Below, in pieces: positions 1 through 64,000 of a DNA stretch of 64,000 nucleotides. The stretch comes from Leifsonia sp. SCN 70-46. Its GTDB lineage: Bacteria; Actinomycetota; Actinomycetes; Actinomycetales; Microbacteriaceae. The notes beneath the pieces are model-generated. The model had not been told where the DNA came from. It saw only the letters and a list, made by a program, of their open reading frames with translations, and searched no databases. The stretch is taken from assembly GCA_001725325.1 (NCBI GenBank), contig MEFY01000002.1, positions 1,429,559 through 1,493,558 on the forward strand. The letters run 5' to 3'. The position numbers and the translations under genes were made by a program. Position 1 is the stretch's first letter. Every line of letters begins with the position of its first letter.

Positions 1-156
1 GTCATCGACGGGTGGGAGGCGAAGAACCTCGCCGACGCCCTCAACGCGCTCACCGCCGACGAGATCACCGCCATGAAGAAGGCGGCGGATGCCGCCGCGG
101 CCGACCTCTCGACCATCGGCGAGGGCCCCCGCTTCCTCGCGGAGGTCGGCGCCTAG
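1..156 (+). CDS. C-terminal fragment of a CDS cut by the window edge, probably glycosyltransferase
   Basis: Open frame from base 1 to TAG at 154-156 (VIDGWEAKNLADALNALTADEITAMKKAADAAAADLSTIGEGPRFLAEVGA); resembles glycosyltransferase C-termini and lies in a glycan locus. Confidence 0.5.
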   Translation, partial: VIDGWEAKNLADALNALTADEITAMKKAADAAAADLSTIGEGPRFLAEVGA

Positions 157-1451
157 GCGATCGCCTTGCCGATGACGCGGTAGGGGATGCCCGGCCACTG
201 CTCGGCCGACGACACCCGACGGCCGTCGATGAAGGCCTTGATGCCCGGCAGCTCGGCCGGGGTGAGCGACTTGTACTCCGCGTGGTCGGCCTGGACGACG
301 ACGGCGTCGACGGGCTCGCCCAGGTGGTAGGGCGTGAAGCCGAGCCGCGCGAGCTCGTCGTCGGTGTACATCGGGTCCTGCACCACGGGCACGGCGCCGC
401 GCTGCTTGAGCGCCTCGACCGCGCCGAAGACGCCGGAGAACGCGGTCTCCTTCACGCCGCCGCGGTAGGCGGCACCCAGCACGGCGACCTTCGCGCCCGT
501 GAGGTCGCCGTAGGCGCCCTCGAGCAGCCCGATCGTGTAGTCGGGCATCCCCGCGTTCGCGGCGCGCGCCGCCGACACGACGGTCGCCTCGGGGTCTGTC
601 CACAGGTAGAGGCGCGGGTAGACGGGGATGCAGTGGCCGCCGACCGCGATACCGGGCTGGTGGATGTGCGAGTAGGGCTGCGAGTTCGACGCCTCGATGA
701 CCTGGTAGACGTCGATGCCCGCGGTGGACGCGTAGCGCGCGAACTGGTTGGCGAGGCCGATGTTGACATCGCGGTAGGTGGTCTCCGCGAGCTTGGCGAG
801 CTCTGCGGCCTCGGCGCTGCCGAGGTCCCACACGCCGTTGGCGCGCGCGAGGTCGGCGCGCTCGTCGAAGTCCAGCACCTGCTGGTAGAAGTCGACGGCC
901 TTCGCGGCGCCGCGCTCGGAGAGCCCTCCCACGAGCTTGGGGTACTTGCGCAGGTCGGCGAAGACGCGACCGGTGAGCACGCGCTCCGGCGAGAAGACCA
1001 GGTCGAAGTCGACGCCCTCGGTGAGACCCGACGCCTCCTCGAGCATGGGCTTCCAGCGCGTGCGCGTGGTGCCCACCGGGAGGGTCGTCTCGTAGGCGAT
1101 GAGCGTGCCGGGCGTGAGCACGGCGCCGAGCGACTTGGTCGCCGCGTCCATCCAGCCGAAGTCGGGCTCCGCGGTCTCCTCGTCGACGAACAGCGGCACG
1201 ACGAGCACGACGGCATCGGCACCGGGCACGGCGTCGGCGTAGTCGGTCGTGGCGCGCAGCCGGCCCGCGGGCACGAGCTCAGAGAGCTTCTCCTGGAGGT
1301 GCGCCTCGCCGGGGAACGGCTCGATCCCCTTGTTGATCAGATCGACGGTCGGCTGGGAGACGTCGACGCCGACGACATCGTGGCCCTTGCTGGCGAACTG
1401 GACGGCGAGCGGAAGCCCGATCTTGCCGAGGGCGATGACAGCGATCTTCAC
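153..1451 (-). CDS. nucleotide sugar dehydrogenase (UDP-GlcNAc/UDP-ManNAc 6-dehydrogenase type, WbpA/WecC-like)
   Basis: VKIAVIALGKIGLPLAVQFASKGHDVVGVD N-terminal Rossmann motif and catalytic VGGHCIP motif; GTG start at 1451 inferred. Confidence 0.88.
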   Translation of the reverse strand: MKIAVIALGKIGLPLAVQFASKGHDVVGVDVSQPTVDLINKGIEPFPGEAHLQEKLSELVPAGRLRATTDYADAVPGADAVVLVVPLFVDEETAEPDFGWMDAATKSLGAVLTPGTLIAYETTLPVGTTRTRWKPMLEEASGLTEGVDFDLVFSPERVLTGRVFADLRKYPKLVGGLSERGAAKAVDFYQQVLDFDERADLARANGVWDLGSAEAAELAKLAETTYRDVNIGLANQFARYASTAGIDVYQVIEASNSQPYSHIHQPGIAVGGHCIPVYPRLYLWTDPEATVVSAARAANAGMPDYTIGLLEGAYGDLTGAKVAVLGAAYRGGVKETAFSGVFGAVEALKQRGAVPVVQDPMYTDDELARLGFTPYHLGEPVDAVVVQADHAEYKSLTPAELPGIKAFIDGRRVSSAEQWPGIPYRVIGKAIA

Positions 1452-1485
1452 GAGATGACTCCAGGTAGGTAGCGGAACTTCAATG

Positions 1486-2643
1486 CTACTTGGCGATGAT
1501 CGCGAGGCTGGTGTCGACGACCTGCTTCGCGATCGCATCGAGCGAGTACTCGGCGGCTGCCCAGGAGGCGAGCTCGGCCCGCGCCGCGGGCGAGAGCGGG
1601 CTCGAGGCGGAGGCGATCATCGCATCCGCGGTCGCCGCCACGTCGTAGTCCACGGCGGCGCCGGCGCTCGGGTGCCCCGCGTCCACGAGGAAGTCGACGG
1701 TGGGGCCGACGCCCGCGAAGATCACGGGGCATCCGGAGCTGAGCGACGAGTAGACCTTGGTGGCGAGCGCGTACTCGTTGCGCGCCACGGGGGTGAGGCT
1801 AGCGACCGATGCCGTCGCGCTCGCGAGGATGGGGGAGAGCTCCGCCGGCGGGATGGGGGAGTGGAACTCGACGAGGTCGCCCACGCCGAGCGCGCGGGCG
1901 CGGGCGCGCATGCTGTCGCGGTCCTCGCCGTTGCCGTAGTAGAGCAGGCGCGCGCCGGGGTGCTTCTCCAGCACGGCCGGCAGCGCGTCGATGAAGATGC
2001 CGGCGCCGTGCCACTCGGAGTGGGTGCCCGCGTAGACGAAGACGGGCGGGTTCTGCGGCGCCTGCCCGTCGTACCGGAAGTCGCCCGTGTCCGCGCCGAA
2101 ACCGATCGGGATGGCGGGGGTCTCGATGCCGACGGCGCGGAACCGGTCGACGAGCGGCTGGTGGGCGGCGAAGAGCATCCTCGCCCCGCGCAGACCCCAC
2201 GCCTCGGCCCGCCGCAGGGCGCCGAGCACGAAGCGCGAGCTCGTGACCATCTCGGCGGCCTCGCTCCAGTAGTCGGCCGCGCGCACGACGTAGGGGGTGC
2301 GGCGCAGCGCACCCACGATGCGCACGACCGCCACGGTCGTAGGGGGAGGCTCGACGATGTAGAGGTCGGCCCTGCGGGAGAACAGCAGCCGGAAGAAGAG
2401 GGGGATGTCGAAGCTCAGGTAGCTCAGGTACCCGCGCACGTACTGCTGCTTGTCGCGCTTGACGGGCACGCGCAGCACCCGCACGCCCTCGGGGTCGTCG
2501 ATGGCGGTGCCGAGCGGCGGCCGGGCGGTGAGCACGGTCACCCCGTGGCCGCGGGCGTGGAACTCCTCGGCCCACGACCGCAGGATGCCGGACGCCGCCG
2601 AGACCTCGGGTGCGAAGATCCGGCTCGCGATGACAACCCTCAT
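1486..2643 (-). CDS. glycosyltransferase family 4 protein
   Basis: MRVVIASRIFAPEVSAASGILRSWAEEFHARGHGVTVLT, C-terminal GT-B donor-binding region. Confidence 0.85.
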   Translation of the reverse strand: MRVVIASRIFAPEVSAASGILRSWAEEFHARGHGVTVLTARPPLGTAIDDPEGVRVLRVPVKRDKQQYVRGYLSYLSFDIPLFFRLLFSRRADLYIVEPPPTTVAVVRIVGALRRTPYVVRAADYWSEAAEMVTSSRFVLGALRRAEAWGLRGARMLFAAHQPLVDRFRAVGIETPAIPIGFGADTGDFRYDGQAPQNPPVFVYAGTHSEWHGAGIFIDALPAVLEKHPGARLLYYGNGEDRDSMRARARALGVGDLVEFHSPIPPAELSPILASATASVASLTPVARNEYALATKVYSSLSSGCPVIFAGVGPTVDFLVDAGHPSAGAAVDYDVAATADAMIASASSPLSPAARAELASWAAAEYSLDAIAKQVVDTSLAIIAK

Positions 2644-3788
2644 CGGGCTCCCGCGAGCAACCGCCCCACGAGCGCATCCTGCGTGGCGCGGTCGGGCTCG
2701 CTCGAGAGTGCCTTGGCCGCCTTGTCCGAGGCCCTCTTGAACCCCGCGACCTCGTCGGCGGTGAGGTTCTCGAGCGCGGCGACGAGCGCGTCGGAGCTCG
2801 TGTCGGCCGTGATGATCCCGAGCTCGTACTCCCCGATGTGCGTGTTGATCTCCGGGGCGGGCGAGAACACGAGGCCCAGGCGCGCCTGCACGAAGTCGAA
2901 GAACTTGTTGGGCAGGTGGTACAGGTGGCTGAGGGTCTTGAGCGGGTAGAGGAAGACGCCCAGGTCGTACTGGTTGAGCACGTCGGGCAGCGTCTCCGGC
3001 GGCACCGGGTCGTGAACGGTCGTGCGCGGGCTCGACGTCGCGCGCTTGGCGATCTCGTCGAGATGTCCACCCGGCACGCGCAGGAGGTAGAGGTCGAGCG
3101 AGAACCGGTCGCCGAGGCGGTCGACGGCGTCGATGAGCTCCATGATGTTGCGCTCGGCGTCAGCCGTGCCGCTGTGCACGAGCTTGATGACCGCCGGGTC
3201 GACAGGGGTGGGCTTGAGGGTGCGGTACGACGCGGAGTTGCGGACGACCTCCGTGGTGACGCCGTACCGCTCGCTGTACAGGTTCGCAAGGCCCGCGCTC
3301 ACGCTCGTGACCGCGGTGGTGCGGGGGAGGTAGGTGCGGCAGAGGTACTCCATGTACGGCCCGACCAGCACGCGCCAGACGAAGACCGTGGCCCGCTCCT
3401 CGGGCGCCCATTCGTGCATGTCGGCGAGGAGAGGGGCGTCGCCCTTGGCGGCGAAGGCGAGCGGGAGGGCGCGCGCGTCGTTGGCGACGACGAGGTCGTA
3501 GGGGCCCGACTCGACGACCTCGCGGCGCACGGCCTTCTCGCCCGGCGTCGTGAGCTCGACGGCCCTGTGCAGGCGCAACGCGAGCTTGAGCACGCCCAGC
3601 GGCGTCTCCGGCAGGGAGGACGCCCCCTTCGGGATCTCGATGTGCCGTGCAACACCCTCGGGGGCGGGTCCGTAACCGACGGTCGTGACGTCTCCGTGCT
3701 GCTGCAGCACCTCCACCTGCCGAAGCACGCGGGAATCGGCGTGAATGGGCGAGAACGAGACGCAGAGAATTTTTTTCTTGGGGGGCAA
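2640..3788 (-). CDS. glycosyltransferase (GT-B fold)
   Basis: KKKILCVSFSPIHADSRVLRQVEVLQQHGDVTTVGYGP; 4-bp overlap with the downstream gene. Confidence 0.8.
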   Translation of the reverse strand: MPPKKKILCVSFSPIHADSRVLRQVEVLQQHGDVTTVGYGPAPEGVARHIEIPKGASSLPETPLGVLKLALRLHRAVELTTPGEKAVRREVVESGPYDLVVANDARALPLAFAAKGDAPLLADMHEWAPEERATVFVWRVLVGPYMEYLCRTYLPRTTAVTSVSAGLANLYSERYGVTTEVVRNSASYRTLKPTPVDPAVIKLVHSGTADAERNIMELIDAVDRLGDRFSLDLYLLRVPGGHLDEIAKRATSSPRTTVHDPVPPETLPDVLNQYDLGVFLYPLKTLSHLYHLPNKFFDFVQARLGLVFSPAPEINTHIGEYELGIITADTSSDALVAALENLTADEVAGFKRASDKAAKALSSEPDRATQDALVGRLLAGAR

Positions 3789-3893
3789 CGGAATCTTCCG
3801 GTTGATCGTTAACGAACGTCACCGAGTCTAGTTGCGGTCGGCTGGCTCTCTTCCTTCACTTGGCAGATTCATAGGCTCTGCCGCGCGGGGCGG

Positions 3894-4016
3894 TCAGCTC
3901 GCGTCGATGCCCAGGAGAGCGACCCAGCGGCGCAGGTCGATGAGGCGCCAGTGGGAGCGGCTGTGACTCCCGCAGGACGGCCCACAGCGTCCAACTCGAT
4001 AGACTCTCCGGGTTCG
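3894..4016 (-). pseudogene. possible C-terminal remnant of a truncated gene
   Basis: Short open frame RTRRVYRVGRCGPSCGSHSRSHWRLIDLRRWVALLGIDAS* without credible start, C-terminal half looks protein-like; lies at a compositional junction. Confidence 0.35.
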
Positions 4017-4032
4017 TCAAACGGAGGTTCCA

Positions 4033-5820
4033 TTGAAGTCAGCGAAGTCCGTCCTCGACCTTTACCGTCAAGTTTTAGCCGTGTTCCCGTCGGGCGGATC
4101 TCGATTCCTCAACCTCTACTCCTGGCTGCTCGCCTCATTGGCGATTTTCGACGCAGCCGCGCTCGGTCTGCTGGCAGTGACGATCGGACCGGTCGCCGCA
4201 GGCACCCCCGTCGTGCTCCCACTGGTGGGTCAGCTCGACAGTGCCGGCGTGGCCTGGACCATCGTGCTGATCTGCGTGCTCATGGTCGTCAAAGGCGCTC
4301 TGTCGGTGCTCGTGACATGGTGGGCCACCCGCCGCATCCCGCGCTACGAGGTGGCGATCGGCGACCGCCTCTTCCGCTCGTACATCACCGCGCCTTGGCG
4401 CGATCGCCTGCGCAAGAACTCGGCCGAGATCATGCGATTCGCTGACACGGGAGTCGACGCTACGGTGAACAGCTTCGTGCTACCGGGCGCGACCCTTCTC
4501 AGCGAGGCCATCAGCCTGGTGACGATCATCGCGACCCTCGCCATCGTGCAGCCGATACTGGCGCTGACGACCCTCGTGTACCTCCTCCTCCTCGGCGCCG
4601 TTCTGTTCTTCTGGGTCGCGGGTCACGCCCGAAAGGCAGGCGAGGTGCACGTCGAGAACACGATCAGCGCCTCTCGTCTCGTGCTTGAGATCGTCAGCGC
4701 TCTGAAGGAGGTGTCGCTGCGCAACAAGGAGGCTGCCGTGGCAGACATCGTCGAGGAGACCCGCGGACGAAGCGCTCGCGCTCGCGCCAACCTCTACTTC
4801 CTCAGCCAGCTCCCTCGTTACGCACTCGAGTCTGGCCTGATCGTGGGCTTCTTGGTCGTCGGCGGTGTGGGATTCCTGACCGGTGGTCTCGAGCAGGCGA
4901 TCGCCGCGGTCGCCCTGTTCGCGCTCGCGGGCTTCCGCATGGCACCCTCGGTCATCCGTTTTCAGTCTGTGCTGGCGCAGATGGTTTCGATCGCCGAGTA
5001 CCCTCGCCGGGTGCTAAGTGAGTTGGCCGACACGGAGGAGTCTGCCGCCGGGATTGCGAGTCGCCCGACTCGTGCCCTGCCGGAGCACCCCTCGACCATC
5101 GCGCTCGAGAACGTTAGCTTCAGCTACTCGGACAGCGCCCCGCTGGCCCTCCGTGACGTCTCGCTCGAGATTCCCTTCGGCTCATCCGTCGCTTTCGTCG
5201 GTGCCTCTGGCTCGGGCAAGTCGACGATGGTCGATATCCTCCTCAGTCTGCTTGAGCCCACCAGCGGCACAATCTCGATAGACGGCGAACCGCTCTCAGA
5301 ACTGCGCGCCGATTGGCGGTCGCGTGTCGGATATGTGCCGCAAGAGGTCGCGCTGTTCGACGCCACAATCGCGCAGAACGTCGCCCTCACCTGGGGCGAC
5401 GACTTTGATGCAGAGCGGGTGCAGCGGGCCCTGGAGCAGGCGCAACTCTGGGAGATGGTCTCTGCCAAAGAAGGCGGAATGCTCTCGAGAGTCGGCGAGC
5501 GGGGTCTTGCCCTCTCTGGTGGACAGCGTCAGCGCCTCGGCATCGCGCGCGCCCTCTACGCGGAACCGCTTGTGCTGGTGCTCGACGAAGCCACGAGCGC
5601 GCTCGACACCACGACGGAGGCGCTCGTAACAAGCGGAATCGACGCGATCGGGGGCGGGGTGACGAAGATCGTCGTGGCCCACCGGTTGGCGACGATCCGC
5701 AACGCCGACCGGATCTTCTTCATGGCTGACGGAGTCGTTGTACGCAGCGGTACCTTTGCGGAGCTTGTGGACTCGGTGCCGGAGTTCGCCACGCAGGCCG
5801 GGCTCGCGGGCCTCACATAA
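4033..5820 (+). CDS. ABC transporter, fused permease/ATPase (PglK-like polysaccharide/LLO flippase type)
   Basis: N-terminal TM segments, LPRYALESG motif, Walker A GASGSGKST, signature LSGGQRQRLGIARAL, Walker B LVLDEATSALD; TTG start with ACGGAGG SD. Confidence 0.85.
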   Translation: MKSAKSVLDLYRQVLAVFPSGGSRFLNLYSWLLASLAIFDAAALGLLAVTIGPVAAGTPVVLPLVGQLDSAGVAWTIVLICVLMVVKGALSVLVTWWATRRIPRYEVAIGDRLFRSYITAPWRDRLRKNSAEIMRFADTGVDATVNSFVLPGATLLSEAISLVTIIATLAIVQPILALTTLVYLLLLGAVLFFWVAGHARKAGEVHVENTISASRLVLEIVSALKEVSLRNKEAAVADIVEETRGRSARARANLYFLSQLPRYALESGLIVGFLVVGGVGFLTGGLEQAIAAVALFALAGFRMAPSVIRFQSVLAQMVSIAEYPRRVLSELADTEESAAGIASRPTRALPEHPSTIALENVSFSYSDSAPLALRDVSLEIPFGSSVAFVGASGSGKSTMVDILLSLLEPTSGTISIDGEPLSELRADWRSRVGYVPQEVALFDATIAQNVALTWGDDFDAERVQRALEQAQLWEMVSAKEGGMLSRVGERGLALSGGQRQRLGIARALYAEPLVLVLDEATSALDTTTEALVTSGIDAIGGGVTKIVVAHRLATIRNADRIFFMADGVVVRSGTFAELVDSVPEFATQAGLAGLT

Positions 5821-5900
5821 GCCCGGCGACACGCGACATTCCGACGAAGGGTGCTGATGTCCGCACGGTAGCCTAGGAGGGGTTACCGGAGGGGTGTTTC

Positions 5901-8900
5901 ATGGGGCGGCATTCGCGTGAGACGAAGAGACGACGTCTCGCAACAGGCCTTGTGATGCGCCGTTCGGCGTCACTGATCACCTCAGTTGTCACGCTCAGCG
6001 CGGCTCTCGTGGCCTTTCAGCCGGTCCCCGCTGCGCAGGCACTGAGCGGCTCTGAGTTCAACCCGGGGTTCATCATTTCCGACGAGCTCTTCTATGACGG
6101 CTCGGCCATGACAGCTGCGCAGATTCAGGCCTTCCTCGACAACAAGATCGGCTCGTGCCAGAACGACCGTTGCCTCAACGTCGCGTCGTTGCCTGTGACG
6201 ACACGGCCCGTGGACTACTCGTCGGCCACGGGAGCCCTGGTCTGTTCAGAGATCAGTGGCGGCACGATGCGACCCGCCGAGCTCATCTATCGCACCCAGG
6301 TCGCCTGCGGAATCTCAGCGAAGGTGATCCTCGTCACGCTACAAAAAGAACAGGGGCTGATCACCAGCAGAGCTCCTTCTGAAAGCGCGCTGCGTGCGGC
6401 AATGGGGATGGGATGCCCCGATACCGCGCCGTGTGATTCGGCTTTCGCCGGCCTGGCTACCCAGATCATGACAGGCACTCGCCAGCTGAAGGTCTATAAG
6501 GCCGGCAAATTCAGTCGCCAACCGGGTACTCACTTCATCCAGTACAACCCCGATTCCTCATGCGGCGGCACGAACGTCGAGATTCGCAATTATGCGACAG
6601 CCGCTCTGTACAACTACACGCCGTACCAGCCCAACGCCGCGTCGCTGGCCAACCTCGGGACCACGGGAGACGGATGCTCGAGCTACGGTAACCGCAACTT
6701 CTGGGCCTACTACAACAACTGGTTTGGTCCGACCACCGAGCCGACCTGTGTCACGAATCCCAGCCGCGATATCACCACCTACTGGAGCGAGCAGGGTGGC
6801 AGTGCCGGCGCGCTTGGAGTACCGGTGTCGCCCGGGATCGTGTCGGGCGCTGCGGGCGCCGTCGGCTTCTATGCGAACGGCAGCGTCTACTGCACGCCGC
6901 GCATCGGCGCGGTCGGCGTGATCGGTGACAGTCGCACTACGTTCGAGGCGCTCGGCGGGCCTAGCGGCGCGCTGGGTGCTCCGTTGGCCACCCGGGTGCC
7001 CTTCAGCGCGGGCGGTCTCTCCGGTTACGTGCAGGAATTCCAGCGCGGAACGATGCTCTCGTCAGCCACGACCGGCAGCCACGCGGTGATGCACGGCGCT
7101 GTGCGGGATGCCTGGGGTTCGCGGGGCGGCTCCGCGGGGATACTCGGCTGGCCGGTCGGCGATCAGGAAGCAGTTTCGGGATCCGTGCGCCAACGATTCC
7201 AGCACGGCGTCATCTCGGTCGCAACGGGTAAGGCACCGATAGTACTCGTGGGTGAGATCGGCGCCCTGTGGTCGACAGGAACAAACGCTGCGGCCCTCGG
7301 CGCGCCCACAAGCACGGAGTCGCCGCTGACAGCGGGCGGTGTCACGGGAAGCCTGCAGTACTTCGAGAGAGGGATGGTGCTGTCGTCGACGTCGACCGGA
7401 ACCCGCGCCGTGCTCAATGGTGCTGTGCGCAATGCATGGGGCGCGCAGGGGGGTAGCGGCGGCGCGCTCGGCTGGCCTGTCGGGGATCAGCAGGCGACAG
7501 CCGATGGGTTCCGGCAGGAGTTTCAGTTCGGAACGATCTTTGCATCCGCCTCCGGTGCAGGCGGAACCTTGCTCGGTGACATCGCCACCTACTGGGGAGC
7601 AGGCACCAACGCGACCAAGCTCGGGTACCCCACCGCGGCGGCCACGGCCTGGACAGCCGGCGGCGTAACAGGCATGCTTCAGTACTTCGAGAAGGGCTTG
7701 GTCCTCTCGTCGTCGGTCACGGGCACTTATGCAGTTCTCGATGGGCCGATCCGCAACGCCTGGGGAGCCTCGGGAGGCTCGGGAGGCAGCGCTGGCTGGC
7801 CAACGGGGGATCAGGCCACGGTATCGGGACAGTTGAGCCAGCAGTTCCAGCGCGCCACTCTTTCAGCGTCGGCAGGCGTCTCGGCCAACATCTCCAACTA
7901 TCTGGCCACCGGCTCCAACGCGGCACGGCTCGGTGCATCGACGGGGAACGCCACCGCCTGGACTGCGGGTGGAGTATCCGGAGCGCTCCAGTACTTCTCC
8001 AAGGGGATGGTGCTCTCGTCCGCGACGACAGGTACCTTCGCTGTTCTCAACGGGCCGATTCGCGACGCGTGGGGAGCACAGGGTGGCTCAGGCGGCACAC
8101 TGGGCTGGCCGATCAGCGACCAGACGACCGTGTCGGGCCAGCTCAGCCAGCAGTTCCAGCGCGGCGTGATCTCCATCTCGACGGGCGGCGCTGGCGGCGC
8201 GATCGATACCTACATGGCTACCGGCAATAACGCTGCACTTTTCGGCGCGGCAACAGGAGCGCCGCAGCCGTGGACAGCCGGAGGCGTCACCGGCACGCTG
8301 CAGTACTTCGCGCAGGGCATGGTTCTCTCTTCGGCGACCACGGGCACTTACGGTGTGCTCAGTGGCCCTATGCGCACCGCGTGGGGTGCGCAGGGCGGCT
8401 CCGGCGGGAGCCTCGGCTGGCCGACGGGTGATCAGACGCTGGTCGCAGGCAAGCTGCGCCAGCAGTTCCAGAACGGTGTGCTTACCGTCTCGTCCTCGGG
8501 CGCGGGTTCCGTGCTTACCGGCGACATAGCCACTTACTGGTCGACGGGGTCGAACGCTTCGCTGCTCGGCGAACCGACCGGCTCGGCCACGTCGTGGACA
8601 TCCGGAGGCATCACGGGAACGCTGCAGAACTTCGCGCGCGGCGTTGTGTTGTCATCGTCGACGACCGGCACTTTCGCAGTTGTCGACGGACCTCTGCGAA
8701 ACGCCTGGGGTGCACAGGGTGGCACGGGTGGCGCGCTCGGCTGGCCCGTATCTGACCAGACGGTAGTCACAGGCGGCATTCGTCAACAATTCGTGGGTGG
8801 AAGTCTCACCATTACCGACGAGGGCGCAACAATTCTGCTGTCCGGCGCGTACTACACGTACTGGTCGGCCGGTACGAACGCCACGGCGCTCGGAGCTCCG

Positions 8901-9176
8901 ATCGCGACGGTCACACCGTGGGCTGCGGGCGGCGTCACCGGATCGTATCTCGTCTTTGAGAGAGGGATGGTGATGTCGTCAGCCACGACGGGCACCTTCG
9001 CGGTGCTCAACGGCCCGATTCGAAATTTCTGGGGAAGTCAGGGCGGTTCTGTCGGTGTGCTGGGCTGGCCCACTGCCGACCAGCTGACGGTTCCGGAGGG
9101 TATTCAACAGCAGTTCCAAGGCGGCACCGTGGTGATCCCGACGACAGGCCCTGCCTATATCGTCCCTATCCCATAA
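5901..9176 (+). CDS. secreted LGFP-repeat protein with N-terminal cell-wall-associated domain
   Basis: Signal-peptide-like N-terminus, N-terminal domain with LVTLQKEQGLIT, then repeated LG(W/A/E)P and WGAQGGSGG LGFP-type units to the C-terminus. Confidence 0.85.
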   Translation: MGRHSRETKRRRLATGLVMRRSASLITSVVTLSAALVAFQPVPAAQALSGSEFNPGFIISDELFYDGSAMTAAQIQAFLDNKIGSCQNDRCLNVASLPVTTRPVDYSSATGALVCSEISGGTMRPAELIYRTQVACGISAKVILVTLQKEQGLITSRAPSESALRAAMGMGCPDTAPCDSAFAGLATQIMTGTRQLKVYKAGKFSRQPGTHFIQYNPDSSCGGTNVEIRNYATAALYNYTPYQPNAASLANLGTTGDGCSSYGNRNFWAYYNNWFGPTTEPTCVTNPSRDITTYWSEQGGSAGALGVPVSPGIVSGAAGAVGFYANGSVYCTPRIGAVGVIGDSRTTFEALGGPSGALGAPLATRVPFSAGGLSGYVQEFQRGTMLSSATTGSHAVMHGAVRDAWGSRGGSAGILGWPVGDQEAVSGSVRQRFQHGVISVATGKAPIVLVGEIGALWSTGTNAAALGAPTSTESPLTAGGVTGSLQYFERGMVLSSTSTGTRAVLNGAVRNAWGAQGGSGGALGWPVGDQQATADGFRQEFQFGTIFASASGAGGTLLGDIATYWGAGTNATKLGYPTAAATAWTAGGVTGMLQYFEKGLVLSSSVTGTYAVLDGPIRNAWGASGGSGGSAGWPTGDQATVSGQLSQQFQRATLSASAGVSANISNYLATGSNAARLGASTGNATAWTAGGVSGALQYFSKGMVLSSATTGTFAVLNGPIRDAWGAQGGSGGTLGWPISDQTTVSGQLSQQFQRGVISISTGGAGGAIDTYMATGNNAALFGAATGAPQPWTAGGVTGTLQYFAQGMVLSSATTGTYGVLSGPMRTAWGAQGGSGGSLGWPTGDQTLVAGKLRQQFQNGVLTVSSSGAGSVLTGDIATYWSTGSNASLLGEPTGSATSWTSGGITGTLQNFARGVVLSSSTTGTFAVVDGPLRNAWGAQGGTGGALGWPVSDQTVVTGGIRQQFVGGSLTITDEGATILLSGAYYTYWSAGTNATALGAPIATVTPWAAGGVTGSYLVFERGMVMSSATTGTFAVLNGPIRNFWGSQGGSVGVLGWPTADQLTVPEGIQQQFQGGTVVIPTTGPAYIVPIP
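6766..9170 (+). repeat. intragenic tandem LGFP supermodules (~324 bp period)
   Basis: Conserved RNAWGAQGG Trp codon at 7113, 7437, 7761, 8070, 8382, 8706, 9030 (spacings 324,324,309,312,324,324). Confidence 0.85.
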
Positions 9177-9332
9177 CAGCGGCGGAACCCTCGGCGCGGG
9201 TGGAAGAACGGGCTCGGTCAGTCTGCGGGCGCTAGCGTCGAACCCCCGGCACCCCCTGACGTTCTCAATTGAGTATCGTGAGTGTGGAGCGCCGCTACGG
9301 GTGATGCTCGAAAGAATCAACAGGAGAGCCGA

Positions 9333-11159
9333 ATGGTCAAGGCGCGCGCGCAGAACTACAACGTGCCGTCGCGAGTTGTTACTCCAGTTCTGACCGACGT
9401 CGCTGCCTGGGTGGTCGCGCTGTGCTTGGGAGTTTTCCTGAGCGCCGACTTCGACATCGCGTCGCCGAACTGGACGGCTGTGGTGCTGGTCGCACTGGCG
9501 GTCGCTGCGCTGCAGGTGGTCATCGGTTTGCTCGGGGGCCTGTATCGGGGCCGCTACCGCCTTGGCAGTCTCGACGAGATCTTCGCGATCCTGCTGCCTG
9601 TCGGCCTCATCGCCGTCGTGCTGGGAGTCCTCGTTGCAGCGTTTGGCGCCGATTGGGGCGTGCCGAGAAGCACAGTTCTCGTCGCGGGCCCCATCGCGCT
9701 CGCCTTCATCGGGGCGGGGCGCGTGATCACGCGCCTCCTTGCTGAGCGTCAGCGCTGGCATGCCAGCGAGAACGCGCGGCCCGCGCTGATCTACGGGGCG
9801 GGCGAGGCTGGTGTCGGGCTGGCAAGCCGCCTTCTTGCGGAGACTGGTTCTCCCTACTATCCCGTGGGGCTCATCGACGACAGCCCGCGCAAGCGGCATC
9901 TCAAGCACGGATCGATCGAAGTCATCGGCACGGGAGCAGATCTCGCAGAGTCAGTTGTCCGCACGGGTGCGGAAGCGATCATCATCGCCATCGGCCGCGC
10001 GGATGCCGCTCTGCTTCGACGGGTTTCAGACGCGGTCGACGGCCTGGCCGTTCAGATCAAGGTGCTGCCGCCGCTCGAGCAGATCCTTCACGGCGGGGCG
10101 CGCTATTGGGACCTCCGGGATATCTCGATCGAGGATCTCATCGGCCGCGCACCAATAGACACGGATCTCTCGTCGATCTCCGACTACGTGTCCGGAGCGC
10201 GGGTGCTCGTGACGGGCGCGGGCGGCTCGATCGGCTCGGAGCTCGCCGTCCAGCTCGCACGATTCGGCCCAAGCCAGCTCGTGCTTGTCGACCGCGACGA
10301 GTCTGGGCTCCAGCAGACTCAAATTGACATTGACGGGAATGGGCTACTCACCTCCGAAGGGATAGTCCTCGCGGACATTCGCGACCCCGCGAAGCTGCAG
10401 GAGGTGTTCGAGCTCGTGCGCCCGGAGGTTGTCTTCCATGCCGCCGCGCTCAAGCACCTCACCCTTCTTGAACGATTTCCCGAGGAGGCATGGAAGACGA
10501 ACGTGCTGGGCACGCTCAACGTCCTGCGCGCTGCCCGATCGGTGGGGACCACGACATTCGTCAACGTCTCGACCGACAAGGCAGCGAATCCAACGAGCGC
10601 CCTCGGTCACTCAAAGCGGGCCGCAGAGAGGCTGACCTCTTGGTTCGCCAAGGACCTCGGCCTGCGGTACGTCTCCGTGCGTTTCGGCAACGTCATCGGC
10701 AGTCGGGGCTCTATGCTGCCGACGTTCATCCGGCTGATCTCGACCGGAGGGCCGCTCACGGTGACCCATCCGGAGGCGACTCGCTACTTCATGACGATCC
10801 GCGAAGCCTGCCAGCTGGTGATCCAGGCGGGAGCGATCGCGCGCGGCGGCGAGGTGCTCATCCTCGACATGGGTGAGCCGGTGCGTATACAAGACATTGC
10901 TCGCCGGATGATCGCAATGTCTGGCAAAGACATTGACATTGTCTATACCGGCCTCCGGCCCGGTGAGAAGCTGCACGAGGAACTCGTCGGCGAGGGCGAA
11001 GCAGACGAACGTCCTCTCCATCCCCTCATTTCCCACGCCGCCGTCGACCCTCTCCACCCGGACGAGCTCGACCGCGCGGCGTGGCTCGCGGCGCTCGGGC
11101 AGCGTCCCGCGGACATTGACGTGGCGGCAGTGACCGATATCGCGAAAGGGCGGAGCTGA
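9333..11159 (+). CDS. membrane nucleoside-diphosphate-sugar 4,6-dehydratase (PglF/WbpM/CapD family)
   Basis: N-terminal TM domain, GAGEAGVGLASRLL, GAGGSIGSELAVQLARFGP, STDKAANPTSALGHSKRAAE, LRPGEKLHEEL; ATG at 9333 with AGGAGAG SD. Confidence 0.9.
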   Translation: MVKARAQNYNVPSRVVTPVLTDVAAWVVALCLGVFLSADFDIASPNWTAVVLVALAVAALQVVIGLLGGLYRGRYRLGSLDEIFAILLPVGLIAVVLGVLVAAFGADWGVPRSTVLVAGPIALAFIGAGRVITRLLAERQRWHASENARPALIYGAGEAGVGLASRLLAETGSPYYPVGLIDDSPRKRHLKHGSIEVIGTGADLAESVVRTGAEAIIIAIGRADAALLRRVSDAVDGLAVQIKVLPPLEQILHGGARYWDLRDISIEDLIGRAPIDTDLSSISDYVSGARVLVTGAGGSIGSELAVQLARFGPSQLVLVDRDESGLQQTQIDIDGNGLLTSEGIVLADIRDPAKLQEVFELVRPEVVFHAAALKHLTLLERFPEEAWKTNVLGTLNVLRAARSVGTTTFVNVSTDKAANPTSALGHSKRAAERLTSWFAKDLGLRYVSVRFGNVIGSRGSMLPTFIRLISTGGPLTVTHPEATRYFMTIREACQLVIQAGAIARGGEVLILDMGEPVRIQDIARRMIAMSGKDIDIVYTGLRPGEKLHEELVGEGEADERPLHPLISHAAVDPLHPDELDRAAWLAALGQRPADIDVAAVTDIAKGRS

Positions 11160-11160
11160 A

Positions 11161-12294
11161 ATGCGAATCTATATGTCCCCGCCAGATGTCGGTGAGCTTG
11201 AAGAGCAGTACGTGGTGGCAGCACTCCGCTCAGGGTGGGTTGCTCCGCTCGGCCCGGAGGTCGACGCCTTTGAGGCTGAGCTTGCCGAGCGGGTCGCGGT
11301 GAAGCACGGCGTCGCGCTGAGCTCTGGCACTGCAGGACTACACCTCGGCCTGCTGGCGTTGGGCGTTGGCCCGGGGGATGTTGTCGTCACGAGCACGATG
11401 ACCTTCGCCGCGACCGCGAATGCCATCGTCTACACGGGCGCGGAGCCGTACTTCGTCGATGTGGACCTCGCGACCGGAAACATGTCGCCCGAGCTTCTCG
11501 AGCAGGCTCTGGTGCGACTTGGTGCAGCAGGTGAGTCGGTCGCGGCGGTAGTCCCCGTGGATCTTCTCGGGAAAGCGGTCGACTACACGGCGATCGAGGA
11601 GATCGCTGCTCGTCATGGGGTTCCGGTTCTGGCAGATGCGGCGGAGTCTCTCGGCGCGACGCACCGGGGGCGCGCTGCGGGAAGCTTCGGACGTGCGTCG
11701 GTGCTGTCGTTCAACGGCAACAAGATCATGACGACATCGGGGGGCGGCATGCTCCTGACCGACGATTCCGACCTCGCCAGCCGTGTCCGTTACCTCGCAA
11801 CCCAAGCGCGGCAGCCCGCAATACACTTCGAGCACACCGACATCGGCTACAACTACCGCCTCAGCAATCTGCTCGCGGCGCTGGGCCGAGCGCAGCTCTC
11901 ACGTCTTGACGCGATGATGGCGCGACGCCGAGACCTTCGCGAACTATACAAGGCTCGCTTCGCCGAGGTCCCCGGAGTAACAGTGTTCGGGGCCGACGGC
12001 GACGCGGAGGACAACGTCTGGCTCTCGTCTGTGCTCGTCGACGAATCGGTCACAGGGTGGTCGCCCTCTGAGCTCAGCGCGACGCTGATCGCTGCCGACA
12101 TCGAGTCGCGCCCGTTGTGGAAGCCGATGCACCTTCAGCCGGTCTTCGCAGGCGCGCGCGGGGAGATCACGGGAACGTCGGAACAGTTGTTCCGCACAGG
12201 CCTCACACTGCCGAGTGGCTCGTCGCTGGGCGAGCCAGAGCGAGAGCGCGTCTTCGCAGTGATCGACGATTTCCTGGCAACGAGGATGCGGTGA
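11161..12294 (+). CDS. DegT/DnrJ/EryC1/StrS aminotransferase (PglE-like)
   Basis: MRIYMSPPDVGELEEQYVVAALRSGWVAPLGPEVDAFE; PLP-lysine motif LSFNGNKIMTTSGGGML. Confidence 0.9.
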   Translation: MRIYMSPPDVGELEEQYVVAALRSGWVAPLGPEVDAFEAELAERVAVKHGVALSSGTAGLHLGLLALGVGPGDVVVTSTMTFAATANAIVYTGAEPYFVDVDLATGNMSPELLEQALVRLGAAGESVAAVVPVDLLGKAVDYTAIEEIAARHGVPVLADAAESLGATHRGRAAGSFGRASVLSFNGNKIMTTSGGGMLLTDDSDLASRVRYLATQARQPAIHFEHTDIGYNYRLSNLLAALGRAQLSRLDAMMARRRDLRELYKARFAEVPGVTVFGADGDAEDNVWLSSVLVDESVTGWSPSELSATLIAADIESRPLWKPMHLQPVFAGARGEITGTSEQLFRTGLTLPSGSSLGEPERERVFAVIDDFLATRMR

Positions 12295-12965
12295 GCTCTG
12301 GCGGCATCGAGGTTGTGGTTGTCGGCGCCGGTGGGTTCGGGCGGGAGACGCTCGATGTGATCGCGTCGCACAACCGTGCTCGTCCCGAAGAGCACATCGT
12401 GGTGCGCGGTGTCGTGGATGACGAACCCAGCAGCCTCAACCTCGAGCGGCTCGGTGCGCTTGGCCACCGCTGGCTCGGACCTCTCGACGACCAGCTCCTC
12501 GCCGATCCGGGCCACTTCATCCTCGCCGTCGGGAACCCCGCGGTGAGAGCCGCGCTCGACAGCCGGTTCGTTGCGGCGGGATGGAGCGCGCAGACGGTGG
12601 TCCATCCGGCTGCTGTGCTCGGCACGGTTCGCGAGATTGGGGCGGGGAGCGTGATCTGTGCCGGTGTACAGCTCTCGACCAACACGGTCCTCGGCCGACA
12701 CGTCCACCTCAATCCGTCCGCCGTTATCGGTCATGACTCGGAACTCTCGGACTTCGTCTCTGTGAACCCCGGCGCCATCGTGTCTGGTGAGGTCAGAGTG
12801 CTTGAGCGCGCACTCATCGGTGCGGGTGCTGTTATCAGGCAGGGCCTGACGGTGGGAGCGAGCGCGACAGTCGGGGCGAGCGCGTGCGTGACCCGGGACG
12901 TTCCAGCGGGCGAGGTTGTGATCGGTGTGCCCGCCAGACCCATGCGGACGTTCGACGTTGAGTGA
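12291..12965 (+). CDS. sugar O/N-acetyltransferase, left-handed beta-helix (PglD/NeuD family)
   Basis: VVVVGAGGFGRETLDVI N-terminal Rossmann-like domain plus hexapeptide repeats; GTG start overlapping the upstream stop by 4 bp. Confidence 0.85.
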   Translation: MSSGGIEVVVVGAGGFGRETLDVIASHNRARPEEHIVVRGVVDDEPSSLNLERLGALGHRWLGPLDDQLLADPGHFILAVGNPAVRAALDSRFVAAGWSAQTVVHPAAVLGTVREIGAGSVICAGVQLSTNTVLGRHVHLNPSAVIGHDSELSDFVSVNPGAIVSGEVRVLERALIGAGAVIRQGLTVGASATVGASACVTRDVPAGEVVIGVPARPMRTFDVE

Positions 12966-14253
12966 CAGCGACGCAGCAGTCGTACGATCCGCTGTGGTGG
13001 TCTTCACCTCTGCCTATCCGTACGGTCATGGCGAGGAATTCCTAGACGGCGAGATTCCCTATCTGCTCACAGAGTTCGACCGCGTCATCGTTGTACCCAC
13101 TCTGCAGTTGCGAGGTCAGCTGCCGACTCGCCGGGTGCTGGACGGCGTGGAGGTGGTCGCACCGGAGACACGTGGTCGCCGTGGACTCATCGAGCTAGCT
13201 GCGCTATGCGCACGCCACCCGCTCACTGCCGCGAGGCTCCTGGCGAGGACGATCCGGGGCGCGGCTGATCTCAGCGCCCTGCGCGACGACCTGCAGTTCG
13301 ACCTTCTCTCGACGTGGGTCGCCCTGCGTGTCCGCAGGCGACTCGGCGCCCTTCTGGAGGAGGTGCCTGAGGTCGTCTTCTACGGGTTCTGGTTGGGGGA
13401 GCCCGCCAGAGTTGCGCTTGAGACGCGAAGGCTCCTGCGTCGTCCTCTGTCACCTGCGGTCGCGCGCGCGAACGGTTTCGACCTCTTCGCCGAGCGCAGT
13501 TCTCGCGGGTACCTTCCTCAGCGACCTCTCATCCTCAGCGGTGTAGATCGCGTGTACGCCGCGTCGGAACCCGCGCAAGCCTATCTGCAGGCCCGCTATC
13601 CGGAGTTCAGCGAGAAGTACCGCGTCGCGCGCATCGGCACCACGGCCCCCATCGGGGCGGGAAACAGCCGACGGCTTCCGGTGCATGTTGTGTCGTGTTG
13701 CTACATCTCGCCGGTCAAGCGTGTCCCGATGCTGGTCGATGGCCTCGCCGAACTGCAGCGGCACGGCGTCGAATTACGCTGGAGCCATATTGGCTGGGGT
13801 GCCGAGGACTACGTGTCCGAGGTGATCGCTTACGCCCGAGAGCGCCTCGAGCCAGGGACGTTCGAGTTTCTCGGTCACATGGAGTCCGACGAAGTACGGC
13901 GTTGGTACGCAGCGAATCCGGCAACCTTCTTCTCGCAGATGTCCGAGTCCGAGGGAGGCCTCGCGGCATCTATTCAGGAGGCGCTCGCGCAAGGCTTGCC
14001 CGTCATCGTCACGAGTGTCGGGGGTGTCGCTGTGCTCGCCGACGCTGAACAGCAGATGTTTGACGGGCTTCTCGCCGCAGACCACACGCCGACGGAGTTC
14101 GCGGAACGCGCCGAGCTCCTGCTCGCAGTCGACGATTCGACCTACCGGTCGTACGCGGCCGCCGCGATGGAGTACTGGCAACAGAACTGCTCCGCAGAAG
14201 TGCGGGCGGGCGGCTTCGCTGCAGGCCTCCGGGAGCTCAGTCGACGGCAGTGA
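12958..14253 (+). CDS. glycosyltransferase (GT-B, GT4-like)
   Basis: VVVFTSAYPYGHGEEFLDGEIPYL...; C-terminal SESEGGLAASIQEALAQGLPVIVTSVGG; start uncertain (TTG 12958 or a downstream GTG). Confidence 0.8.
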   Translation: MSDSDAAVVRSAVVVFTSAYPYGHGEEFLDGEIPYLLTEFDRVIVVPTLQLRGQLPTRRVLDGVEVVAPETRGRRGLIELAALCARHPLTAARLLARTIRGAADLSALRDDLQFDLLSTWVALRVRRRLGALLEEVPEVVFYGFWLGEPARVALETRRLLRRPLSPAVARANGFDLFAERSSRGYLPQRPLILSGVDRVYAASEPAQAYLQARYPEFSEKYRVARIGTTAPIGAGNSRRLPVHVVSCCYISPVKRVPMLVDGLAELQRHGVELRWSHIGWGAEDYVSEVIAYARERLEPGTFEFLGHMESDEVRRWYAANPATFFSQMSESEGGLAASIQEALAQGLPVIVTSVGGVAVLADAEQQMFDGLLAADHTPTEFAERAELLLAVDDSTYRSYAAAAMEYWQQNCSAEVRAGGFAAGLRELSRRQ

Positions 14254-15233
14254 TCAAGCGTCGATGCGCGAGGTTCGTCCGTCTTCGACGAGCTGCTCGG
14301 CAATCTCGACAACACGGGTGCCCTCGGCGAAGGTGACGATGCCCTTGGCTTCGCCGGCGAGCACAGAGTCGCGAAAGGCTTCGTGCTCGGCGAGCAGGGG
14401 CTCCTTGCGATCGAGAGCGTAGCGGGTGACGTCGCCCTCGGAGACGCCGCGGAACTCTCCCGGGTCCCAGGAGACCTCGATGCGGCCGTTCTCATAGAAG
14501 GTGAGGTCGCCGGTGAGGGTGTCGGCGACGAGCACACCCTTCTCCCCGGTGATTGTCGTGGTGCGCTCTTTGAAGGGCGTCAGCCAGTTGACGACGTGCG
14601 AGGTGATGGTGCCGCCCGAGAGGGTGCCGACAGCCGTGACCATGTCTTCGTGGGCGCGGCCGCTGCGGTGGGCAGTGCGGGCGTTGACGGAGACGAACTC
14701 TTGCTGGGCGACCCAAGCGGTGAGGTCGATATCGTGCGTGGCGAGGTCTTTGATGACGCCGACATCCGCGATGCGCCCGGGGAAGGGGCCCTGGCGACGC
14801 GTGGCGATCTGGTAGATCTCGCCGAGTTGGCCGTCTTCGATGCGCTTGCGCGCGGCCTGCAGTGCGGGGTTGTAGCGCTCGATGTGGCCGACGCCGCCCA
14901 CGAGGCCTCTGCTTTCGTAGAGGTCGCGCAGGGCGATGGCATCCTCAGCGGTTGAGGCGACCGGCTTTTCCACGAGAGCGTGGATGCCCGCCTCGGCCAA
15001 CTTCTTGCCCATCTCGAGGTGGTAGATGGTCGGGGCAGCAACTACGGCGTAGCTGATGCCAAGGTCGATCAGTTCGTCGAGATCGTGAATGACCGGCGCA
15101 TCGAACACATGATCCGGGGTGTTGGGCGCGGGGTCGAAAACGCCGACGAAGTCGACGCCCTCGAGGCTGGCGAGCACACGGGCGTGGTTGCGCCCCATGA
15201 CGCCCAGGCCCAGAAGTCCTGCGCGCAGCGCCA

Positions 15234-15234
<1 letters not shown>
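14254..15234 (-). CDS. Gfo/Idh/MocA family oxidoreductase (WbpB/WlbA-like)
   Basis: MALRAGLLGLGVMGRNHARVLASLEGVDFVGVFDP; ALVEKPVA motif. Confidence 0.88.
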
Positions 15235-16306
<1,072 letters not shown>

Positions 16307-16310
<4 letters not shown>

Positions 16311-16909
16311 TCGTGCACCTCAATCAGTTCGTCGTCGCCGACCTGGCGGTAGCGAGCTCCGGTCGCCGGGCAGAGCCATTCTCCCGGCGTGGTGGTGTCT
16401 GCGGTGAGCGGGTGGCCGGCCGTGCCGACCCAGCCCACTCGGCGCGCGGGGCTTCCGACCACGAGCGCGAAATCGGGGACGTCCTTGACGACGACGGAGC
16501 CGGAGCCCACGAGGGCCCACCGGCCGATCACGACGGGGGCGACACACGTCGCGCTCGCGCCGATCGAGGCGCCCTCGCGGATGTCGACGCCCACGGGCTC
16601 CCAGTCGTGCGCGGACTTCGGCGAGCCGTCGGCGTTGATGGCGCGTGGGAAGTGGTCGTTCGTGAGCACGACCGCGGGGCCGATGAAGACGCCGCGCGCG
16701 AGCTTCGCGGGCTCGTACACGAGCGCGTAGTTCTGGATCTTGCAGTTGTCGCCGACCTCGACGCCCGTGCCGATGTACGCACCGCGGCCGACTATGACGT
16801 TCTCGCCCAGCGACGCGCTCTCGCGCACCTGCGCGTAGTGCCAGACCCGGGCGCTCTCGGCGATGGTCGCGCTGTCGGCGACGTCCGCCGTGGCGTGCAC
16901 GTTGCCCAT
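16307..16909 (-). CDS. acyltransferase (WbpD/WlbB-like UDP-sugar N-acetyltransferase)
   Basis: MGNVHATADVADSATIAESARVWHYAQVRESASLGENVIVGRGAYIGTGVEVGDNCKIQNYALVYEPAKL hexapeptide pattern. Confidence 0.87.
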
Positions 16910-16983
16910 GATGGTTCTCTCCAAGGGGTGAGGCGACAGGCGGACGAGTATCGATCCTACCCGTTCGGGATAGGGTGGGCGCC

Positions 16984-18231
16984 ATGCAGCAGGGGCTCGC
17001 GAGGCGCATCGTCGGGTTCGCCGGGCTCCCGTTCCTCTCGCTCATCACGCCCTTCCTCTTCCTTCCGGTGCTCGCGCGCGTCGCGGGCGCCGACGCGTGG
17101 CTCGCGATCGCCGTCGGCCAGTCGAGCGGCGGCTTCCTCGCCCTCGTCGTCGCGCTCGGCTACAACACAGTGGGGCCGCCCCTCGTCGCCGTCGCCGCCG
17201 ACTTCGACCGCCCGCGGCTGCTCGCCAGGAGCCTGAAGGCGCGCGTCGTGCTGTGGGTGCCGAGCGCCGCGGTCGCGATCGTCGTGGCGGCGGTCGTGGC
17301 GCCCTCGAGCCACCGCCTCGAGGCCGCCCTCATGGCGCTCGCCCTCACCCTCACGGGCCTCTCGTCGGCGTGGTACATGATCGGCCTCGGGCGCGCGAGC
17401 GCGATAGCCCTCTACGAGATCGCGCCGCGCATCGTCGCCACGATCGCCGCCGCGGTGATCGTGCTCGCGGGCGGACCCGTCGTCTGGTACCCGCTCCTGC
17501 TCATCGTCGCCCTCGTGGTCGGGGTCGTGGCCTATGCGGCGCGCACGCTCCGGGGCGCCGACCTCGCGCGCGGCGGCTGGACGGACGTGCGGGGGGTGCT
17601 GCGCGCGAACCGCTCGGCCGTCGCGATCGAGCTCGCGGGCGGCGCGTACAACTCGCTCGCCGTGACGTTCGTGGGCGCGTCGGCATCCGCCGCGCAGGCC
17701 GCGTCGTACGTCTCGGGCGACAAGCTCTACCGCATGGGGCAGTACTCGGTGTCAGCCCTCGGCAACGCCCTGCAGGGGTGGGTCGTCGAGCACGGCTCCG
17801 CCGAGTTCGGCAGGCGCGCGCGCCGGTCGTTCGTGCTGCACCTCGCCCTCGGCCTCCTCGGCCTCGCGGCGTTCGCGCTGCTCGGGCCGTGGCTCTCCGG
17901 CCTTTTGTTCGGCGAGCACGTGGCCATCGACGAGGCGACAGCCCTCGGCCTCGGGGCCGCCACGGTCGGCATCGCCCTCGGCACGGCGCTCGGCCGCATC
18001 ATCCTCATCGGCATGGGCGCGCGCCGCGCGTTCCTCGCCAGCGTCGTGCTCGCGGCGTGCGTGGGCGTGCCCGCGATCCTCGTGCTGTCGTCGCTCTTCG
18101 GCGCCGCGGGCGGCGCGTGGGGCCTCGCGGCCGGAGAGCTCGTGTCGGTGACCGCGCAGGCCGTCTCGGTGCTCGTGCTGCGGCGCCGCGCGGGCGGGCT
18201 CGTCGTCGACGTGGGCCGCGACGGCGCCTAG
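16984..18231 (+). CDS. polysaccharide flippase / oligosaccharide translocase (Wzx-like)
   Basis: About 12 hydrophobic segments, MQQGLARRIVGFAGLPFLSLITPFLFLPVLARVAGADAW; TAGGGT -10-like element 7 nt upstream of the ATG. Confidence 0.75.
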   Translation: MQQGLARRIVGFAGLPFLSLITPFLFLPVLARVAGADAWLAIAVGQSSGGFLALVVALGYNTVGPPLVAVAADFDRPRLLARSLKARVVLWVPSAAVAIVVAAVVAPSSHRLEAALMALALTLTGLSSAWYMIGLGRASAIALYEIAPRIVATIAAAVIVLAGGPVVWYPLLLIVALVVGVVAYAARTLRGADLARGGWTDVRGVLRANRSAVAIELAGGAYNSLAVTFVGASASAAQAASYVSGDKLYRMGQYSVSALGNALQGWVVEHGSAEFGRRARRSFVLHLALGLLGLAAFALLGPWLSGLLFGEHVAIDEATALGLGAATVGIALGTALGRIILIGMGARRAFLASVVLAACVGVPAILVLSSLFGAAGGAWGLAAGELVSVTAQAVSVLVLRRRAGGLVVDVGRDGA

Positions 18232-19532
18232 GGCGCCTCGGCCGGCTCGTCGGCGCTCGGCATCGCCTCGAAGGCCCGCCGCCAGCTGAGCTCCTGCGCG
18301 GCCTTGACCGTGCACACGACGAACATGAGCCAGCCGTACTCGACGAGCATGGAGCTCTCGGCGAGGGAGGTGAGGATGAGCGCGACGAGCACGAGCGCCG
18401 GCCACGTGAACACCGTGCTCCGGCGCCGGCCCGCGAGCAGCCACGACCGCGTGAACGTCAGGAGCACGAGCCCTACGAAGATCACGAGCCCGATCGCGCC
18501 CAGCTGGAACAGCACGTCGAGGTAGGCGTTGACCGCCGACGTGGGCTCGCGCTCTCCCGCGATCGTGAAGATGGGGAACGGCAGCACATCGGGCCGCCAG
18601 TAGCCCACCCAGCCCCAGCCCTCGAGCGGGTTCTGCGGCACATAGGCGAGGATGCGCCGCCACAGCGCGAGCCGGTACGACAGGTCGCTGTTGGCGCTGA
18701 ACAGCGCGATGAGCGGGGAGCGCACGAGCCAGGCGGCTATCGCGAGCACGATCGCCGCGGCGAGCAGCGCGAGCTGCCAGAACCGCCGGCGCTCGGGGGA
18801 GATGCGGCGCAGCAGGTAGAGCGCGGCGACGGCGAGGCACACCGCGACGAACACCGCGCTCACGACGGGCGAGCGCGAGAGCAGCACTCCCGCCGCGCCG
18901 AGCACGAGCGAGCCGATGCCGAGCTGGCGGCTCACGGATCGGGTGCGCAGCTCGGTGCCGAACGTGATGACCGCGAGCAGCGCGAGCAGTCCGAGCTGGT
19001 TGCGGCTGCCCATGATCCCCTGGATCGGCCCGAACTCGGCGAGGTCGCCCTGGATGTCGAGGAACGGCAGGGGCATGTCGATGAGCACGCCCGACAGGAT
19101 CTCGAGCGCGAGCGACACCACGAGCGCGGCCCGGAACACGTCGCCGAACGCGCGGACGATCTGGATCGTGTCACGCACGAGCGAGATGCCGATGCCGATG
19201 GCCGTGAACGCCAGGAGGTAGGCGACGCCCGTGACGGTCGCGCCGCGGTAGTTGCTGAACACAACCGACACGCTCGCCCAGCCCACGAAGGCGACGAGCG
19301 AGACGGGCAGGATCGCGAGCCAGCGGAACTCCCGGCGGCGCACCCACGCGAGGCCCGCGAACAGGGCGACGAGCACCACGAGCATCGCGACGAGGCCCGC
19401 CCAGCCGACCAGGCGCACGATGAGCTGCGCGCCCACGGCGACACCGACGGCGGTGACCGAGACGACGCCGGCGAAGCGCGGGGAGTCGAGGATCGAGCGC
19501 GCGAGGGCGATCGCTGCGGGCGGGGTCGTCAC
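18228..19532 (-). CDS. O-antigen ligase/polymerase-like membrane protein (paralogue 1)
   Basis: Polytopic protein with GWGWVGYWRPDVLPFP ... NAYLDVLFQLGAIGL; GTG start overlapping the upstream gene. Confidence 0.75.
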   Translation of the reverse strand: MTTPPAAIALARSILDSPRFAGVVSVTAVGVAVGAQLIVRLVGWAGLVAMLVVLVALFAGLAWVRRREFRWLAILPVSLVAFVGWASVSVVFSNYRGATVTGVAYLLAFTAIGIGISLVRDTIQIVRAFGDVFRAALVVSLALEILSGVLIDMPLPFLDIQGDLAEFGPIQGIMGSRNQLGLLALLAVITFGTELRTRSVSRQLGIGSLVLGAAGVLLSRSPVVSAVFVAVCLAVAALYLLRRISPERRRFWQLALLAAAIVLAIAAWLVRSPLIALFSANSDLSYRLALWRRILAYVPQNPLEGWGWVGYWRPDVLPFPIFTIAGEREPTSAVNAYLDVLFQLGAIGLVIFVGLVLLTFTRSWLLAGRRRSTVFTWPALVLVALILTSLAESSMLVEYGWLMFVVCTVKAAQELSWRRAFEAMPSADEPAEAP

Positions 19533-20854
19533 CGGGACACGGGCTCCTCGCGCTCGCCGACCTTGGTCTTGACGGCGATGACCGTGAGCAGGAACATGCC
19601 GTACTCGACGATGAGCTTGCTCTCGGCGACGCTCTGCACGAGCAGGGCCACGAGGATGAGCAGGGGCAGCAGGGCCACGACACGGAACGGGCCCGGCTCG
19701 CCCGGCGCCGTCTGCGGCCGGTCGACGGCGTACGACCACGCGCGCACGAACGTCGAGAGCACGAGCGCGCCGAAGACGACGAGGCCCACGATGCCCAGCT
19801 GCAACCACACGTCGAGCCACGCGTCGTGCGCGTGGAGCTGCCGCACGCCGTTGTTCGCGGCGAGGGTGTCGAACGGCTTGACCCACGGTGCCCAGTAGCT
19901 CACCCAGCCCCAGCCGAAGACGGGCCGCTCCTGTGCGAGGGCGATGACGTCGTGCCAGATCTGGCCGCGGTTGGTGAGATCCGCCGACTTGCCGAGGATC
20001 TTGAGGATGATCGGGAAGAACGCGACCGCCGCGGCGGCGACCGCGAGCGCGGCGGCGCCGATGACGCCGTACGCGATGCCGCGCGCCCGGGGAGTCCTCG
20101 TGGCGCGCACGAGCAGCACGGCCGCGAGCACGCCCGCGACGACGACGGCGCCCACGATGTTGGTCGCCGCGCGCGAGAGCACGAAGAGCACCACCGCGAC
20201 GGCGAGCCACGGCAGCGTCCAGCGCTTGCGGTACGTCTTGTCGAAGAGCTGCACCCCGAAGACGATGATGCCGAGCAGGGCGACCATCGACAGCAGCACG
20301 GAGTTGCCGAGCACGCCCTGGATCTTGCCGTCGACGAAGAGCACGTCGCGCGACCAGAACCACATGAGGGGGATCTTGTCCGGCAGGTTCGCGTAGTCGA
20401 CGCCCGGCTGTGCGACGAGCGGCAGCACGGGGTGGCGGATGATGAGCGATACGAACAGCTCGAAGAGCACCGACAGGCCGAGGATGAGCCGCAGCGCGAT
20501 CCCGAGCCCGCGGAGGATCGCCGTCCACGCGTACGTGACCGCCACGGCGATGCCGCCCGCGACCGTGAGCCACGTCGAGAGCACCCCGAGGGCGGAGGCG
20601 CCCGGGTAGAACGACCACGCGATCGACGCGGCGGAGAGCACGAGGAACGCGAGCAGCGGGTACGGCAGCGAGCCGAACCGCCAGCGCCCGCGCTGCACGA
20701 CGAGGATCGCGACCGACGCGGCCCCGAGCAGGGCCACGAGCACGATCCAGCCCACCCAGCCGATCGTGTACCGCACAGTGTCGCCCGCGAGGAGCGTGAA
20801 CAGCACGACCACCAGGAAGGCGGTGCGCGCCCGGCGGTTCTCGATCAGTCGCAT
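19529..20854 (-). CDS. O-antigen ligase/polymerase-like membrane protein (paralogue 2)
   Basis: Polytopic protein with GWGWVSYWAPWVKPF ... LHAHDAWLDVWLQLGIVGL. Confidence 0.78.
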   Translation of the reverse strand: MRLIENRRARTAFLVVVLFTLLAGDTVRYTIGWVGWIVLVALLGAASVAILVVQRGRWRFGSLPYPLLAFLVLSAASIAWSFYPGASALGVLSTWLTVAGGIAVAVTYAWTAILRGLGIALRLILGLSVLFELFVSLIIRHPVLPLVAQPGVDYANLPDKIPLMWFWSRDVLFVDGKIQGVLGNSVLLSMVALLGIIVFGVQLFDKTYRKRWTLPWLAVAVVLFVLSRAATNIVGAVVVAGVLAAVLLVRATRTPRARGIAYGVIGAAALAVAAAAVAFFPIILKILGKSADLTNRGQIWHDVIALAQERPVFGWGWVSYWAPWVKPFDTLAANNGVRQLHAHDAWLDVWLQLGIVGLVVFGALVLSTFVRAWSYAVDRPQTAPGEPGPFRVVALLPLLILVALLVQSVAESKLIVEYGMFLLTVIAVKTKVGEREEPVSR

Positions 20855-20986
20855 GACGTAAGGCTAGACGAGCGAGCGGCGTTAGACTTCTGTCTTCCGG
20901 GCGCTGCACCCACCCTCGCAGGAGTTCCGTGGCGAGAGGAGACGGTCATAGAAGCGCGCGGCCATGGCCAGAGTTTCCGCCCTGAG

Positions 20987-22981
20987 GTGCAGGCTCTGAG
21001 AGCCCTCGCCGTGGGAATGGTGCTCATCTTCCACCTCAAGCCCGGCCTTCTCCCCGGCGGGTACGTGGGCGTCGACATCTTCTTCGTGATCTCGGGCTTC
21101 CTCATCACGGGCCAGCTCGTCAACGAGGTCACGCGCACCGGCTCGGTCAGGATCCTGCAGTTCTGGGGGCGCCGGGCACGCCGGCTGCTGCCCGCCGCCT
21201 TCGTCGTGCTTCTCGCCTCGGCGGCCCTCACGCTGCTCATCGTGCCTGCTCAGCTCTGGCGGCAGTTCCTCGGGCAGATCATCGCATCGTCCGTGTACGT
21301 GCAGAACTGGGTTCTCGCCGCGAACTCCGTCGACTACCTGGCTTCGGTGGAGCAGCCGTCGATCGTCCAGCACTTCTGGTCGCTGTCGGTCGAGGAGCAG
21401 TTCTACATCGTGGTGCCCGTGCTGCTCGGCATCCTCGTCGTCGTCCTGCGCCGCCGGCTGCGCATCACGCGGGCGCGTCTGGGGATGCTCTTCGCGGGAA
21501 TCGCCGTCGTGAGCTTCGCCTACTCGGTGTACCTCACCCACGCGCAGCCGACCATCGCCTACTTCGCCACCACCACGAGGGCCTGGGAGTTCGCGGCGGG
21601 CGGGATCCTCGCGTGCGTGACCTTCTCGGCGCCCCGGTGGGTGCGCGCCCTCGCGTCGTGGGGTGGCCTTGCCGCCATGGTGGTCTCGGCCCTGGTGTTC
21701 GACAGCGACACGGCCTTCCCGGGGTTCGCCGCGGTGCTGCCGGTGCTCGGGGCTGCCGCGGTCATCTGGGCGGGCGATGTGCGGGGCGCGCTCGGCACGG
21801 GATCGATCGCGGCGCTGCGTCCCGTCCAGTACGCCGGCGACATCTCGTACTCCGTCTATTTGTGGCACTGGCCCCTCATCGTCGTGTTCCCGTTCGCCTT
21901 CGGGACGCTCTCCTGGCCTGGCGTCCTGGCGATCGTCGTCGTCACGGTCGTCCTCGCCGCGCTCACGAAGCGGTTCGTCGAAGACCCGCTGCGCCGTCCG
22001 GAGCTGTGGGGCACGCGCATCTGGCCGAGCTTCGCCATGGCGATGGCCGGCGCCCTCGTCGTGTCGACCGTCGCGGGGGCGGGGATCGTCTCCCTCGACC
22101 TGAAGGCCGCCGCGTTCACGCAGGGGATGGCGGCGGCCAAGGAGGCGGACCCGGACTGCTGGGGTGGCGCATCGCTCGCCAACAAGTGCACCGTCGACCC
22201 GACGCCGCCGCTCGATCCGGCGTTCGCCCAGCAGGACCGCCCCGCCGTGGTGGGGGAGAACTGCGCGGAGGGCGTGCTCCTCGACACCGTGGGCGACTCC
22301 TTGGAGTGCGCGTACGGCGACACGGACAGCCAGACGACTGTCGTGCTCGTGGGGGATTCCCACGCAAGCCAGTGGATGCCGGCGCTCGACGCGCTGGGCC
22401 GGGCGGACGGGTGGCGGCTCGTGACCCTGGTGCGCTCGAGCTGCCCCTTCGGCGGCATGCCGTACGACGCCAAGGCGGTCTCGCCTACGGGATGCACCCA
22501 GTGGCGCGAGCTCGCGCTCGACCGGGTGCTCGAGCTGCATCCCGAGCGGGTGATCGTGGGAGGCCTCGCGGCGGACGGCTACGAGCTGCTCGACTACTCG
22601 CTCGGCACCCCCGAACAGCAGGTCGCGGGGTACGGGGACTACTTGCGGAGGATCGTCGCGTCGGGCATCTCGGCCACTGTGATGCGTGACACGCCCTACC
22701 TCCCCGTCGCACCGCCCGACTGCCTCTCCGAGTCAGAGCCGTCGGAGTGCACCTACTCCCGCGCGACCGTCCTCGACGACCGGCCCGACTCCCTGCTCGA
22801 GGCGGCCCGGGCCGTCGAGGGGGTGCAGGTCGTCGACCTGGACGACCTCCTGTGCGCCCCGACGACCTGCGCGAGCGTGGTGGGCGGTCTCATCGTCTAC
22901 TCAGACCGCCACCACATGACGGCCACGTTCGCCACCTCGCTCGAGCCGTTCGTCCGCACGGCGCTCGGCGCGATCCGCTGA
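20987..22981 (+). CDS. acyltransferase 3 family protein with C-terminal SGNH domain
   Basis: FRPEVQALRALAVGMVLIFHLKPGLLPGGYVGVDIFFVISGFLITG; C-terminal VVLVGDSHASQWMPAL; the start codon is uncertain (see finding). Confidence 0.88.
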   Translation: MQALRALAVGMVLIFHLKPGLLPGGYVGVDIFFVISGFLITGQLVNEVTRTGSVRILQFWGRRARRLLPAAFVVLLASAALTLLIVPAQLWRQFLGQIIASSVYVQNWVLAANSVDYLASVEQPSIVQHFWSLSVEEQFYIVVPVLLGILVVVLRRRLRITRARLGMLFAGIAVVSFAYSVYLTHAQPTIAYFATTTRAWEFAAGGILACVTFSAPRWVRALASWGGLAAMVVSALVFDSDTAFPGFAAVLPVLGAAAVIWAGDVRGALGTGSIAALRPVQYAGDISYSVYLWHWPLIVVFPFAFGTLSWPGVLAIVVVTVVLAALTKRFVEDPLRRPELWGTRIWPSFAMAMAGALVVSTVAGAGIVSLDLKAAAFTQGMAAAKEADPDCWGGASLANKCTVDPTPPLDPAFAQQDRPAVVGENCAEGVLLDTVGDSLECAYGDTDSQTTVVLVGDSHASQWMPALDALGRADGWRLVTLVRSSCPFGGMPYDAKAVSPTGCTQWRELALDRVLELHPERVIVGGLAADGYELLDYSLGTPEQQVAGYGDYLRRIVASGISATVMRDTPYLPVAPPDCLSESEPSECTYSRATVLDDRPDSLLEAARAVEGVQVVDLDDLLCAPTTCASVVGGLIVYSDRHHMTATFATSLEPFVRTALGAIR

Positions 22982-22984
22982 GGC

Positions 22985-24169
22985 CTAGACGAACGCGGCC
23001 TTGCCCGTGATCGCGCGCCCGACGATGAGCGTGTTCATCTCGCGCGTGCCCTCGTACGAGTAGATCGCCTCCGCGTCGGCGAAGAACTTGATGACGCCGT
23101 AGTCCATGACGATGCCGTTGCCGCCGAACAGCTCGCGGCACCAGGCGACGGTCTCGCGCATCCTGCTCGTCGTGTACTCCTTGGCGAGCGCGGAGTGCTC
23201 GTCCTTCTGGATGCCCTCGTCGAGCATCTCGGAGACGCGCGTGACGAGGCCGATCGACGACGTGATGTTGCCGAGGCTCTTCGCGAGCAGCTCCTGCACG
23301 AGCTGGTGGCTGCCGATGGGCTTGCCGAACTGCACGCGCTCCTTCGCGTACGCGACCGCCGCCTCGTACGCGCCGATCGAGTTGCCCACGGCCGCCCACG
23401 CGACCTCGGCGCGCGTGAGGCGCAGCACCGCTGCGGTCTCGCGGAAGCTCTGCGACTTCTGCAGGCGGTTGGCCCCGGGCACGACGACATCCTTGAGCAC
23501 GATGTCGGCGTTCTGCACGATGCGCAGCGCCTGCTTGTTCTCGATGCGCTTGGCCGAGTAGCCGGGGGTCGAGGTCGGCACGATGAAGCCCTTGACCTGG
23601 TTGTCCTCCTCGTCGCGCGCCCAGATGATCGTGACGTCGCTGATGGAGCCGTTGCCGATCCAGCGCTTGGCGCCGTTGATCACCCAGGTGTCGCCGTCAC
23701 GCCGGGCGACGGTCTGCAGGCCCTGCGCGGTGTCGGAGCCCGAGAGGGGCTCGGTGAGTCCGAAGGCGCCCAGGAGCTCGCCGCTCGCGAACTTCGGCAG
23801 CCACTCCGCGCGTTGCTCGGGCGAGCCGGCGACGGCGATCGAGCCCATCACGAGGCCGTTCTGCATGCCGACGAGCGTCGCGACCGACGCGTCGACGCGC
23901 GCGAGCTCGAGCGCCACCCAGCCGCGGAACACCGCGCTGTTCGGGAACTGCTGCGTCTCCTCCCACGGCTGGCCGAAGAGGCCCAGCTCGGCGAGGCCCT
24001 TGACGACCACGTCGCGGTCGAAGAACTCGGCCTTGGCCCACAGGTCGTTGGCGACGGGCCGCACCTTCTCGTCGAGGAAGGCGCGCAGGCGGACGATGAG
24101 GTCCTTCTCCTGGTCGGTGAGCTTGTTCTCGAATCCGTAGAAATCGGCGCTGATGGTCTCGAAAGTCAT
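22985..24169 (-). CDS. acyl-CoA dehydrogenase family protein
   Basis: AFGLTEPLSGSDTAQGLQTVARRDGDTWVINGAKRWIGNG; C-terminal ELFGGNGIVMDYGVIKFFADAEAIYSYEGTREMN (glutaryl-CoA dehydrogenase-like). Confidence 0.9.
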   Translation of the reverse strand: MTFETISADFYGFENKLTDQEKDLIVRLRAFLDEKVRPVANDLWAKAEFFDRDVVVKGLAELGLFGQPWEETQQFPNSAVFRGWVALELARVDASVATLVGMQNGLVMGSIAVAGSPEQRAEWLPKFASGELLGAFGLTEPLSGSDTAQGLQTVARRDGDTWVINGAKRWIGNGSISDVTIIWARDEEDNQVKGFIVPTSTPGYSAKRIENKQALRIVQNADIVLKDVVVPGANRLQKSQSFRETAAVLRLTRAEVAWAAVGNSIGAYEAAVAYAKERVQFGKPIGSHQLVQELLAKSLGNITSSIGLVTRVSEMLDEGIQKDEHSALAKEYTTSRMRETVAWCRELFGGNGIVMDYGVIKFFADAEAIYSYEGTREMNTLIVGRAITGKAAFV

Positions 24170-24248
24170 GCTCGAACTGTATGGCCCTCACCACGGGGCT
24201 TCCAGACCGTTGGTACTTTGGTCCAATCCGTTCCAGAAGGGCCCAGCC

Positions 24249-25337
24249 GTGTTTGTAGGCATCACCAATACCCCGCGCGACTACGCGTGGGGCTCGACGG
24301 GGGAGATCTCCGCGCTGCTCGGTCTCGAGGAGCGCCACCGGACAGAGGCCGAGCTGTGGCTCGGCGCGCACGCCGGGTCGCCCAGCCGCGTCGTCGGCGA
24401 GGATGCCACGCTCCTCGACATCGTCGACGGACGGCTCCCGTTCCTGCTCAAGGTGCTCGCGGCCGGCTCCCCGCTGTCGCTGCAGGCGCACCCGACGATG
24501 GCCCAGGCGCAGGAGGGCTTCGCGCGCGAGAACGCGCTGGGCATCCCGCTCGACGCGGCCGAGCGCAACTACAAGGACGCGTTCCACAAGCCCGAGCTCA
24601 TCTACGCGCTGAGCGACGAGTTCGACGCGCTGTGCGGGTTCCGCTCCGCCGACTCGCTGCGCGCGATCCTCGACCGCCTCGGCGTCTCGATCGGCCTGCT
24701 CACCGACGACGCGTCGCTGCGCGGGGTCTTCGAGTGGCTCATCACGCGCGGCCCCGGCGTCGACGAGCTCGTCTCCGACGTCGTCGCGCGCGCCGACGGC
24801 AGCACGCCCGAGCTCGACACCGTGCGGCTGCTCGCGGAGGCCTACCCCGGCGACCCGGGCATCGTCATCTCGCTCATGCTCAACCGCGTGACGCTCGCGA
24901 GGGGCGAGGTGCTGTACCTGCCCGCCGGCAACATCCACGCCTACCTGCGCGGCGTCGGCATCGAGCTCATGTCCAGCTCGGACAACGTGCTGCGCGGGGG
25001 GCTCACCCCGAAGCACATCGACGTGCCCGAGCTGCTGTCGGTGCTCGACTTCCGGCCCGTCGCCGTGCCGTACCTGGCCGCCGAGCATCCCTCGCCCACC
25101 GTCGAGGTCTTCCGCCCTGACGTGCCCGACTTCGTGCTCGCGGTGATCGAGGACGAGGGCTCGTACGAGCTCACGGGCCCCGCGATCGCGCTGTGCACCG
25201 ACGGCGACCTCGAGGTGGTCGGGGCGCACGGGGCGTACAACCTCTCGCGGGGCGATGCGGTGTACATCACCGGGGACGAGGGTGCGCTGTCGTTCGCGGG
25301 GCTCGGCACGGTCTTCCTCGCGACCACGGGCGGCTGA
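24249..25337 (+). CDS. manA: mannose-6-phosphate isomerase, class I
   Basis: FVGITNTPRDYAWGSTGEISALLG, SLQAHPTMAQAQEGF, PAGNIHAYLRGVGIELMSSSDNVLRGGLTPKH. Confidence 0.93.
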   Translation: MFVGITNTPRDYAWGSTGEISALLGLEERHRTEAELWLGAHAGSPSRVVGEDATLLDIVDGRLPFLLKVLAAGSPLSLQAHPTMAQAQEGFARENALGIPLDAAERNYKDAFHKPELIYALSDEFDALCGFRSADSLRAILDRLGVSIGLLTDDASLRGVFEWLITRGPGVDELVSDVVARADGSTPELDTVRLLAEAYPGDPGIVISLMLNRVTLARGEVLYLPAGNIHAYLRGVGIELMSSSDNVLRGGLTPKHIDVPELLSVLDFRPVAVPYLAAEHPSPTVEVFRPDVPDFVLAVIEDEGSYELTGPAIALCTDGDLEVVGAHGAYNLSRGDAVYITGDEGALSFAGLGTVFLATTGG

Positions 25338-25358
25338 CGTCCAGTACCGTTGGGTCAC

Positions 25359-26348
25359 ATGACTCGCGCACTCATCACCGGTATCACGGGACAGGACGGC
25401 CTCTACCTCGCCGAGCTGCTCCTCTCCAAGGGCTACGAGGTCTACGGCCTCATGCGCGGGCAGAACAACCCCAAGCGCGCCCTGCTCGAGCAGGTGGTCC
25501 CGGGGGTGAAGATCCTCACGGGCGACCTCACCGACCTGTCGAGCCTCATGCGGGCGCTGCGGGCATCCGACCCCGACGAGTTCTACAACCTCGGTGCCAT
25601 CTCGTTCGTCGCCTACTCGTGGGAGAACGCCCACCTCACCACCGAGGTCACGGGCACGGGCGTGCTCAACGCCCTCGAGGCCGTGCGCCTGCACATGGGC
25701 GCCTCGGGCAAGCAGGTGCGGTTCTACCAGGCGTCGAGCTCGGAGATGTTCGGCAAGGTGCAGGCCGTCCCGCAGAACGAGGACACCCTGCTGTGGCCGC
25801 GCTCGCCGTACGGCGTCGCCAAGGTCTACGGCCACTACATGACCATCAACTACCGCGAGTCGTACGGCATGCACGCCTCGTCCGGCGTGCTGTTCAACCA
25901 CGAGTCCCCGCGCCGCGGGCCCGAGTTCGTCACGCGCAAGGTCAGCCAGGCCGTCGCGCGCATCTCGCTCGGCCTGCAGGAGGGCATCGTGCTCGGCAAC
26001 CTCGACGCCAAGCGCGACTGGGGCTTCGCGGGGGACTACGTCGAGGCCATGTGGCTCATGCTGCAGCAGGACGAGGCCGACGACTACGTCATCTCGACGG
26101 GGGAGACCCACACGATCGGCGCGCTGCTCGACGCCGCGTTCGCCGCGGTCGGCATCGACGACTGGAGCGGCCTCGTCACGCAGGACCCGCAGTTCATGCG
26201 TCCCGCCGAGGTCGACCTGCTCGTGGGCGACTCCACGAAGGCGCGCGAGAAGCTCGGCTGGGCGCCCAAGGTCGGCTTCCAGGAGCTCGTCTCGATGATG
26301 GTCGAGTCCGACCTCGCGGAGCAGAAGGCGCTGCACGGCCTCTCATGA
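25359..26348 (+). CDS. gmd: GDP-mannose 4,6-dehydratase
   Basis: MTRALITGITGQDGLYLAELLLSKGYEVYGLMRGQNNPKR; ASSSEMFG; SPYGVAKVYGHYMTINYRESYGMHASSGVLFNHESPRRG. Confidence 0.88.
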   Translation: MTRALITGITGQDGLYLAELLLSKGYEVYGLMRGQNNPKRALLEQVVPGVKILTGDLTDLSSLMRALRASDPDEFYNLGAISFVAYSWENAHLTTEVTGTGVLNALEAVRLHMGASGKQVRFYQASSSEMFGKVQAVPQNEDTLLWPRSPYGVAKVYGHYMTINYRESYGMHASSGVLFNHESPRRGPEFVTRKVSQAVARISLGLQEGIVLGNLDAKRDWGFAGDYVEAMWLMLQQDEADDYVISTGETHTIGALLDAAFAAVGIDDWSGLVTQDPQFMRPAEVDLLVGDSTKAREKLGWAPKVGFQELVSMMVESDLAEQKALHGLS

Positions 26349-27280
26349 CCGTCGCCCTCATCACCGGCGTCACGGGGCAGGACGGCAGCTACCTCGCCGA
26401 GCTGCTCCTCGCCGGCGGGTACGAGGTGCACGGCCTCACGCGCGACCCGGGCGAGCAGGTCACGCCGGGCGTCGTCGCGCACCGCGTCGACCTCGGCGCG
26501 GGCGGCGAGGTCGGCGACGTGCTGCGGTCGGTGCGGCCCGACGAGGTCTACAACCTCGCGGCGGTGAGCTCGGTCTTCCAGTCGTGGCAGGATCCGCTCA
26601 CGACGGGGCGCATCAACGGCCTCGCGGTCGCGGAGATGCTCGCCGCCGTGCGCGAGATCGGCGACGTGCGCTTCGTGCAGGCGTCGAGTGCGGAGATCTT
26701 CGGAGCCGCCGACGAGAGCCCGCAGACGGAGCGCACGGCCATCCGCCCGACCTCACCCTACGGCGCGGCCAAGGCGTACGCCCACGGCCTCGTGGGGGCG
26801 TACCGCGCGGCGGGGATGTTCGCGTCGTCGGTCATCCTCTACAACCACGAGTCGCCGCGTCGCCCCGCGACGTTCGTGACGCGCAAGATCACCCAGGCCG
26901 CCGCACTCATCGCGGCGGGGCGCCAGGAGCGGCTCGAGCTGGGCAACCTCTCCGCCCGCAGGGACTGGGGCTGGGCTCCCGACTACGTCGACGCCCTGCA
27001 CCGCGCCGCCGTCGCCGACGAGCCGGGGGACTTCGTCATTGCGACGGGTGTCGCGCACTCCGTGGAGGACTTCGTGCGCGTGGCCTTCGAGCGCGCGGGC
27101 ATCGCCGACTGGCGCGACCGCATCGACACGTCGGAGGGCCTGCTGCGCCCGGGCGACGCCGCCGAGCAGGCGGGCGACGCGACGCGCGCGCGGACGACGC
27201 TCGGCTGGGCGCCCACGAAGGACTTCGACGACATCGTCGCGTCGATGGTCGACGCCGACCTCGCGCTCGTGCGCGACTAG
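26345..27280 (+). CDS. second GDP-mannose 4,6-dehydratase-like SDR (possible GDP-4-keto-6-deoxymannose reductase)
   Basis: MTVALITGVTGQDGSYLAELLLAGGYEVHGLTRD; SPYGAAKAYAHGLVGAYRAAGMFASSVILYNHESPRR; ATGA overlap with the upstream gmd. Confidence 0.82.
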   Translation: MTVALITGVTGQDGSYLAELLLAGGYEVHGLTRDPGEQVTPGVVAHRVDLGAGGEVGDVLRSVRPDEVYNLAAVSSVFQSWQDPLTTGRINGLAVAEMLAAVREIGDVRFVQASSAEIFGAADESPQTERTAIRPTSPYGAAKAYAHGLVGAYRAAGMFASSVILYNHESPRRPATFVTRKITQAAALIAAGRQERLELGNLSARRDWGWAPDYVDALHRAAVADEPGDFVIATGVAHSVEDFVRVAFERAGIADWRDRIDTSEGLLRPGDAAEQAGDATRARTTLGWAPTKDFDDIVASMVDADLALVRD

Positions 27281-28230
27281 CCGGCGAGGCGCTCGCCGAA
27301 GGCGCGGCGGTAGGCCTGCGGCGAGGTCTGCAGCACCTTCACGAAGTGGTGCCGCATGACCGCGGCGGTGCCGAAGCCGGTCTCCTGCGCGATCGTCTCG
27401 AGGCCCAGGTCGGTCTGCTCGAGCAGCTGCTGCGCGCGGATGAGCCGCTGCCGGTTGAGCCACGCCGCGGGGGTGGTCCCCATGTCGGCGCGGAACCGGC
27501 GTGCGAACGTGCGGCTCGACATGAGCGCCTTGCGCGCGAGCTGGTCGACGGTGAGGTTCTCCGACAGGTTCTCGAGCATCCACTCGGCCACCGCGGCGAA
27601 CGAGTCGGCGCACTCGGCCTTGACGGGCTGCTCGATGTACTGCGACTGCCCGCCGTCGCGCTGCGGCGGCACGACCATGCGCCGCGCGATGACGTTCGTG
27701 GCGGCCGCGCCGTGCTCCTTGCGCACGATGTGCAGCGCGGCGTCGATCCCCGCGGCGGTGCCCGCGCTCGTGACGACCTTGCGGTCTTCGACGAAGAGCA
27801 CGTCGGGGTCGACGGCGGTGCCGGGGTAGCGGCGGGCGAGCTTGTCGGCGTGCATCCAGTGCGTGGTTGCTCTTCGACCCTCGAGGATGCCCGCCTGCGC
27901 GAGCGCGAACGCCCCGCTGCACACGCTCAGCACCCAGGCGCCCCGCGCCTCGGCGTCGCGGATGACCTGCAGGAACCGCTCGTCGATGTTCTCGATGCGG
28001 TGCGCGGGCACGGCGATGAGGTCGGCGTCGGCGGCGACCTCGAGGCCGTTCTCGATGATCATGTCGAAGCCCAGGCTCGTGTCGACGGGCCCGGGGTCGG
28101 CGGTCGCGATCGTGAAGTCGAAGGCGGGACCGCCCGTGTCGCTGCGGTCGATGCCGAACACCTCGCACACGACGCCGAACTCGAAGGGCGCGACCCCGGG
28201 GATCGCGAGCAGGACGACCTTCGTGAGCAT
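27277..28230 (-). CDS. GlxA-family transcriptional regulator (DJ-1/PfpI domain + AraC HTH)
   Basis: MLTKVVLLAIPGVAPFEFGVVCEVFGID; SVCSGAFALAQAGILEGRRATTHW; C-terminal AraC HTH SSRTFARRFRADMGTTPAAWLNRQRLIRAQQLLE. Confidence 0.9.
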   Translation of the reverse strand: MLTKVVLLAIPGVAPFEFGVVCEVFGIDRSDTGGPAFDFTIATADPGPVDTSLGFDMIIENGLEVAADADLIAVPAHRIENIDERFLQVIRDAEARGAWVLSVCSGAFALAQAGILEGRRATTHWMHADKLARRYPGTAVDPDVLFVEDRKVVTSAGTAAGIDAALHIVRKEHGAAATNVIARRMVVPPQRDGGQSQYIEQPVKAECADSFAAVAEWMLENLSENLTVDQLARKALMSSRTFARRFRADMGTTPAAWLNRQRLIRAQQLLEQTDLGLETIAQETGFGTAAVMRHHFVKVLQTSPQAYRRAFGERLAG

Positions 28231-28272
28231 TGCGGAACTCCTTGGCAGTAATGAAACGAACTGTGGCCAGCC

Positions 28273-28306
28273 TGCCACTCGTGGCGCTTTCTTGCAACTC
28301 GTAGCG
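28273..28306 (+). promoter_or_regulatory. two 14-bp direct repeats phased at 20 bp, putative AraC-type operator
   Basis: TGCCACTCGTGGCG (28273-28286) and TGCAACTCGTAGCG (28293-28306); the second overlaps a TAGCGT -10-like element (28302-28307). Confidence 0.55.
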
Positions 28307-28314
28307 TTACTGCC

Positions 28315-28422
28315 ATGGACATTCTCATCACGATCGCCGCGGTATCGCTCGTCGCCGTCGTGGCGACGGTCAGGGCCGTCCTCGTCGACGGCTACCGGAG
28401 GGTCCCGACCCGATACCGTTGA
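28315..28422 (+). CDS. small single-TM protein, 35 aa (below the ORF-track cutoff)
   Basis: ATG...TGA encodes MDILITIAAVSLVAVVATVRAVLVDGYRRVPTRYR; hydrophobic helix plus basic C-terminus; promoter-like element 7 nt upstream; ends 4 nt before galE. Confidence 0.55.
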   Translation: MDILITIAAVSLVAVVATVRAVLVDGYRRVPTRYR

Positions 28423-28426
28423 CGCC

Positions 28427-29407
28427 ATGACATGGCTGGTCACCGGCGGCGCCGGGTACATCGGGTCGCACGTGGTGCGCGCCCTCCTCGAGGCGGACCT
28501 GCGCACCGTCGTGCTCGACGACCTCTCCACGGGGCACCGCGGCTTCGTGCCGAACGACGTCCCGTTCGTGCGCGGCTCGATCCTCGACGGCGACCTGCTG
28601 CTCGACACGTTCCGCGAGCACCAGGTGACGGGCGTCATCCACGTCGCGGGCTTCAAGTACGCGGGCGTCTCGGTGCGCGAGCCGCTGCACACGTACCAGC
28701 AGAACGTCACGGGCACCGCCACGCTCCTCGCCGCCATGGAGTCGCACGGCATCGACCGCGTCGTCTTCTCGTCGAGCGCGGCCGTCTACGGCACGCCCGA
28801 CACCGAGCTCGTGACCGAGCAGACGCCCAAGCGCCCCCAGTCGCCCTACGGGGAGTCGAAGCTCATCGGCGAGTGGCTGCTCGCCGACCAGGGCGTCGCA
28901 CGCGGCCTGCGCCACACCTCGCTGCGCTACTTCAACGTCGTCGGCTCGGGCGACCCCGCGCTGTACGACTCGAGCCCGCACAACCTCTTCCCGCTCGTCT
29001 TCACCGCCCTCATCGAGGGCCGCACGCCGCGCATCTTCGGCGACGACTACGCGACGCCCGACGGCACGAACGTGCGCGACTACATCCACGTCGCCGACCT
29101 CGCCGTGTCGCACGTCGCGGCGGCGAAGCGCCTCGACGCGGGGGAGCCCGTGGAGGCCGCCTACAACCTCGGCAGCGGCTCCGGCAGCTCCGTGGGCGAG
29201 ATCATGGCGGCCGTGGCGGAGGCCACGGGCATCGCGTTCACGCCCGAGGTCGCGCCGCGCCGGCCCGGCGATCCCGACCGGATCGTGGCGAGCGGGGACC
29301 TCGCGGCGCGCGACCTGGACTGGAAGATGAGGCACACGCTCGCCGAGATGGTGTCGAGCCAGTGGATTGCAACACGCCGTGGGGTAGAACCCTCGGTCGC
29401 AAGTTGA
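28427..29407 (+). CDS. galE: UDP-glucose 4-epimerase
   Basis: MTWLVTGGAGYIGSHVVRALLEADLRTVVLDDLSTGHRGFV; SSSAAVYG; SPYGESKLIGE; LRYFNVVGS. Confidence 0.92.
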   Translation: MTWLVTGGAGYIGSHVVRALLEADLRTVVLDDLSTGHRGFVPNDVPFVRGSILDGDLLLDTFREHQVTGVIHVAGFKYAGVSVREPLHTYQQNVTGTATLLAAMESHGIDRVVFSSSAAVYGTPDTELVTEQTPKRPQSPYGESKLIGEWLLADQGVARGLRHTSLRYFNVVGSGDPALYDSSPHNLFPLVFTALIEGRTPRIFGDDYATPDGTNVRDYIHVADLAVSHVAAAKRLDAGEPVEAAYNLGSGSGSSVGEIMAAVAEATGIAFTPEVAPRRPGDPDRIVASGDLAARDLDWKMRHTLAEMVSSQWIATRRGVEPSVAS

Positions 29408-29504
29408 GCCATTTATCATCGCCGACTTGACTCAGGGGTAACTACACCGCTGTAATTATGCTTACGCGCATCGTGAACAGTCCGAGGCGGAGGGGAGGCG
29501 GAGC

Positions 29505-29819
29505 ATGGCGATCAACCGAGGTGTTCCCGACGACTGGTTCGTCGACCCCATCAAGCTCGGCGTCCCGGGGGTACGCCAGCAGCGGGTAGAGGATGACGAC
29601 AACCCCCTCTCCTGGCAGTCCGACTCCCTGTGCGCCCAGACCGACCCCGAGGCCTTCTTCCCCGAGAAGGGCGGGTCTACGCGCGACGCGAAGAAGATCT
29701 GCGGGTCGTGCGAGGTGCGCGCACGCTGCCTCGAGTACGCGCTCGAGAACGACGAGCGCTTCGGCATCTGGGGCGGTCTCTCCGAGCGCGAGCGCCGCAA
29801 GCTGCGCAAGCGCGCCTAG
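29505..29819 (+). CDS. WhiB-family transcriptional regulator (WhiB2-like by context)
   Basis: Four-Cys WhiB pattern: LCAQTDPEAFFPEKGGSTRDAKKICGSCEVRARCLEYAL then GIWGGLSERERRKLRK. Confidence 0.93.
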   Translation: MAINRGVPDDWFVDPIKLGVPGVRQQRVEDDDNPLSWQSDSLCAQTDPEAFFPEKGGSTRDAKKICGSCEVRARCLEYALENDERFGIWGGLSERERRKLRKRA

Positions 29820-29897
29820 CTCAGGTTCTCCATAGGTTCGCCGACACCCGCGAGTCAGGCGTGTGGGCGGCAGCCCCGCGCTTAGTCTCGGAACGTC

Positions 29898-32702
29898 ATG
29901 CAGCCGAGAGTCATCGCCGTGCTCGTCGCCAGGAACGGCGCCCAGTACCTCCCCCAGACCCTCGCCGCGCTCGCGGCGCAGGTGCGCCGACCCGACTCCG
30001 TCGTGCTCGTCGACGTGAGCTCGTCCGACGAGTCGGGCGCCCTGCTCTCGGCGGCCGCCCCCGGCAACGTGGTCACGACCCCGGGCCGCCGCACGTTCGG
30101 CGGCGCCGTCGCCCATGCCCTGCAGGTCGGCCCCCCGCAGGAGGTGGAGAACGAGTGGCTGTGGCTCCTCGGCCACGACAACGCCCCCGAGCCGACGGCC
30201 CTCTCCGCCCTGCTCGGCGCCGTCGAGGTGGCGCCGTCGGTCGCCATCGCCGGCCCCAAGCTCATGCGGTGGGACGAGCCCGCCGTCATCGCGAGCTTCG
30301 GCGAGACCCTCACGGGCTTCGGGCGGTCCGTCGAGCTCGTCTCCGGTGAGCTCGACCAGGCCCAGCACGACATCAACAGCGACCTCCTCGCCGTCGCCGC
30401 GGGCGGCATGCTCGTGCGCCGCGCGGTGTGGACGGCGCTCGGCGGGTTCGACCCCGGGCTCCCGAGCGCCGATGCAGCCCTCGACTTCGCCGTGCGCGCG
30501 CGTCTCGCCGGCCACCGCGTCGTGGGGGTTCCCGCGGCCCGCGTCGCCTCCGCGGGACCGGCCGAGCTGTTCGGCAGGCGCTCGGTGGCCGCCGGGAGCC
30601 AGAACCGCATCCACCGCGCGGCGCAGCTGCACCGCAGGCTCGTCTACGCACCGCCCCTCGCGGTGCCCCTGCACTGGCTGAGCCTCGTGCCCCTGGCCGT
30701 GCTGCGCTCGCTCGTGCAGCTCGTCGCGAAGCGACCCGGCTTCGTGGGCGGCGAGCTCGCCGCCGCGTTCGGCGCGGCCTTCGACGGCACGGTGCCGCGT
30801 GCGCGGCGCACCCTCCGGCGCACGCGCGTCATGGGGTGGGCAGCTGTGGACGCCCTGCGCATCACGGCCGGGGAGCTACGCGAGCGGCGTGCCGGCTCCC
30901 GCGCCGTGGTCGCGACCGCCCTCGCCCAGGGCCGCGAGCGCCCCGGCTTCTTCGCGGGCGGCGGCGCCTGGGTGGTGCTCGTCACGGCGGTCATCGGCAT
31001 CATCGCCTACGGCAGGTTCGCGGATGCCCCTGCCCTCGCCGGCGGCGGGCTCGTGCCGCTCAGCTCGACGGTCGCCGAGCTGTGGTCGCACGTCGGATAC
31101 GGCTGGCACGACATCGGCACCGGATTCCTCGGCGCCTCCGACCCCTTCGCCTGGGTGGTCGCCGTGCTCGGCACGCTCACCTTCTGGTCGCCCTCGTTCA
31201 GCGTCGTGCTGCTCTACCTCGTCGCCGTGCCGCTCTCCGCCCTCACGGCCTGGTGGTGCGTCGCGCGCTTCACGTCGCGCGCGTGGGCCCCCGCGGTCGC
31301 GGCCGTCGCGTGGGCGGTCGCCCCGCCGTTCCTCGCGGGCCTCGAGGGCGGGCACGCCGGTGCCGTCATCGCGCACATCCTGCTGCCGACCCTCGTGCTC
31401 ACCGCGGGCGGCGCCGCGCGCAGCTGGTCGTCGGCCGGCGTCGCGAGCGTGCTCTTCGCCGCCGTGGCGGCGAGCGCGCCCATGCTCGTGCCGGCCCTCG
31501 CCGTCGCGCTGCTCGGCTGGGCGGTCGCCAACCCGCGGGGCTTCGTGCGGGTCGTCGGCATCCCGCTGCCCGCGGCCGTGCTCTTCGCGCCGCTCGTCGT
31601 GGAGCAGGTGCTGCGCGGCACGCCCCTCGCGATCTTCGCGGAGCCCGGCCTCGCCCTGCGCACCGTCACCCCCTCGGTGCACGAGCTCGTCGTCGGCTCG
31701 CCGGCCCCGGGCCTCGACGGCTGGGACGCGTTCCTCGCGCCCTTCGGGCTCCCCGGCCTCGCGGCGCCCATCGCCGTCGTCGTGCTGCTCGCGCCGCTCG
31801 GCATCCTCGCGCTGCTGTCGCCGCTCGTGCCCGGGGCGCTGCGCGGCATCCCCTCGCTCGTGCTGGGACTGCTCGGCTTCGTGACCGCGGTCGCGTGCCT
31901 GCACCTGCAGCTCGCCGTCGTCGGCTCCACCGCGAGCCCGGTCTGGCCCGGCGCGGCCCTCAGCCTGTACTGGCTCGGCATCGTCGGGGCCACCGCCACG
32001 ACGATCGACGGCCTGCGTCGCGCGGGGAGCATCCCCGCCGCCGTCACCGCGGCCTTCCTGCTCGTGCTCGCCGTGCCCGCACTCTCGGCGTCCGCGGCCG
32101 GGGCGACCGCCGTCGCGGAGAGCAACGGCCGCCTGCTCCCGGCGTTCGCGGCCGCCAAGGCGGCGGCCGACCCGACGCTCGGCACGCTGCAGCTCTCCGC
32201 CCAGCCCGACGGCGGAGTGGCCGTCACTGTGCACCGCGGCGTGGGCACGACCCTCGACGAGCTCTCGACCCTCGCCTCGACCGACACGACCATCAGCGCC
32301 GAGGACGAGCGGCTCGCCCTGCTCGCCGGCAACCTCGCCTCCCGCAGCGGCTTCGATGTCGCGGCCGAGCTCGACAGCCTGCACATCGCGTTCATCGTCG
32401 TGCCGCACGATGCCGATGCCTCGGCGCCGGCGCGCCAGCGCGTCGTCGACGCGCTCGACGGCAACCGCCTGCTCACGCCCATCGGCGACACGACTGTCGG
32501 CACGCTGTGGCACTACGAGGGCCTCGGCGACGGCGCGGCGCCGGACGGGCCCGGCCCGCTCGGCACGACCCTGGGCGTCGGCATCCTCGTGGCCCAGGGC
32601 CTCGTGCTCGTGCTCGCGGTGCTGCTCGCCGTGCCCACCACGCGGCGGCGGCGCGTGCGCACCGCGCGCGTCACCGAGCAGACGACGGAGGTCGACGAGT
32701 GA
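29898..32702 (+). CDS. glycosyltransferase family 2 with large C-terminal membrane region
   Basis: PRVIAVLVARNGAQYLPQTLAALAAQVRRPDSVVLVDVSSSDES GT2 N-terminus; many TM segments after ~residue 340. Confidence 0.82.
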   Translation: MQPRVIAVLVARNGAQYLPQTLAALAAQVRRPDSVVLVDVSSSDESGALLSAAAPGNVVTTPGRRTFGGAVAHALQVGPPQEVENEWLWLLGHDNAPEPTALSALLGAVEVAPSVAIAGPKLMRWDEPAVIASFGETLTGFGRSVELVSGELDQAQHDINSDLLAVAAGGMLVRRAVWTALGGFDPGLPSADAALDFAVRARLAGHRVVGVPAARVASAGPAELFGRRSVAAGSQNRIHRAAQLHRRLVYAPPLAVPLHWLSLVPLAVLRSLVQLVAKRPGFVGGELAAAFGAAFDGTVPRARRTLRRTRVMGWAAVDALRITAGELRERRAGSRAVVATALAQGRERPGFFAGGGAWVVLVTAVIGIIAYGRFADAPALAGGGLVPLSSTVAELWSHVGYGWHDIGTGFLGASDPFAWVVAVLGTLTFWSPSFSVVLLYLVAVPLSALTAWWCVARFTSRAWAPAVAAVAWAVAPPFLAGLEGGHAGAVIAHILLPTLVLTAGGAARSWSSAGVASVLFAAVAASAPMLVPALAVALLGWAVANPRGFVRVVGIPLPAAVLFAPLVVEQVLRGTPLAIFAEPGLALRTVTPSVHELVVGSPAPGLDGWDAFLAPFGLPGLAAPIAVVVLLAPLGILALLSPLVPGALRGIPSLVLGLLGFVTAVACLHLQLAVVGSTASPVWPGAALSLYWLGIVGATATTIDGLRRAGSIPAAVTAAFLLVLAVPALSASAAGATAVAESNGRLLPAFAAAKAAADPTLGTLQLSAQPDGGVAVTVHRGVGTTLDELSTLASTDTTISAEDERLALLAGNLASRSGFDVAAELDSLHIAFIVVPHDADASAPARQRVVDALDGNRLLTPIGDTTVGTLWHYEGLGDGAAPDGPGPLGTTLGVGILVAQGLVLVLAVLLAVPTTRRRRVRTARVTEQTTEVDE

Positions 32703-34252
32703 GCGACATCGGCGCCATGCCCGAGGAGCCCACGGGCGACGAGTTCGAGCGCGACACCGCGTTCCCCGAGCAGGACGCCCCCGAGGAGGCCGTGCGCCGC
32801 ACAGTGACGGCGAAGGGCGTCGCCGTCGCTGGTGCCCGCACGGTCGCGGGCCTCGTGGGCATCGGGATCGCCGCGGCGACGATCGCGGCGGCGGTCATCA
32901 TCCCGTTCCCCACCCTCGGCGCGACACCCACCGGCATCACGATCACGCCCGTGCCGACGGCGCAGCAGCTCGTGTGCGCCGGCTCCGTGCTGCGCCTGGC
33001 CGACGACTCGGGTGCGGGCGCCACGACGGTGTCGGCCCTCGGCAGCCCCGAGCTGCGCTCGGCCTCGAGCGACGGGCAGGTGTCGACGGACAGCGTGGAG
33101 ACCTCCGACGCCTCGACCGGCGGCACCTCGTCCGCGCCCACGATCGTGAGCACGCCCCCCACCGACGCCTCCGCGACCGAGAGCGCGCTCGTGAGCGGCG
33201 CCCAGTCGCAGCTCGTCGAGGAGGGCGACTTCGTCGGGCTCGCGGCCGCCGACTGCGCGGTCCCCGGGGGCGACAGCTGGCTCGCGGGCGGTTCGACGGC
33301 GGTCGGCCGCACGACCCTCCTGTCGCTCACCAACCCGAGCGAGGTCGCCGCGACGGTGAACCTGGAGATCTTCGGCGAGGACGGCCCCGTCGTCGCGCCG
33401 GGCACGAGCGGCATCATCGTCCCCGCGAACGGGCAGCGCGTGCTCTCGCTCGCGGGCTTCCAGCCCGACATCCAGTCGCCCGTCGTGCATGTCACGAGCA
33501 CGGGCGGCCAGGTCTCGGCGACGCTGCAGGAGGCCATAGTCCGCAGCCTCGTGCCCGGCGGCGTCGACATCGTCGCGTCGGCCCCCGCGCTCACGACCTC
33601 CGCGGTCATCCCCGGTGTGCTCGTCACCGACCTCGACGCCGTGCAGGCCCTGCGCAAGGGCGGCGACCCGCAGTTCGACGACGTCGAGACGGCGGTGCGC
33701 GTGTTCGCCCCGGGGGAGGGGAGCGTCGCCATCACCGTGAGCGTGCGCCCGGAGGACGGCGCCGACACCGGCACATCCTTCACCCTCGACATCGACGCGG
33801 GCCGTGTCACCGACGTGCCCATCCAGCAGCTCGCGACGGGCAGCTACACCGTGAGCGTCACGTCGGAGTCCCCGCTCGTCGCGTCGGCGCGCGTCACCTC
33901 CGCCGTGGGGGAGCGCACCGACTTCGCGTGGTTCGCCTCATCGCCGCCCCTCACCGTGCCCGCACAGTTCACGGCGGCCCCGGGCCCGAACCCGAGCCTG
34001 CACCTCGCCAACCCGACCACGGACGACGCCCAGGTCGTCGTCGCCGCCCGCAACGGCCTCAGCCGCACGGTCACGGTGCCCGCGGGCGCCTCCGCGCTCG
34101 TCGAGCTCGAGCCCGGCACCACCTACTCGCTCACGGGCTACACGGCTCTCTTCGCCGCCGTCACGCTCGCCGACGACGGCATGATCGCGGGCTACGGCGT
34201 GCATCCGCCCGGCGTCGGCGCCGGTCCCATCCTCGTCTACCCGCAGGGCTGA
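32699..34252 (+). CDS. DUF5719-like exported protein
   Basis: Single N-terminal TM, extracellular repeats, position between GT2 and metallopeptidase; GTG start overlapping the upstream stop by 4 bp. Confidence 0.65.
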   Translation: MSDIGAMPEEPTGDEFERDTAFPEQDAPEEAVRRTVTAKGVAVAGARTVAGLVGIGIAAATIAAAVIIPFPTLGATPTGITITPVPTAQQLVCAGSVLRLADDSGAGATTVSALGSPELRSASSDGQVSTDSVETSDASTGGTSSAPTIVSTPPTDASATESALVSGAQSQLVEEGDFVGLAAADCAVPGGDSWLAGGSTAVGRTTLLSLTNPSEVAATVNLEIFGEDGPVVAPGTSGIIVPANGQRVLSLAGFQPDIQSPVVHVTSTGGQVSATLQEAIVRSLVPGGVDIVASAPALTTSAVIPGVLVTDLDAVQALRKGGDPQFDDVETAVRVFAPGEGSVAITVSVRPEDGADTGTSFTLDIDAGRVTDVPIQQLATGSYTVSVTSESPLVASARVTSAVGERTDFAWFASSPPLTVPAQFTAAPGPNPSLHLANPTTDDAQVVVAARNGLSRTVTVPAGASALVELEPGTTYSLTGYTALFAAVTLADDGMIAGYGVHPPGVGAGPILVYPQG

Positions 34253-34254
34253 CG

Positions 34255-34698
34255 TCAGAGGTGCCGGAAGCGCTCCGGCGCGAGGTCCCACGGGTCTTTG
34301 CCGAGCAGCTCGGCCACGGCGCGGAACACGCAGCTCTCGACCATCATGCGGCGGTGCAGGTCGTCGTCGCGGTGCAGGTGCGACAGGCGCTCGATGGGCA
34401 GGCGGTAGAGGATGACCCGGCGCTCGCCCGCGAGCACGCGCCACCTGTCGACTCCCGGCGCCCCGCCCACCTCGGCGGGCATGGCGGCGATCTCGAACCG
34501 CACGTCGGCGAGCTCGTCGGGCCACAGGTCTTTGAGGTACTCGGCGGTCGACGCGACGTTCATCTCGAAGACGTCGATGCGGCCGCGCAGGAGCGGCAGG
34601 TGCGGGCCCGTGACCGCGGCCCTGATGCCCCTGCCGTGGCGGTCGCGCCAGCCCGGCCGCGCGGACGCGGTCCTGGACCTTCTCGTCGGCTTCGGCAC
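34255..34698 (-). CDS. metallopeptidase family protein (zincin-like)
   Basis: FEMNVASTAEYLKDLWPDELADVRFEIAAMP...; conserved neighbour of DUF3499 in actinobacteria. Confidence 0.75.
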   Translation of the reverse strand: MPKPTRRSRTASARPGWRDRHGRGIRAAVTGPHLPLLRGRIDVFEMNVASTAEYLKDLWPDELADVRFEIAAMPAEVGGAPGVDRWRVLAGERRVILYRLPIERLSHLHRDDDLHRRMMVESCVFRAVAELLGKDPWDLAPERFRHL

Positions 34699-34760
34699 GT
34701 GTCGATTCTACCGGCGTGGCTCGCGCGGGCGGTGGCGCGCGGTCGTACCCTTGCACCGAG

Positions 34761-34976
34761 ATGAGTGGTCGCCCGTGCAGCAAGGTCGCCTGTAACCAGG
34801 AGGCGTCAGCCACGCTCACCTACGTCTACGCCGACTCGATGGCCGTGCTCGGCCCCCTCAGCCAGTCCGCCGAGCCGCACAGCTACGACCTGTGCGACAG
34901 GCACGCCGAGCGCCTCTCCGCTCCGCAGGGGTGGCAGGTCGTGCGGCACGTAGTCTTGGGGCATGAGTTCTCGTAA
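34761..34976 (+). CDS. DUF3499 family protein
   Basis: MSGRPCSKVACNQEASATLTYVYADSMAVLGPLSQSAEPHSYDLCDRHAERLSAPQGW; four-Cys/His small protein. Confidence 0.85.
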   Translation: MSGRPCSKVACNQEASATLTYVYADSMAVLGPLSQSAEPHSYDLCDRHAERLSAPQGWQVVRHVVLGHEFS

Positions 34977-35781
34977 GGCCCATGAGCTGAAGGCCGTGGT
35001 CTTCGACCTCGACGACACGCTCGCCCCCTCGAAGTCGACGATGGACCCGTCGATGAGCGACGCCCTCGCGCGCCTGCTCGACCGCATCGACGTGTGCATC
35101 ATCTCGGGCGGCCGGTTCGAGCAGTTCGAGAAGCAGGCGCTCGACGGCTTCCGCGCCGGCGACGCGGCGATGGCGCGCCTGCACCTCATGCCCACGTGCG
35201 GCACGCGGTACTACCTGTGGCGCGACGGCGCGTGGCAGCTGCAGTACGCGGAGGACCTCACCGACGACGAGAAGTCGCGCACGATCGCGGCGCTCGAGGC
35301 GGGCGCCCGCGAGCTGGGTATGTGGCATCCCGGCGCCTGGGGCGACATCATCGAAGACCGGGGCAGCCAGATCACGTTCTCGGCCCTCGGCCAGCAGGCG
35401 CCCATCGCCGAGAAGCTCGCGTGGGATCCGGACGGTGCCAAGAAGCGCGCCCTCGGCGCCTGGGTGCAGGAGCGGCTGCCCGACCTCGAGGTGCGCGGCG
35501 GCGGCTCCACCTCGCTCGACATCACCCGCAAGGGCATCGACAAGGCGTACGGCATCGACAAGCTCGTCGCGCAGCTGGGCGTCGAGCTCGAGGAGCTGCT
35601 GTTCCTCGGCGACCGCCTCGACGAGGCCGGCAACGACTACCCGGTGTACCGCCACGGCGTGCTGTGCGTGCCCGTGCACGGCTGGGAGCAGACGCGCGAC
35701 TACGTCGACGCGCTCCTCCCGTGGCTCGACTCCGCCGACCTGCAGTTCCCCCTCCCCGCGATGGTGCCGCTCGACTCCTGA
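34963..35781 (+). CDS. HAD-IIB hydrolase, eukaryotic-type phosphomannomutase-like
   Basis: VFDLDDTLAPSKS, ISGGRFEQFEKQ, IEDRGSQITFSALGQQAP, GGGSTSLDITRKGIDKAYGI, LFLGDRLDEAGNDYPVY correspond to PMM1/PMM2-type motifs. Confidence 0.78.
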   Translation: MSSRKAHELKAVVFDLDDTLAPSKSTMDPSMSDALARLLDRIDVCIISGGRFEQFEKQALDGFRAGDAAMARLHLMPTCGTRYYLWRDGAWQLQYAEDLTDDEKSRTIAALEAGARELGMWHPGAWGDIIEDRGSQITFSALGQQAPIAEKLAWDPDGAKKRALGAWVQERLPDLEVRGGGSTSLDITRKGIDKAYGIDKLVAQLGVELEELLFLGDRLDEAGNDYPVYRHGVLCVPVHGWEQTRDYVDALLPWLDSADLQFPLPAMVPLDS

Positions 35782-35793
35782 CACAATGGTGGT

Positions 35794-37257
35794 ATGAGCT
35801 CCGTCACCACCGCCCTCGCCTTCAAGGTCGCCGACATCGGCCTCGCCGAGGCGGGCCGCCACCAGATCCGCCTCGCCGAGCACGAGATGCCCGGGCTCAT
35901 GGCGCTGCGCGCCGAGTTCGGCCCCACGCAGCCCCTCAAGGGCGCGCGCATCGCCGGCTCGCTGCACATGACCATCCAGACCGCAGTGCTCATCGAGACC
36001 CTCGTCGCGCTCGGCGCGCAGGTGCGCTGGGCGAGCTGCAACATCTTCTCGACGCAGGATGACGCGGCGGCGGCCATCGCCGTCGGGCCCACCGGCACCG
36101 TCGACGCGCCCGCGGGCGTGCCCGTCTTCGCCTGGAAGGGCGAGACGCTCGAGGAGTACTGGTGGTGCACCGAGCAGATCTTCGACTGGAGCGCGGAGGG
36201 TGCCGTCGGCCCCAACATGATCCTCGACGACGGCGGCGACGCGACGCTGCTCGTGCACAAGGGCCGGGAGTTCGAGCTCGCGGGCGCCGTGCCCGAGACG
36301 CCCGCTGATGCGAGCCACGAGTGGTCGGTCATCCTCGACGTGCTGCGCCGCTCGCTCGCGGGCAGCGGCGACCGCTGGACGGCCATCGCGGCCGAGATCA
36401 AGGGCGTCACCGAGGAGACCACGACGGGCGTGCACCGCCTGTACGAGCTCGCGGCGACCGGCGACCTGCTGTTCCCGGCCATCAACGTCAACGACTCCGT
36501 GACGAAGTCGAAGTTCGACAACAAGTACGGCATCCGCCACTCGCTCCCCGACGGCCTCAACCGCGCCACCGACGTGCTCATCGGCGGCAAGGTCGCCTTC
36601 GTCGCGGGCTACGGCGACGTCGGCAAGGGCGCCGCGGAGGCGCTGCGCGGCCAGGGCGCGCGCGTCATCGTCTCCGAGATCGACCCCATCAACGCCCTCC
36701 AGGCGGCCATGGACGGCTTCCAGGTCACGACCATCGAGAACGCGCTGTCCGAGGTCGACATCTGGGTCACGGGAACCGGCAACGAGAACGTCATCACGAC
36801 CGAGCACCTGCTCGGAATGAAGCACCTCGCCATCGTCGCCAACGTGGGCCACTTCGACAACGAGATCGACATCGCGGGCCTCGAGAAGCTCCCGGGCGCC
36901 GTCAAGGTCGAGATCAAGCCGCAGGTGCACGAGTGGCGGCTGCCGTCGGGCCGCAGCGTGCTCGTGCTCTCGGAGGGCCGTCTCATGAACCTGGGCAACG
37001 CCACCGGCCACCCGTCGTTCGTCATGAGCAACTCGTTCACCAACCAGGTGCTCGCGCAGATCGAGCTGTGGGCCAACAACGGCGACGCCACGTACGGCAA
37101 GCAGGTCTACGTGCTCCCGAAGCACCTCGACGAGAAGGTCGCGCGCCTGCACCTCGACGCGCTCGGTGTCGTGCTCACGGTCCTCACGCCCTCGCAGGCC
37201 GCGTACATCGGCGTTCCCGTCGAGGGCCCGTACAAGGTGGACCACTACCGGTACTGA
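35794..37257 (+). CDS. ahcY: adenosylhomocysteinase
   Basis: [70 protein letters not shown]-terminal DHYRY. Confidence 0.97.
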
Positions 37258-37272
37258 GCCGGCGGCGGCCGC

Positions 37273-38130
37273 TCAGCCCCGGTCGGGGAATCCGCGCGGC
37301 AGGCCGTCGAGCACGGGGGCGAGGCGCTCGAGCCCGGCCTTCTCGAGCTCGAGGGCCGCTGCCTCGCGCTCGCGGCGCAGGGCGGCCACGCCCGCGAGGA
37401 AGAGCTCGGCCTCCGTGGCCGGCAGGGGCGAGACGTACACGGACACCTCGGTCGCGAGCTGCCGCGCGAGCCGGTCGCGCGATGCCGGGCTGAGCCCGCC
37501 GGCCTGGGCGAGGAACTGGGCCACCCGGCGGGCGAGGGCGTCGGGCATCCTCGCGACGTCCGCGGTGCGGCTCCACTCGGTGAGCGCCGTCGGCACGCCG
37601 TAGACGGGGACCACGACGCGCGAGACCCGCTCGTTCTGCGCGTAGGTGCCCGCGATGAGGTCGCCCATGCGCTTCGCCCTGCCGTTGAGCAGGGCCGTGA
37701 TGGCGGCGAGCGACCCGACCGTCATGAAGGTCTCGATGACGTTCATGAGCGACCGGATGAAGGCGTGCCGGAACCCGATCGCGCCGCCGTCGTCGCGCAC
37801 GATGCGCGCGCCCGTCGCGAGCTTGCCGAGGGATTTGCCGTGGCTCAGCAGCTCCACGGCCGTGGGGATGACGACGATGCACAGCACGATGCCCGCGACG
37901 CCGATCGCCTGCATCATGGCGTCGTCGATGCCGAGCTGCTGCGCGAAGGTGAGCAGCAGCACCATGATGAGGATGTAGCTGCCGAAGTACACGAGGTAGT
38001 CGATGATGGCTCCCGCGGCGCGCAGCACGAAGCTCTGCGACCGGAGGTCGAGCGCGACGGCCTCACCCGTGACGAGCTCCTGGCCGTCGTCGACGTGGTC
38101 GTCGACGTCCACGGGGGAAAGGTGAGCCAT
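37273..38130 (-). CDS. RDD family membrane protein
   Basis: LRSQSFVLRAAGAIIDYLVYFGSYILIMVLL, GKSLGKLATGARIVRDDGG. Confidence 0.85.
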   Translation of the reverse strand: MAHLSPVDVDDHVDDGQELVTGEAVALDLRSQSFVLRAAGAIIDYLVYFGSYILIMVLLLTFAQQLGIDDAMMQAIGVAGIVLCIVVIPTAVELLSHGKSLGKLATGARIVRDDGGAIGFRHAFIRSLMNVIETFMTVGSLAAITALLNGRAKRMGDLIAGTYAQNERVSRVVVPVYGVPTALTEWSRTADVARMPDALARRVAQFLAQAGGLSPASRDRLARQLATEVSVYVSPLPATEAELFLAGVAALRREREAAALELEKAGLERLAPVLDGLPRGFPDRG

Positions 38131-38146
38131 GCCATGATTTAACCAG

Positions 38147-39142
38147 ATGGACCTCGACGCCTACTCCGCCGCCCACCGCGATGAATGGGACGAGCTTGCC
38201 CGTCTCGGGGCGAAGACCCGGTTCTCGGGCGCTGAGGCCGACGAGCTCATCGACCACTACCAGTCGGGCGCGAGCCAGCTCTCGGCGATCAAGACGACGG
38301 CGGGGCAGACCGCCCAGGGCGACCGGCTCTCGCTGTGGCTGAGCCGCGCGCGGCTGCGCTTCACGGGCGCGTCGTCGAACGTCCTGAGCCAGCTGCCGCG
38401 CTTCTTCGCCTACCAGCTGCCCGCGGCCCTCTACCGGGTGCGGTGGCTCTCGCTCATCGTCTCGGTCGCGTCGGTCGTCGTGGCCGTCATCTACGGCTTC
38501 TGGGCGGCGAGCGACCCGCACGTGCTGCTCGCGACCCGCGGCACCGAGTCGGACATGGAGCAGTACGCCAAAGACTTCGTCGACTACTACTCCAACTACT
38601 CGGGCTCGTCGTTCACGGGCTTCGTGTGGACCAACAACGCGTGGATCGCCGCGCAGGCGGTCTTCCTCGGCATCTTCGGGGTGTTCACGCCCGTGATCGT
38701 CTTCAGCAACGCGCAGACCGTGGGCCTCACGGGCGCGGGCATGGGCCACGTCGGCCAGCTCGACGTGTTCTTCCTGCACATCGCCCCGCACGGCCAGCTC
38801 GAGCTGTACTCGATATTCCTCGCGGGGGCGACAGGCATGATGATCTTCTGGTCGTGGATCGCGCCGGGCGCGCGCACCCGCGCCCAGGCGCTCAAGGAGG
38901 ACGGCCGCGCCCTCTTCACGATCGTCGTGGGCCTCGCGGGCGCGCTCTTCGTGTCCGGCGTCATCGAGGGCTTCGTGACGCGCCAGCCGTGGCCCTGGCC
39001 GATCAAGATCGGCATCGGCACGGTCGCGCTCGCCGCGTTCCTCTTCTACCAGTGGGGCGTCGGCCGTGGCGCCGCGCGCGCGGGGCAGACGGGCGACCTC
39101 GAGGAGTTCGAGGCGGGCGCGAAGCAGCTAGTCGCCGGCTGA
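38147..39142 (+). CDS. stage II sporulation protein M family membrane protein
   Basis: MDLDAYSAAHRDEWDELARLGAKTRFSGAEADELIDHYQ; VIVFSNAQTVGLTGAGMGHVGQLDVFFLHIAPHGQLELYSIFLAGATGM. Confidence 0.87.
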   Translation: MDLDAYSAAHRDEWDELARLGAKTRFSGAEADELIDHYQSGASQLSAIKTTAGQTAQGDRLSLWLSRARLRFTGASSNVLSQLPRFFAYQLPAALYRVRWLSLIVSVASVVVAVIYGFWAASDPHVLLATRGTESDMEQYAKDFVDYYSNYSGSSFTGFVWTNNAWIAAQAVFLGIFGVFTPVIVFSNAQTVGLTGAGMGHVGQLDVFFLHIAPHGQLELYSIFLAGATGMMIFWSWIAPGARTRAQALKEDGRALFTIVVGLAGALFVSGVIEGFVTRQPWPWPIKIGIGTVALAAFLFYQWGVGRGAARAGQTGDLEEFEAGAKQLVAG

Positions 39143-39640
39143 GCCCTGCCGGTCGGGGTGCTCGACGAAGAACAGCGATATCGCCTCGCCGTCGGGGTCG
39201 GACTCCGCGGCGGCGTACTCCTGGAAGAGGGCGTGGAAGCGCTCGAGCATCTCCTCGCGCCGCTGCGGGCTGATCTTGAGGCCCAGGCGCGTGGCGTTGA
39301 GGTCGTCGGGCTGCAGGCCCTCCACCTCCTGCAGGAACGTCTCGAGGAGGATGGAGCCGACGCCCGGCACGTGCGTGCCCCACGAGCGGCGCGTGGCGCG
39401 GTACGGCACCTCGCGCGCCCCGCGGGTGCCGCGCCGCGGCTCCCCAGGCTCGAGGAACCCCGTCGCGACGAGGGAGCGGACATGGTGCAGCATGCTGCCG
39501 GGGTTGATGCCGAGCATCCCCGCGAGCTCCTTGTTGGTGCGGGGCTCGTGCAGGCACAGGCGCAGGATGCGCATGCGCAGGGGTGACGCGAGGGCGCGCG
39601 CGCGGGCCTGCTGCGCGGCATCCTCGTCGGGGTCGGCCAT
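39128..39640 (-). CDS. ArsR-type winged-helix transcriptional regulator
   Basis: ARALASPLRMRILRLCLHEPRTNKELAGMLGINPGSMLHHVRSLVATGFL. Confidence 0.83.
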   Translation of the reverse strand: MADPDEDAAQQARARALASPLRMRILRLCLHEPRTNKELAGMLGINPGSMLHHVRSLVATGFLEPGEPRRGTRGAREVPYRATRRSWGTHVPGVGSILLETFLQEVEGLQPDDLNATRLGLKISPQRREEMLERFHALFQEYAAAESDPDGEAISLFFVEHPDRQGSAGD

Positions 39641-39656
39641 GGGACAAGCCTAGCGA

Positions 39657-39686
39657 TTGACATTTCCCAATGGCAAGGTCGATACT
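39657..39686 (+). promoter_or_regulatory. promoter for the MFS gene
   Basis: TTGACA (39657-39662), 18-nt spacer, GATACT (39681-39686); ATG at 39693 only 6 nt after the -10. Confidence 0.6.
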
Positions 39687-39692
39687 CTGACG

Positions 39693-41027
39693 ATGAGCAC
39701 CCCGACGCCGTTGCTGCGCAACCGCAACTTCCTCTGGTTCTGGACGGGCGAGGGCATCAGCCAGCTCGGCGCGCAGTTCACGAACCTCGCGCTGCCCGTG
39801 CTCGCCGTGACGCTCCTGCACGCCACCGAGTGGCAGGTGGGCGTGCTCGGCGCGGCCCAGACGGCGGCGTTCCTCGTGGTCGGACTGCCCGCGGGAGCCT
39901 GGATCGACCGCATGCTCAAGCGCCGCGTCATGATCCTCGCCGACCTCGTGCGGGCCGTGACCCTCGCGCTCGTGCCGCTGCTGTGGTTCACCGGCACCCT
40001 CGAGATCTGGCACCTCTACGTCGTCGGCGCGGTCGTGGGGGTCGCGACCGTCTTCTTCGACGTGTCGTACCAGAGCTACATCCCCGTGCTCCTGCCGGGG
40101 GAGCAGGTGGGCAGCGCCAACTCGAAGCTCGAGTCGACGGCGCAGATCGCGCACATCGGCGGCCCCGGCCTCGCGGGCGCCCTGCTCACGGTCGTGAGCG
40201 CGCCCGTGCTGCTGCTCGCCGACGGGCTCTCGTACCTCGTGTCGGCGTTCGCCCTATGGCGCGTGCGCGACACCGAGCAGCTCTCCGACCCGAAGGAGCG
40301 CCAGAGCCTCCCGAAGGAGATCGCGGAGGGCCTGCGGTTCGTCTTCGGCCACCCCCTGCTGTGGCGCATCACGGCGACGACGGGCACGTCGAACTTCTTC
40401 AGCACGCTCATCTTCACGCTCGAGTCGATCCTCATCCTGCGCATCCTCGGGCTCAGCCCCGCAACGTTCGGGATCATCCTCGGCGTCGGGTCGGTGGGCG
40501 GCCTGCTCGGCGCGCTCGCGACGCCGTGGATCCAGAGGCGCATCGGCGAGGGCACGTCCATCTCGCTGTCGGCCGTCGCGATGGCGGCGGGCGTGCTCGC
40601 GATGCCGCTCTCCGCGACGTTCCCGGGGGCGGCGATCCCCATCCTCATCGCCGGCACGTTCGTCGTGTCGTTCCTCGTGCTCGTCTACAACATCACGCAG
40701 GTGACGATGCGCCAGCGCCTCACCCCGCCGCGCCTGCTCGGGAGGATGAACGCCTCGATCCGGTTCGTCGTGTGGGGCGTCATGCCGCTCTCCGCGCTGC
40801 TCGCGGGCGTGCTCGGCGGGGCCATCGGGGTGGTGCCCACGATGTGGATCGGCGTCGCGGGCGGGTTCCTCTCGTGCGCGTTCGTGCTCTTCTCCCCGCT
40901 CACGACCATGCGCACGCTGCCGACCGAGCTCGTCGAGGCGCAGTCCGTCGAGTCGCCGTCCGACATCGCCGAGGAGACGGCAGCGGTGGGGGATGCGGAC
41001 GGGTCCACGCGCGAGCCGCTGCTGTAG
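39693..41027 (+). CDS. MFS transporter
   Basis: PLLRNRNFLWFWTGEGISQLGAQFTNLALPVLAVTLLHATEWQVGVLGAAQTAAFLVVGLPAGAWIDRMLKRRVMI. Confidence 0.9.
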   Translation: MSTPTPLLRNRNFLWFWTGEGISQLGAQFTNLALPVLAVTLLHATEWQVGVLGAAQTAAFLVVGLPAGAWIDRMLKRRVMILADLVRAVTLALVPLLWFTGTLEIWHLYVVGAVVGVATVFFDVSYQSYIPVLLPGEQVGSANSKLESTAQIAHIGGPGLAGALLTVVSAPVLLLADGLSYLVSAFALWRVRDTEQLSDPKERQSLPKEIAEGLRFVFGHPLLWRITATTGTSNFFSTLIFTLESILILRILGLSPATFGIILGVGSVGGLLGALATPWIQRRIGEGTSISLSAVAMAAGVLAMPLSATFPGAAIPILIAGTFVVSFLVLVYNITQVTMRQRLTPPRLLGRMNASIRFVVWGVMPLSALLAGVLGGAIGVVPTMWIGVAGGFLSCAFVLFSPLTTMRTLPTELVEAQSVESPSDIAEETAAVGDADGSTREPLL

Positions 41028-41076
41028 CGCGCACCAGGCTGCGCCGCCGTTCCCGCCTCCGCCGCCCCGTCAACGT

Positions 41077-41112
41077 GAGGATGCCCGGGGCCGACCGGCC
41101 CCGGGCATCCTC
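41077..41112. terminator. bidirectional stem-loop terminator candidate
   Basis: Perfect 16-bp stem GAGGATGCCCGGGGCC-GACC-GGCCCCGGGCATCCTC between convergent genes. Confidence 0.75.
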
Positions 41113-41125
41113 GCGTGCTGCGTGC

Positions 41126-41881
41126 CTAGACGGCCGTGGGGCGCTTGCGGTCGAACAGGAAGCCGTACGTGAAGCCCGCGATGAGCGCGCCCACGATGGG
41201 GGCGACGATGAACGCCCACAGCTGCTCGAGGGCGCCGGGGCCGCCGTAGATCGCGGTGGCGATCGAGCGGGCCGGGTTGAGCGACGCGTTGCTCACGGGG
41301 ATGGTCACGAGGTGCAGGGCCGCGAGGGCGAGGCCGATCGCGAGGGGCGCGAAGCCGCTCGGGGCGCGACGGTCGGTCACGCCCAGGATGATGTAGAGGA
41401 ACACGGCGGTCGCGACGACCTCCGCGAGCAGCACCGACGGAAGCGCGAACTGCAGGGGCGAGTGCTCGCCGTAGCCGTTGGACGTGGCGGTGAACAGCTG
41501 GAACACGTCGCCGCCGAGCGCACCGGCGCCGATGCCGAGCAGCACGGTCGTGGCGAGCGCGCCGCCCACGATCTGCGCGCCGATGTAGGGCAGCACGTCC
41601 GACCAGGCGAAGCGGCCCGCAGCCGCGGCGCCGAGGGTCACTGCGGGGTTGAAGTGGCCGCCCGAGATGTGGCCGACGGCGTAGGCCGACGCGAGCACGG
41701 CGATGCCGGCCGCGAGCGCGACGCCCACCCAGTTGGTGTTCTGCGACGCGAACGCCGCGGTGCCGATGACGCTGAAGACGAGGATGAACGTTCCGGCGAG
41801 CTCGGCGACGAGCCGCTGGATGAGCGTGGGGGCGACGTCGGCGACGTCGGCGTTGATGACGGGGGTTTCGACCTTGGCCAC
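41126..41881 (-). CDS. aquaporin / MIP family channel
   Basis: GHISGGHFNPAVTLG and SNASLNPARSIATA NPA motifs. Confidence 0.92.
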   Translation of the reverse strand: MAKVETPVINADVADVAPTLIQRLVAELAGTFILVFSVIGTAAFASQNTNWVGVALAAGIAVLASAYAVGHISGGHFNPAVTLGAAAAGRFAWSDVLPYIGAQIVGGALATTVLLGIGAGALGGDVFQLFTATSNGYGEHSPLQFALPSVLLAEVVATAVFLYIILGVTDRRAPSGFAPLAIGLALAALHLVTIPVSNASLNPARSIATAIYGGPGALEQLWAFIVAPIVGALIAGFTYGFLFDRKRPTAV

Positions 41882-41920
41882 GAGGAGGACCTTTCTGTGA
41901 AAGTTCTGATCGCTTCGATC

Positions 41921-43228
41921 CTACAGTCGACCGGCCGCCTTGAGCGCTATATAACGGTCCGCGAGCGCGGGCGGGAGGTCCTGCGGCGCTCCCGTCACGA
42001 CCTCGGCGCCGAGCTGGCGCACGGCGGCGGCGACGCGGGCCTGGTCGAGCAGCGAGCGCTCGGCGGCGGCGGCACGGTAGACGGTGTCGCGGGCCGAGCG
42101 GTCGCGCGTCGCATCCGTGACCGTCGGGTCTGTCACCGACGACACGACCACCGTGTGCTTGCGCGTGAGCTGGGGGAGCACCGACAGCAGGCCGCGCGAG
42201 GCGCCCGGGGCGTCGATGGTCGTGGCGAGCACGACGAGGGAGTGCTGCGAGGTCACCGAGCGCACGAGGCCCGGCACCGCCGACCAGTCCATCTCGATGA
42301 GCTCGGGGTCGACGGGCGCCATGCTCGAGACCATGCGCGAGAGCAGCTCGGCACCCGAGGCCCCCTGCACGCGCGCCCGCACGCGGCGGTCGAAGACGAG
42401 GAGGTCGACGCGGTCCCCGGCGCTCGACGCGAGGGCGGCGAGCAGGAGCGCCGACTCGAACGCCGTGTCGATGCGCGGCTCGTTGTCGATGCGCGCGGCC
42501 GAGGTGCGGCCGCTGTCGACGACGATGACGACGCGCCTGTCGCGCTCGGGCCGCCACGTGCGCACGACGAGGTTGGAGCGCGTGCCCGACGACTTGCGGG
42601 CCGTCGCGCGCCAGTCGATGGAGCGCACGTCGTCGCCGCGCACGTAGTCGCGCAGGCTGTCGAACTCGGTGCCCTGGCCGCGCACCATGACGCTCGTGGC
42701 GCCGTCGAGCTCGCGCAGCCGTGCGAGGCGCGACGGCAGGTGCTTGCGCGAGTTGAAGGGCGGCAGCACCGTGACGGAGCCCGGCAGCGCGATCGTCGCC
42801 TGGCGCGCGGCGAGGCGCAGCGGGCCGAACGAGCGGATGGTCACGTGCGCGGCCCGGCGCTCGCCGCGGCGGAACGGGGTGAGGTGCGTCACGATCGACC
42901 GGCGCTCGCCGGCGGGCAGGTCGATGCGGGCGCGCGAGGGGGAGGCGACGGCCGAGGGCGGCCAGCCGTCGCGCACGATGCCGTGCACGCGCCGGCGGCC
43001 CTGGTTGGCGAGGGAGAGGGTCGTCTCGACGGTCTCGCCCAGGCGCACGCGGCCGGGCAGGTCGCGCGACAGCCGCACCGACCGGGGCGATCCGGCGAGC
43101 AGGATGTCGAGTGCCGCGAGCAGCACGACGAGCACGAGCCACAGCGCGAGCACGACGGGCTGCCCCGTCACGATGATCGGCACGACGCCGAGCGCGACGA
43201 GGGCGACGAACCACCCCGATATTGACAC
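41921..43228 (-). CDS. DUF58 domain-containing protein
   Basis: GQGTEFDSLRDYVRGDDVRSIDWRATARKSSGTRSNLVVRTWRPERDRRVVIVVDSGRTSA; GTG at 43228 inferred. Confidence 0.88.
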   Translation of the reverse strand: MSISGWFVALVALGVVPIIVTGQPVVLALWLVLVVLLAALDILLAGSPRSVRLSRDLPGRVRLGETVETTLSLANQGRRRVHGIVRDGWPPSAVASPSRARIDLPAGERRSIVTHLTPFRRGERRAAHVTIRSFGPLRLAARQATIALPGSVTVLPPFNSRKHLPSRLARLRELDGATSVMVRGQGTEFDSLRDYVRGDDVRSIDWRATARKSSGTRSNLVVRTWRPERDRRVVIVVDSGRTSAARIDNEPRIDTAFESALLLAALASSAGDRVDLLVFDRRVRARVQGASGAELLSRMVSSMAPVDPELIEMDWSAVPGLVRSVTSQHSLVVLATTIDAPGASRGLLSVLPQLTRKHTVVVSSVTDPTVTDATRDRSARDTVYRAAAAERSLLDQARVAAAVRQLGAEVVTGAPQDLPPALADRYIALKAAGRL

Positions 43229-43323
43229 TACGTGCAGCCCCTTCTCACCCTCGGTCGCAAGCTCCCTCGGCGCCGGCGTCGCGGAATCGCTGGCGCGATT
43301 CTCACAGCTCCAGCGCGCATGGT

Positions 43324-44280
43324 CTAGATCGGCACCTGCACCTGCTGCAGGATGCTGCGCAGGATCGCGTCCGCCGAGACGCCCTCGAGCTCGGCCTCGG
43401 GCCGCAGCTGGATGCGGTGCCGCAGCACGGGCAGCGCCATGGCCTGCACGTGGTCGGGGGTTATCGCGTCGAAGCCCTGCAGCCACGCCCACGCCTTCGC
43501 CGCCGAGAGGAGGGCGACGGTGCCGCGGGGGCTCACGCCGAGCTTCACGGACGGGCTCTGGCGCGTCGCGCGCGCGAGGTCGACGGCATAGCCGATGACG
43601 TCGGCGGAGGCGCCGACGCCGCGCACGGCCTCCTGCGCCTTCGCGATCGTGTCGGCGTCGAGCACCGCGGCGACCCCCGCCGCGGTCAGGTCGCGCGGGT
43701 TGAACCCGGCGGAGTGGCGCGTGAGCACCTCGACCTCGTCGCCGCGCTCGGGCAGCTCGAGGATGAGCTTGAGCAGGAACCGGTCGAGCTGCGCCTCGGG
43801 CAGCGTGTAGGTGCCCTCGTACTCGATGGGATTCATCGTCGCCGCGACCATGAACGGCACGGGCAGCTTGCGCGTCTCGCCGTCGACGGAGACCTGGCGC
43901 TCCTCCATGGCCTCGAGCAGGGCCGACTGCGTCTTGGGGGGCGTGCGATTGATCTCGTCGGCGAGCAGGATGTTGGTGAACACCGGCCCCTCGCGGAACT
44001 CGAACTCGCCGGCCTTGGCGTCGTAGACGAGCGAGCCCGTGACGTCGCCGGGCATGAGGTCGGGCGTGAACTGCACGCGCTTGGTCTGCAGGCTCAGCGC
44101 CTGGCTGAGGCTGCGCACGAGCAGGGTCTTGGCGACGCCGGGCACGCCCTCGAGCAGCACGTGGCCGCCCGCGAGCAGCGCGATGGTGAGGCCGGTCACT
44201 GCCGAGTCCTGGCCGACGACGGCCTTGCCGACCTCGGTGCGGAGCTTCGTGAAGGAGTCCCTCAGGGCTTCATCGGTCAT
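43324..44280 (-). CDS. MoxR family AAA ATPase
   Basis: LLAGGHVLLEGVPGVAKTLLVRSL, LLADEINRTPPKTQSALLEAMEERQV. Confidence 0.93.
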   Translation of the reverse strand: MTDEALRDSFTKLRTEVGKAVVGQDSAVTGLTIALLAGGHVLLEGVPGVAKTLLVRSLSQALSLQTKRVQFTPDLMPGDVTGSLVYDAKAGEFEFREGPVFTNILLADEINRTPPKTQSALLEAMEERQVSVDGETRKLPVPFMVAATMNPIEYEGTYTLPEAQLDRFLLKLILELPERGDEVEVLTRHSAGFNPRDLTAAGVAAVLDADTIAKAQEAVRGVGASADVIGYAVDLARATRQSPSVKLGVSPRGTVALLSAAKAWAWLQGFDAITPDHVQAMALPVLRHRIQLRPEAELEGVSADAILRSILQQVQVPI

Positions 44281-44308
44281 GGGTCGATTCTTTCCTATTC
44301 CTGTCGGG

Positions 44309-45481
44309 TCACGGCCGCACGGCCGCGGCGACTGAGCGTTCGAGTTCGAGGAGGGCGTCCGAGAGCGAGACGAGCTCGCCGTCGGTCGCGGGCTCGGTGC
44401 CGATGAGCAGGGCGCGGATGCCCGAGCTGTCCGATCCCGTCGCGGCCGCGACCGCGACGATCACGTCGTCGACGGTCGCGGTGCGCGGCAGTCCGCACAG
44501 CACGGCGAGCCGCTGCACCGATCCGATGCGCAGCGCGTCGAGGGCCCGCAGCCGGGCGGACGACTTCTCGTAGAGCCGGGCGCGCCCGAGCATGGTCTCG
44601 CTCGCACGCACCGTCACGGGCAGGTTCTCCACCACGAGGGGGCCGAGGCGGCGACCGCGCCACAGGGCCCCCGCGACGAAGGTGATGACGAGCAGCGCGA
44701 GCACGGGGCTCACCCACGCGGGGGTGAGGGCGCCGAGATCCTGCGGGGCATCCTGCGGGAGGTCGGCGAACGACGGCTGGTACCACACGAGGTCGTGCGT
44801 GGAGCCGAGGAGGTTGAGGGCGAGCGCCGCGTTGCCCTTCTCGATGACGTGCTCGTTGGTGAGCGCGCTCGACGCTCCGAGCACGACGAGGGTCGAGCCG
44901 CCGCGGTCGAGCTGCACGAGGGAGTACACGTCGTCGCCCGTGCGCAGGCACGCCGTCGCGTCCGCCGCGGCGTCCACGACGCGGTAGCCGGACCCGCCGT
45001 CGGCGGTGACCGTGCCCGCTGCGCGCGCGGCGGGCAGGTCGCAGGCGGCGTCGAGGCTCGTGGCGGCGTCGCCCGCGAGCGCGACCTCGGGCGCGAGCGC
45101 CTGGAGCTGGTCGAACGACGGGTCGACGAGCACCGTCACGGCGGCGAGGCCCTGCGCCTGCCGCAGCTGGACGGGCGTGAGGTAGCCGGCCGGGTCGTAG
45201 AGCACGAGGGTGGTGTCCGACGAATCCGTGACGGCGTCGCGCGTGTCCGCGAGGCTCGTCGTCGTCGTGGCGTCGACGCCCTGCTGCCGCAGCACCTCGA
45301 CGACCGCGCGCGTGCCCGAGGGCGCGGGGCTCTCGGGGTCGAGGTAGCCGGCGTCGGACTGCGCGCCGATCGCGCCGAACGTGAGGATGACGACGAGCGC
45401 GAGGAACGCGGCCACGCCCACCCAGAACAGCGAGCGGCGCAGCACCTTCCCCGCGGTGGGGGTGAGCACGGCCTGGCTCAC
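44309..45481 (-). CDS. DUF4350 domain-containing membrane protein
   Basis: N-terminal TM, PESPAPSGTRAVVEVLRQQGVDATTTTSLADTRDAV, C-terminal TM; position in the MoxR/DUF58 operon. Confidence 0.75.
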   Translation of the reverse strand: MSQAVLTPTAGKVLRRSLFWVGVAAFLALVVILTFGAIGAQSDAGYLDPESPAPSGTRAVVEVLRQQGVDATTTTSLADTRDAVTDSSDTTLVLYDPAGYLTPVQLRQAQGLAAVTVLVDPSFDQLQALAPEVALAGDAATSLDAACDLPAARAAGTVTADGGSGYRVVDAAADATACLRTGDDVYSLVQLDRGGSTLVVLGASSALTNEHVIEKGNAALALNLLGSTHDLVWYQPSFADLPQDAPQDLGALTPAWVSPVLALLVITFVAGALWRGRRLGPLVVENLPVTVRASETMLGRARLYEKSSARLRALDALRIGSVQRLAVLCGLPRTATVDDVIVAVAAATGSDSSGIRALLIGTEPATDGELVSLSDALLELERSVAAAVRP

Positions 45482-46125
45482 GCGGGCACCGCGTCGAGGT
45501 TCGACTTCGCCGCGCGCAGGTCGCGCTCGAGCTCCGCGATCGCCTCGTACTCGTCGCGGGAGCCCGTGCGGTCGAGGTAGCGCACCCCGTCGAACGCCGT
45601 CGCCGACACCGCGAGCCTGTCGGCGAGGTCGGGGAACGTGCCCCCGGCGCGCGCGGCGAAGTCCCGCGCGGTGGTGCCCGGGGACGTGGTCACGAGGGTG
45701 CGCTCGGCGAGTCCGCGCGCGATGGCGCGGAACATCTCTACGACGGCCGTCGAGTAGTCGCCCGCGGCCGCAGCCCGCTCGGCGTCCTGGCGGATGCGGG
45801 CGGCGGTGCGGGCATCCTCGTCGCCGAAGAGCGAGCCGGTGACGCGGCTGCGGCGGTTGAGGCGCGGCAGCCCGAAGATGAGGAACGCCGTGACGAGCGC
45901 GGCGACGACGAGCACGATGACGAGCCCGAGCCCCAGGGCGGGCGGGCCCTGCGCCGCGCCGAGCTGGAGCGAGGCGATCCAGTCGGAGATCGCCTTGGCT
46001 ATGCGGTCGAAGAGCGTCGGCTGGGCCGCCTGGTACGGGGCCTTGGAGAGCTCGTCGATGAGCCACTGAGTGGCATCGGGGGCGTCCGGGTCGACGGGGA
46101 CGTCCGCCGGCAGCGCCGGGATCAC
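45478..46125 (-). CDS. DUF4129 domain-containing protein
   Basis: TM, then GDYSTAVVEMFRAIARGLAERTLVTTSPGTTARDFAARAGGTFPDLADRL. Confidence 0.8.
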   Translation of the reverse strand: MIPALPADVPVDPDAPDATQWLIDELSKAPYQAAQPTLFDRIAKAISDWIASLQLGAAQGPPALGLGLVIVLVVAALVTAFLIFGLPRLNRRSRVTGSLFGDEDARTAARIRQDAERAAAAGDYSTAVVEMFRAIARGLAERTLVTTSPGTTARDFAARAGGTFPDLADRLAVSATAFDGVRYLDRTGSRDEYEAIAELERDLRAAKSNLDAVPA

Positions 46126-47303
46126 GACCAGGGCGAGGCGCCCGGCACCGTCGGCACCGGCGCGGCGCCCGACGCGACGAGGTACGGGTCGGCAACCGAC
46201 GTGTCGCCGGCCTGGCGGGCCTCGACGAAGCGCTGGAGCTCGAGGTCGAGCCCCTCCTTGCGCATGCGGATGTCGATGTAGATCAGCGCGGGCGCCGAGC
46301 CCTGCACGACGGCCGCGATGGCGCCGAACACCGCGGAGACGATGACCGTGACGACGGCGAGGATGCCCGCGGTCACGAGGTAGCCCGTCGTATCGCCGTT
46401 GGGGTTGATGAGCGTCGCGCCGAAGCTCGCGAAGAGCTGCAGGGGCGTCGTGATGATCGACGTCGCGATGTTCACGATGACGGAGACGAGCAGGAGCGTG
46501 CCCAGCACGCGCCAGAACGACCCGGTCGTGAGCGACCAGGAGCGCGCGAGCGCCGCGCGCAGGGGGAGCCGCTCGAGCATGAGCACGCTGGGCACGAGCG
46601 AGAGCTTCGTGCCGAGCCACGCTGCCGCGGCGATGAACACCGCCGCGAAGAGGAAGCCGAGCAGCACGCCCACGACGATCCCCGCGACGCCCCCGAACGC
46701 CACGATGAGGGCGATCGCGACCGCGATGATCGCGATAGCGAGCAGCAGGGCGACGCTGATGAGCGCCGACCAGCCGATGAGGGCGCCGATGCGGCCCTTG
46801 GCGGCGCGCCAGAGGCCGGGCAGGCGCAGGCGCTCGCCGAGCGTCCCGCGCGCGACCTCGAGCGAGATGACGCCCTGCACGATCGCGGTGCCGACGATCG
46901 CGAGCGCGGCGGGCACGAGGGCGGAGAGCAGCACGAGCGCGACGGCGCCCGCGGCGATCGCATCCTGGTCGTCGGTGCTCGTCGCGAACTGCACGCGCGA
47001 GAACGCGAAGAAGGCGACGAGGCCCACGATGCCGTAGGTGGCGACGTTGATGATGCCCGTCACGACCAGCGCGAAGCCGAAGGTGGGGCGCGGGTTGCGG
47101 CGCAGCACCTGGAACGTCGCGCCGAGGAGCGTGCCGAACGTGAGGGGCCGAAGGGGGATGAGGCCGGGCTTGGGCGGCGGCGTCCAGCCCGCCTGGGGTG
47201 CCGGCGCCGGGGGCGGCACGGGTGCCTGCGGTGCCGCGTACGGCGACGGCGGGACGGGGGGCGTCGATCCCGCAGGAGGCTGCCACGGGGTGCTGTCGGT
47301 CAC
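46122..47303 (-). CDS. polytopic membrane protein (glycerophosphoryl diester phosphodiesterase membrane-domain-like)
   Basis: Pro-rich N-terminus, GLIPLRPLTFGTLLGATFQVLRRNPRPTFGFALVV, multiple TM. Confidence 0.7.
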   Translation of the reverse strand: MTDSTPWQPPAGSTPPVPPSPYAAPQAPVPPPAPAPQAGWTPPPKPGLIPLRPLTFGTLLGATFQVLRRNPRPTFGFALVVTGIINVATYGIVGLVAFFAFSRVQFATSTDDQDAIAAGAVALVLLSALVPAALAIVGTAIVQGVISLEVARGTLGERLRLPGLWRAAKGRIGALIGWSALISVALLLAIAIIAVAIALIVAFGGVAGIVVGVLLGFLFAAVFIAAAAWLGTKLSLVPSVLMLERLPLRAALARSWSLTTGSFWRVLGTLLLVSVIVNIATSIITTPLQLFASFGATLINPNGDTTGYLVTAGILAVVTVIVSAVFGAIAAVVQGSAPALIYIDIRMRKEGLDLELQRFVEARQAGDTSVADPYLVASGAAPVPTVPGASPWS

Positions 47304-47411
47304 GCGCTCTCCTTGAGAATCACTCGTCGCTCGTACTCATGCTTTCACACTCGGCTACTCTTGTGCGAAAGCTCCCGCCGGATCCCGGCGGTGCGCCCGG
47401 CAGTTGCGAGG

Positions 47412-48095
47412 ATGATGAACGCGCGAATTCTGGTTGTCGACGACGACACCGCCCTGGCCGAGATGATCGGCATCGTCCTGCGCACGGAGGGCTTCGAGCC
47501 GTTCTTCTGCGAGGACGGCCTGCAGGCCGTCGACGCCTTCCACTCCGCGAAGCCCGACCTCGTGCTGCTCGACCTCATGCTGCCCGGCATGGACGGCATC
47601 GAGGTGTGCGCCAAGCTGCGCGAGGAGTCGGGCGTGCCCATCATCATGCTCACGGCGAAGAGCGACACCGCCGACGTCGTGCGGGGCCTCGAGAGCGGTG
47701 CGGACGACTACGTCGTCAAGCCCTTCAACCCCAAGGAGCTCGTCGCGCGCGTGCGCACGCGCCTGCGCCCCACGCCCCAGGCGTCGACGGGCACGCTGCA
47801 GGTGGGCGACCTCACCCTCGACGTCGCGGGCCACGAGGTGCGCCGCGGCGACGCGAAGATCAACCTCACACCCCTCGAGTTCGAGCTGCTGCTCGCCCTC
47901 GCCCTCAAGCCGCAGCAGGTGTTCACGCGCGAGATGCTGCTCGAGCAGGTGTGGGGCTACCACTACAAGGCAGACACGAGGCTCGTGAACGTGCATGTGC
48001 AGCGCCTGCGCGCCAAGGTCGAGGAGGACCCGGACAACCCCAGGATCGTCATGACGGTCCGCGGGGTCGGCTACCGAGCGGGCAGCGCGACCTAG
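47412..48095 (+). CDS. mtrA: two-component response regulator MtrA
   Basis: ARILVVDDDTALAEMIGIVLRTEGFEPFFCEDG; OmpR-type DNA-binding domain; followed by MtrB and LpqB. Confidence 0.93.
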   Translation: MMNARILVVDDDTALAEMIGIVLRTEGFEPFFCEDGLQAVDAFHSAKPDLVLLDLMLPGMDGIEVCAKLREESGVPIIMLTAKSDTADVVRGLESGADDYVVKPFNPKELVARVRTRLRPTPQASTGTLQVGDLTLDVAGHEVRRGDAKINLTPLEFELLLALALKPQQVFTREMLLEQVWGYHYKADTRLVNVHVQRLRAKVEEDPDNPRIVMTVRGVGYRAGSAT

Positions 48096-48099
48096 GTCG

Positions 48100-49687
<1,588 letters not shown>

Positions 49688-49695
<8 letters not shown>

Positions 49696-51355
49696 GTCGC
49701 TCGCCACGGGGATCGCCGCCGCCGTCGTGCTCGCGCTCGCCGGGTGCGTGGGCATCCCGACGTCGGGCGGCGTCAACGACGGCGCCGTCATCGACGACCA
49801 GGTGACCCCCGACTTCGTCGTGCTGCCCAAGGACCCCGTGCCCGGGTCATCCCAGGAGCAGATCCTCACCGACTTCATGCAGGCGCTGAGCGGCCCGCAG
49901 GGCGGCTACGCCGTCGCGAAGAAGTACCTCACGAGCACCCTCGCGACGACGTGGGACCCGGATGCGGGCGCCATCATCCGCTCCGGCGGATACGTCATCG
50001 AGCAGGCGGGGGCCGACACCTTCACGTACTCGTTCTCGAGCCGCGCGATCGTCAACAACCTCGGCCAGTACCAGGAGCAGGCGGACGCCGCGGACCAGAC
50101 CCTCACGTTCGGGTTCGCGCAGGAGAACGGCGAGTGGCGCATCAGCCAGGCCGCCGACGGCATCGTCCTCTCGCAGTCGGCCTTCAACGTCGCGTTCCGC
50201 GAGCGGCCGCTGTTCTTCTTCGACCCGAGCTACACCTACCTGATCCCCGACGTGCGCTGGTTCCCCGCGCGGCAGAGCACCTCCACGAGCGTCGTGCGCG
50301 CCCTGCTCGCGGGCCCGTCGACGTGGCTGCAGCAGGCCGTCGTCACGGCCTTCCCCGACGCCACGGCGATCGGCGAGCCCGTCGTCGACTCCGGCGGCGT
50401 CACCGTCGACCTGAGCACGGAGGCGCTCAGCGCGTCGCCCCTCGCGCGCGACAGGATGCGCCAGCAGCTCGTCGCGAGCCTCGACGTGTCGAACATCCAG
50501 ATGACCGTGCGCGGCATCGAGCTCGAGACGCCGGACTCGACGGGCGACCGCGCCCTCGTCAACCCCAACGTCGACGCGCCCGTGCTCGTGGGCGGTGCCG
50601 ACGGCACGGCGTTCGGCTTCGACGGAGGCAGCGGCATCAGCCAGCTCGGCAGCCTCAGCACGCAGGTGATCGCGGCCGGTGCCACGGCGGCGACCCTCGC
50701 CGCGGACAAGCAGTCGGTGGCGATCCAGGGGCCGTCGGGGTCGGTGCTCGTCGCGCTCGCCGGAGACAGCGCCGCGACCCTCATCGACGACGGGCCGGCG
50801 CTCGTCGCACCGTCGGTCGACCCGTTCCGCTTCGTCTGGTCGGCCCGCGCCGACGACGCGTCGACGATCCTCACGTGGGAGGTCGACGGCCAGCCGCACC
50901 CCATCGCGACGGGGCTCCCCTCCGACAACGCCATCGTGTCGATGAGGCTCTCCCGCGACGGCACGCGGCTGCTGCTGCTCCTCTCCACGCCCGTGGGCCC
51001 GCGCCTCGTCGTGCTCGGCGTGATCCGCCAGCAGAACGTGCCCGTCGACCTGGGGGAGCCGATCGACCTGCCCGTCGGCTCGGGCACCCCCGTCGACGCG
51101 ACGTGGGTCGACGACCGCACGGTCGCGACCATCGCGTCGGACGACGCGGGCAGCGGCCTCATCACGGCGTTCGAGGTGGGCGGCCCGAGCACGTCGCTCG
51201 GCCGCGTGCAGGGGGCCGTCGCCATCGCGGGCGGAAACGCCAAGACCGACGGCCTGCGCGTGCTCACCGCGGCCGGCGACATCTGGCGCCCGCGCGGCAG
51301 CGAGGGCTGGGTGGCCACGGGCATCTCCGCCTCCTTCCTCGGCACCAAGCAGTAG
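49688..51355 (+). CDS. lpqB: lipoprotein LpqB (GerMN domain plus beta-propeller)
   Basis: Lipobox ALAGCVGIPTSGGV; location immediately after mtrAB. Confidence 0.92.
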
Positions 51356-51361
51356 CGGTCT

Positions 51362-51373
51362 CCACAGGCCGCC
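51362..51373 (+). promoter_or_regulatory. CCACAGGCCGCC element upstream of comF
   Basis: Exact 12-mer whose reverse complement occurs at 57281-57292 upstream of the SAF/CpaB gene. Confidence 0.4.
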
Positions 51374-51418
51374 GGCCGATCTCACCACGCGGCGCGCGCA
51401 GGCCGCACAGTGTCCGTC

Positions 51419-52105
51419 ATGGGTCTCCGGGATGCACTGCTCGACGCGTGGGCGCTCCTCCTGCCCGTGGAGTGCGCGGGGTGCGGCGAGCCCGACCGTG
51501 CGCTGTGCGGGGCGTGCACGGCGCTGCTCGAGCCGCACACGGCGGTGCGCGCCACGCCCGGCGGGCTGCGCGTCGTCACGGCCCTGCGCTACGAGGGCGT
51601 CGCGCGGGCGGTGCTCCTCGCGCTCAAAGAGCAGGGCCGCACGGATGCGACGGCGGTCCTCTCCCGCGCGCTGCGCGCCGCCGTCGACCGTGCCGTCGGC
51701 GACCGCCCGCGCGTCGAGGTCGTGGCCGTGCCCACGAGCCGCGCCGCGTACCGGCGTCGGGGCTACGACCCGGTCACGCTCCTCCTCGGTGCTCGTCGTG
51801 AGCGTGCGGCGCGCGTGCTGCGCGCGGTCGGGAGGTCGTCTGCGCAGAAGACGCTCGGGGCGGCGGAGCGCGCCGCGAACCGGCGCGGGGCCTTCGCCGC
51901 GAGGGCCGATCTGTCGGGCCGCGAGTTCGTCGTCGTCGACGACATCCTCACCACCGGGGCGACCCTCGACGAGGCCGCGCGGGCGCTCAGGGCGGCGGGC
52001 GGGACGGTCGTGGGAGCCGCAACCCTCGCGTTCACCCCGAGACTCCACGCCTTCCGTGACAATGCCGCGAGCGGGGACTACGGTGGGGCTAAAGGCGTAA
52101 ATTGA
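51419..52105 (+). CDS. ComF family phosphoribosyltransferase
   Basis: CAGCGEPDRALCGACTALL zinc-finger-like N-terminus, EFVVVDDILTTGATLDEAARAL PRPP-binding motif. Confidence 0.9.
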   Translation: MGLRDALLDAWALLLPVECAGCGEPDRALCGACTALLEPHTAVRATPGGLRVVTALRYEGVARAVLLALKEQGRTDATAVLSRALRAAVDRAVGDRPRVEVVAVPTSRAAYRRRGYDPVTLLLGARRERAARVLRAVGRSSAQKTLGAAERAANRRGAFAARADLSGREFVVVDDILTTGATLDEAARALRAAGGTVVGAATLAFTPRLHAFRDNAASGDYGGAKGVN

Positions 52106-52166
52106 CCGCCTCCAACCGGGCGGCCAGTGCCGATTCCGGCAGCGCCGAGAGGGCTGGGAGGTCGCC

Positions 52167-52856
52167 GTGGAAATCACTGTCAGCGGACGAAACCTGGGGG
52201 TCACGGATCGTTTCCGTGAGTACGCCGTCGAGAAGGCCTCGAAGATAGACCATCTCGCGGATCGTGCGATCGCCTTCGACATCAAGGTGTCGCGCCACCA
52301 CGAGACGCGCGGCTCGAGCGGCGACGACCGCGTCGAGCTCACGCTCGTCGGGCCCGGCCCGCTCGTGCGCGCCGAGTCGTCGGGCTCCGACAAGTACGTC
52401 GCGTTCGACCTCGCCATGGCGAAGCTCGTCGAGCGCATCCGCCAGTCGAAGGACCGCAAGAAGGTCCACCGCGGCCAGCACCGTCCGGTCTCGCTGCGCG
52501 AGGCGTCGGCCGACGGCTTCAGCGTCATCGACATCACGCCCGTGAGCGCGGAGATGATCGAGAAGGTCGCCACGGGCGAGATCCCCGTGCAGGCCGACGA
52601 GCAGGGCGACGACGAGGACTACTCGCCCGTCGTCATCCGCGACAAGGTGTTCCCCACCACGCACATGACGAAGGAGGACGCCGTCGACCACATGGAGCTC
52701 GTGGGCCACGACTTCTTCCTCTTCATCGACGCGGCGACCGACCGCCCGAGCGTCGTCTACCGCCGCAAGGGCTGGGACTACGGGGTCATCTCGCTCGAGG
52801 ACGAGGCTGAGGAAGTGCCGTCGATTTCCGCCAGGGGGCGCAGTAGAAGGCGGTAG
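52167..52856 (+). CDS. hpf: long-form ribosome hibernation promoting factor
   Basis: MEITVSGRNLGVTDRFREYAVEKASKIDHLADRAIAFDIKVSRHHE; C-terminal HPF domain SPVVIRDKVFPTTHMTKEDAVDHMELVGHDFFLF. Confidence 0.92.
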   Translation: MEITVSGRNLGVTDRFREYAVEKASKIDHLADRAIAFDIKVSRHHETRGSSGDDRVELTLVGPGPLVRAESSGSDKYVAFDLAMAKLVERIRQSKDRKKVHRGQHRPVSLREASADGFSVIDITPVSAEMIEKVATGEIPVQADEQGDDEDYSPVVIRDKVFPTTHMTKEDAVDHMELVGHDFFLFIDAATDRPSVVYRRKGWDYGVISLEDEAEEVPSISARGRSRRR

Positions 52857-52869
52857 CCCATCCGGGGTT

Positions 52870-52910
52870 GGTACGATTACGGGTCGGTAACGACCCTGAT
52901 CGGTCGTGCC
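52870..52910 (+). promoter_or_regulatory. structured secA leader (two-tier stem-loop) and/or overlapping promoter
   Basis: Outer GGTACGA/TCGTGCC pairing and inner GGGTCG-GTAA-CGACCC hairpin, ending 16 nt before the secA GTG; TACGAT -10-like element in the 5' arm. Confidence 0.5.
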
Positions 52911-52926
52911 AGAACTGGAGTTATCG

Positions 52927-55731
<2,805 letters not shown>

Positions 55732-55755
55732 TCTCGGTTCCGCCCGGGACCGCTC

Positions 55756-56226
55756 TTACAGCACGTTGATGGCGGTCGCCCGCCAGCGCTGGTCGAGACC
55801 TTCCAGCCTGAGGGCGACCGCCCTCGTGCGTGCGCGGCCGTGCACGATGACCACGGCCTCGACCACCCCGTCGCGCGGGGCGCACTGGCGCGCTGACCCG
55901 ATCGTGAACGACGGCCGCGTGACGGGCCGGCCGGTGGCCTGCCGCGCGCGGGCCGAGAGCACGACGCGCTTGAGCAGGTGCCGGTAGACGTCGTCGGTGA
56001 CCCAGCGGCTCAGCTGCTCGAGATCGCGGGCCCCGGCGAGGATCTCCACGACGCAGCGCGTGAGGTTCTCGATGAGGGGAGTCGGGTCGGGCAGCGCCTC
56101 GGTCGAGGTCGGCTGATGGCCGAAGAACTCGTCGGGCACGAACCGCGGCCGGATGATCTTCGACGGCAGTATCTCGTGGGCTGCGGCCGTCGCTGTTCGA
56201 CGGTTGCGCGGTTGTGCAGGGCTCAT
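55756..56226 (-). CDS. Rv3235 family protein
   Basis: NLTRCVVEILAGARDLEQLSRWVTDDVYRHLLKRVVLSARAR; location downstream of secA. Confidence 0.75.
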   Translation of the reverse strand: MSPAQPRNRRTATAAAHEILPSKIIRPRFVPDEFFGHQPTSTEALPDPTPLIENLTRCVVEILAGARDLEQLSRWVTDDVYRHLLKRVVLSARARQATGRPVTRPSFTIGSARQCAPRDGVVEAVVIVHGRARTRAVALRLEGLDQRWRATAINVL

Positions 56227-56335
56227 GGTTCTCCCCGGTACGGATCTGATGCGACACAGACGGTGCGTTCTACCCCGAACGACCACGGACACTCAATCAG
56301 GTGGAACCACGCTCTGTCTACGATTTTTCTACGAT

Positions 56336-56344
56336 TGTGGATAA
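56336..56344 (+). promoter_or_regulatory. TGTGGATAA element (matches reverse complement of DnaA box TTATCCACA)
   Basis: Exact 9-mer; 39 nt before the ATG at 56384. Confidence 0.45.
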
Positions 56345-56383
56345 CGCCTCAATTTTGCGCCAGTGGATGCGTAACGTCGCGTC

Positions 56384-56959
56384 ATGCGCTGGGACGACCT
56401 GTTCGACGACCTCGAGTCCCAGCTCGAGCGGGAGCTCTCCGCCGAGGAGCTCGACCTCCAGATCGAGGAGGAGCGGCTGCGCCTCGGCCGGCTCTCCGTT
56501 CGCGAGCGCCTGCTCGCGCTGGGGAGCGGGACGATCGCGGTCACGCTCGTGACGGGGGAGCGGTTCACCGCACGACCTGTCGCGTTCGGCCGGGACTGGT
56601 TCTCCGCCGACGTGGGCGTCGAGCGGGTGCGGCAGTGCGTGATCCCGCTCGGTGCGATCGCGGGCATCTCGCTCGCGCCCGGGCTCGTGGGCGGGAGCCT
56701 CGCCGGTGTCGCGGACGCGGGCGGGCATCCCTCGCTCTCCGACCGGCTGGGGCTCGCGTTCGTGCTGCGCGACCTGTGCCGGCGCCGGCGCGCGGTCGAC
56801 CTCGTGCTCGCGTCGGGCGAGGCGCACGGCACGATCGACCGGGTGGGCCGCGACCACGTCGACCTCGCCGTGCACGACCGGGGCGAGCCGAGGCGCGAGG
56901 GCGCGGTGCGGGAGGTGCGGATCGTGCCGCTCGCGGCGCTGCTGCTCGTGCCCCTCTAG
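56384..56959 (+). CDS. conserved actinobacterial hypothetical protein
   Basis: MRWDDLFDDLESQLERELSAEELDLQIEEERLRLGRLSVRERLLALGSG; good GC3 codon pattern. Confidence 0.7.
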   Translation: MRWDDLFDDLESQLERELSAEELDLQIEEERLRLGRLSVRERLLALGSGTIAVTLVTGERFTARPVAFGRDWFSADVGVERVRQCVIPLGAIAGISLAPGLVGGSLAGVADAGGHPSLSDRLGLAFVLRDLCRRRRAVDLVLASGEAHGTIDRVGRDHVDLAVHDRGEPRREGAVREVRIVPLAALLLVPL

Positions 56960-57222
56960 AAGAAGCTGTGCGCCGTGACGTTCGCGAAGTCCGACTGGTT
57001 CCACAGGGTGTAGCGGCGGGTCTCCTCGTACTTCGCCTCGATGTACGACTCCATGACCGACCGCTCGACCCGCCAGTGACCGGCAGCTCCGACCCTGATC
57101 GCGGGGAGCTCGCCCGAGTGCACGAGCGCGTACGCCTGGCGCGGGGAGATGTTGAGGAGCTCCGCGGCGTCGGCGAGGGTGAGGAAGCGCGCGAGCCCCC
57201 CGGCGGGGCTGTCGTCGTTCAT
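56956..57222 (-). CDS. helix-turn-helix DNA-binding protein (excisionase/BldC-like)
   Basis: FLTLADAAELLNISPRQAYALVHSGELPAIRVGAAGHWRVERSVMESYIEAKYEET. Confidence 0.85.
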   Translation of the reverse strand: MNDDSPAGGLARFLTLADAAELLNISPRQAYALVHSGELPAIRVGAAGHWRVERSVMESYIEAKYEETRRYTLWNQSDFANVTAHSFF

Positions 57223-57261
57223 CCCACGATTATGGAACCGCCCTCGGTCGCATGGACGGTC

Positions 57262-57270
57262 TGTGGATAA
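57262..57270 (+). promoter_or_regulatory. TGTGGATAA element, second copy
   Basis: Exact 9-mer; 39 nt before the ATG at 57310, same spacing as the 56336 copy. Confidence 0.45.
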
Positions 57271-57309
57271 GTCGGCGCGAGGCGGCCTGTGGCTGGCGAC
57301 CATTGCCGG

Positions 57310-57918
57310 ATGATCCGCACCCGGCCCCGCCGCGCCCTCGACCCCCGTCTCGTGCTCGGCATCCTGCTCGTCGTCGGCTCCGTCGCCGGCGTCGTGGCGC
57401 TCGTCTCGGCGACGAGCACCACCACGCCCGTGCTCGCGGCGGCGCGGCCGCTCGCCCCCGGCGAGGTCATCTCGGCCGACGACGTCGAGGTCGTGGACGT
57501 GCGGCTCGGCGCGTCCTCCGACGGCTACCTCGCCGAGCTGCCCGCGGGCGTCGTCGCGACGCGCGTCGTGGGGGAGGGCGAGCTCATCCCCGTCGACGCG
57601 GTCGGCAGCGGCGACGGGGTGCGGCTCGCGGCGGTCGTGCTCGCCGTCGACGGCGACCTCGCCGAGGCTGTGGCGCCCGGCGCCCTCGTCGACGTGTGGG
57701 CCGCGCGCGGGCAGGAGGGCGGCGGCTTCGGCCCGCCCGCGGTCATCGCGAGCGGCGCGACGGTCGTGCGGCTCGTCGCGTCGGAGTCGGTGGTCACGGG
57801 CGGCCGTACCACGGGAGTCGAGGTGCTCGTGCCGCGCCCCCGCCTCGCGCGCGTGCTCGAGGCCGTCGCGAACGCCGACGCCGTGTCGCTCGTGCCCCTC
57901 GCGATCCCGGTCGGCTGA
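57310..57918 (+). CDS. SAF domain / CpaB-like membrane-anchored protein
   Basis: N-terminal TM, then LAAARPLAPGEVISADDVEVVDVRLGASSDGYLAELPAGVVATRVVGEGELIPVDAV. Confidence 0.8.
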   Translation: MIRTRPRRALDPRLVLGILLVVGSVAGVVALVSATSTTTPVLAAARPLAPGEVISADDVEVVDVRLGASSDGYLAELPAGVVATRVVGEGELIPVDAVGSGDGVRLAAVVLAVDGDLAEAVAPGALVDVWAARGQEGGGFGPPAVIASGATVVRLVASESVVTGGRTTGVEVLVPRPRLARVLEAVANADAVSLVPLAIPVG

Positions 57919-57919
57919 C

Positions 57920-59104
57920 GTGCGGGTCGCGCTCGCCCTCCCGTCGCCCCTCGGCGACGAGCACGCCGCCCAGGCGCTGCGGCACGGCCATGAGGTGGTC
58001 GCGCGCGCGACGGGAGCGGCCGACGCCGAGCCCCTCATCGCGGCGCTGCGCCCTGACGCGCTCGTGGTCGCGTCCGACCCGCGGTACCTCTCCGCGCGCG
58101 TGCTCGCCGCGTGCGACGACTCGGGGGTGCGGCTCGTGGCGGTCGCCTCCTCCGACGCCGACCGCGCGCTCGCGGCATCCTTGGGGCTCGTCGAGACGGT
58201 GGATGCCTCGTCCGGCTGGTCGTCCGTCGAGCTCGCGCTCGGCGGCGCGCCCCGCCCTGCTCCCGTCGGGGCGCCCCTCGGCCACGGCACGGTCATCACC
58301 GTGTGGGGACCGGGCGGCGCCCCCGGCCGCACGACCATCGCGATCGGCGTCGCGGCTGAGCTCGCCGCCCTCGGGCGCGGGGTCGTGCTCGCGGACGTGG
58401 ACACCCACGGCGCCTCCATCGCGCCCGCGCTCGGGATGCTCGACGAGTCCCCGGGCTTCGCGGCCGCGTGCCGGCTCGCGGGCACGGACGCCCTCAGCCA
58501 CGCGGAGCTCGCGCGCCTCGCGCAGGAGTACCGCTCTCCGCTCGGCGGGTTCCGCGTGCTCACGGGCATCGGCAGGCCGTCACGCTGGCCCGAGCTCTCG
58601 GGGGAGCGCGTGGCGAAGGTCATCGCCCTGTGCCGCACGTGGGCGGAGGTGACGGTCGTCGACGTCGGGTCGAGCCTCGAGAACGACGAGGAGATCTCGA
58701 GCGACCTGTTCGCCCCGCGCCGCAACGCGGCGGCCGTGACGGCCGTGCGCGAGGCCGACATCGTGATCGCCGTGGGCTCGGCCGACCCCGTGGGCATGTC
58801 GCGCTTCCTGCGCGCGCACGCCGACCTGCTCGAGGTCTCGTCGGCGCGCGAGGTCGTCGTGGTCATGAACCGCGTGCGCGCGACGGCGATCGGGATGAAC
58901 CCGCGCGCACAGGTCGAGCAGACGCTCTCCCGCTTCGGCGGCGTGGAGTCGCCCGTGCTCGTGCCGCACGACCAGGCCGCGCTCGACGGAGCGGTGCTCG
59001 CGGGGCGCACGCTCGCCGACTCCGCGCCGCGCTCCGCCGCCCGGCTCGCGATCAGGTCGCTCGTGGCCGAACGGCTAACCTTGAGGCATGTCGACCCTCA
59101 GTGA
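57920..59104 (+). CDS. CpaE/MinD/ParA-like P-loop protein with degenerate Walker A
   Basis: TVITVWGPGGAPGRTTIAIGVAAELAALGRGVVLADVDTHGASIAPALGM; directly follows the SAF/CpaB-like gene. Confidence 0.75.
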   Translation: MRVALALPSPLGDEHAAQALRHGHEVVARATGAADAEPLIAALRPDALVVASDPRYLSARVLAACDDSGVRLVAVASSDADRALAASLGLVETVDASSGWSSVELALGGAPRPAPVGAPLGHGTVITVWGPGGAPGRTTIAIGVAAELAALGRGVVLADVDTHGASIAPALGMLDESPGFAAACRLAGTDALSHAELARLAQEYRSPLGGFRVLTGIGRPSRWPELSGERVAKVIALCRTWAEVTVVDVGSSLENDEEISSDLFAPRRNAAAVTAVREADIVIAVGSADPVGMSRFLRAHADLLEVSSAREVVVVMNRVRATAIGMNPRAQVEQTLSRFGGVESPVLVPHDQAALDGAVLAGRTLADSAPRSAARLAIRSLVAERLTLRHVDPQ

Positions 59105-60590
59105 TCTGGTCCAGGCGCAGGGGCGCTCGAGCGAGGCGGACATCGAGTGGCTGCACCTGCTCGTGGGGGACTGGCAGCTGCTCGCCGACCTCGCTTTCGC
59201 CGACATCGTGCTGTGGGTCCCGAACGCCGAGAACAGCTTCGTCGCGGTCGCGCACGCCCGGCCCTCGAGCTCGGCCACGCTCTTCTACCGCGACTTCGTC
59301 GGCCAAGCCATCAAGCCCGAGTGGAAGGCGCAGGTCACCGAGGCGTTCGAGTCCGCGCGCATCGTCGACACGGCGGCACCGGACTGGTACGAGGAGACAC
59401 CCACGCGCGTGCGCGCGGTACCGGTGCTGCGCCGCCTGAGCCCGAGCGGCAAGGCGACCACCGAGCTGCCCATCGCGGTCATCACGCGGCACACCAACCT
59501 GAGCGAGGCGCGCACGCCCTCGCGCCAGGAGCTCACCTTCAATGAGTGCGCCAACGACCTGTTCGCGATGATCGCCGCGGGGGACTTCCCCGACCTGGGG
59601 GCTCCGAGCGGACCGCGCCGCGGCGCGCCCCGAGCATCCGACGGACTCATCAGGCTCGACGTCGACGGGATCGTCACGTTCGCGAGCCCCAACGCCCTCT
59701 CGGCGTTCAACCGCATCGGCTTCGCCGGCGAGCTCGAGGGGGAGTCGCTCGCCGAGGTCACGACGGGCCTCATCGTGGGCCAGCCGGTCATCGACGAGTC
59801 GTTGCCGCTCGTCGTCACGGGCCGGGCGCCGTGGCGCACCGACATCGAGGCGCGCGGCGTGACGGTGTCGCTGCGCACGATCCCGATCCGCAACCGGGGC
59901 GAGCGCGTGGGTGCGATCGTGCTGTGCCGCGATGCGACCGAGATCCGGCACCAGGAGCGCGAGCTCATCACGAAAGATGCCACGATCCGCGAGATCCACC
60001 ACCGGGTCAAGAACAACCTCCAGACCGTGGCATCCCTGCTGCGCATCCAGGCCAGGCGCACGCACAGCGACGTCGCGCGGGAGGCCCTCGGTCAGGCCAT
60101 GCGCCGCGTCGCGGCCATCGCCGTCGTGCACGACACCCTCTCGGAGGGCCTCAACCAGAACGTCGACTTCGACGTCGTGTTCGACCGTGTGCTGCTGCTC
60201 GTCGCCGAGGTCGCGTCGAGCCACAACACGACAGTGCACCCCAAGTCGACGGGCAGCTTCGGCACCCTGCCGAGCGAGTACGCGACGCCGCTCGCGCTCG
60301 CGCTCACCGAGCTCGTGACGAATGCCGTCGAGCACGGCCTCGCGGGTCGCGCCGATGGCGAGGTGGAGATCGTCGCCAAGCGCACGGACGACCTGCTGAG
60401 CGTCAAGGTGCGCGACAACGGCGCGGGCCTCGGCGAGGGCAAGGTCGGGTCGGGGCTCGGTACCCAGATCGTGCGCACGCTCATCCAGGGCGAGCTCAGC
60501 GGCACCATCGACTGGCACACGCTCATGGGCAGCGGCACCGAGGTGACGATCGAGGTGCCGCTCACGTGGCTGCACCGCAGCAGCGACTAG
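59088..60590 (+). CDS. pdtaS: sensor histidine kinase, HisKA_2/HWE type (PdtaS-like)
   Basis: GAF/PAS N-terminus, TIREIHHRVKNNLQTVASLLRIQARRT, C-terminal HATPase SGLGTQIVRTLIQGELSGTIDWH. Confidence 0.88.
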   Translation: MSTLSDLVQAQGRSSEADIEWLHLLVGDWQLLADLAFADIVLWVPNAENSFVAVAHARPSSSATLFYRDFVGQAIKPEWKAQVTEAFESARIVDTAAPDWYEETPTRVRAVPVLRRLSPSGKATTELPIAVITRHTNLSEARTPSRQELTFNECANDLFAMIAAGDFPDLGAPSGPRRGAPRASDGLIRLDVDGIVTFASPNALSAFNRIGFAGELEGESLAEVTTGLIVGQPVIDESLPLVVTGRAPWRTDIEARGVTVSLRTIPIRNRGERVGAIVLCRDATEIRHQERELITKDATIREIHHRVKNNLQTVASLLRIQARRTHSDVAREALGQAMRRVAAIAVVHDTLSEGLNQNVDFDVVFDRVLLLVAEVASSHNTTVHPKSTGSFGTLPSEYATPLALALTELVTNAVEHGLAGRADGEVEIVAKRTDDLLSVKVRDNGAGLGEGKVGSGLGTQIVRTLIQGELSGTIDWHTLMGSGTEVTIEVPLTWLHRSSD

Positions 60591-60771
60591 CTGCTACCGA
60601 TCGAGCAGCCCACGGTCGGCCCGTCCTCGCCGCGAGTTGCGGAGGATGGCGCGCCGTCCTGAATCGTCGAGGTCGGCGCGCAGCGGCGTGTCGTCCTCCG
60701 TATCGGCGGCCGCGGACGAGCAGGGTCGCAAGCGAGCCGCCGAGGATATCGCGGGGCTCGACCCCGAGACG

Positions 60772-61020
60772 CTAGGAGGCGCGGCGGGCGCGGGCGGCGC
60801 GGCGCTTGAGGGCGCGGCGCTCGTCTTCGCTCAGGCCGCCCCAGACACCGGAGTCCTGCGAGGTGTCGAGCGCGTACTGGAGGCACATCTCGGTCACGGA
60901 GCAGCGCGCGCAGACGGCCTTGGCCTTGTCGATCTGGTCGACGGCCGGACCCGTGTTCCCCACGGGGAAGAACAGTTCGGGGTCTGCAGTGAGGCAGGCG
61001 GCCTTGTCGCGCCAGTCCAT
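60772..61020 (-). CDS. WhiB-family transcriptional regulator (WhiB1-like)
   Basis: MDWRDKAACLTADPELFFPVGNTGPAVDQIDKAKAVCARCSVTEMCLQYALDTSQDSGVWGGLSEDERRALKRR. Confidence 0.95.
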   Translation of the reverse strand: MDWRDKAACLTADPELFFPVGNTGPAVDQIDKAKAVCARCSVTEMCLQYALDTSQDSGVWGGLSEDERRALKRRAARARRAS

Positions 61021-61218
61021 GGTGGTACTCCTTCGGTGCGTGCGGCGAGCTACCGCGAACAGGACGCCTGCACCGGAAAAGTGCAGCATCGACCTGGAGA
61101 AAACTCGGGTTCGAGAACTTGTTTCGGGACCCGCTCGCGACACTGGGAGCTGGAAATCAACCTCCCATAGACTCTCATAACGGTAGATGCAAATCAATGA
61201 TTTTCTGGGGGCCAGGCC

Positions 61219-61626
61219 ATGAGCGACCACCGTCCGGGCGCCCGGCGTTCACCTCTCGTTCTCCTGCTGGTCGTGCTGCTCGCGGCCGAGTGCGCCCTCC
61301 TCGCGGCCGCCACGATCTACCTCGTCGTCGAGCTCCTCATCGCCACGCCGTCGTCGTTCGCGAGCGCGGTCGCCCTCCTCGGGCTCACCGCGATCGCGGC
61401 GATCTGGCTCGGCGTCATCACGGCCAACGTGCTCCGCGGACGGGCCTGGACGCGCGGCGCGGCGATCACGTGGCAGGTGCTCCAGGGCGCCGTCGCGATC
61501 GGGTGCTTCCAGGGCATCTTCGCGCAGCCGGCGATCGGCTGGCTGCTGCTCATCCCCGCGCTCGTCGTGCTCGTGCTGCTCTTCACCCCGACGGTCGTCG
61601 CCGCGACCGGCCGCAGGGACGACTAG
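61219..61626 (+). CDS. small polytopic membrane protein
   Basis: Four predicted TM segments; MSDHRPGARRSPLVLLLVVLLAAECALLAAATIYLVVELL. Confidence 0.7.
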   Translation: MSDHRPGARRSPLVLLLVVLLAAECALLAAATIYLVVELLIATPSSFASAVALLGLTAIAAIWLGVITANVLRGRAWTRGAAITWQVLQGAVAIGCFQGIFAQPAIGWLLLIPALVVLVLLFTPTVVAATGRRDD

Positions 61627-62768
61627 CGGCCCGCGAGCCTGCCGTGCGCGGCGAGCCTCGCGACCACCTGGTCGTGCGGCAGGGCGTGGCTCGTGTGCCC
61701 GAGGCGTCCCGTCATCGTCTCGTTGTCGACGAGCACGTTGAGCACGGCCTCCTCGACCGCCTGCACGACGGCGGCGAGGAACGGGTCGAGGTGGTTCCAC
61801 GGCACGAACTCGAGCGACCGCAGGGTCGCGTCGGCGGGGGAGTCGTCGGGGAACCCGCTGCCGAGGGCGCCCGGGTTGGCCGTCGAGAAGGCGAGGAAGA
61901 TGTCACCGCTGAAGTGCCCGCCGGTCGTGCCCGTGCGTGCCAGGCCGAGCGGCACGCGCCGGGCGAGGGCCTCGCACTGCTGCGGCGTGAGGGGGGCATC
62001 CGTCGCGACCACCGCGATGCACGACCCGGCCCCGCCGGGCACGCGGCCGCCGCCGCCCCGGCCGGCCCTGTCGGCGAAGAACCACGCGGGGTCGCCCATG
62101 GGGTCTGGCACGTCGAGGTCGCCCATCGGGATGCCCGCGATGCTCAGCTCGGCGCGGTCGCCGAAGTTTGCCTGCAACAGCACCCCGACGGTGTACTCGC
62201 GACCGCCGAAGGGGACGATGCGCGAGGATGTGCCGTTGCCCCCCTTGAACGCGTAGCAGTTCATCCCCGTGCCGCCGCCGTGCGAGCCCTCGTGCAGGCC
62301 GTCCGCCGAGGCCGTGTCGATGGCCTCGGCGACGTGCGCGTGCGTCACGGCGTCGACGTTGATCGAGTTGAGGTAGCCGTCCCACGTCTCCGCGACGACG
62401 GGCAGCAGCCACTCGGCGGCGAGCTCCGGGCGGTGCGCGGCCGTCCACTCCACGACACCGCGGTGCACGGATCCCACCGCGTGCGTGTTCGTGATCATGA
62501 CCGGGCCCGAGAGGGCGCCGGTCTCGCGGATCCAGTGGCTGCCCGTGAGCTCGCCGTTGCCGTTGAGCGAGTAGAGCCCCGCTGCGACGGCGCTCCCGAT
62601 GCCGTCGCGCCCGAGGGGCAGCACGGCGGTGACGCCCGTGCGCAGCACGTGCGGGTCGTCGGCGACGACGTCGACCATGCCCACGTGCACGCCGGGCACG
62701 TCCGTGAGGGAGTTGCCGGGCCCCGGCACTCCCGGCACGGGGATACCGAGGTCGCGCGCGCGGGTCAC
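61623..62768 (-). CDS. P1 family peptidase (DmpA-like)
   Basis: PGPGNSLTDVPGVHVGM, GVTAVLPLGRDGIGSAVAAGLYSLNGNGELTGSHWI, GGGTGMNCYAFKGGNGTSSR. Confidence 0.9.
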   Translation of the reverse strand: MTRARDLGIPVPGVPGPGNSLTDVPGVHVGMVDVVADDPHVLRTGVTAVLPLGRDGIGSAVAAGLYSLNGNGELTGSHWIRETGALSGPVMITNTHAVGSVHRGVVEWTAAHRPELAAEWLLPVVAETWDGYLNSINVDAVTHAHVAEAIDTASADGLHEGSHGGGTGMNCYAFKGGNGTSSRIVPFGGREYTVGVLLQANFGDRAELSIAGIPMGDLDVPDPMGDPAWFFADRAGRGGGGRVPGGAGSCIAVVATDAPLTPQQCEALARRVPLGLARTGTTGGHFSGDIFLAFSTANPGALGSGFPDDSPADATLRSLEFVPWNHLDPFLAAVVQAVEEAVLNVLVDNETMTGRLGHTSHALPHDQVVARLAAHGRLAGR

Positions 62769-63373
62769 GGCGCGACCTCGATGTCGCACCCGGTCGCCTC
62801 GGCGAGGAACACGCCGAGCAGGCGCTGCGCGGAGGGCACGGTGATCGACCCGCTCTCCGACGTGATGTGGAGGCCGAAGGCATCCTCGAGGGCCACGGCC
62901 AGCGCCGCGAGGTCGCGCGCCGGCCGTGTGAGCGTGAAGTGCCCCTGCGCCACGCCGATCTCGAAGACCGCCGCGTAGAGGTCGACCTGCTGGTCGAAGA
63001 GTAGCTTCACGAGGCGCTTGTGGGTCGGGTACTTGCGGTGCAGCGAGTGCAGCTCGTAGAGCGCTGACACGAGGGCGTCGTGCTCGTCGACGGGCAGGCC
63101 CGTCGCGGCGAGGAGGCGCAGCTTCTCGCGGGCATCCGGCTCCGTCGCGACCAGGTCGACGCGCGCCCGCGCGAAGCGGTCGGTCGCGAGGTCGTGCACC
63201 GAGAGCAGCAGCTCGCCCAGGTCGCTGAAGTGGTAGTGGATGGTGGCGGTGCTCGCGCCCGACGCATCCGCGATGTCCTTGATGCGCAGGTCGGCGAGGC
63301 CGCGCTCCTTGAGGGCGAGCATCGCACCCTCGAGGATCTCGAGCCTGCGGACGGCGATGGGAAGTCGTGCCAT
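62765..63373 (-). CDS. TetR family transcriptional regulator
   Basis: MARLPIAVRRLEILEGAMLALKERGLADLRIKDIADASGASTATIHYHFSDLGELLLSV. Confidence 0.9.
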   Translation of the reverse strand: MARLPIAVRRLEILEGAMLALKERGLADLRIKDIADASGASTATIHYHFSDLGELLLSVHDLATDRFARARVDLVATEPDAREKLRLLAATGLPVDEHDALVSALYELHSLHRKYPTHKRLVKLLFDQQVDLYAAVFEIGVAQGHFTLTRPARDLAALAVALEDAFGLHITSESGSITVPSAQRLLGVFLAEATGCDIEVAP

Positions 63374-63381
63374 GCGCCCAG

Positions 63382-63401
63382 TATTGACTGTCAGGTCAAC
63401 A
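63382..63401. promoter_or_regulatory. TetR operator candidate copy 1
   Basis: TATTGACTGTCAGGTCAACA with TTGAC/GTCAA inverted arms, 8 bp upstream of the TetR start. Confidence 0.6.
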
Positions 63402-63446
63402 AAGGTCAATCAACCTTTTAAAACATTGACTTAACCCCGTGCCCGG

Positions 63447-63466
63447 TATTGACTCTGGCATCAACA
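63447..63466. promoter_or_regulatory. TetR operator candidate copy 2
   Basis: TATTGACTCTGGCATCAACA; same 5' and 3' arms as copy 1. Confidence 0.55.
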
Positions 63467-63503
63467 TCACCCGCTTCCACCCTGATTCGATGGAGAGTCA
63501 CCC

Positions 63504-64000
63504 ATGACCGACAGCAGTCCGCGTTACGCGCAGGACCTCGAGCGCTCGCTGGGCATCCGCGAGAACATCCTCATCACGATCTCGGCGGTGACCCCCGCGT
63601 CGAGCGTGTTCATCATCGTGCCGGCTCTCATCGCGAGCCTCGCGGGCGGGAGCGTGCTCGCCATGCTCCTCGGTGCCGTCATCGCGGTGTTCGTGGGTCT
63701 CTGCTACGCCGAGCTCGCGTCGCGCTACCCGATCTCGGGCGCCGAGTACCCGTGGGCGGCGCGCCTGCTCGGCAAGCCCGTCGGGTTCGCGACGTTCGTG
63801 CTCGCCCTCGTGATGGGCGTGCTCATCATCGCCGTCATCACGTCGGGCGTCGGCCAGTACCTCGCCGCCGTGTGGGCGCCCCTCAACAGCCCGTGGACGG
63901 GAGTCGCCGTCGTCATCATCTCGACGACCATCGCGTCGCTCGCGATCAAGACGAACGCGTGGGTCACGGGCATCTGCCTCGCCCTCGAGGTCATCGCCAT
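63504..64000 (+). CDS. APC family amino acid permease (partial, runs off window)
   Basis: MTDSSPRYAQDLERSLGIRENILITISAVTPASSVFIIVPALIASLAGGSVLAMLLGAVIAVFVGLCYAELASRYPISGAEYPWAARLLG; not listed in the ORF track because it lacks an in-window stop. Confidence 0.85.
   Translation, partial: MTDSSPRYAQDLERSLGIRENILITISAVTPASSVFIIVPALIASLAGGSVLAMLLGAVIAVFVGLCYAELASRYPISGAEYPWAARLLGKPVGFATFVLALVMGVLIIAVITSGVGQYLAAVWAPLNSPWTGVAVVIISTTIASLAIKTNAWVTGICLALEVIA

Follow-up and report, generated by a model that had tools for sequence, protein, structure and literature searches.

A probable UDP-di-N-acetylbacillosamine gene set without a PglC-like transferase in an actinobacterial surface-glycan locus

Three neighbouring genes in the window (the whole stretch of 64,000 nucleotides of Leifsonia sp. 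SCN 70-46 DNA that was analysed), coding for a dehydratase, an aminotransferase and an acetyltransferase, are best read from their sequence families as a set for UDP-N,N'-diacetylbacillosamine (UDP-diNAcBac), and the locus is most likely a variant of a known pathway that is without the PglC-like transferase (PGT). Di-N-acetylbacillosamine (diNAcBac) is a rare sugar that is known mainly as the reducing-end, chain-initiating sugar. Almost all relatives of this locus keep the lipid-attaching enzyme that this actinobacterium, of the Microbacteriaceae type, has lost. We lean towards the explanation that the trio makes UDP-diNAcBac, that the PglC-like gene was lost, and that diNAcBac enters a surface polysaccharide as a residue other than the initiating one, probably added by the GT4 glycosyltransferase encoded next to the trio.

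An inserted block in a surface-glycan locus

The initial annotation had described six genes at 4033-14253 as a bacillosamine cassette, and open reading frame and profile checks showed that all six are real, intact and on the + strand. The start codons of the genes for the LGFP-repeat protein, the dehydratase and the GT4 are uncertain, their open reading frames opening upstream at 5901, 9282 and 12925, respectively. The block is compositionally foreign, with a GC content of ~0.65 compared to about 0.70-0.73 in the flanks and a GC3 of 0.75-0.80 compared to mostly 0.92-0.98, and it splits a sugar operon of the WbpA/B/D/E type that lies on the opposite (-) strand. On one side of the block are genes on the - strand for a UDP-HexNAc 6-dehydrogenase (WbpA/WecC-like; 153..1451; TIGR03026 at 291 bits, above cut-off), a GT4 glycosyltransferase (1486..2643; PF13579/PF13692) and a glycosyltransferase with weak GT4 domains (2640..3788). 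On the other side, also on the - strand, are those for a Gfo/Idh/MocA dehydrogenase (WbpB-like; 14254..15234; PF01408, and the NCBIfam model for UDP-GlcNAc 3-dehydrogenase at 191 bits, below cut-off), a second DegT aminotransferase (WbpE-like; 15234..16310; PF01041 at 415 bits and operon order) and a hexapeptide acyltransferase (WbpD-like; 16307..16909; PF00132 and operon order). Further along are a putative flippase (16975-18231), for which Pfam gave no family, and a protein of the Wzy_C/O-antigen-ligase family (18231..19529, - strand; PF04932, E 4e-16) that may be a polymerase, a ligase or an O-OTase. The 6-dehydrogenase, 3-dehydrogenase, aminotransferase and acyltransferase classes held in this one locus are those of the Pseudomonas WbpA/B/D/E pathway (UDP-GlcNAc3NAcA), the only grounds for this assignment being enzyme class and operon order, and these genes are not part of the inserted trio.

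The trio and its actinobacterial module

The dehydratase (9333..11159, + strand; PF02719 at 327 bits) is of the PglF/WbpM/EpsC type of membrane UDP-GlcNAc 4,6-dehydratases. It matched PglF (5bju) with 253 bits over 296 aa, while the next best type, CapD, scored 127 bits and the inverting PseB type (2gn4) 115 bits, and it has the motif STDKA.xPT.x(M/L)G in common with PglF, as expected of a retaining enzyme of the PglF type. The aminotransferase (11161..12294, + strand; PF01041) is a DegT enzyme of the PglE/EpsN/LegC type. A profile of its family scored PglE at 322 bits and perosamine synthetase (PerA) at 274, a gap of 48 bits, and it shares the PglE-type motifs NGNK, TTSGGGM, TQAR..HYEH, RPLWKxMHxQxVF and LPSG. 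In the tree the PglE branch joins the clade of actinobacterial aminotransferases with an SH-aLRT of 98 and PerA falls outside, the long branches leaving the exact place of PglE unsure. The acetyltransferase (12291..12965, + strand) is a left-handed beta-helix N-acetyltransferase of the NeuD/PglD type, expected to act on a C4 amino group; it scored 175.6 bits against TIGR03570 (NeuD/PglB/VioB family), over the cut-off of 160.8, and keeps the conserved His of the GHD/DHD/AHD motif. Its PDB matches were VioB (92.6 bits), the Neisseria PglB domain (86.5), an Acinetobacter protein (85.8) and Campylobacter jejuni PglD (47). Since it is nearer to VioB than to C. jejuni PglD, its subfamily by itself does not fix the sugar. 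The profile searches and the phylogeny that the initial annotation had called for thus place the dehydratase with PglF, the aminotransferase with PglE rather than with perosamine synthetase, and the acetyltransferase in the NeuD/PglD family. From these assignments we infer that the dehydratase would 4,6-dehydrate UDP-GlcNAc (the PglF/EpsC step), the aminotransferase would aminate C4 (PglE/EpsN) and the acetyltransferase would N-acetylate the product to UDP-diNAcBac (PglD/EpsM).

The same genes are found together in relatives. Among 100 distinct related actinobacterial loci, 53 have the order dehydratase-aminotransferase-PGT-acetyltransferase, and the aminotransferase adjoins a PglF-type dehydratase in 90 and a PglC-like transferase in 75. 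The transferases of these modules are mostly 44-55% identical to PglC, and one of them scored 213 bits for PglC versus 114 for WbaP. The trio, therefore, appears to derive from a common actinobacterial module of dehydratase, aminotransferase, PglC-like transferase and acetyltransferase. This bears on whether the aminotransferase and the acetyltransferase could use another nucleotide sugar, for example GDP-4-keto-6-deoxymannose, and yield GDP-N-acetylperosamine. A GDP-mannose dehydratase-like gene does lie 13 kb from the aminotransferase (25359-26348), in a single-sequence search PglE, at 242 bits, was only narrowly ahead of perosamine synthetase, at 234, and the acetyltransferase matched perosamine N-acetyltransferase (70 bits) above C. 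jejuni PglD. Set against the family profile, the PglE-type diagnostic motifs, the position of PerA in the tree and the PglF- and PglC-like neighbours of the aminotransferase in relatives, a perosamine product is very improbable.

UDP-diNAcBac is also the precursor of legionaminate in an established pathway, and the best NCBIfam model for the aminotransferase is the LegC family (352 bits, under its cut-off of 420), so that UDP-diNAcBac might be an intermediate only. Extension of the pathway in this direction has been noted (PMC7725333). However, neither a hydrolysing 2-epimerase nor a NeuB-like synthase was found in the cassette or the neighbours scanned, and the GT4 gene directly follows that of the acetyltransferase, which makes a route to legionaminate the least likely of the alternatives that we weighed.

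Loss of the PglC-like gene

The stop codon of the aminotransferase gene and the start codon of the acetyltransferase gene overlap by 4 nt (GTGA; 12291..12294, + strand) at the point where relatives carry the PglC-like gene. A PGT lies between these two genes in 55 of the 100 distinct loci and, by the criterion used, a direct junction was found in none. A second genome, G220, has the same junction, and no PF02397 protein was found in it; because G220 is a metagenome-assembled genome that is 82% complete, the missing PGT there is weak evidence when taken alone. In the tree the window and G220 are nested among loci that bear a PGT. The initial annotation had stated that neither PglC nor PglB was visible in the window. 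This holds and now extends to the whole genome, in which no match to the STT3 oligosaccharyltransferase (PF02516) was found at E 0.001 and no small monotopic PGT of the PglC type was found. What had been put as a gene not seen is better described, from the overlap, the shared junction and the nesting, as a real and derived absence: the PglC-like gene appears to have been lost cleanly. The dehydratase, aminotransferase, acetyltransferase and GT genes have pN/pS values of 0.10-0.26, which points to purifying selection on them after the loss of the PGT. If the gene was lost cleanly, diNAcBac would probably be used further along the chain and not as the first, lipid-linked sugar.

It could be argued that diNAcBac still initiates the chain because another transferase replaces PglC in trans. 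Only two PF02397 transferases, neither of the PglC type, exist in the genome, and such relocation does occur: the genomes of two relatives, G100 and G256, have no adjacent PGT and carry elsewhere a PglC-like enzyme that is 53% identical to PglC (about 207 bits). By comparison, the two candidates share only 39% and 34% identity with PglC and score 138 and 89 bits, respectively. The long one (C2:766729-768222) is in a separate glycan locus, and although it could conceivably accept UDP-diNAcBac, replacement of PglC by either enzyme is unlikely. The short one (C1:541535-542209) lies beside a dehydratase and an aminotransferase, and this cluster was considered as the missing bacillosamine half and then dropped, since its aminotransferase is closest to the streptococcal capsule enzyme 6ewj (321 bits) and not to PglE. 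Its transferase was likewise rejected as the missing PglC, being weakly PglC-like, with 86 bits as against 79 for WbaP.

Exporter, LGFP protein and the place of the sugar

The ABC exporter (4033..5820, + strand; fused TMD-NBD of the flippase type, PF00005) had been counted as a PglK-like member of this set, and that part of the earlier reading was not supported, although the bacillosamine trio in a surface-glycan locus was. The exporter is as MsbA-like (255 bits) as it is PglK-like (240 bits), both scores being far under cut-off (1000 for PglK). In relatives, homologues at 52-83% adjoin these GT genes in loci that lack the trio, and 19 loci carry a homologue at 44-79% and no trio. The motif LPRYALESG is weak evidence for PglK because similar motifs are present in 14 of the 17 exporters listed, including ones without the trio. 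The exporter thus appears to belong to the locus around the trio and not to the trio itself.

The secreted LGFP-repeat protein (5952..9176, + strand; PF08310) has 11 LGFP stretches, and its N-terminal 306 aa had no match in Pfam, so that an N-terminal domain of ~250 aa is without a family. This domain recurs in the loci of relatives, and the protein is repeatedly encoded in loci of this kind, whether they have the trio or lack it; nothing, therefore, marks it as the acceptor that had been suggested. Members of the Wzy_C/O-antigen-ligase superfamily include O-oligosaccharyltransferases, and one such family protein is in the locus; together with the likeness of the trio and the exporter type to pgl genes this could point to Pgl-like glycosylation of the LGFP protein or of others. 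We consider this improbable, since the genome has neither STT3/PglB nor a PglC-type transferase, the exporter and the LGFP protein recur without the trio, and polysaccharide genes fill the locus.

Use of diNAcBac as a non-initiating residue agrees better with these results. Another enzyme would start the chain, and diNAcBac would be added later, probably by the GT4 of the cassette (12994..14253, + strand; PF13692/PF00534), which is a candidate for this step. An orthologue of this GT4 was found in only one other genome, G220 (78%), likewise after the acetyltransferase. The final place of the sugar would then be a surface polysaccharide handled by the exporter and the Wzy_C-family protein of the locus. 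More tentatively, and with rather less confidence than in the reading above, an initiating bacillosamine module may have become a supplier of an internal or branch residue through a clean deletion of PglC and gain of a new GT4, as antigen switching in a variable slot of Microbacteriaceae glycan loci.

That a Gram-positive bacterium uses UDP-diNAcBac is not new; it is already established for EpsCNM/EpsL of Bacillus subtilis (PMC10653937). There, too, a surface polysaccharide locus encodes the three classes of enzyme that lead to UDP-diNAcBac, the likeness being one of enzyme class. The host of the window, however, is actinobacterial, its genes are inserted as a block in a locus of the WbpA/B/D/E type, and the EpsL/PglC-type transferase has a counterpart in actinobacterial relatives and none in the window. 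With the Pgl system of C. jejuni the window has the F, E and D enzyme classes and a nearby ABC exporter in common, but here the exporter is a locus-wide gene and both the PglC-type transferase and PglB are missing from the genome. A literature search for bacillosamine with Microbacterium found no paper naming both, and one for actinobacterial bacillosamine likewise yielded nothing. If our reading is true, the bacillosamine pathway is widespread in Actinomycetota and has natural versions without PglC, and comparing these with relatives that bear PglC would test the move of the sugar from an initiating to an internal position.

The gene downstream in the 100 distinct loci codes for the acetyltransferase in 57 and for an ATP-grasp protein in 14, and both were never found together (Fisher p 2e-6). 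The same swap after the transferase is known as the acyl swap of PglB and PglB2 in Neisseria (PMC11130364), where the domains are fused, whereas the actinobacterial relatives have separate genes. These mutually exclusive genes suggest acyl switching in Gram-positives too.

The gene block and the identity of the three sugar enzymes

The six genes at 4033-14253 that were described in the initial annotation are all intact and on one strand (+), and they have the domains named for them. The genome is 3.12 Mb in two contigs (C1 and C2) and is 99.67% complete, the window being at C2:1429559-1493558, and genera with matches in the named collection were largely Microbacteriaceae. The GC content of the block is ~0.65 and its GC3 is 0.75-0.80, compared to ~0.70-0.73 and mostly 0.92-0.98, respectively, around it. 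It splits a series of minus-strand genes into a left half with two GTs and a UDP-HexNAc 6-dehydrogenase and a right half with an acyltransferase, an aminotransferase, and a Gfo/Idh dehydrogenase. Going by composition and strand, the block looks like a segment acquired by a WbpA/B/D/E-type locus. A 418-aa membrane-protein-like ORF at 16975-18231, in the position of a flippase, has no Pfam match and is conserved in relatives (64-82% in loci L128-L130).

The proposal that the dehydratase (9333-11159), aminotransferase (11161-12294), and acetyltransferase (12291-12965) form a UDP-N,N'-diacetylbacillosamine (UDP-diNAcBac) set was supported by the comparisons. The dehydratase scored 253 bits against PglF, and the next types were CapD (127), CapE (126), and the inverting UDP-GlcNAc C6 dehydratase 2gn4 (115). 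For the aminotransferase, a single-sequence search gave nearly equal scores with PglE (242 bits) and perosamine synthetase (234). A family profile built from ten actinobacterial relatives gave 322 bits for PglE and 274 for perosamine synthetase, and the motifs NGNK, TTSGGGM, TQAR..HYEH, RPLWKxMHxQxVF, and LPSG are common to the aminotransferase and PglE and not to perosamine synthetase. In a maximum-likelihood tree, to be read with caution for its long branches, PglE adjoins the actinobacterial clade (SH-aLRT 98) with perosamine synthetase outside. The acetyltransferase scored above the cut-off for the NeuD/PglB/VioB family and retains the active-site His region; VioB and the enzymes of Neisseria and Acinetobacter are nearer to it than Cj PglD is. 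It supports some 4-amino sugar as the substrate but does not single one out. The predicted product of the three enzymes is, with good probability, UDP-diNAcBac.

Absence of a PglC-like transferase and a proposed role of the sugar

The end of the aminotransferase gene shares four bases (GTGA) with the start of the acetyltransferase gene, and therefore there is no room for a transferase between them. This junction is not an assembly error because it recurs on one contig of G220, a MAG (82% complete) with a 91% identical aminotransferase; another contig of G220 has the same acetyltransferase-GT4 arrangement as the window, convergent with Gfo/Idh and WbpE-like genes. No PF02397 protein was found in this MAG. 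The absence of PglC claimed for the window extends to the genome, where the only two PF02397 proteins share 39% and 34% identity with PglC. In two further relatives that lack an adjacent transferase, a PglC-like one (53%) is present elsewhere. Since the window and G220 group together in the tree inside a set of transferase-bearing loci, loss of the transferase is most simply a derived state. Between these two genomes pN/pS is 0.10-0.26 for the dehydratase, aminotransferase, acetyltransferase, and GT4, so selection has continued to act on these genes since the loss, provided that both genomes owe the junction to one event.

A second sugar module, at C1:541535-544631 (L011:10536-13632), adjoins ispE/rsmA-like genes. 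It has a small PF02397 transferase and a soluble PF02719 dehydratase, its aminotransferase matches the streptococcal capsule protein 6ewj (321 bits), and it is possibly an AATGal-type initiating module.

The genome also has two PF00953 proteins, presumably MraY and a WecA-type enzyme that could start the chain, and the locus has a Wzy_C-family protein (18231-19529); STT3 was not found in the genome. We propose, somewhat in favor and with less assurance than for the product, that UDP-diNAcBac would be made by the three enzymes and its sugar joined to the chain as a non-initiating residue, a step for which the GT4 of the block is a candidate. Among 400 genomes, a GT4 orthologue was found only in G220, apart from one 35% match.

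The exporter and a variable segment

The exporter (4033-5820) had been taken as a PglK-like member of the cassette, and a dedicated role of this kind was not supported. Its best homologues (52-83%) adjoin the same GT genes, in many cases with Gfo/Idh-WbpE-WbpD genes close by, and none of the 19 such loci examined over their full length has the three enzymes at orthologue level. From the exporter to the Gfo/Idh gene (5821-14253), related genomes differ in this segment (L129, L138, and L140), with another GT-dehydratase-reductase set in L129 and, from translations named by eye, amidotransferase and HisH/HisF-like genes in L140. This suggests a serotype-like variable slot. Because exporter homologues occur without the three enzymes and the segment differs, the exporter would be part of the locus and the three enzymes part of the slot. 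The exporter (also L109) has a dS of 1.27 between the window and G220 compared to ~0.7 for the three enzymes and the Gfo/Idh gene, hinting at a different history. The ~250-aa N-terminal domain of the LGFP protein (5952-6870), for which no Pfam family was found, is in many Microbacteriaceae glycan loci at 48-62% identity, including loci without the three enzymes.

Related actinobacterial loci

Of 300 genomes sampled from the family, 33 have an aminotransferase orthologue of at least 55% identity, with none in the five congeners within that draw, and 80 named loci from many actinobacterial genera have one of at least 61%. After 12 duplicates were taken out, 100 distinct loci were compared. A PglF-type dehydratase is upstream of the aminotransferase in 90, a small PF02397 transferase is directly 3' of it in 75, and the full order dehydratase-aminotransferase-transferase-acetyltransferase is present in 53. 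These transferases are mostly 44-55% identical to PglC, and for one of them the scores were 213 bits with C. concisus PglC and 114 with WbaP. The four-gene loci have the same gene content as B. subtilis EpsC-N-L-M, whose use of UDP-diNAcBac was shown biochemically and by C. jejuni pglC complementation (PMC10653937); bacillosamine in a Gram-positive is already known.

The downstream gene is an acetyltransferase in 57 of the 100 loci and an ATP-grasp protein (PF02655) in 14 (L061:15076-16119 and 13 others), and in none are both together. The PF02655 protein replaces the acetyltransferase after either the aminotransferase or the PglC-like gene. This swap resembles the PglB/PglB2 alternative of Neisseria, where acetyltransferase or ATP-grasp separates diNAcBac from a glyceramido sugar (PMC11130364, PMC6959607).
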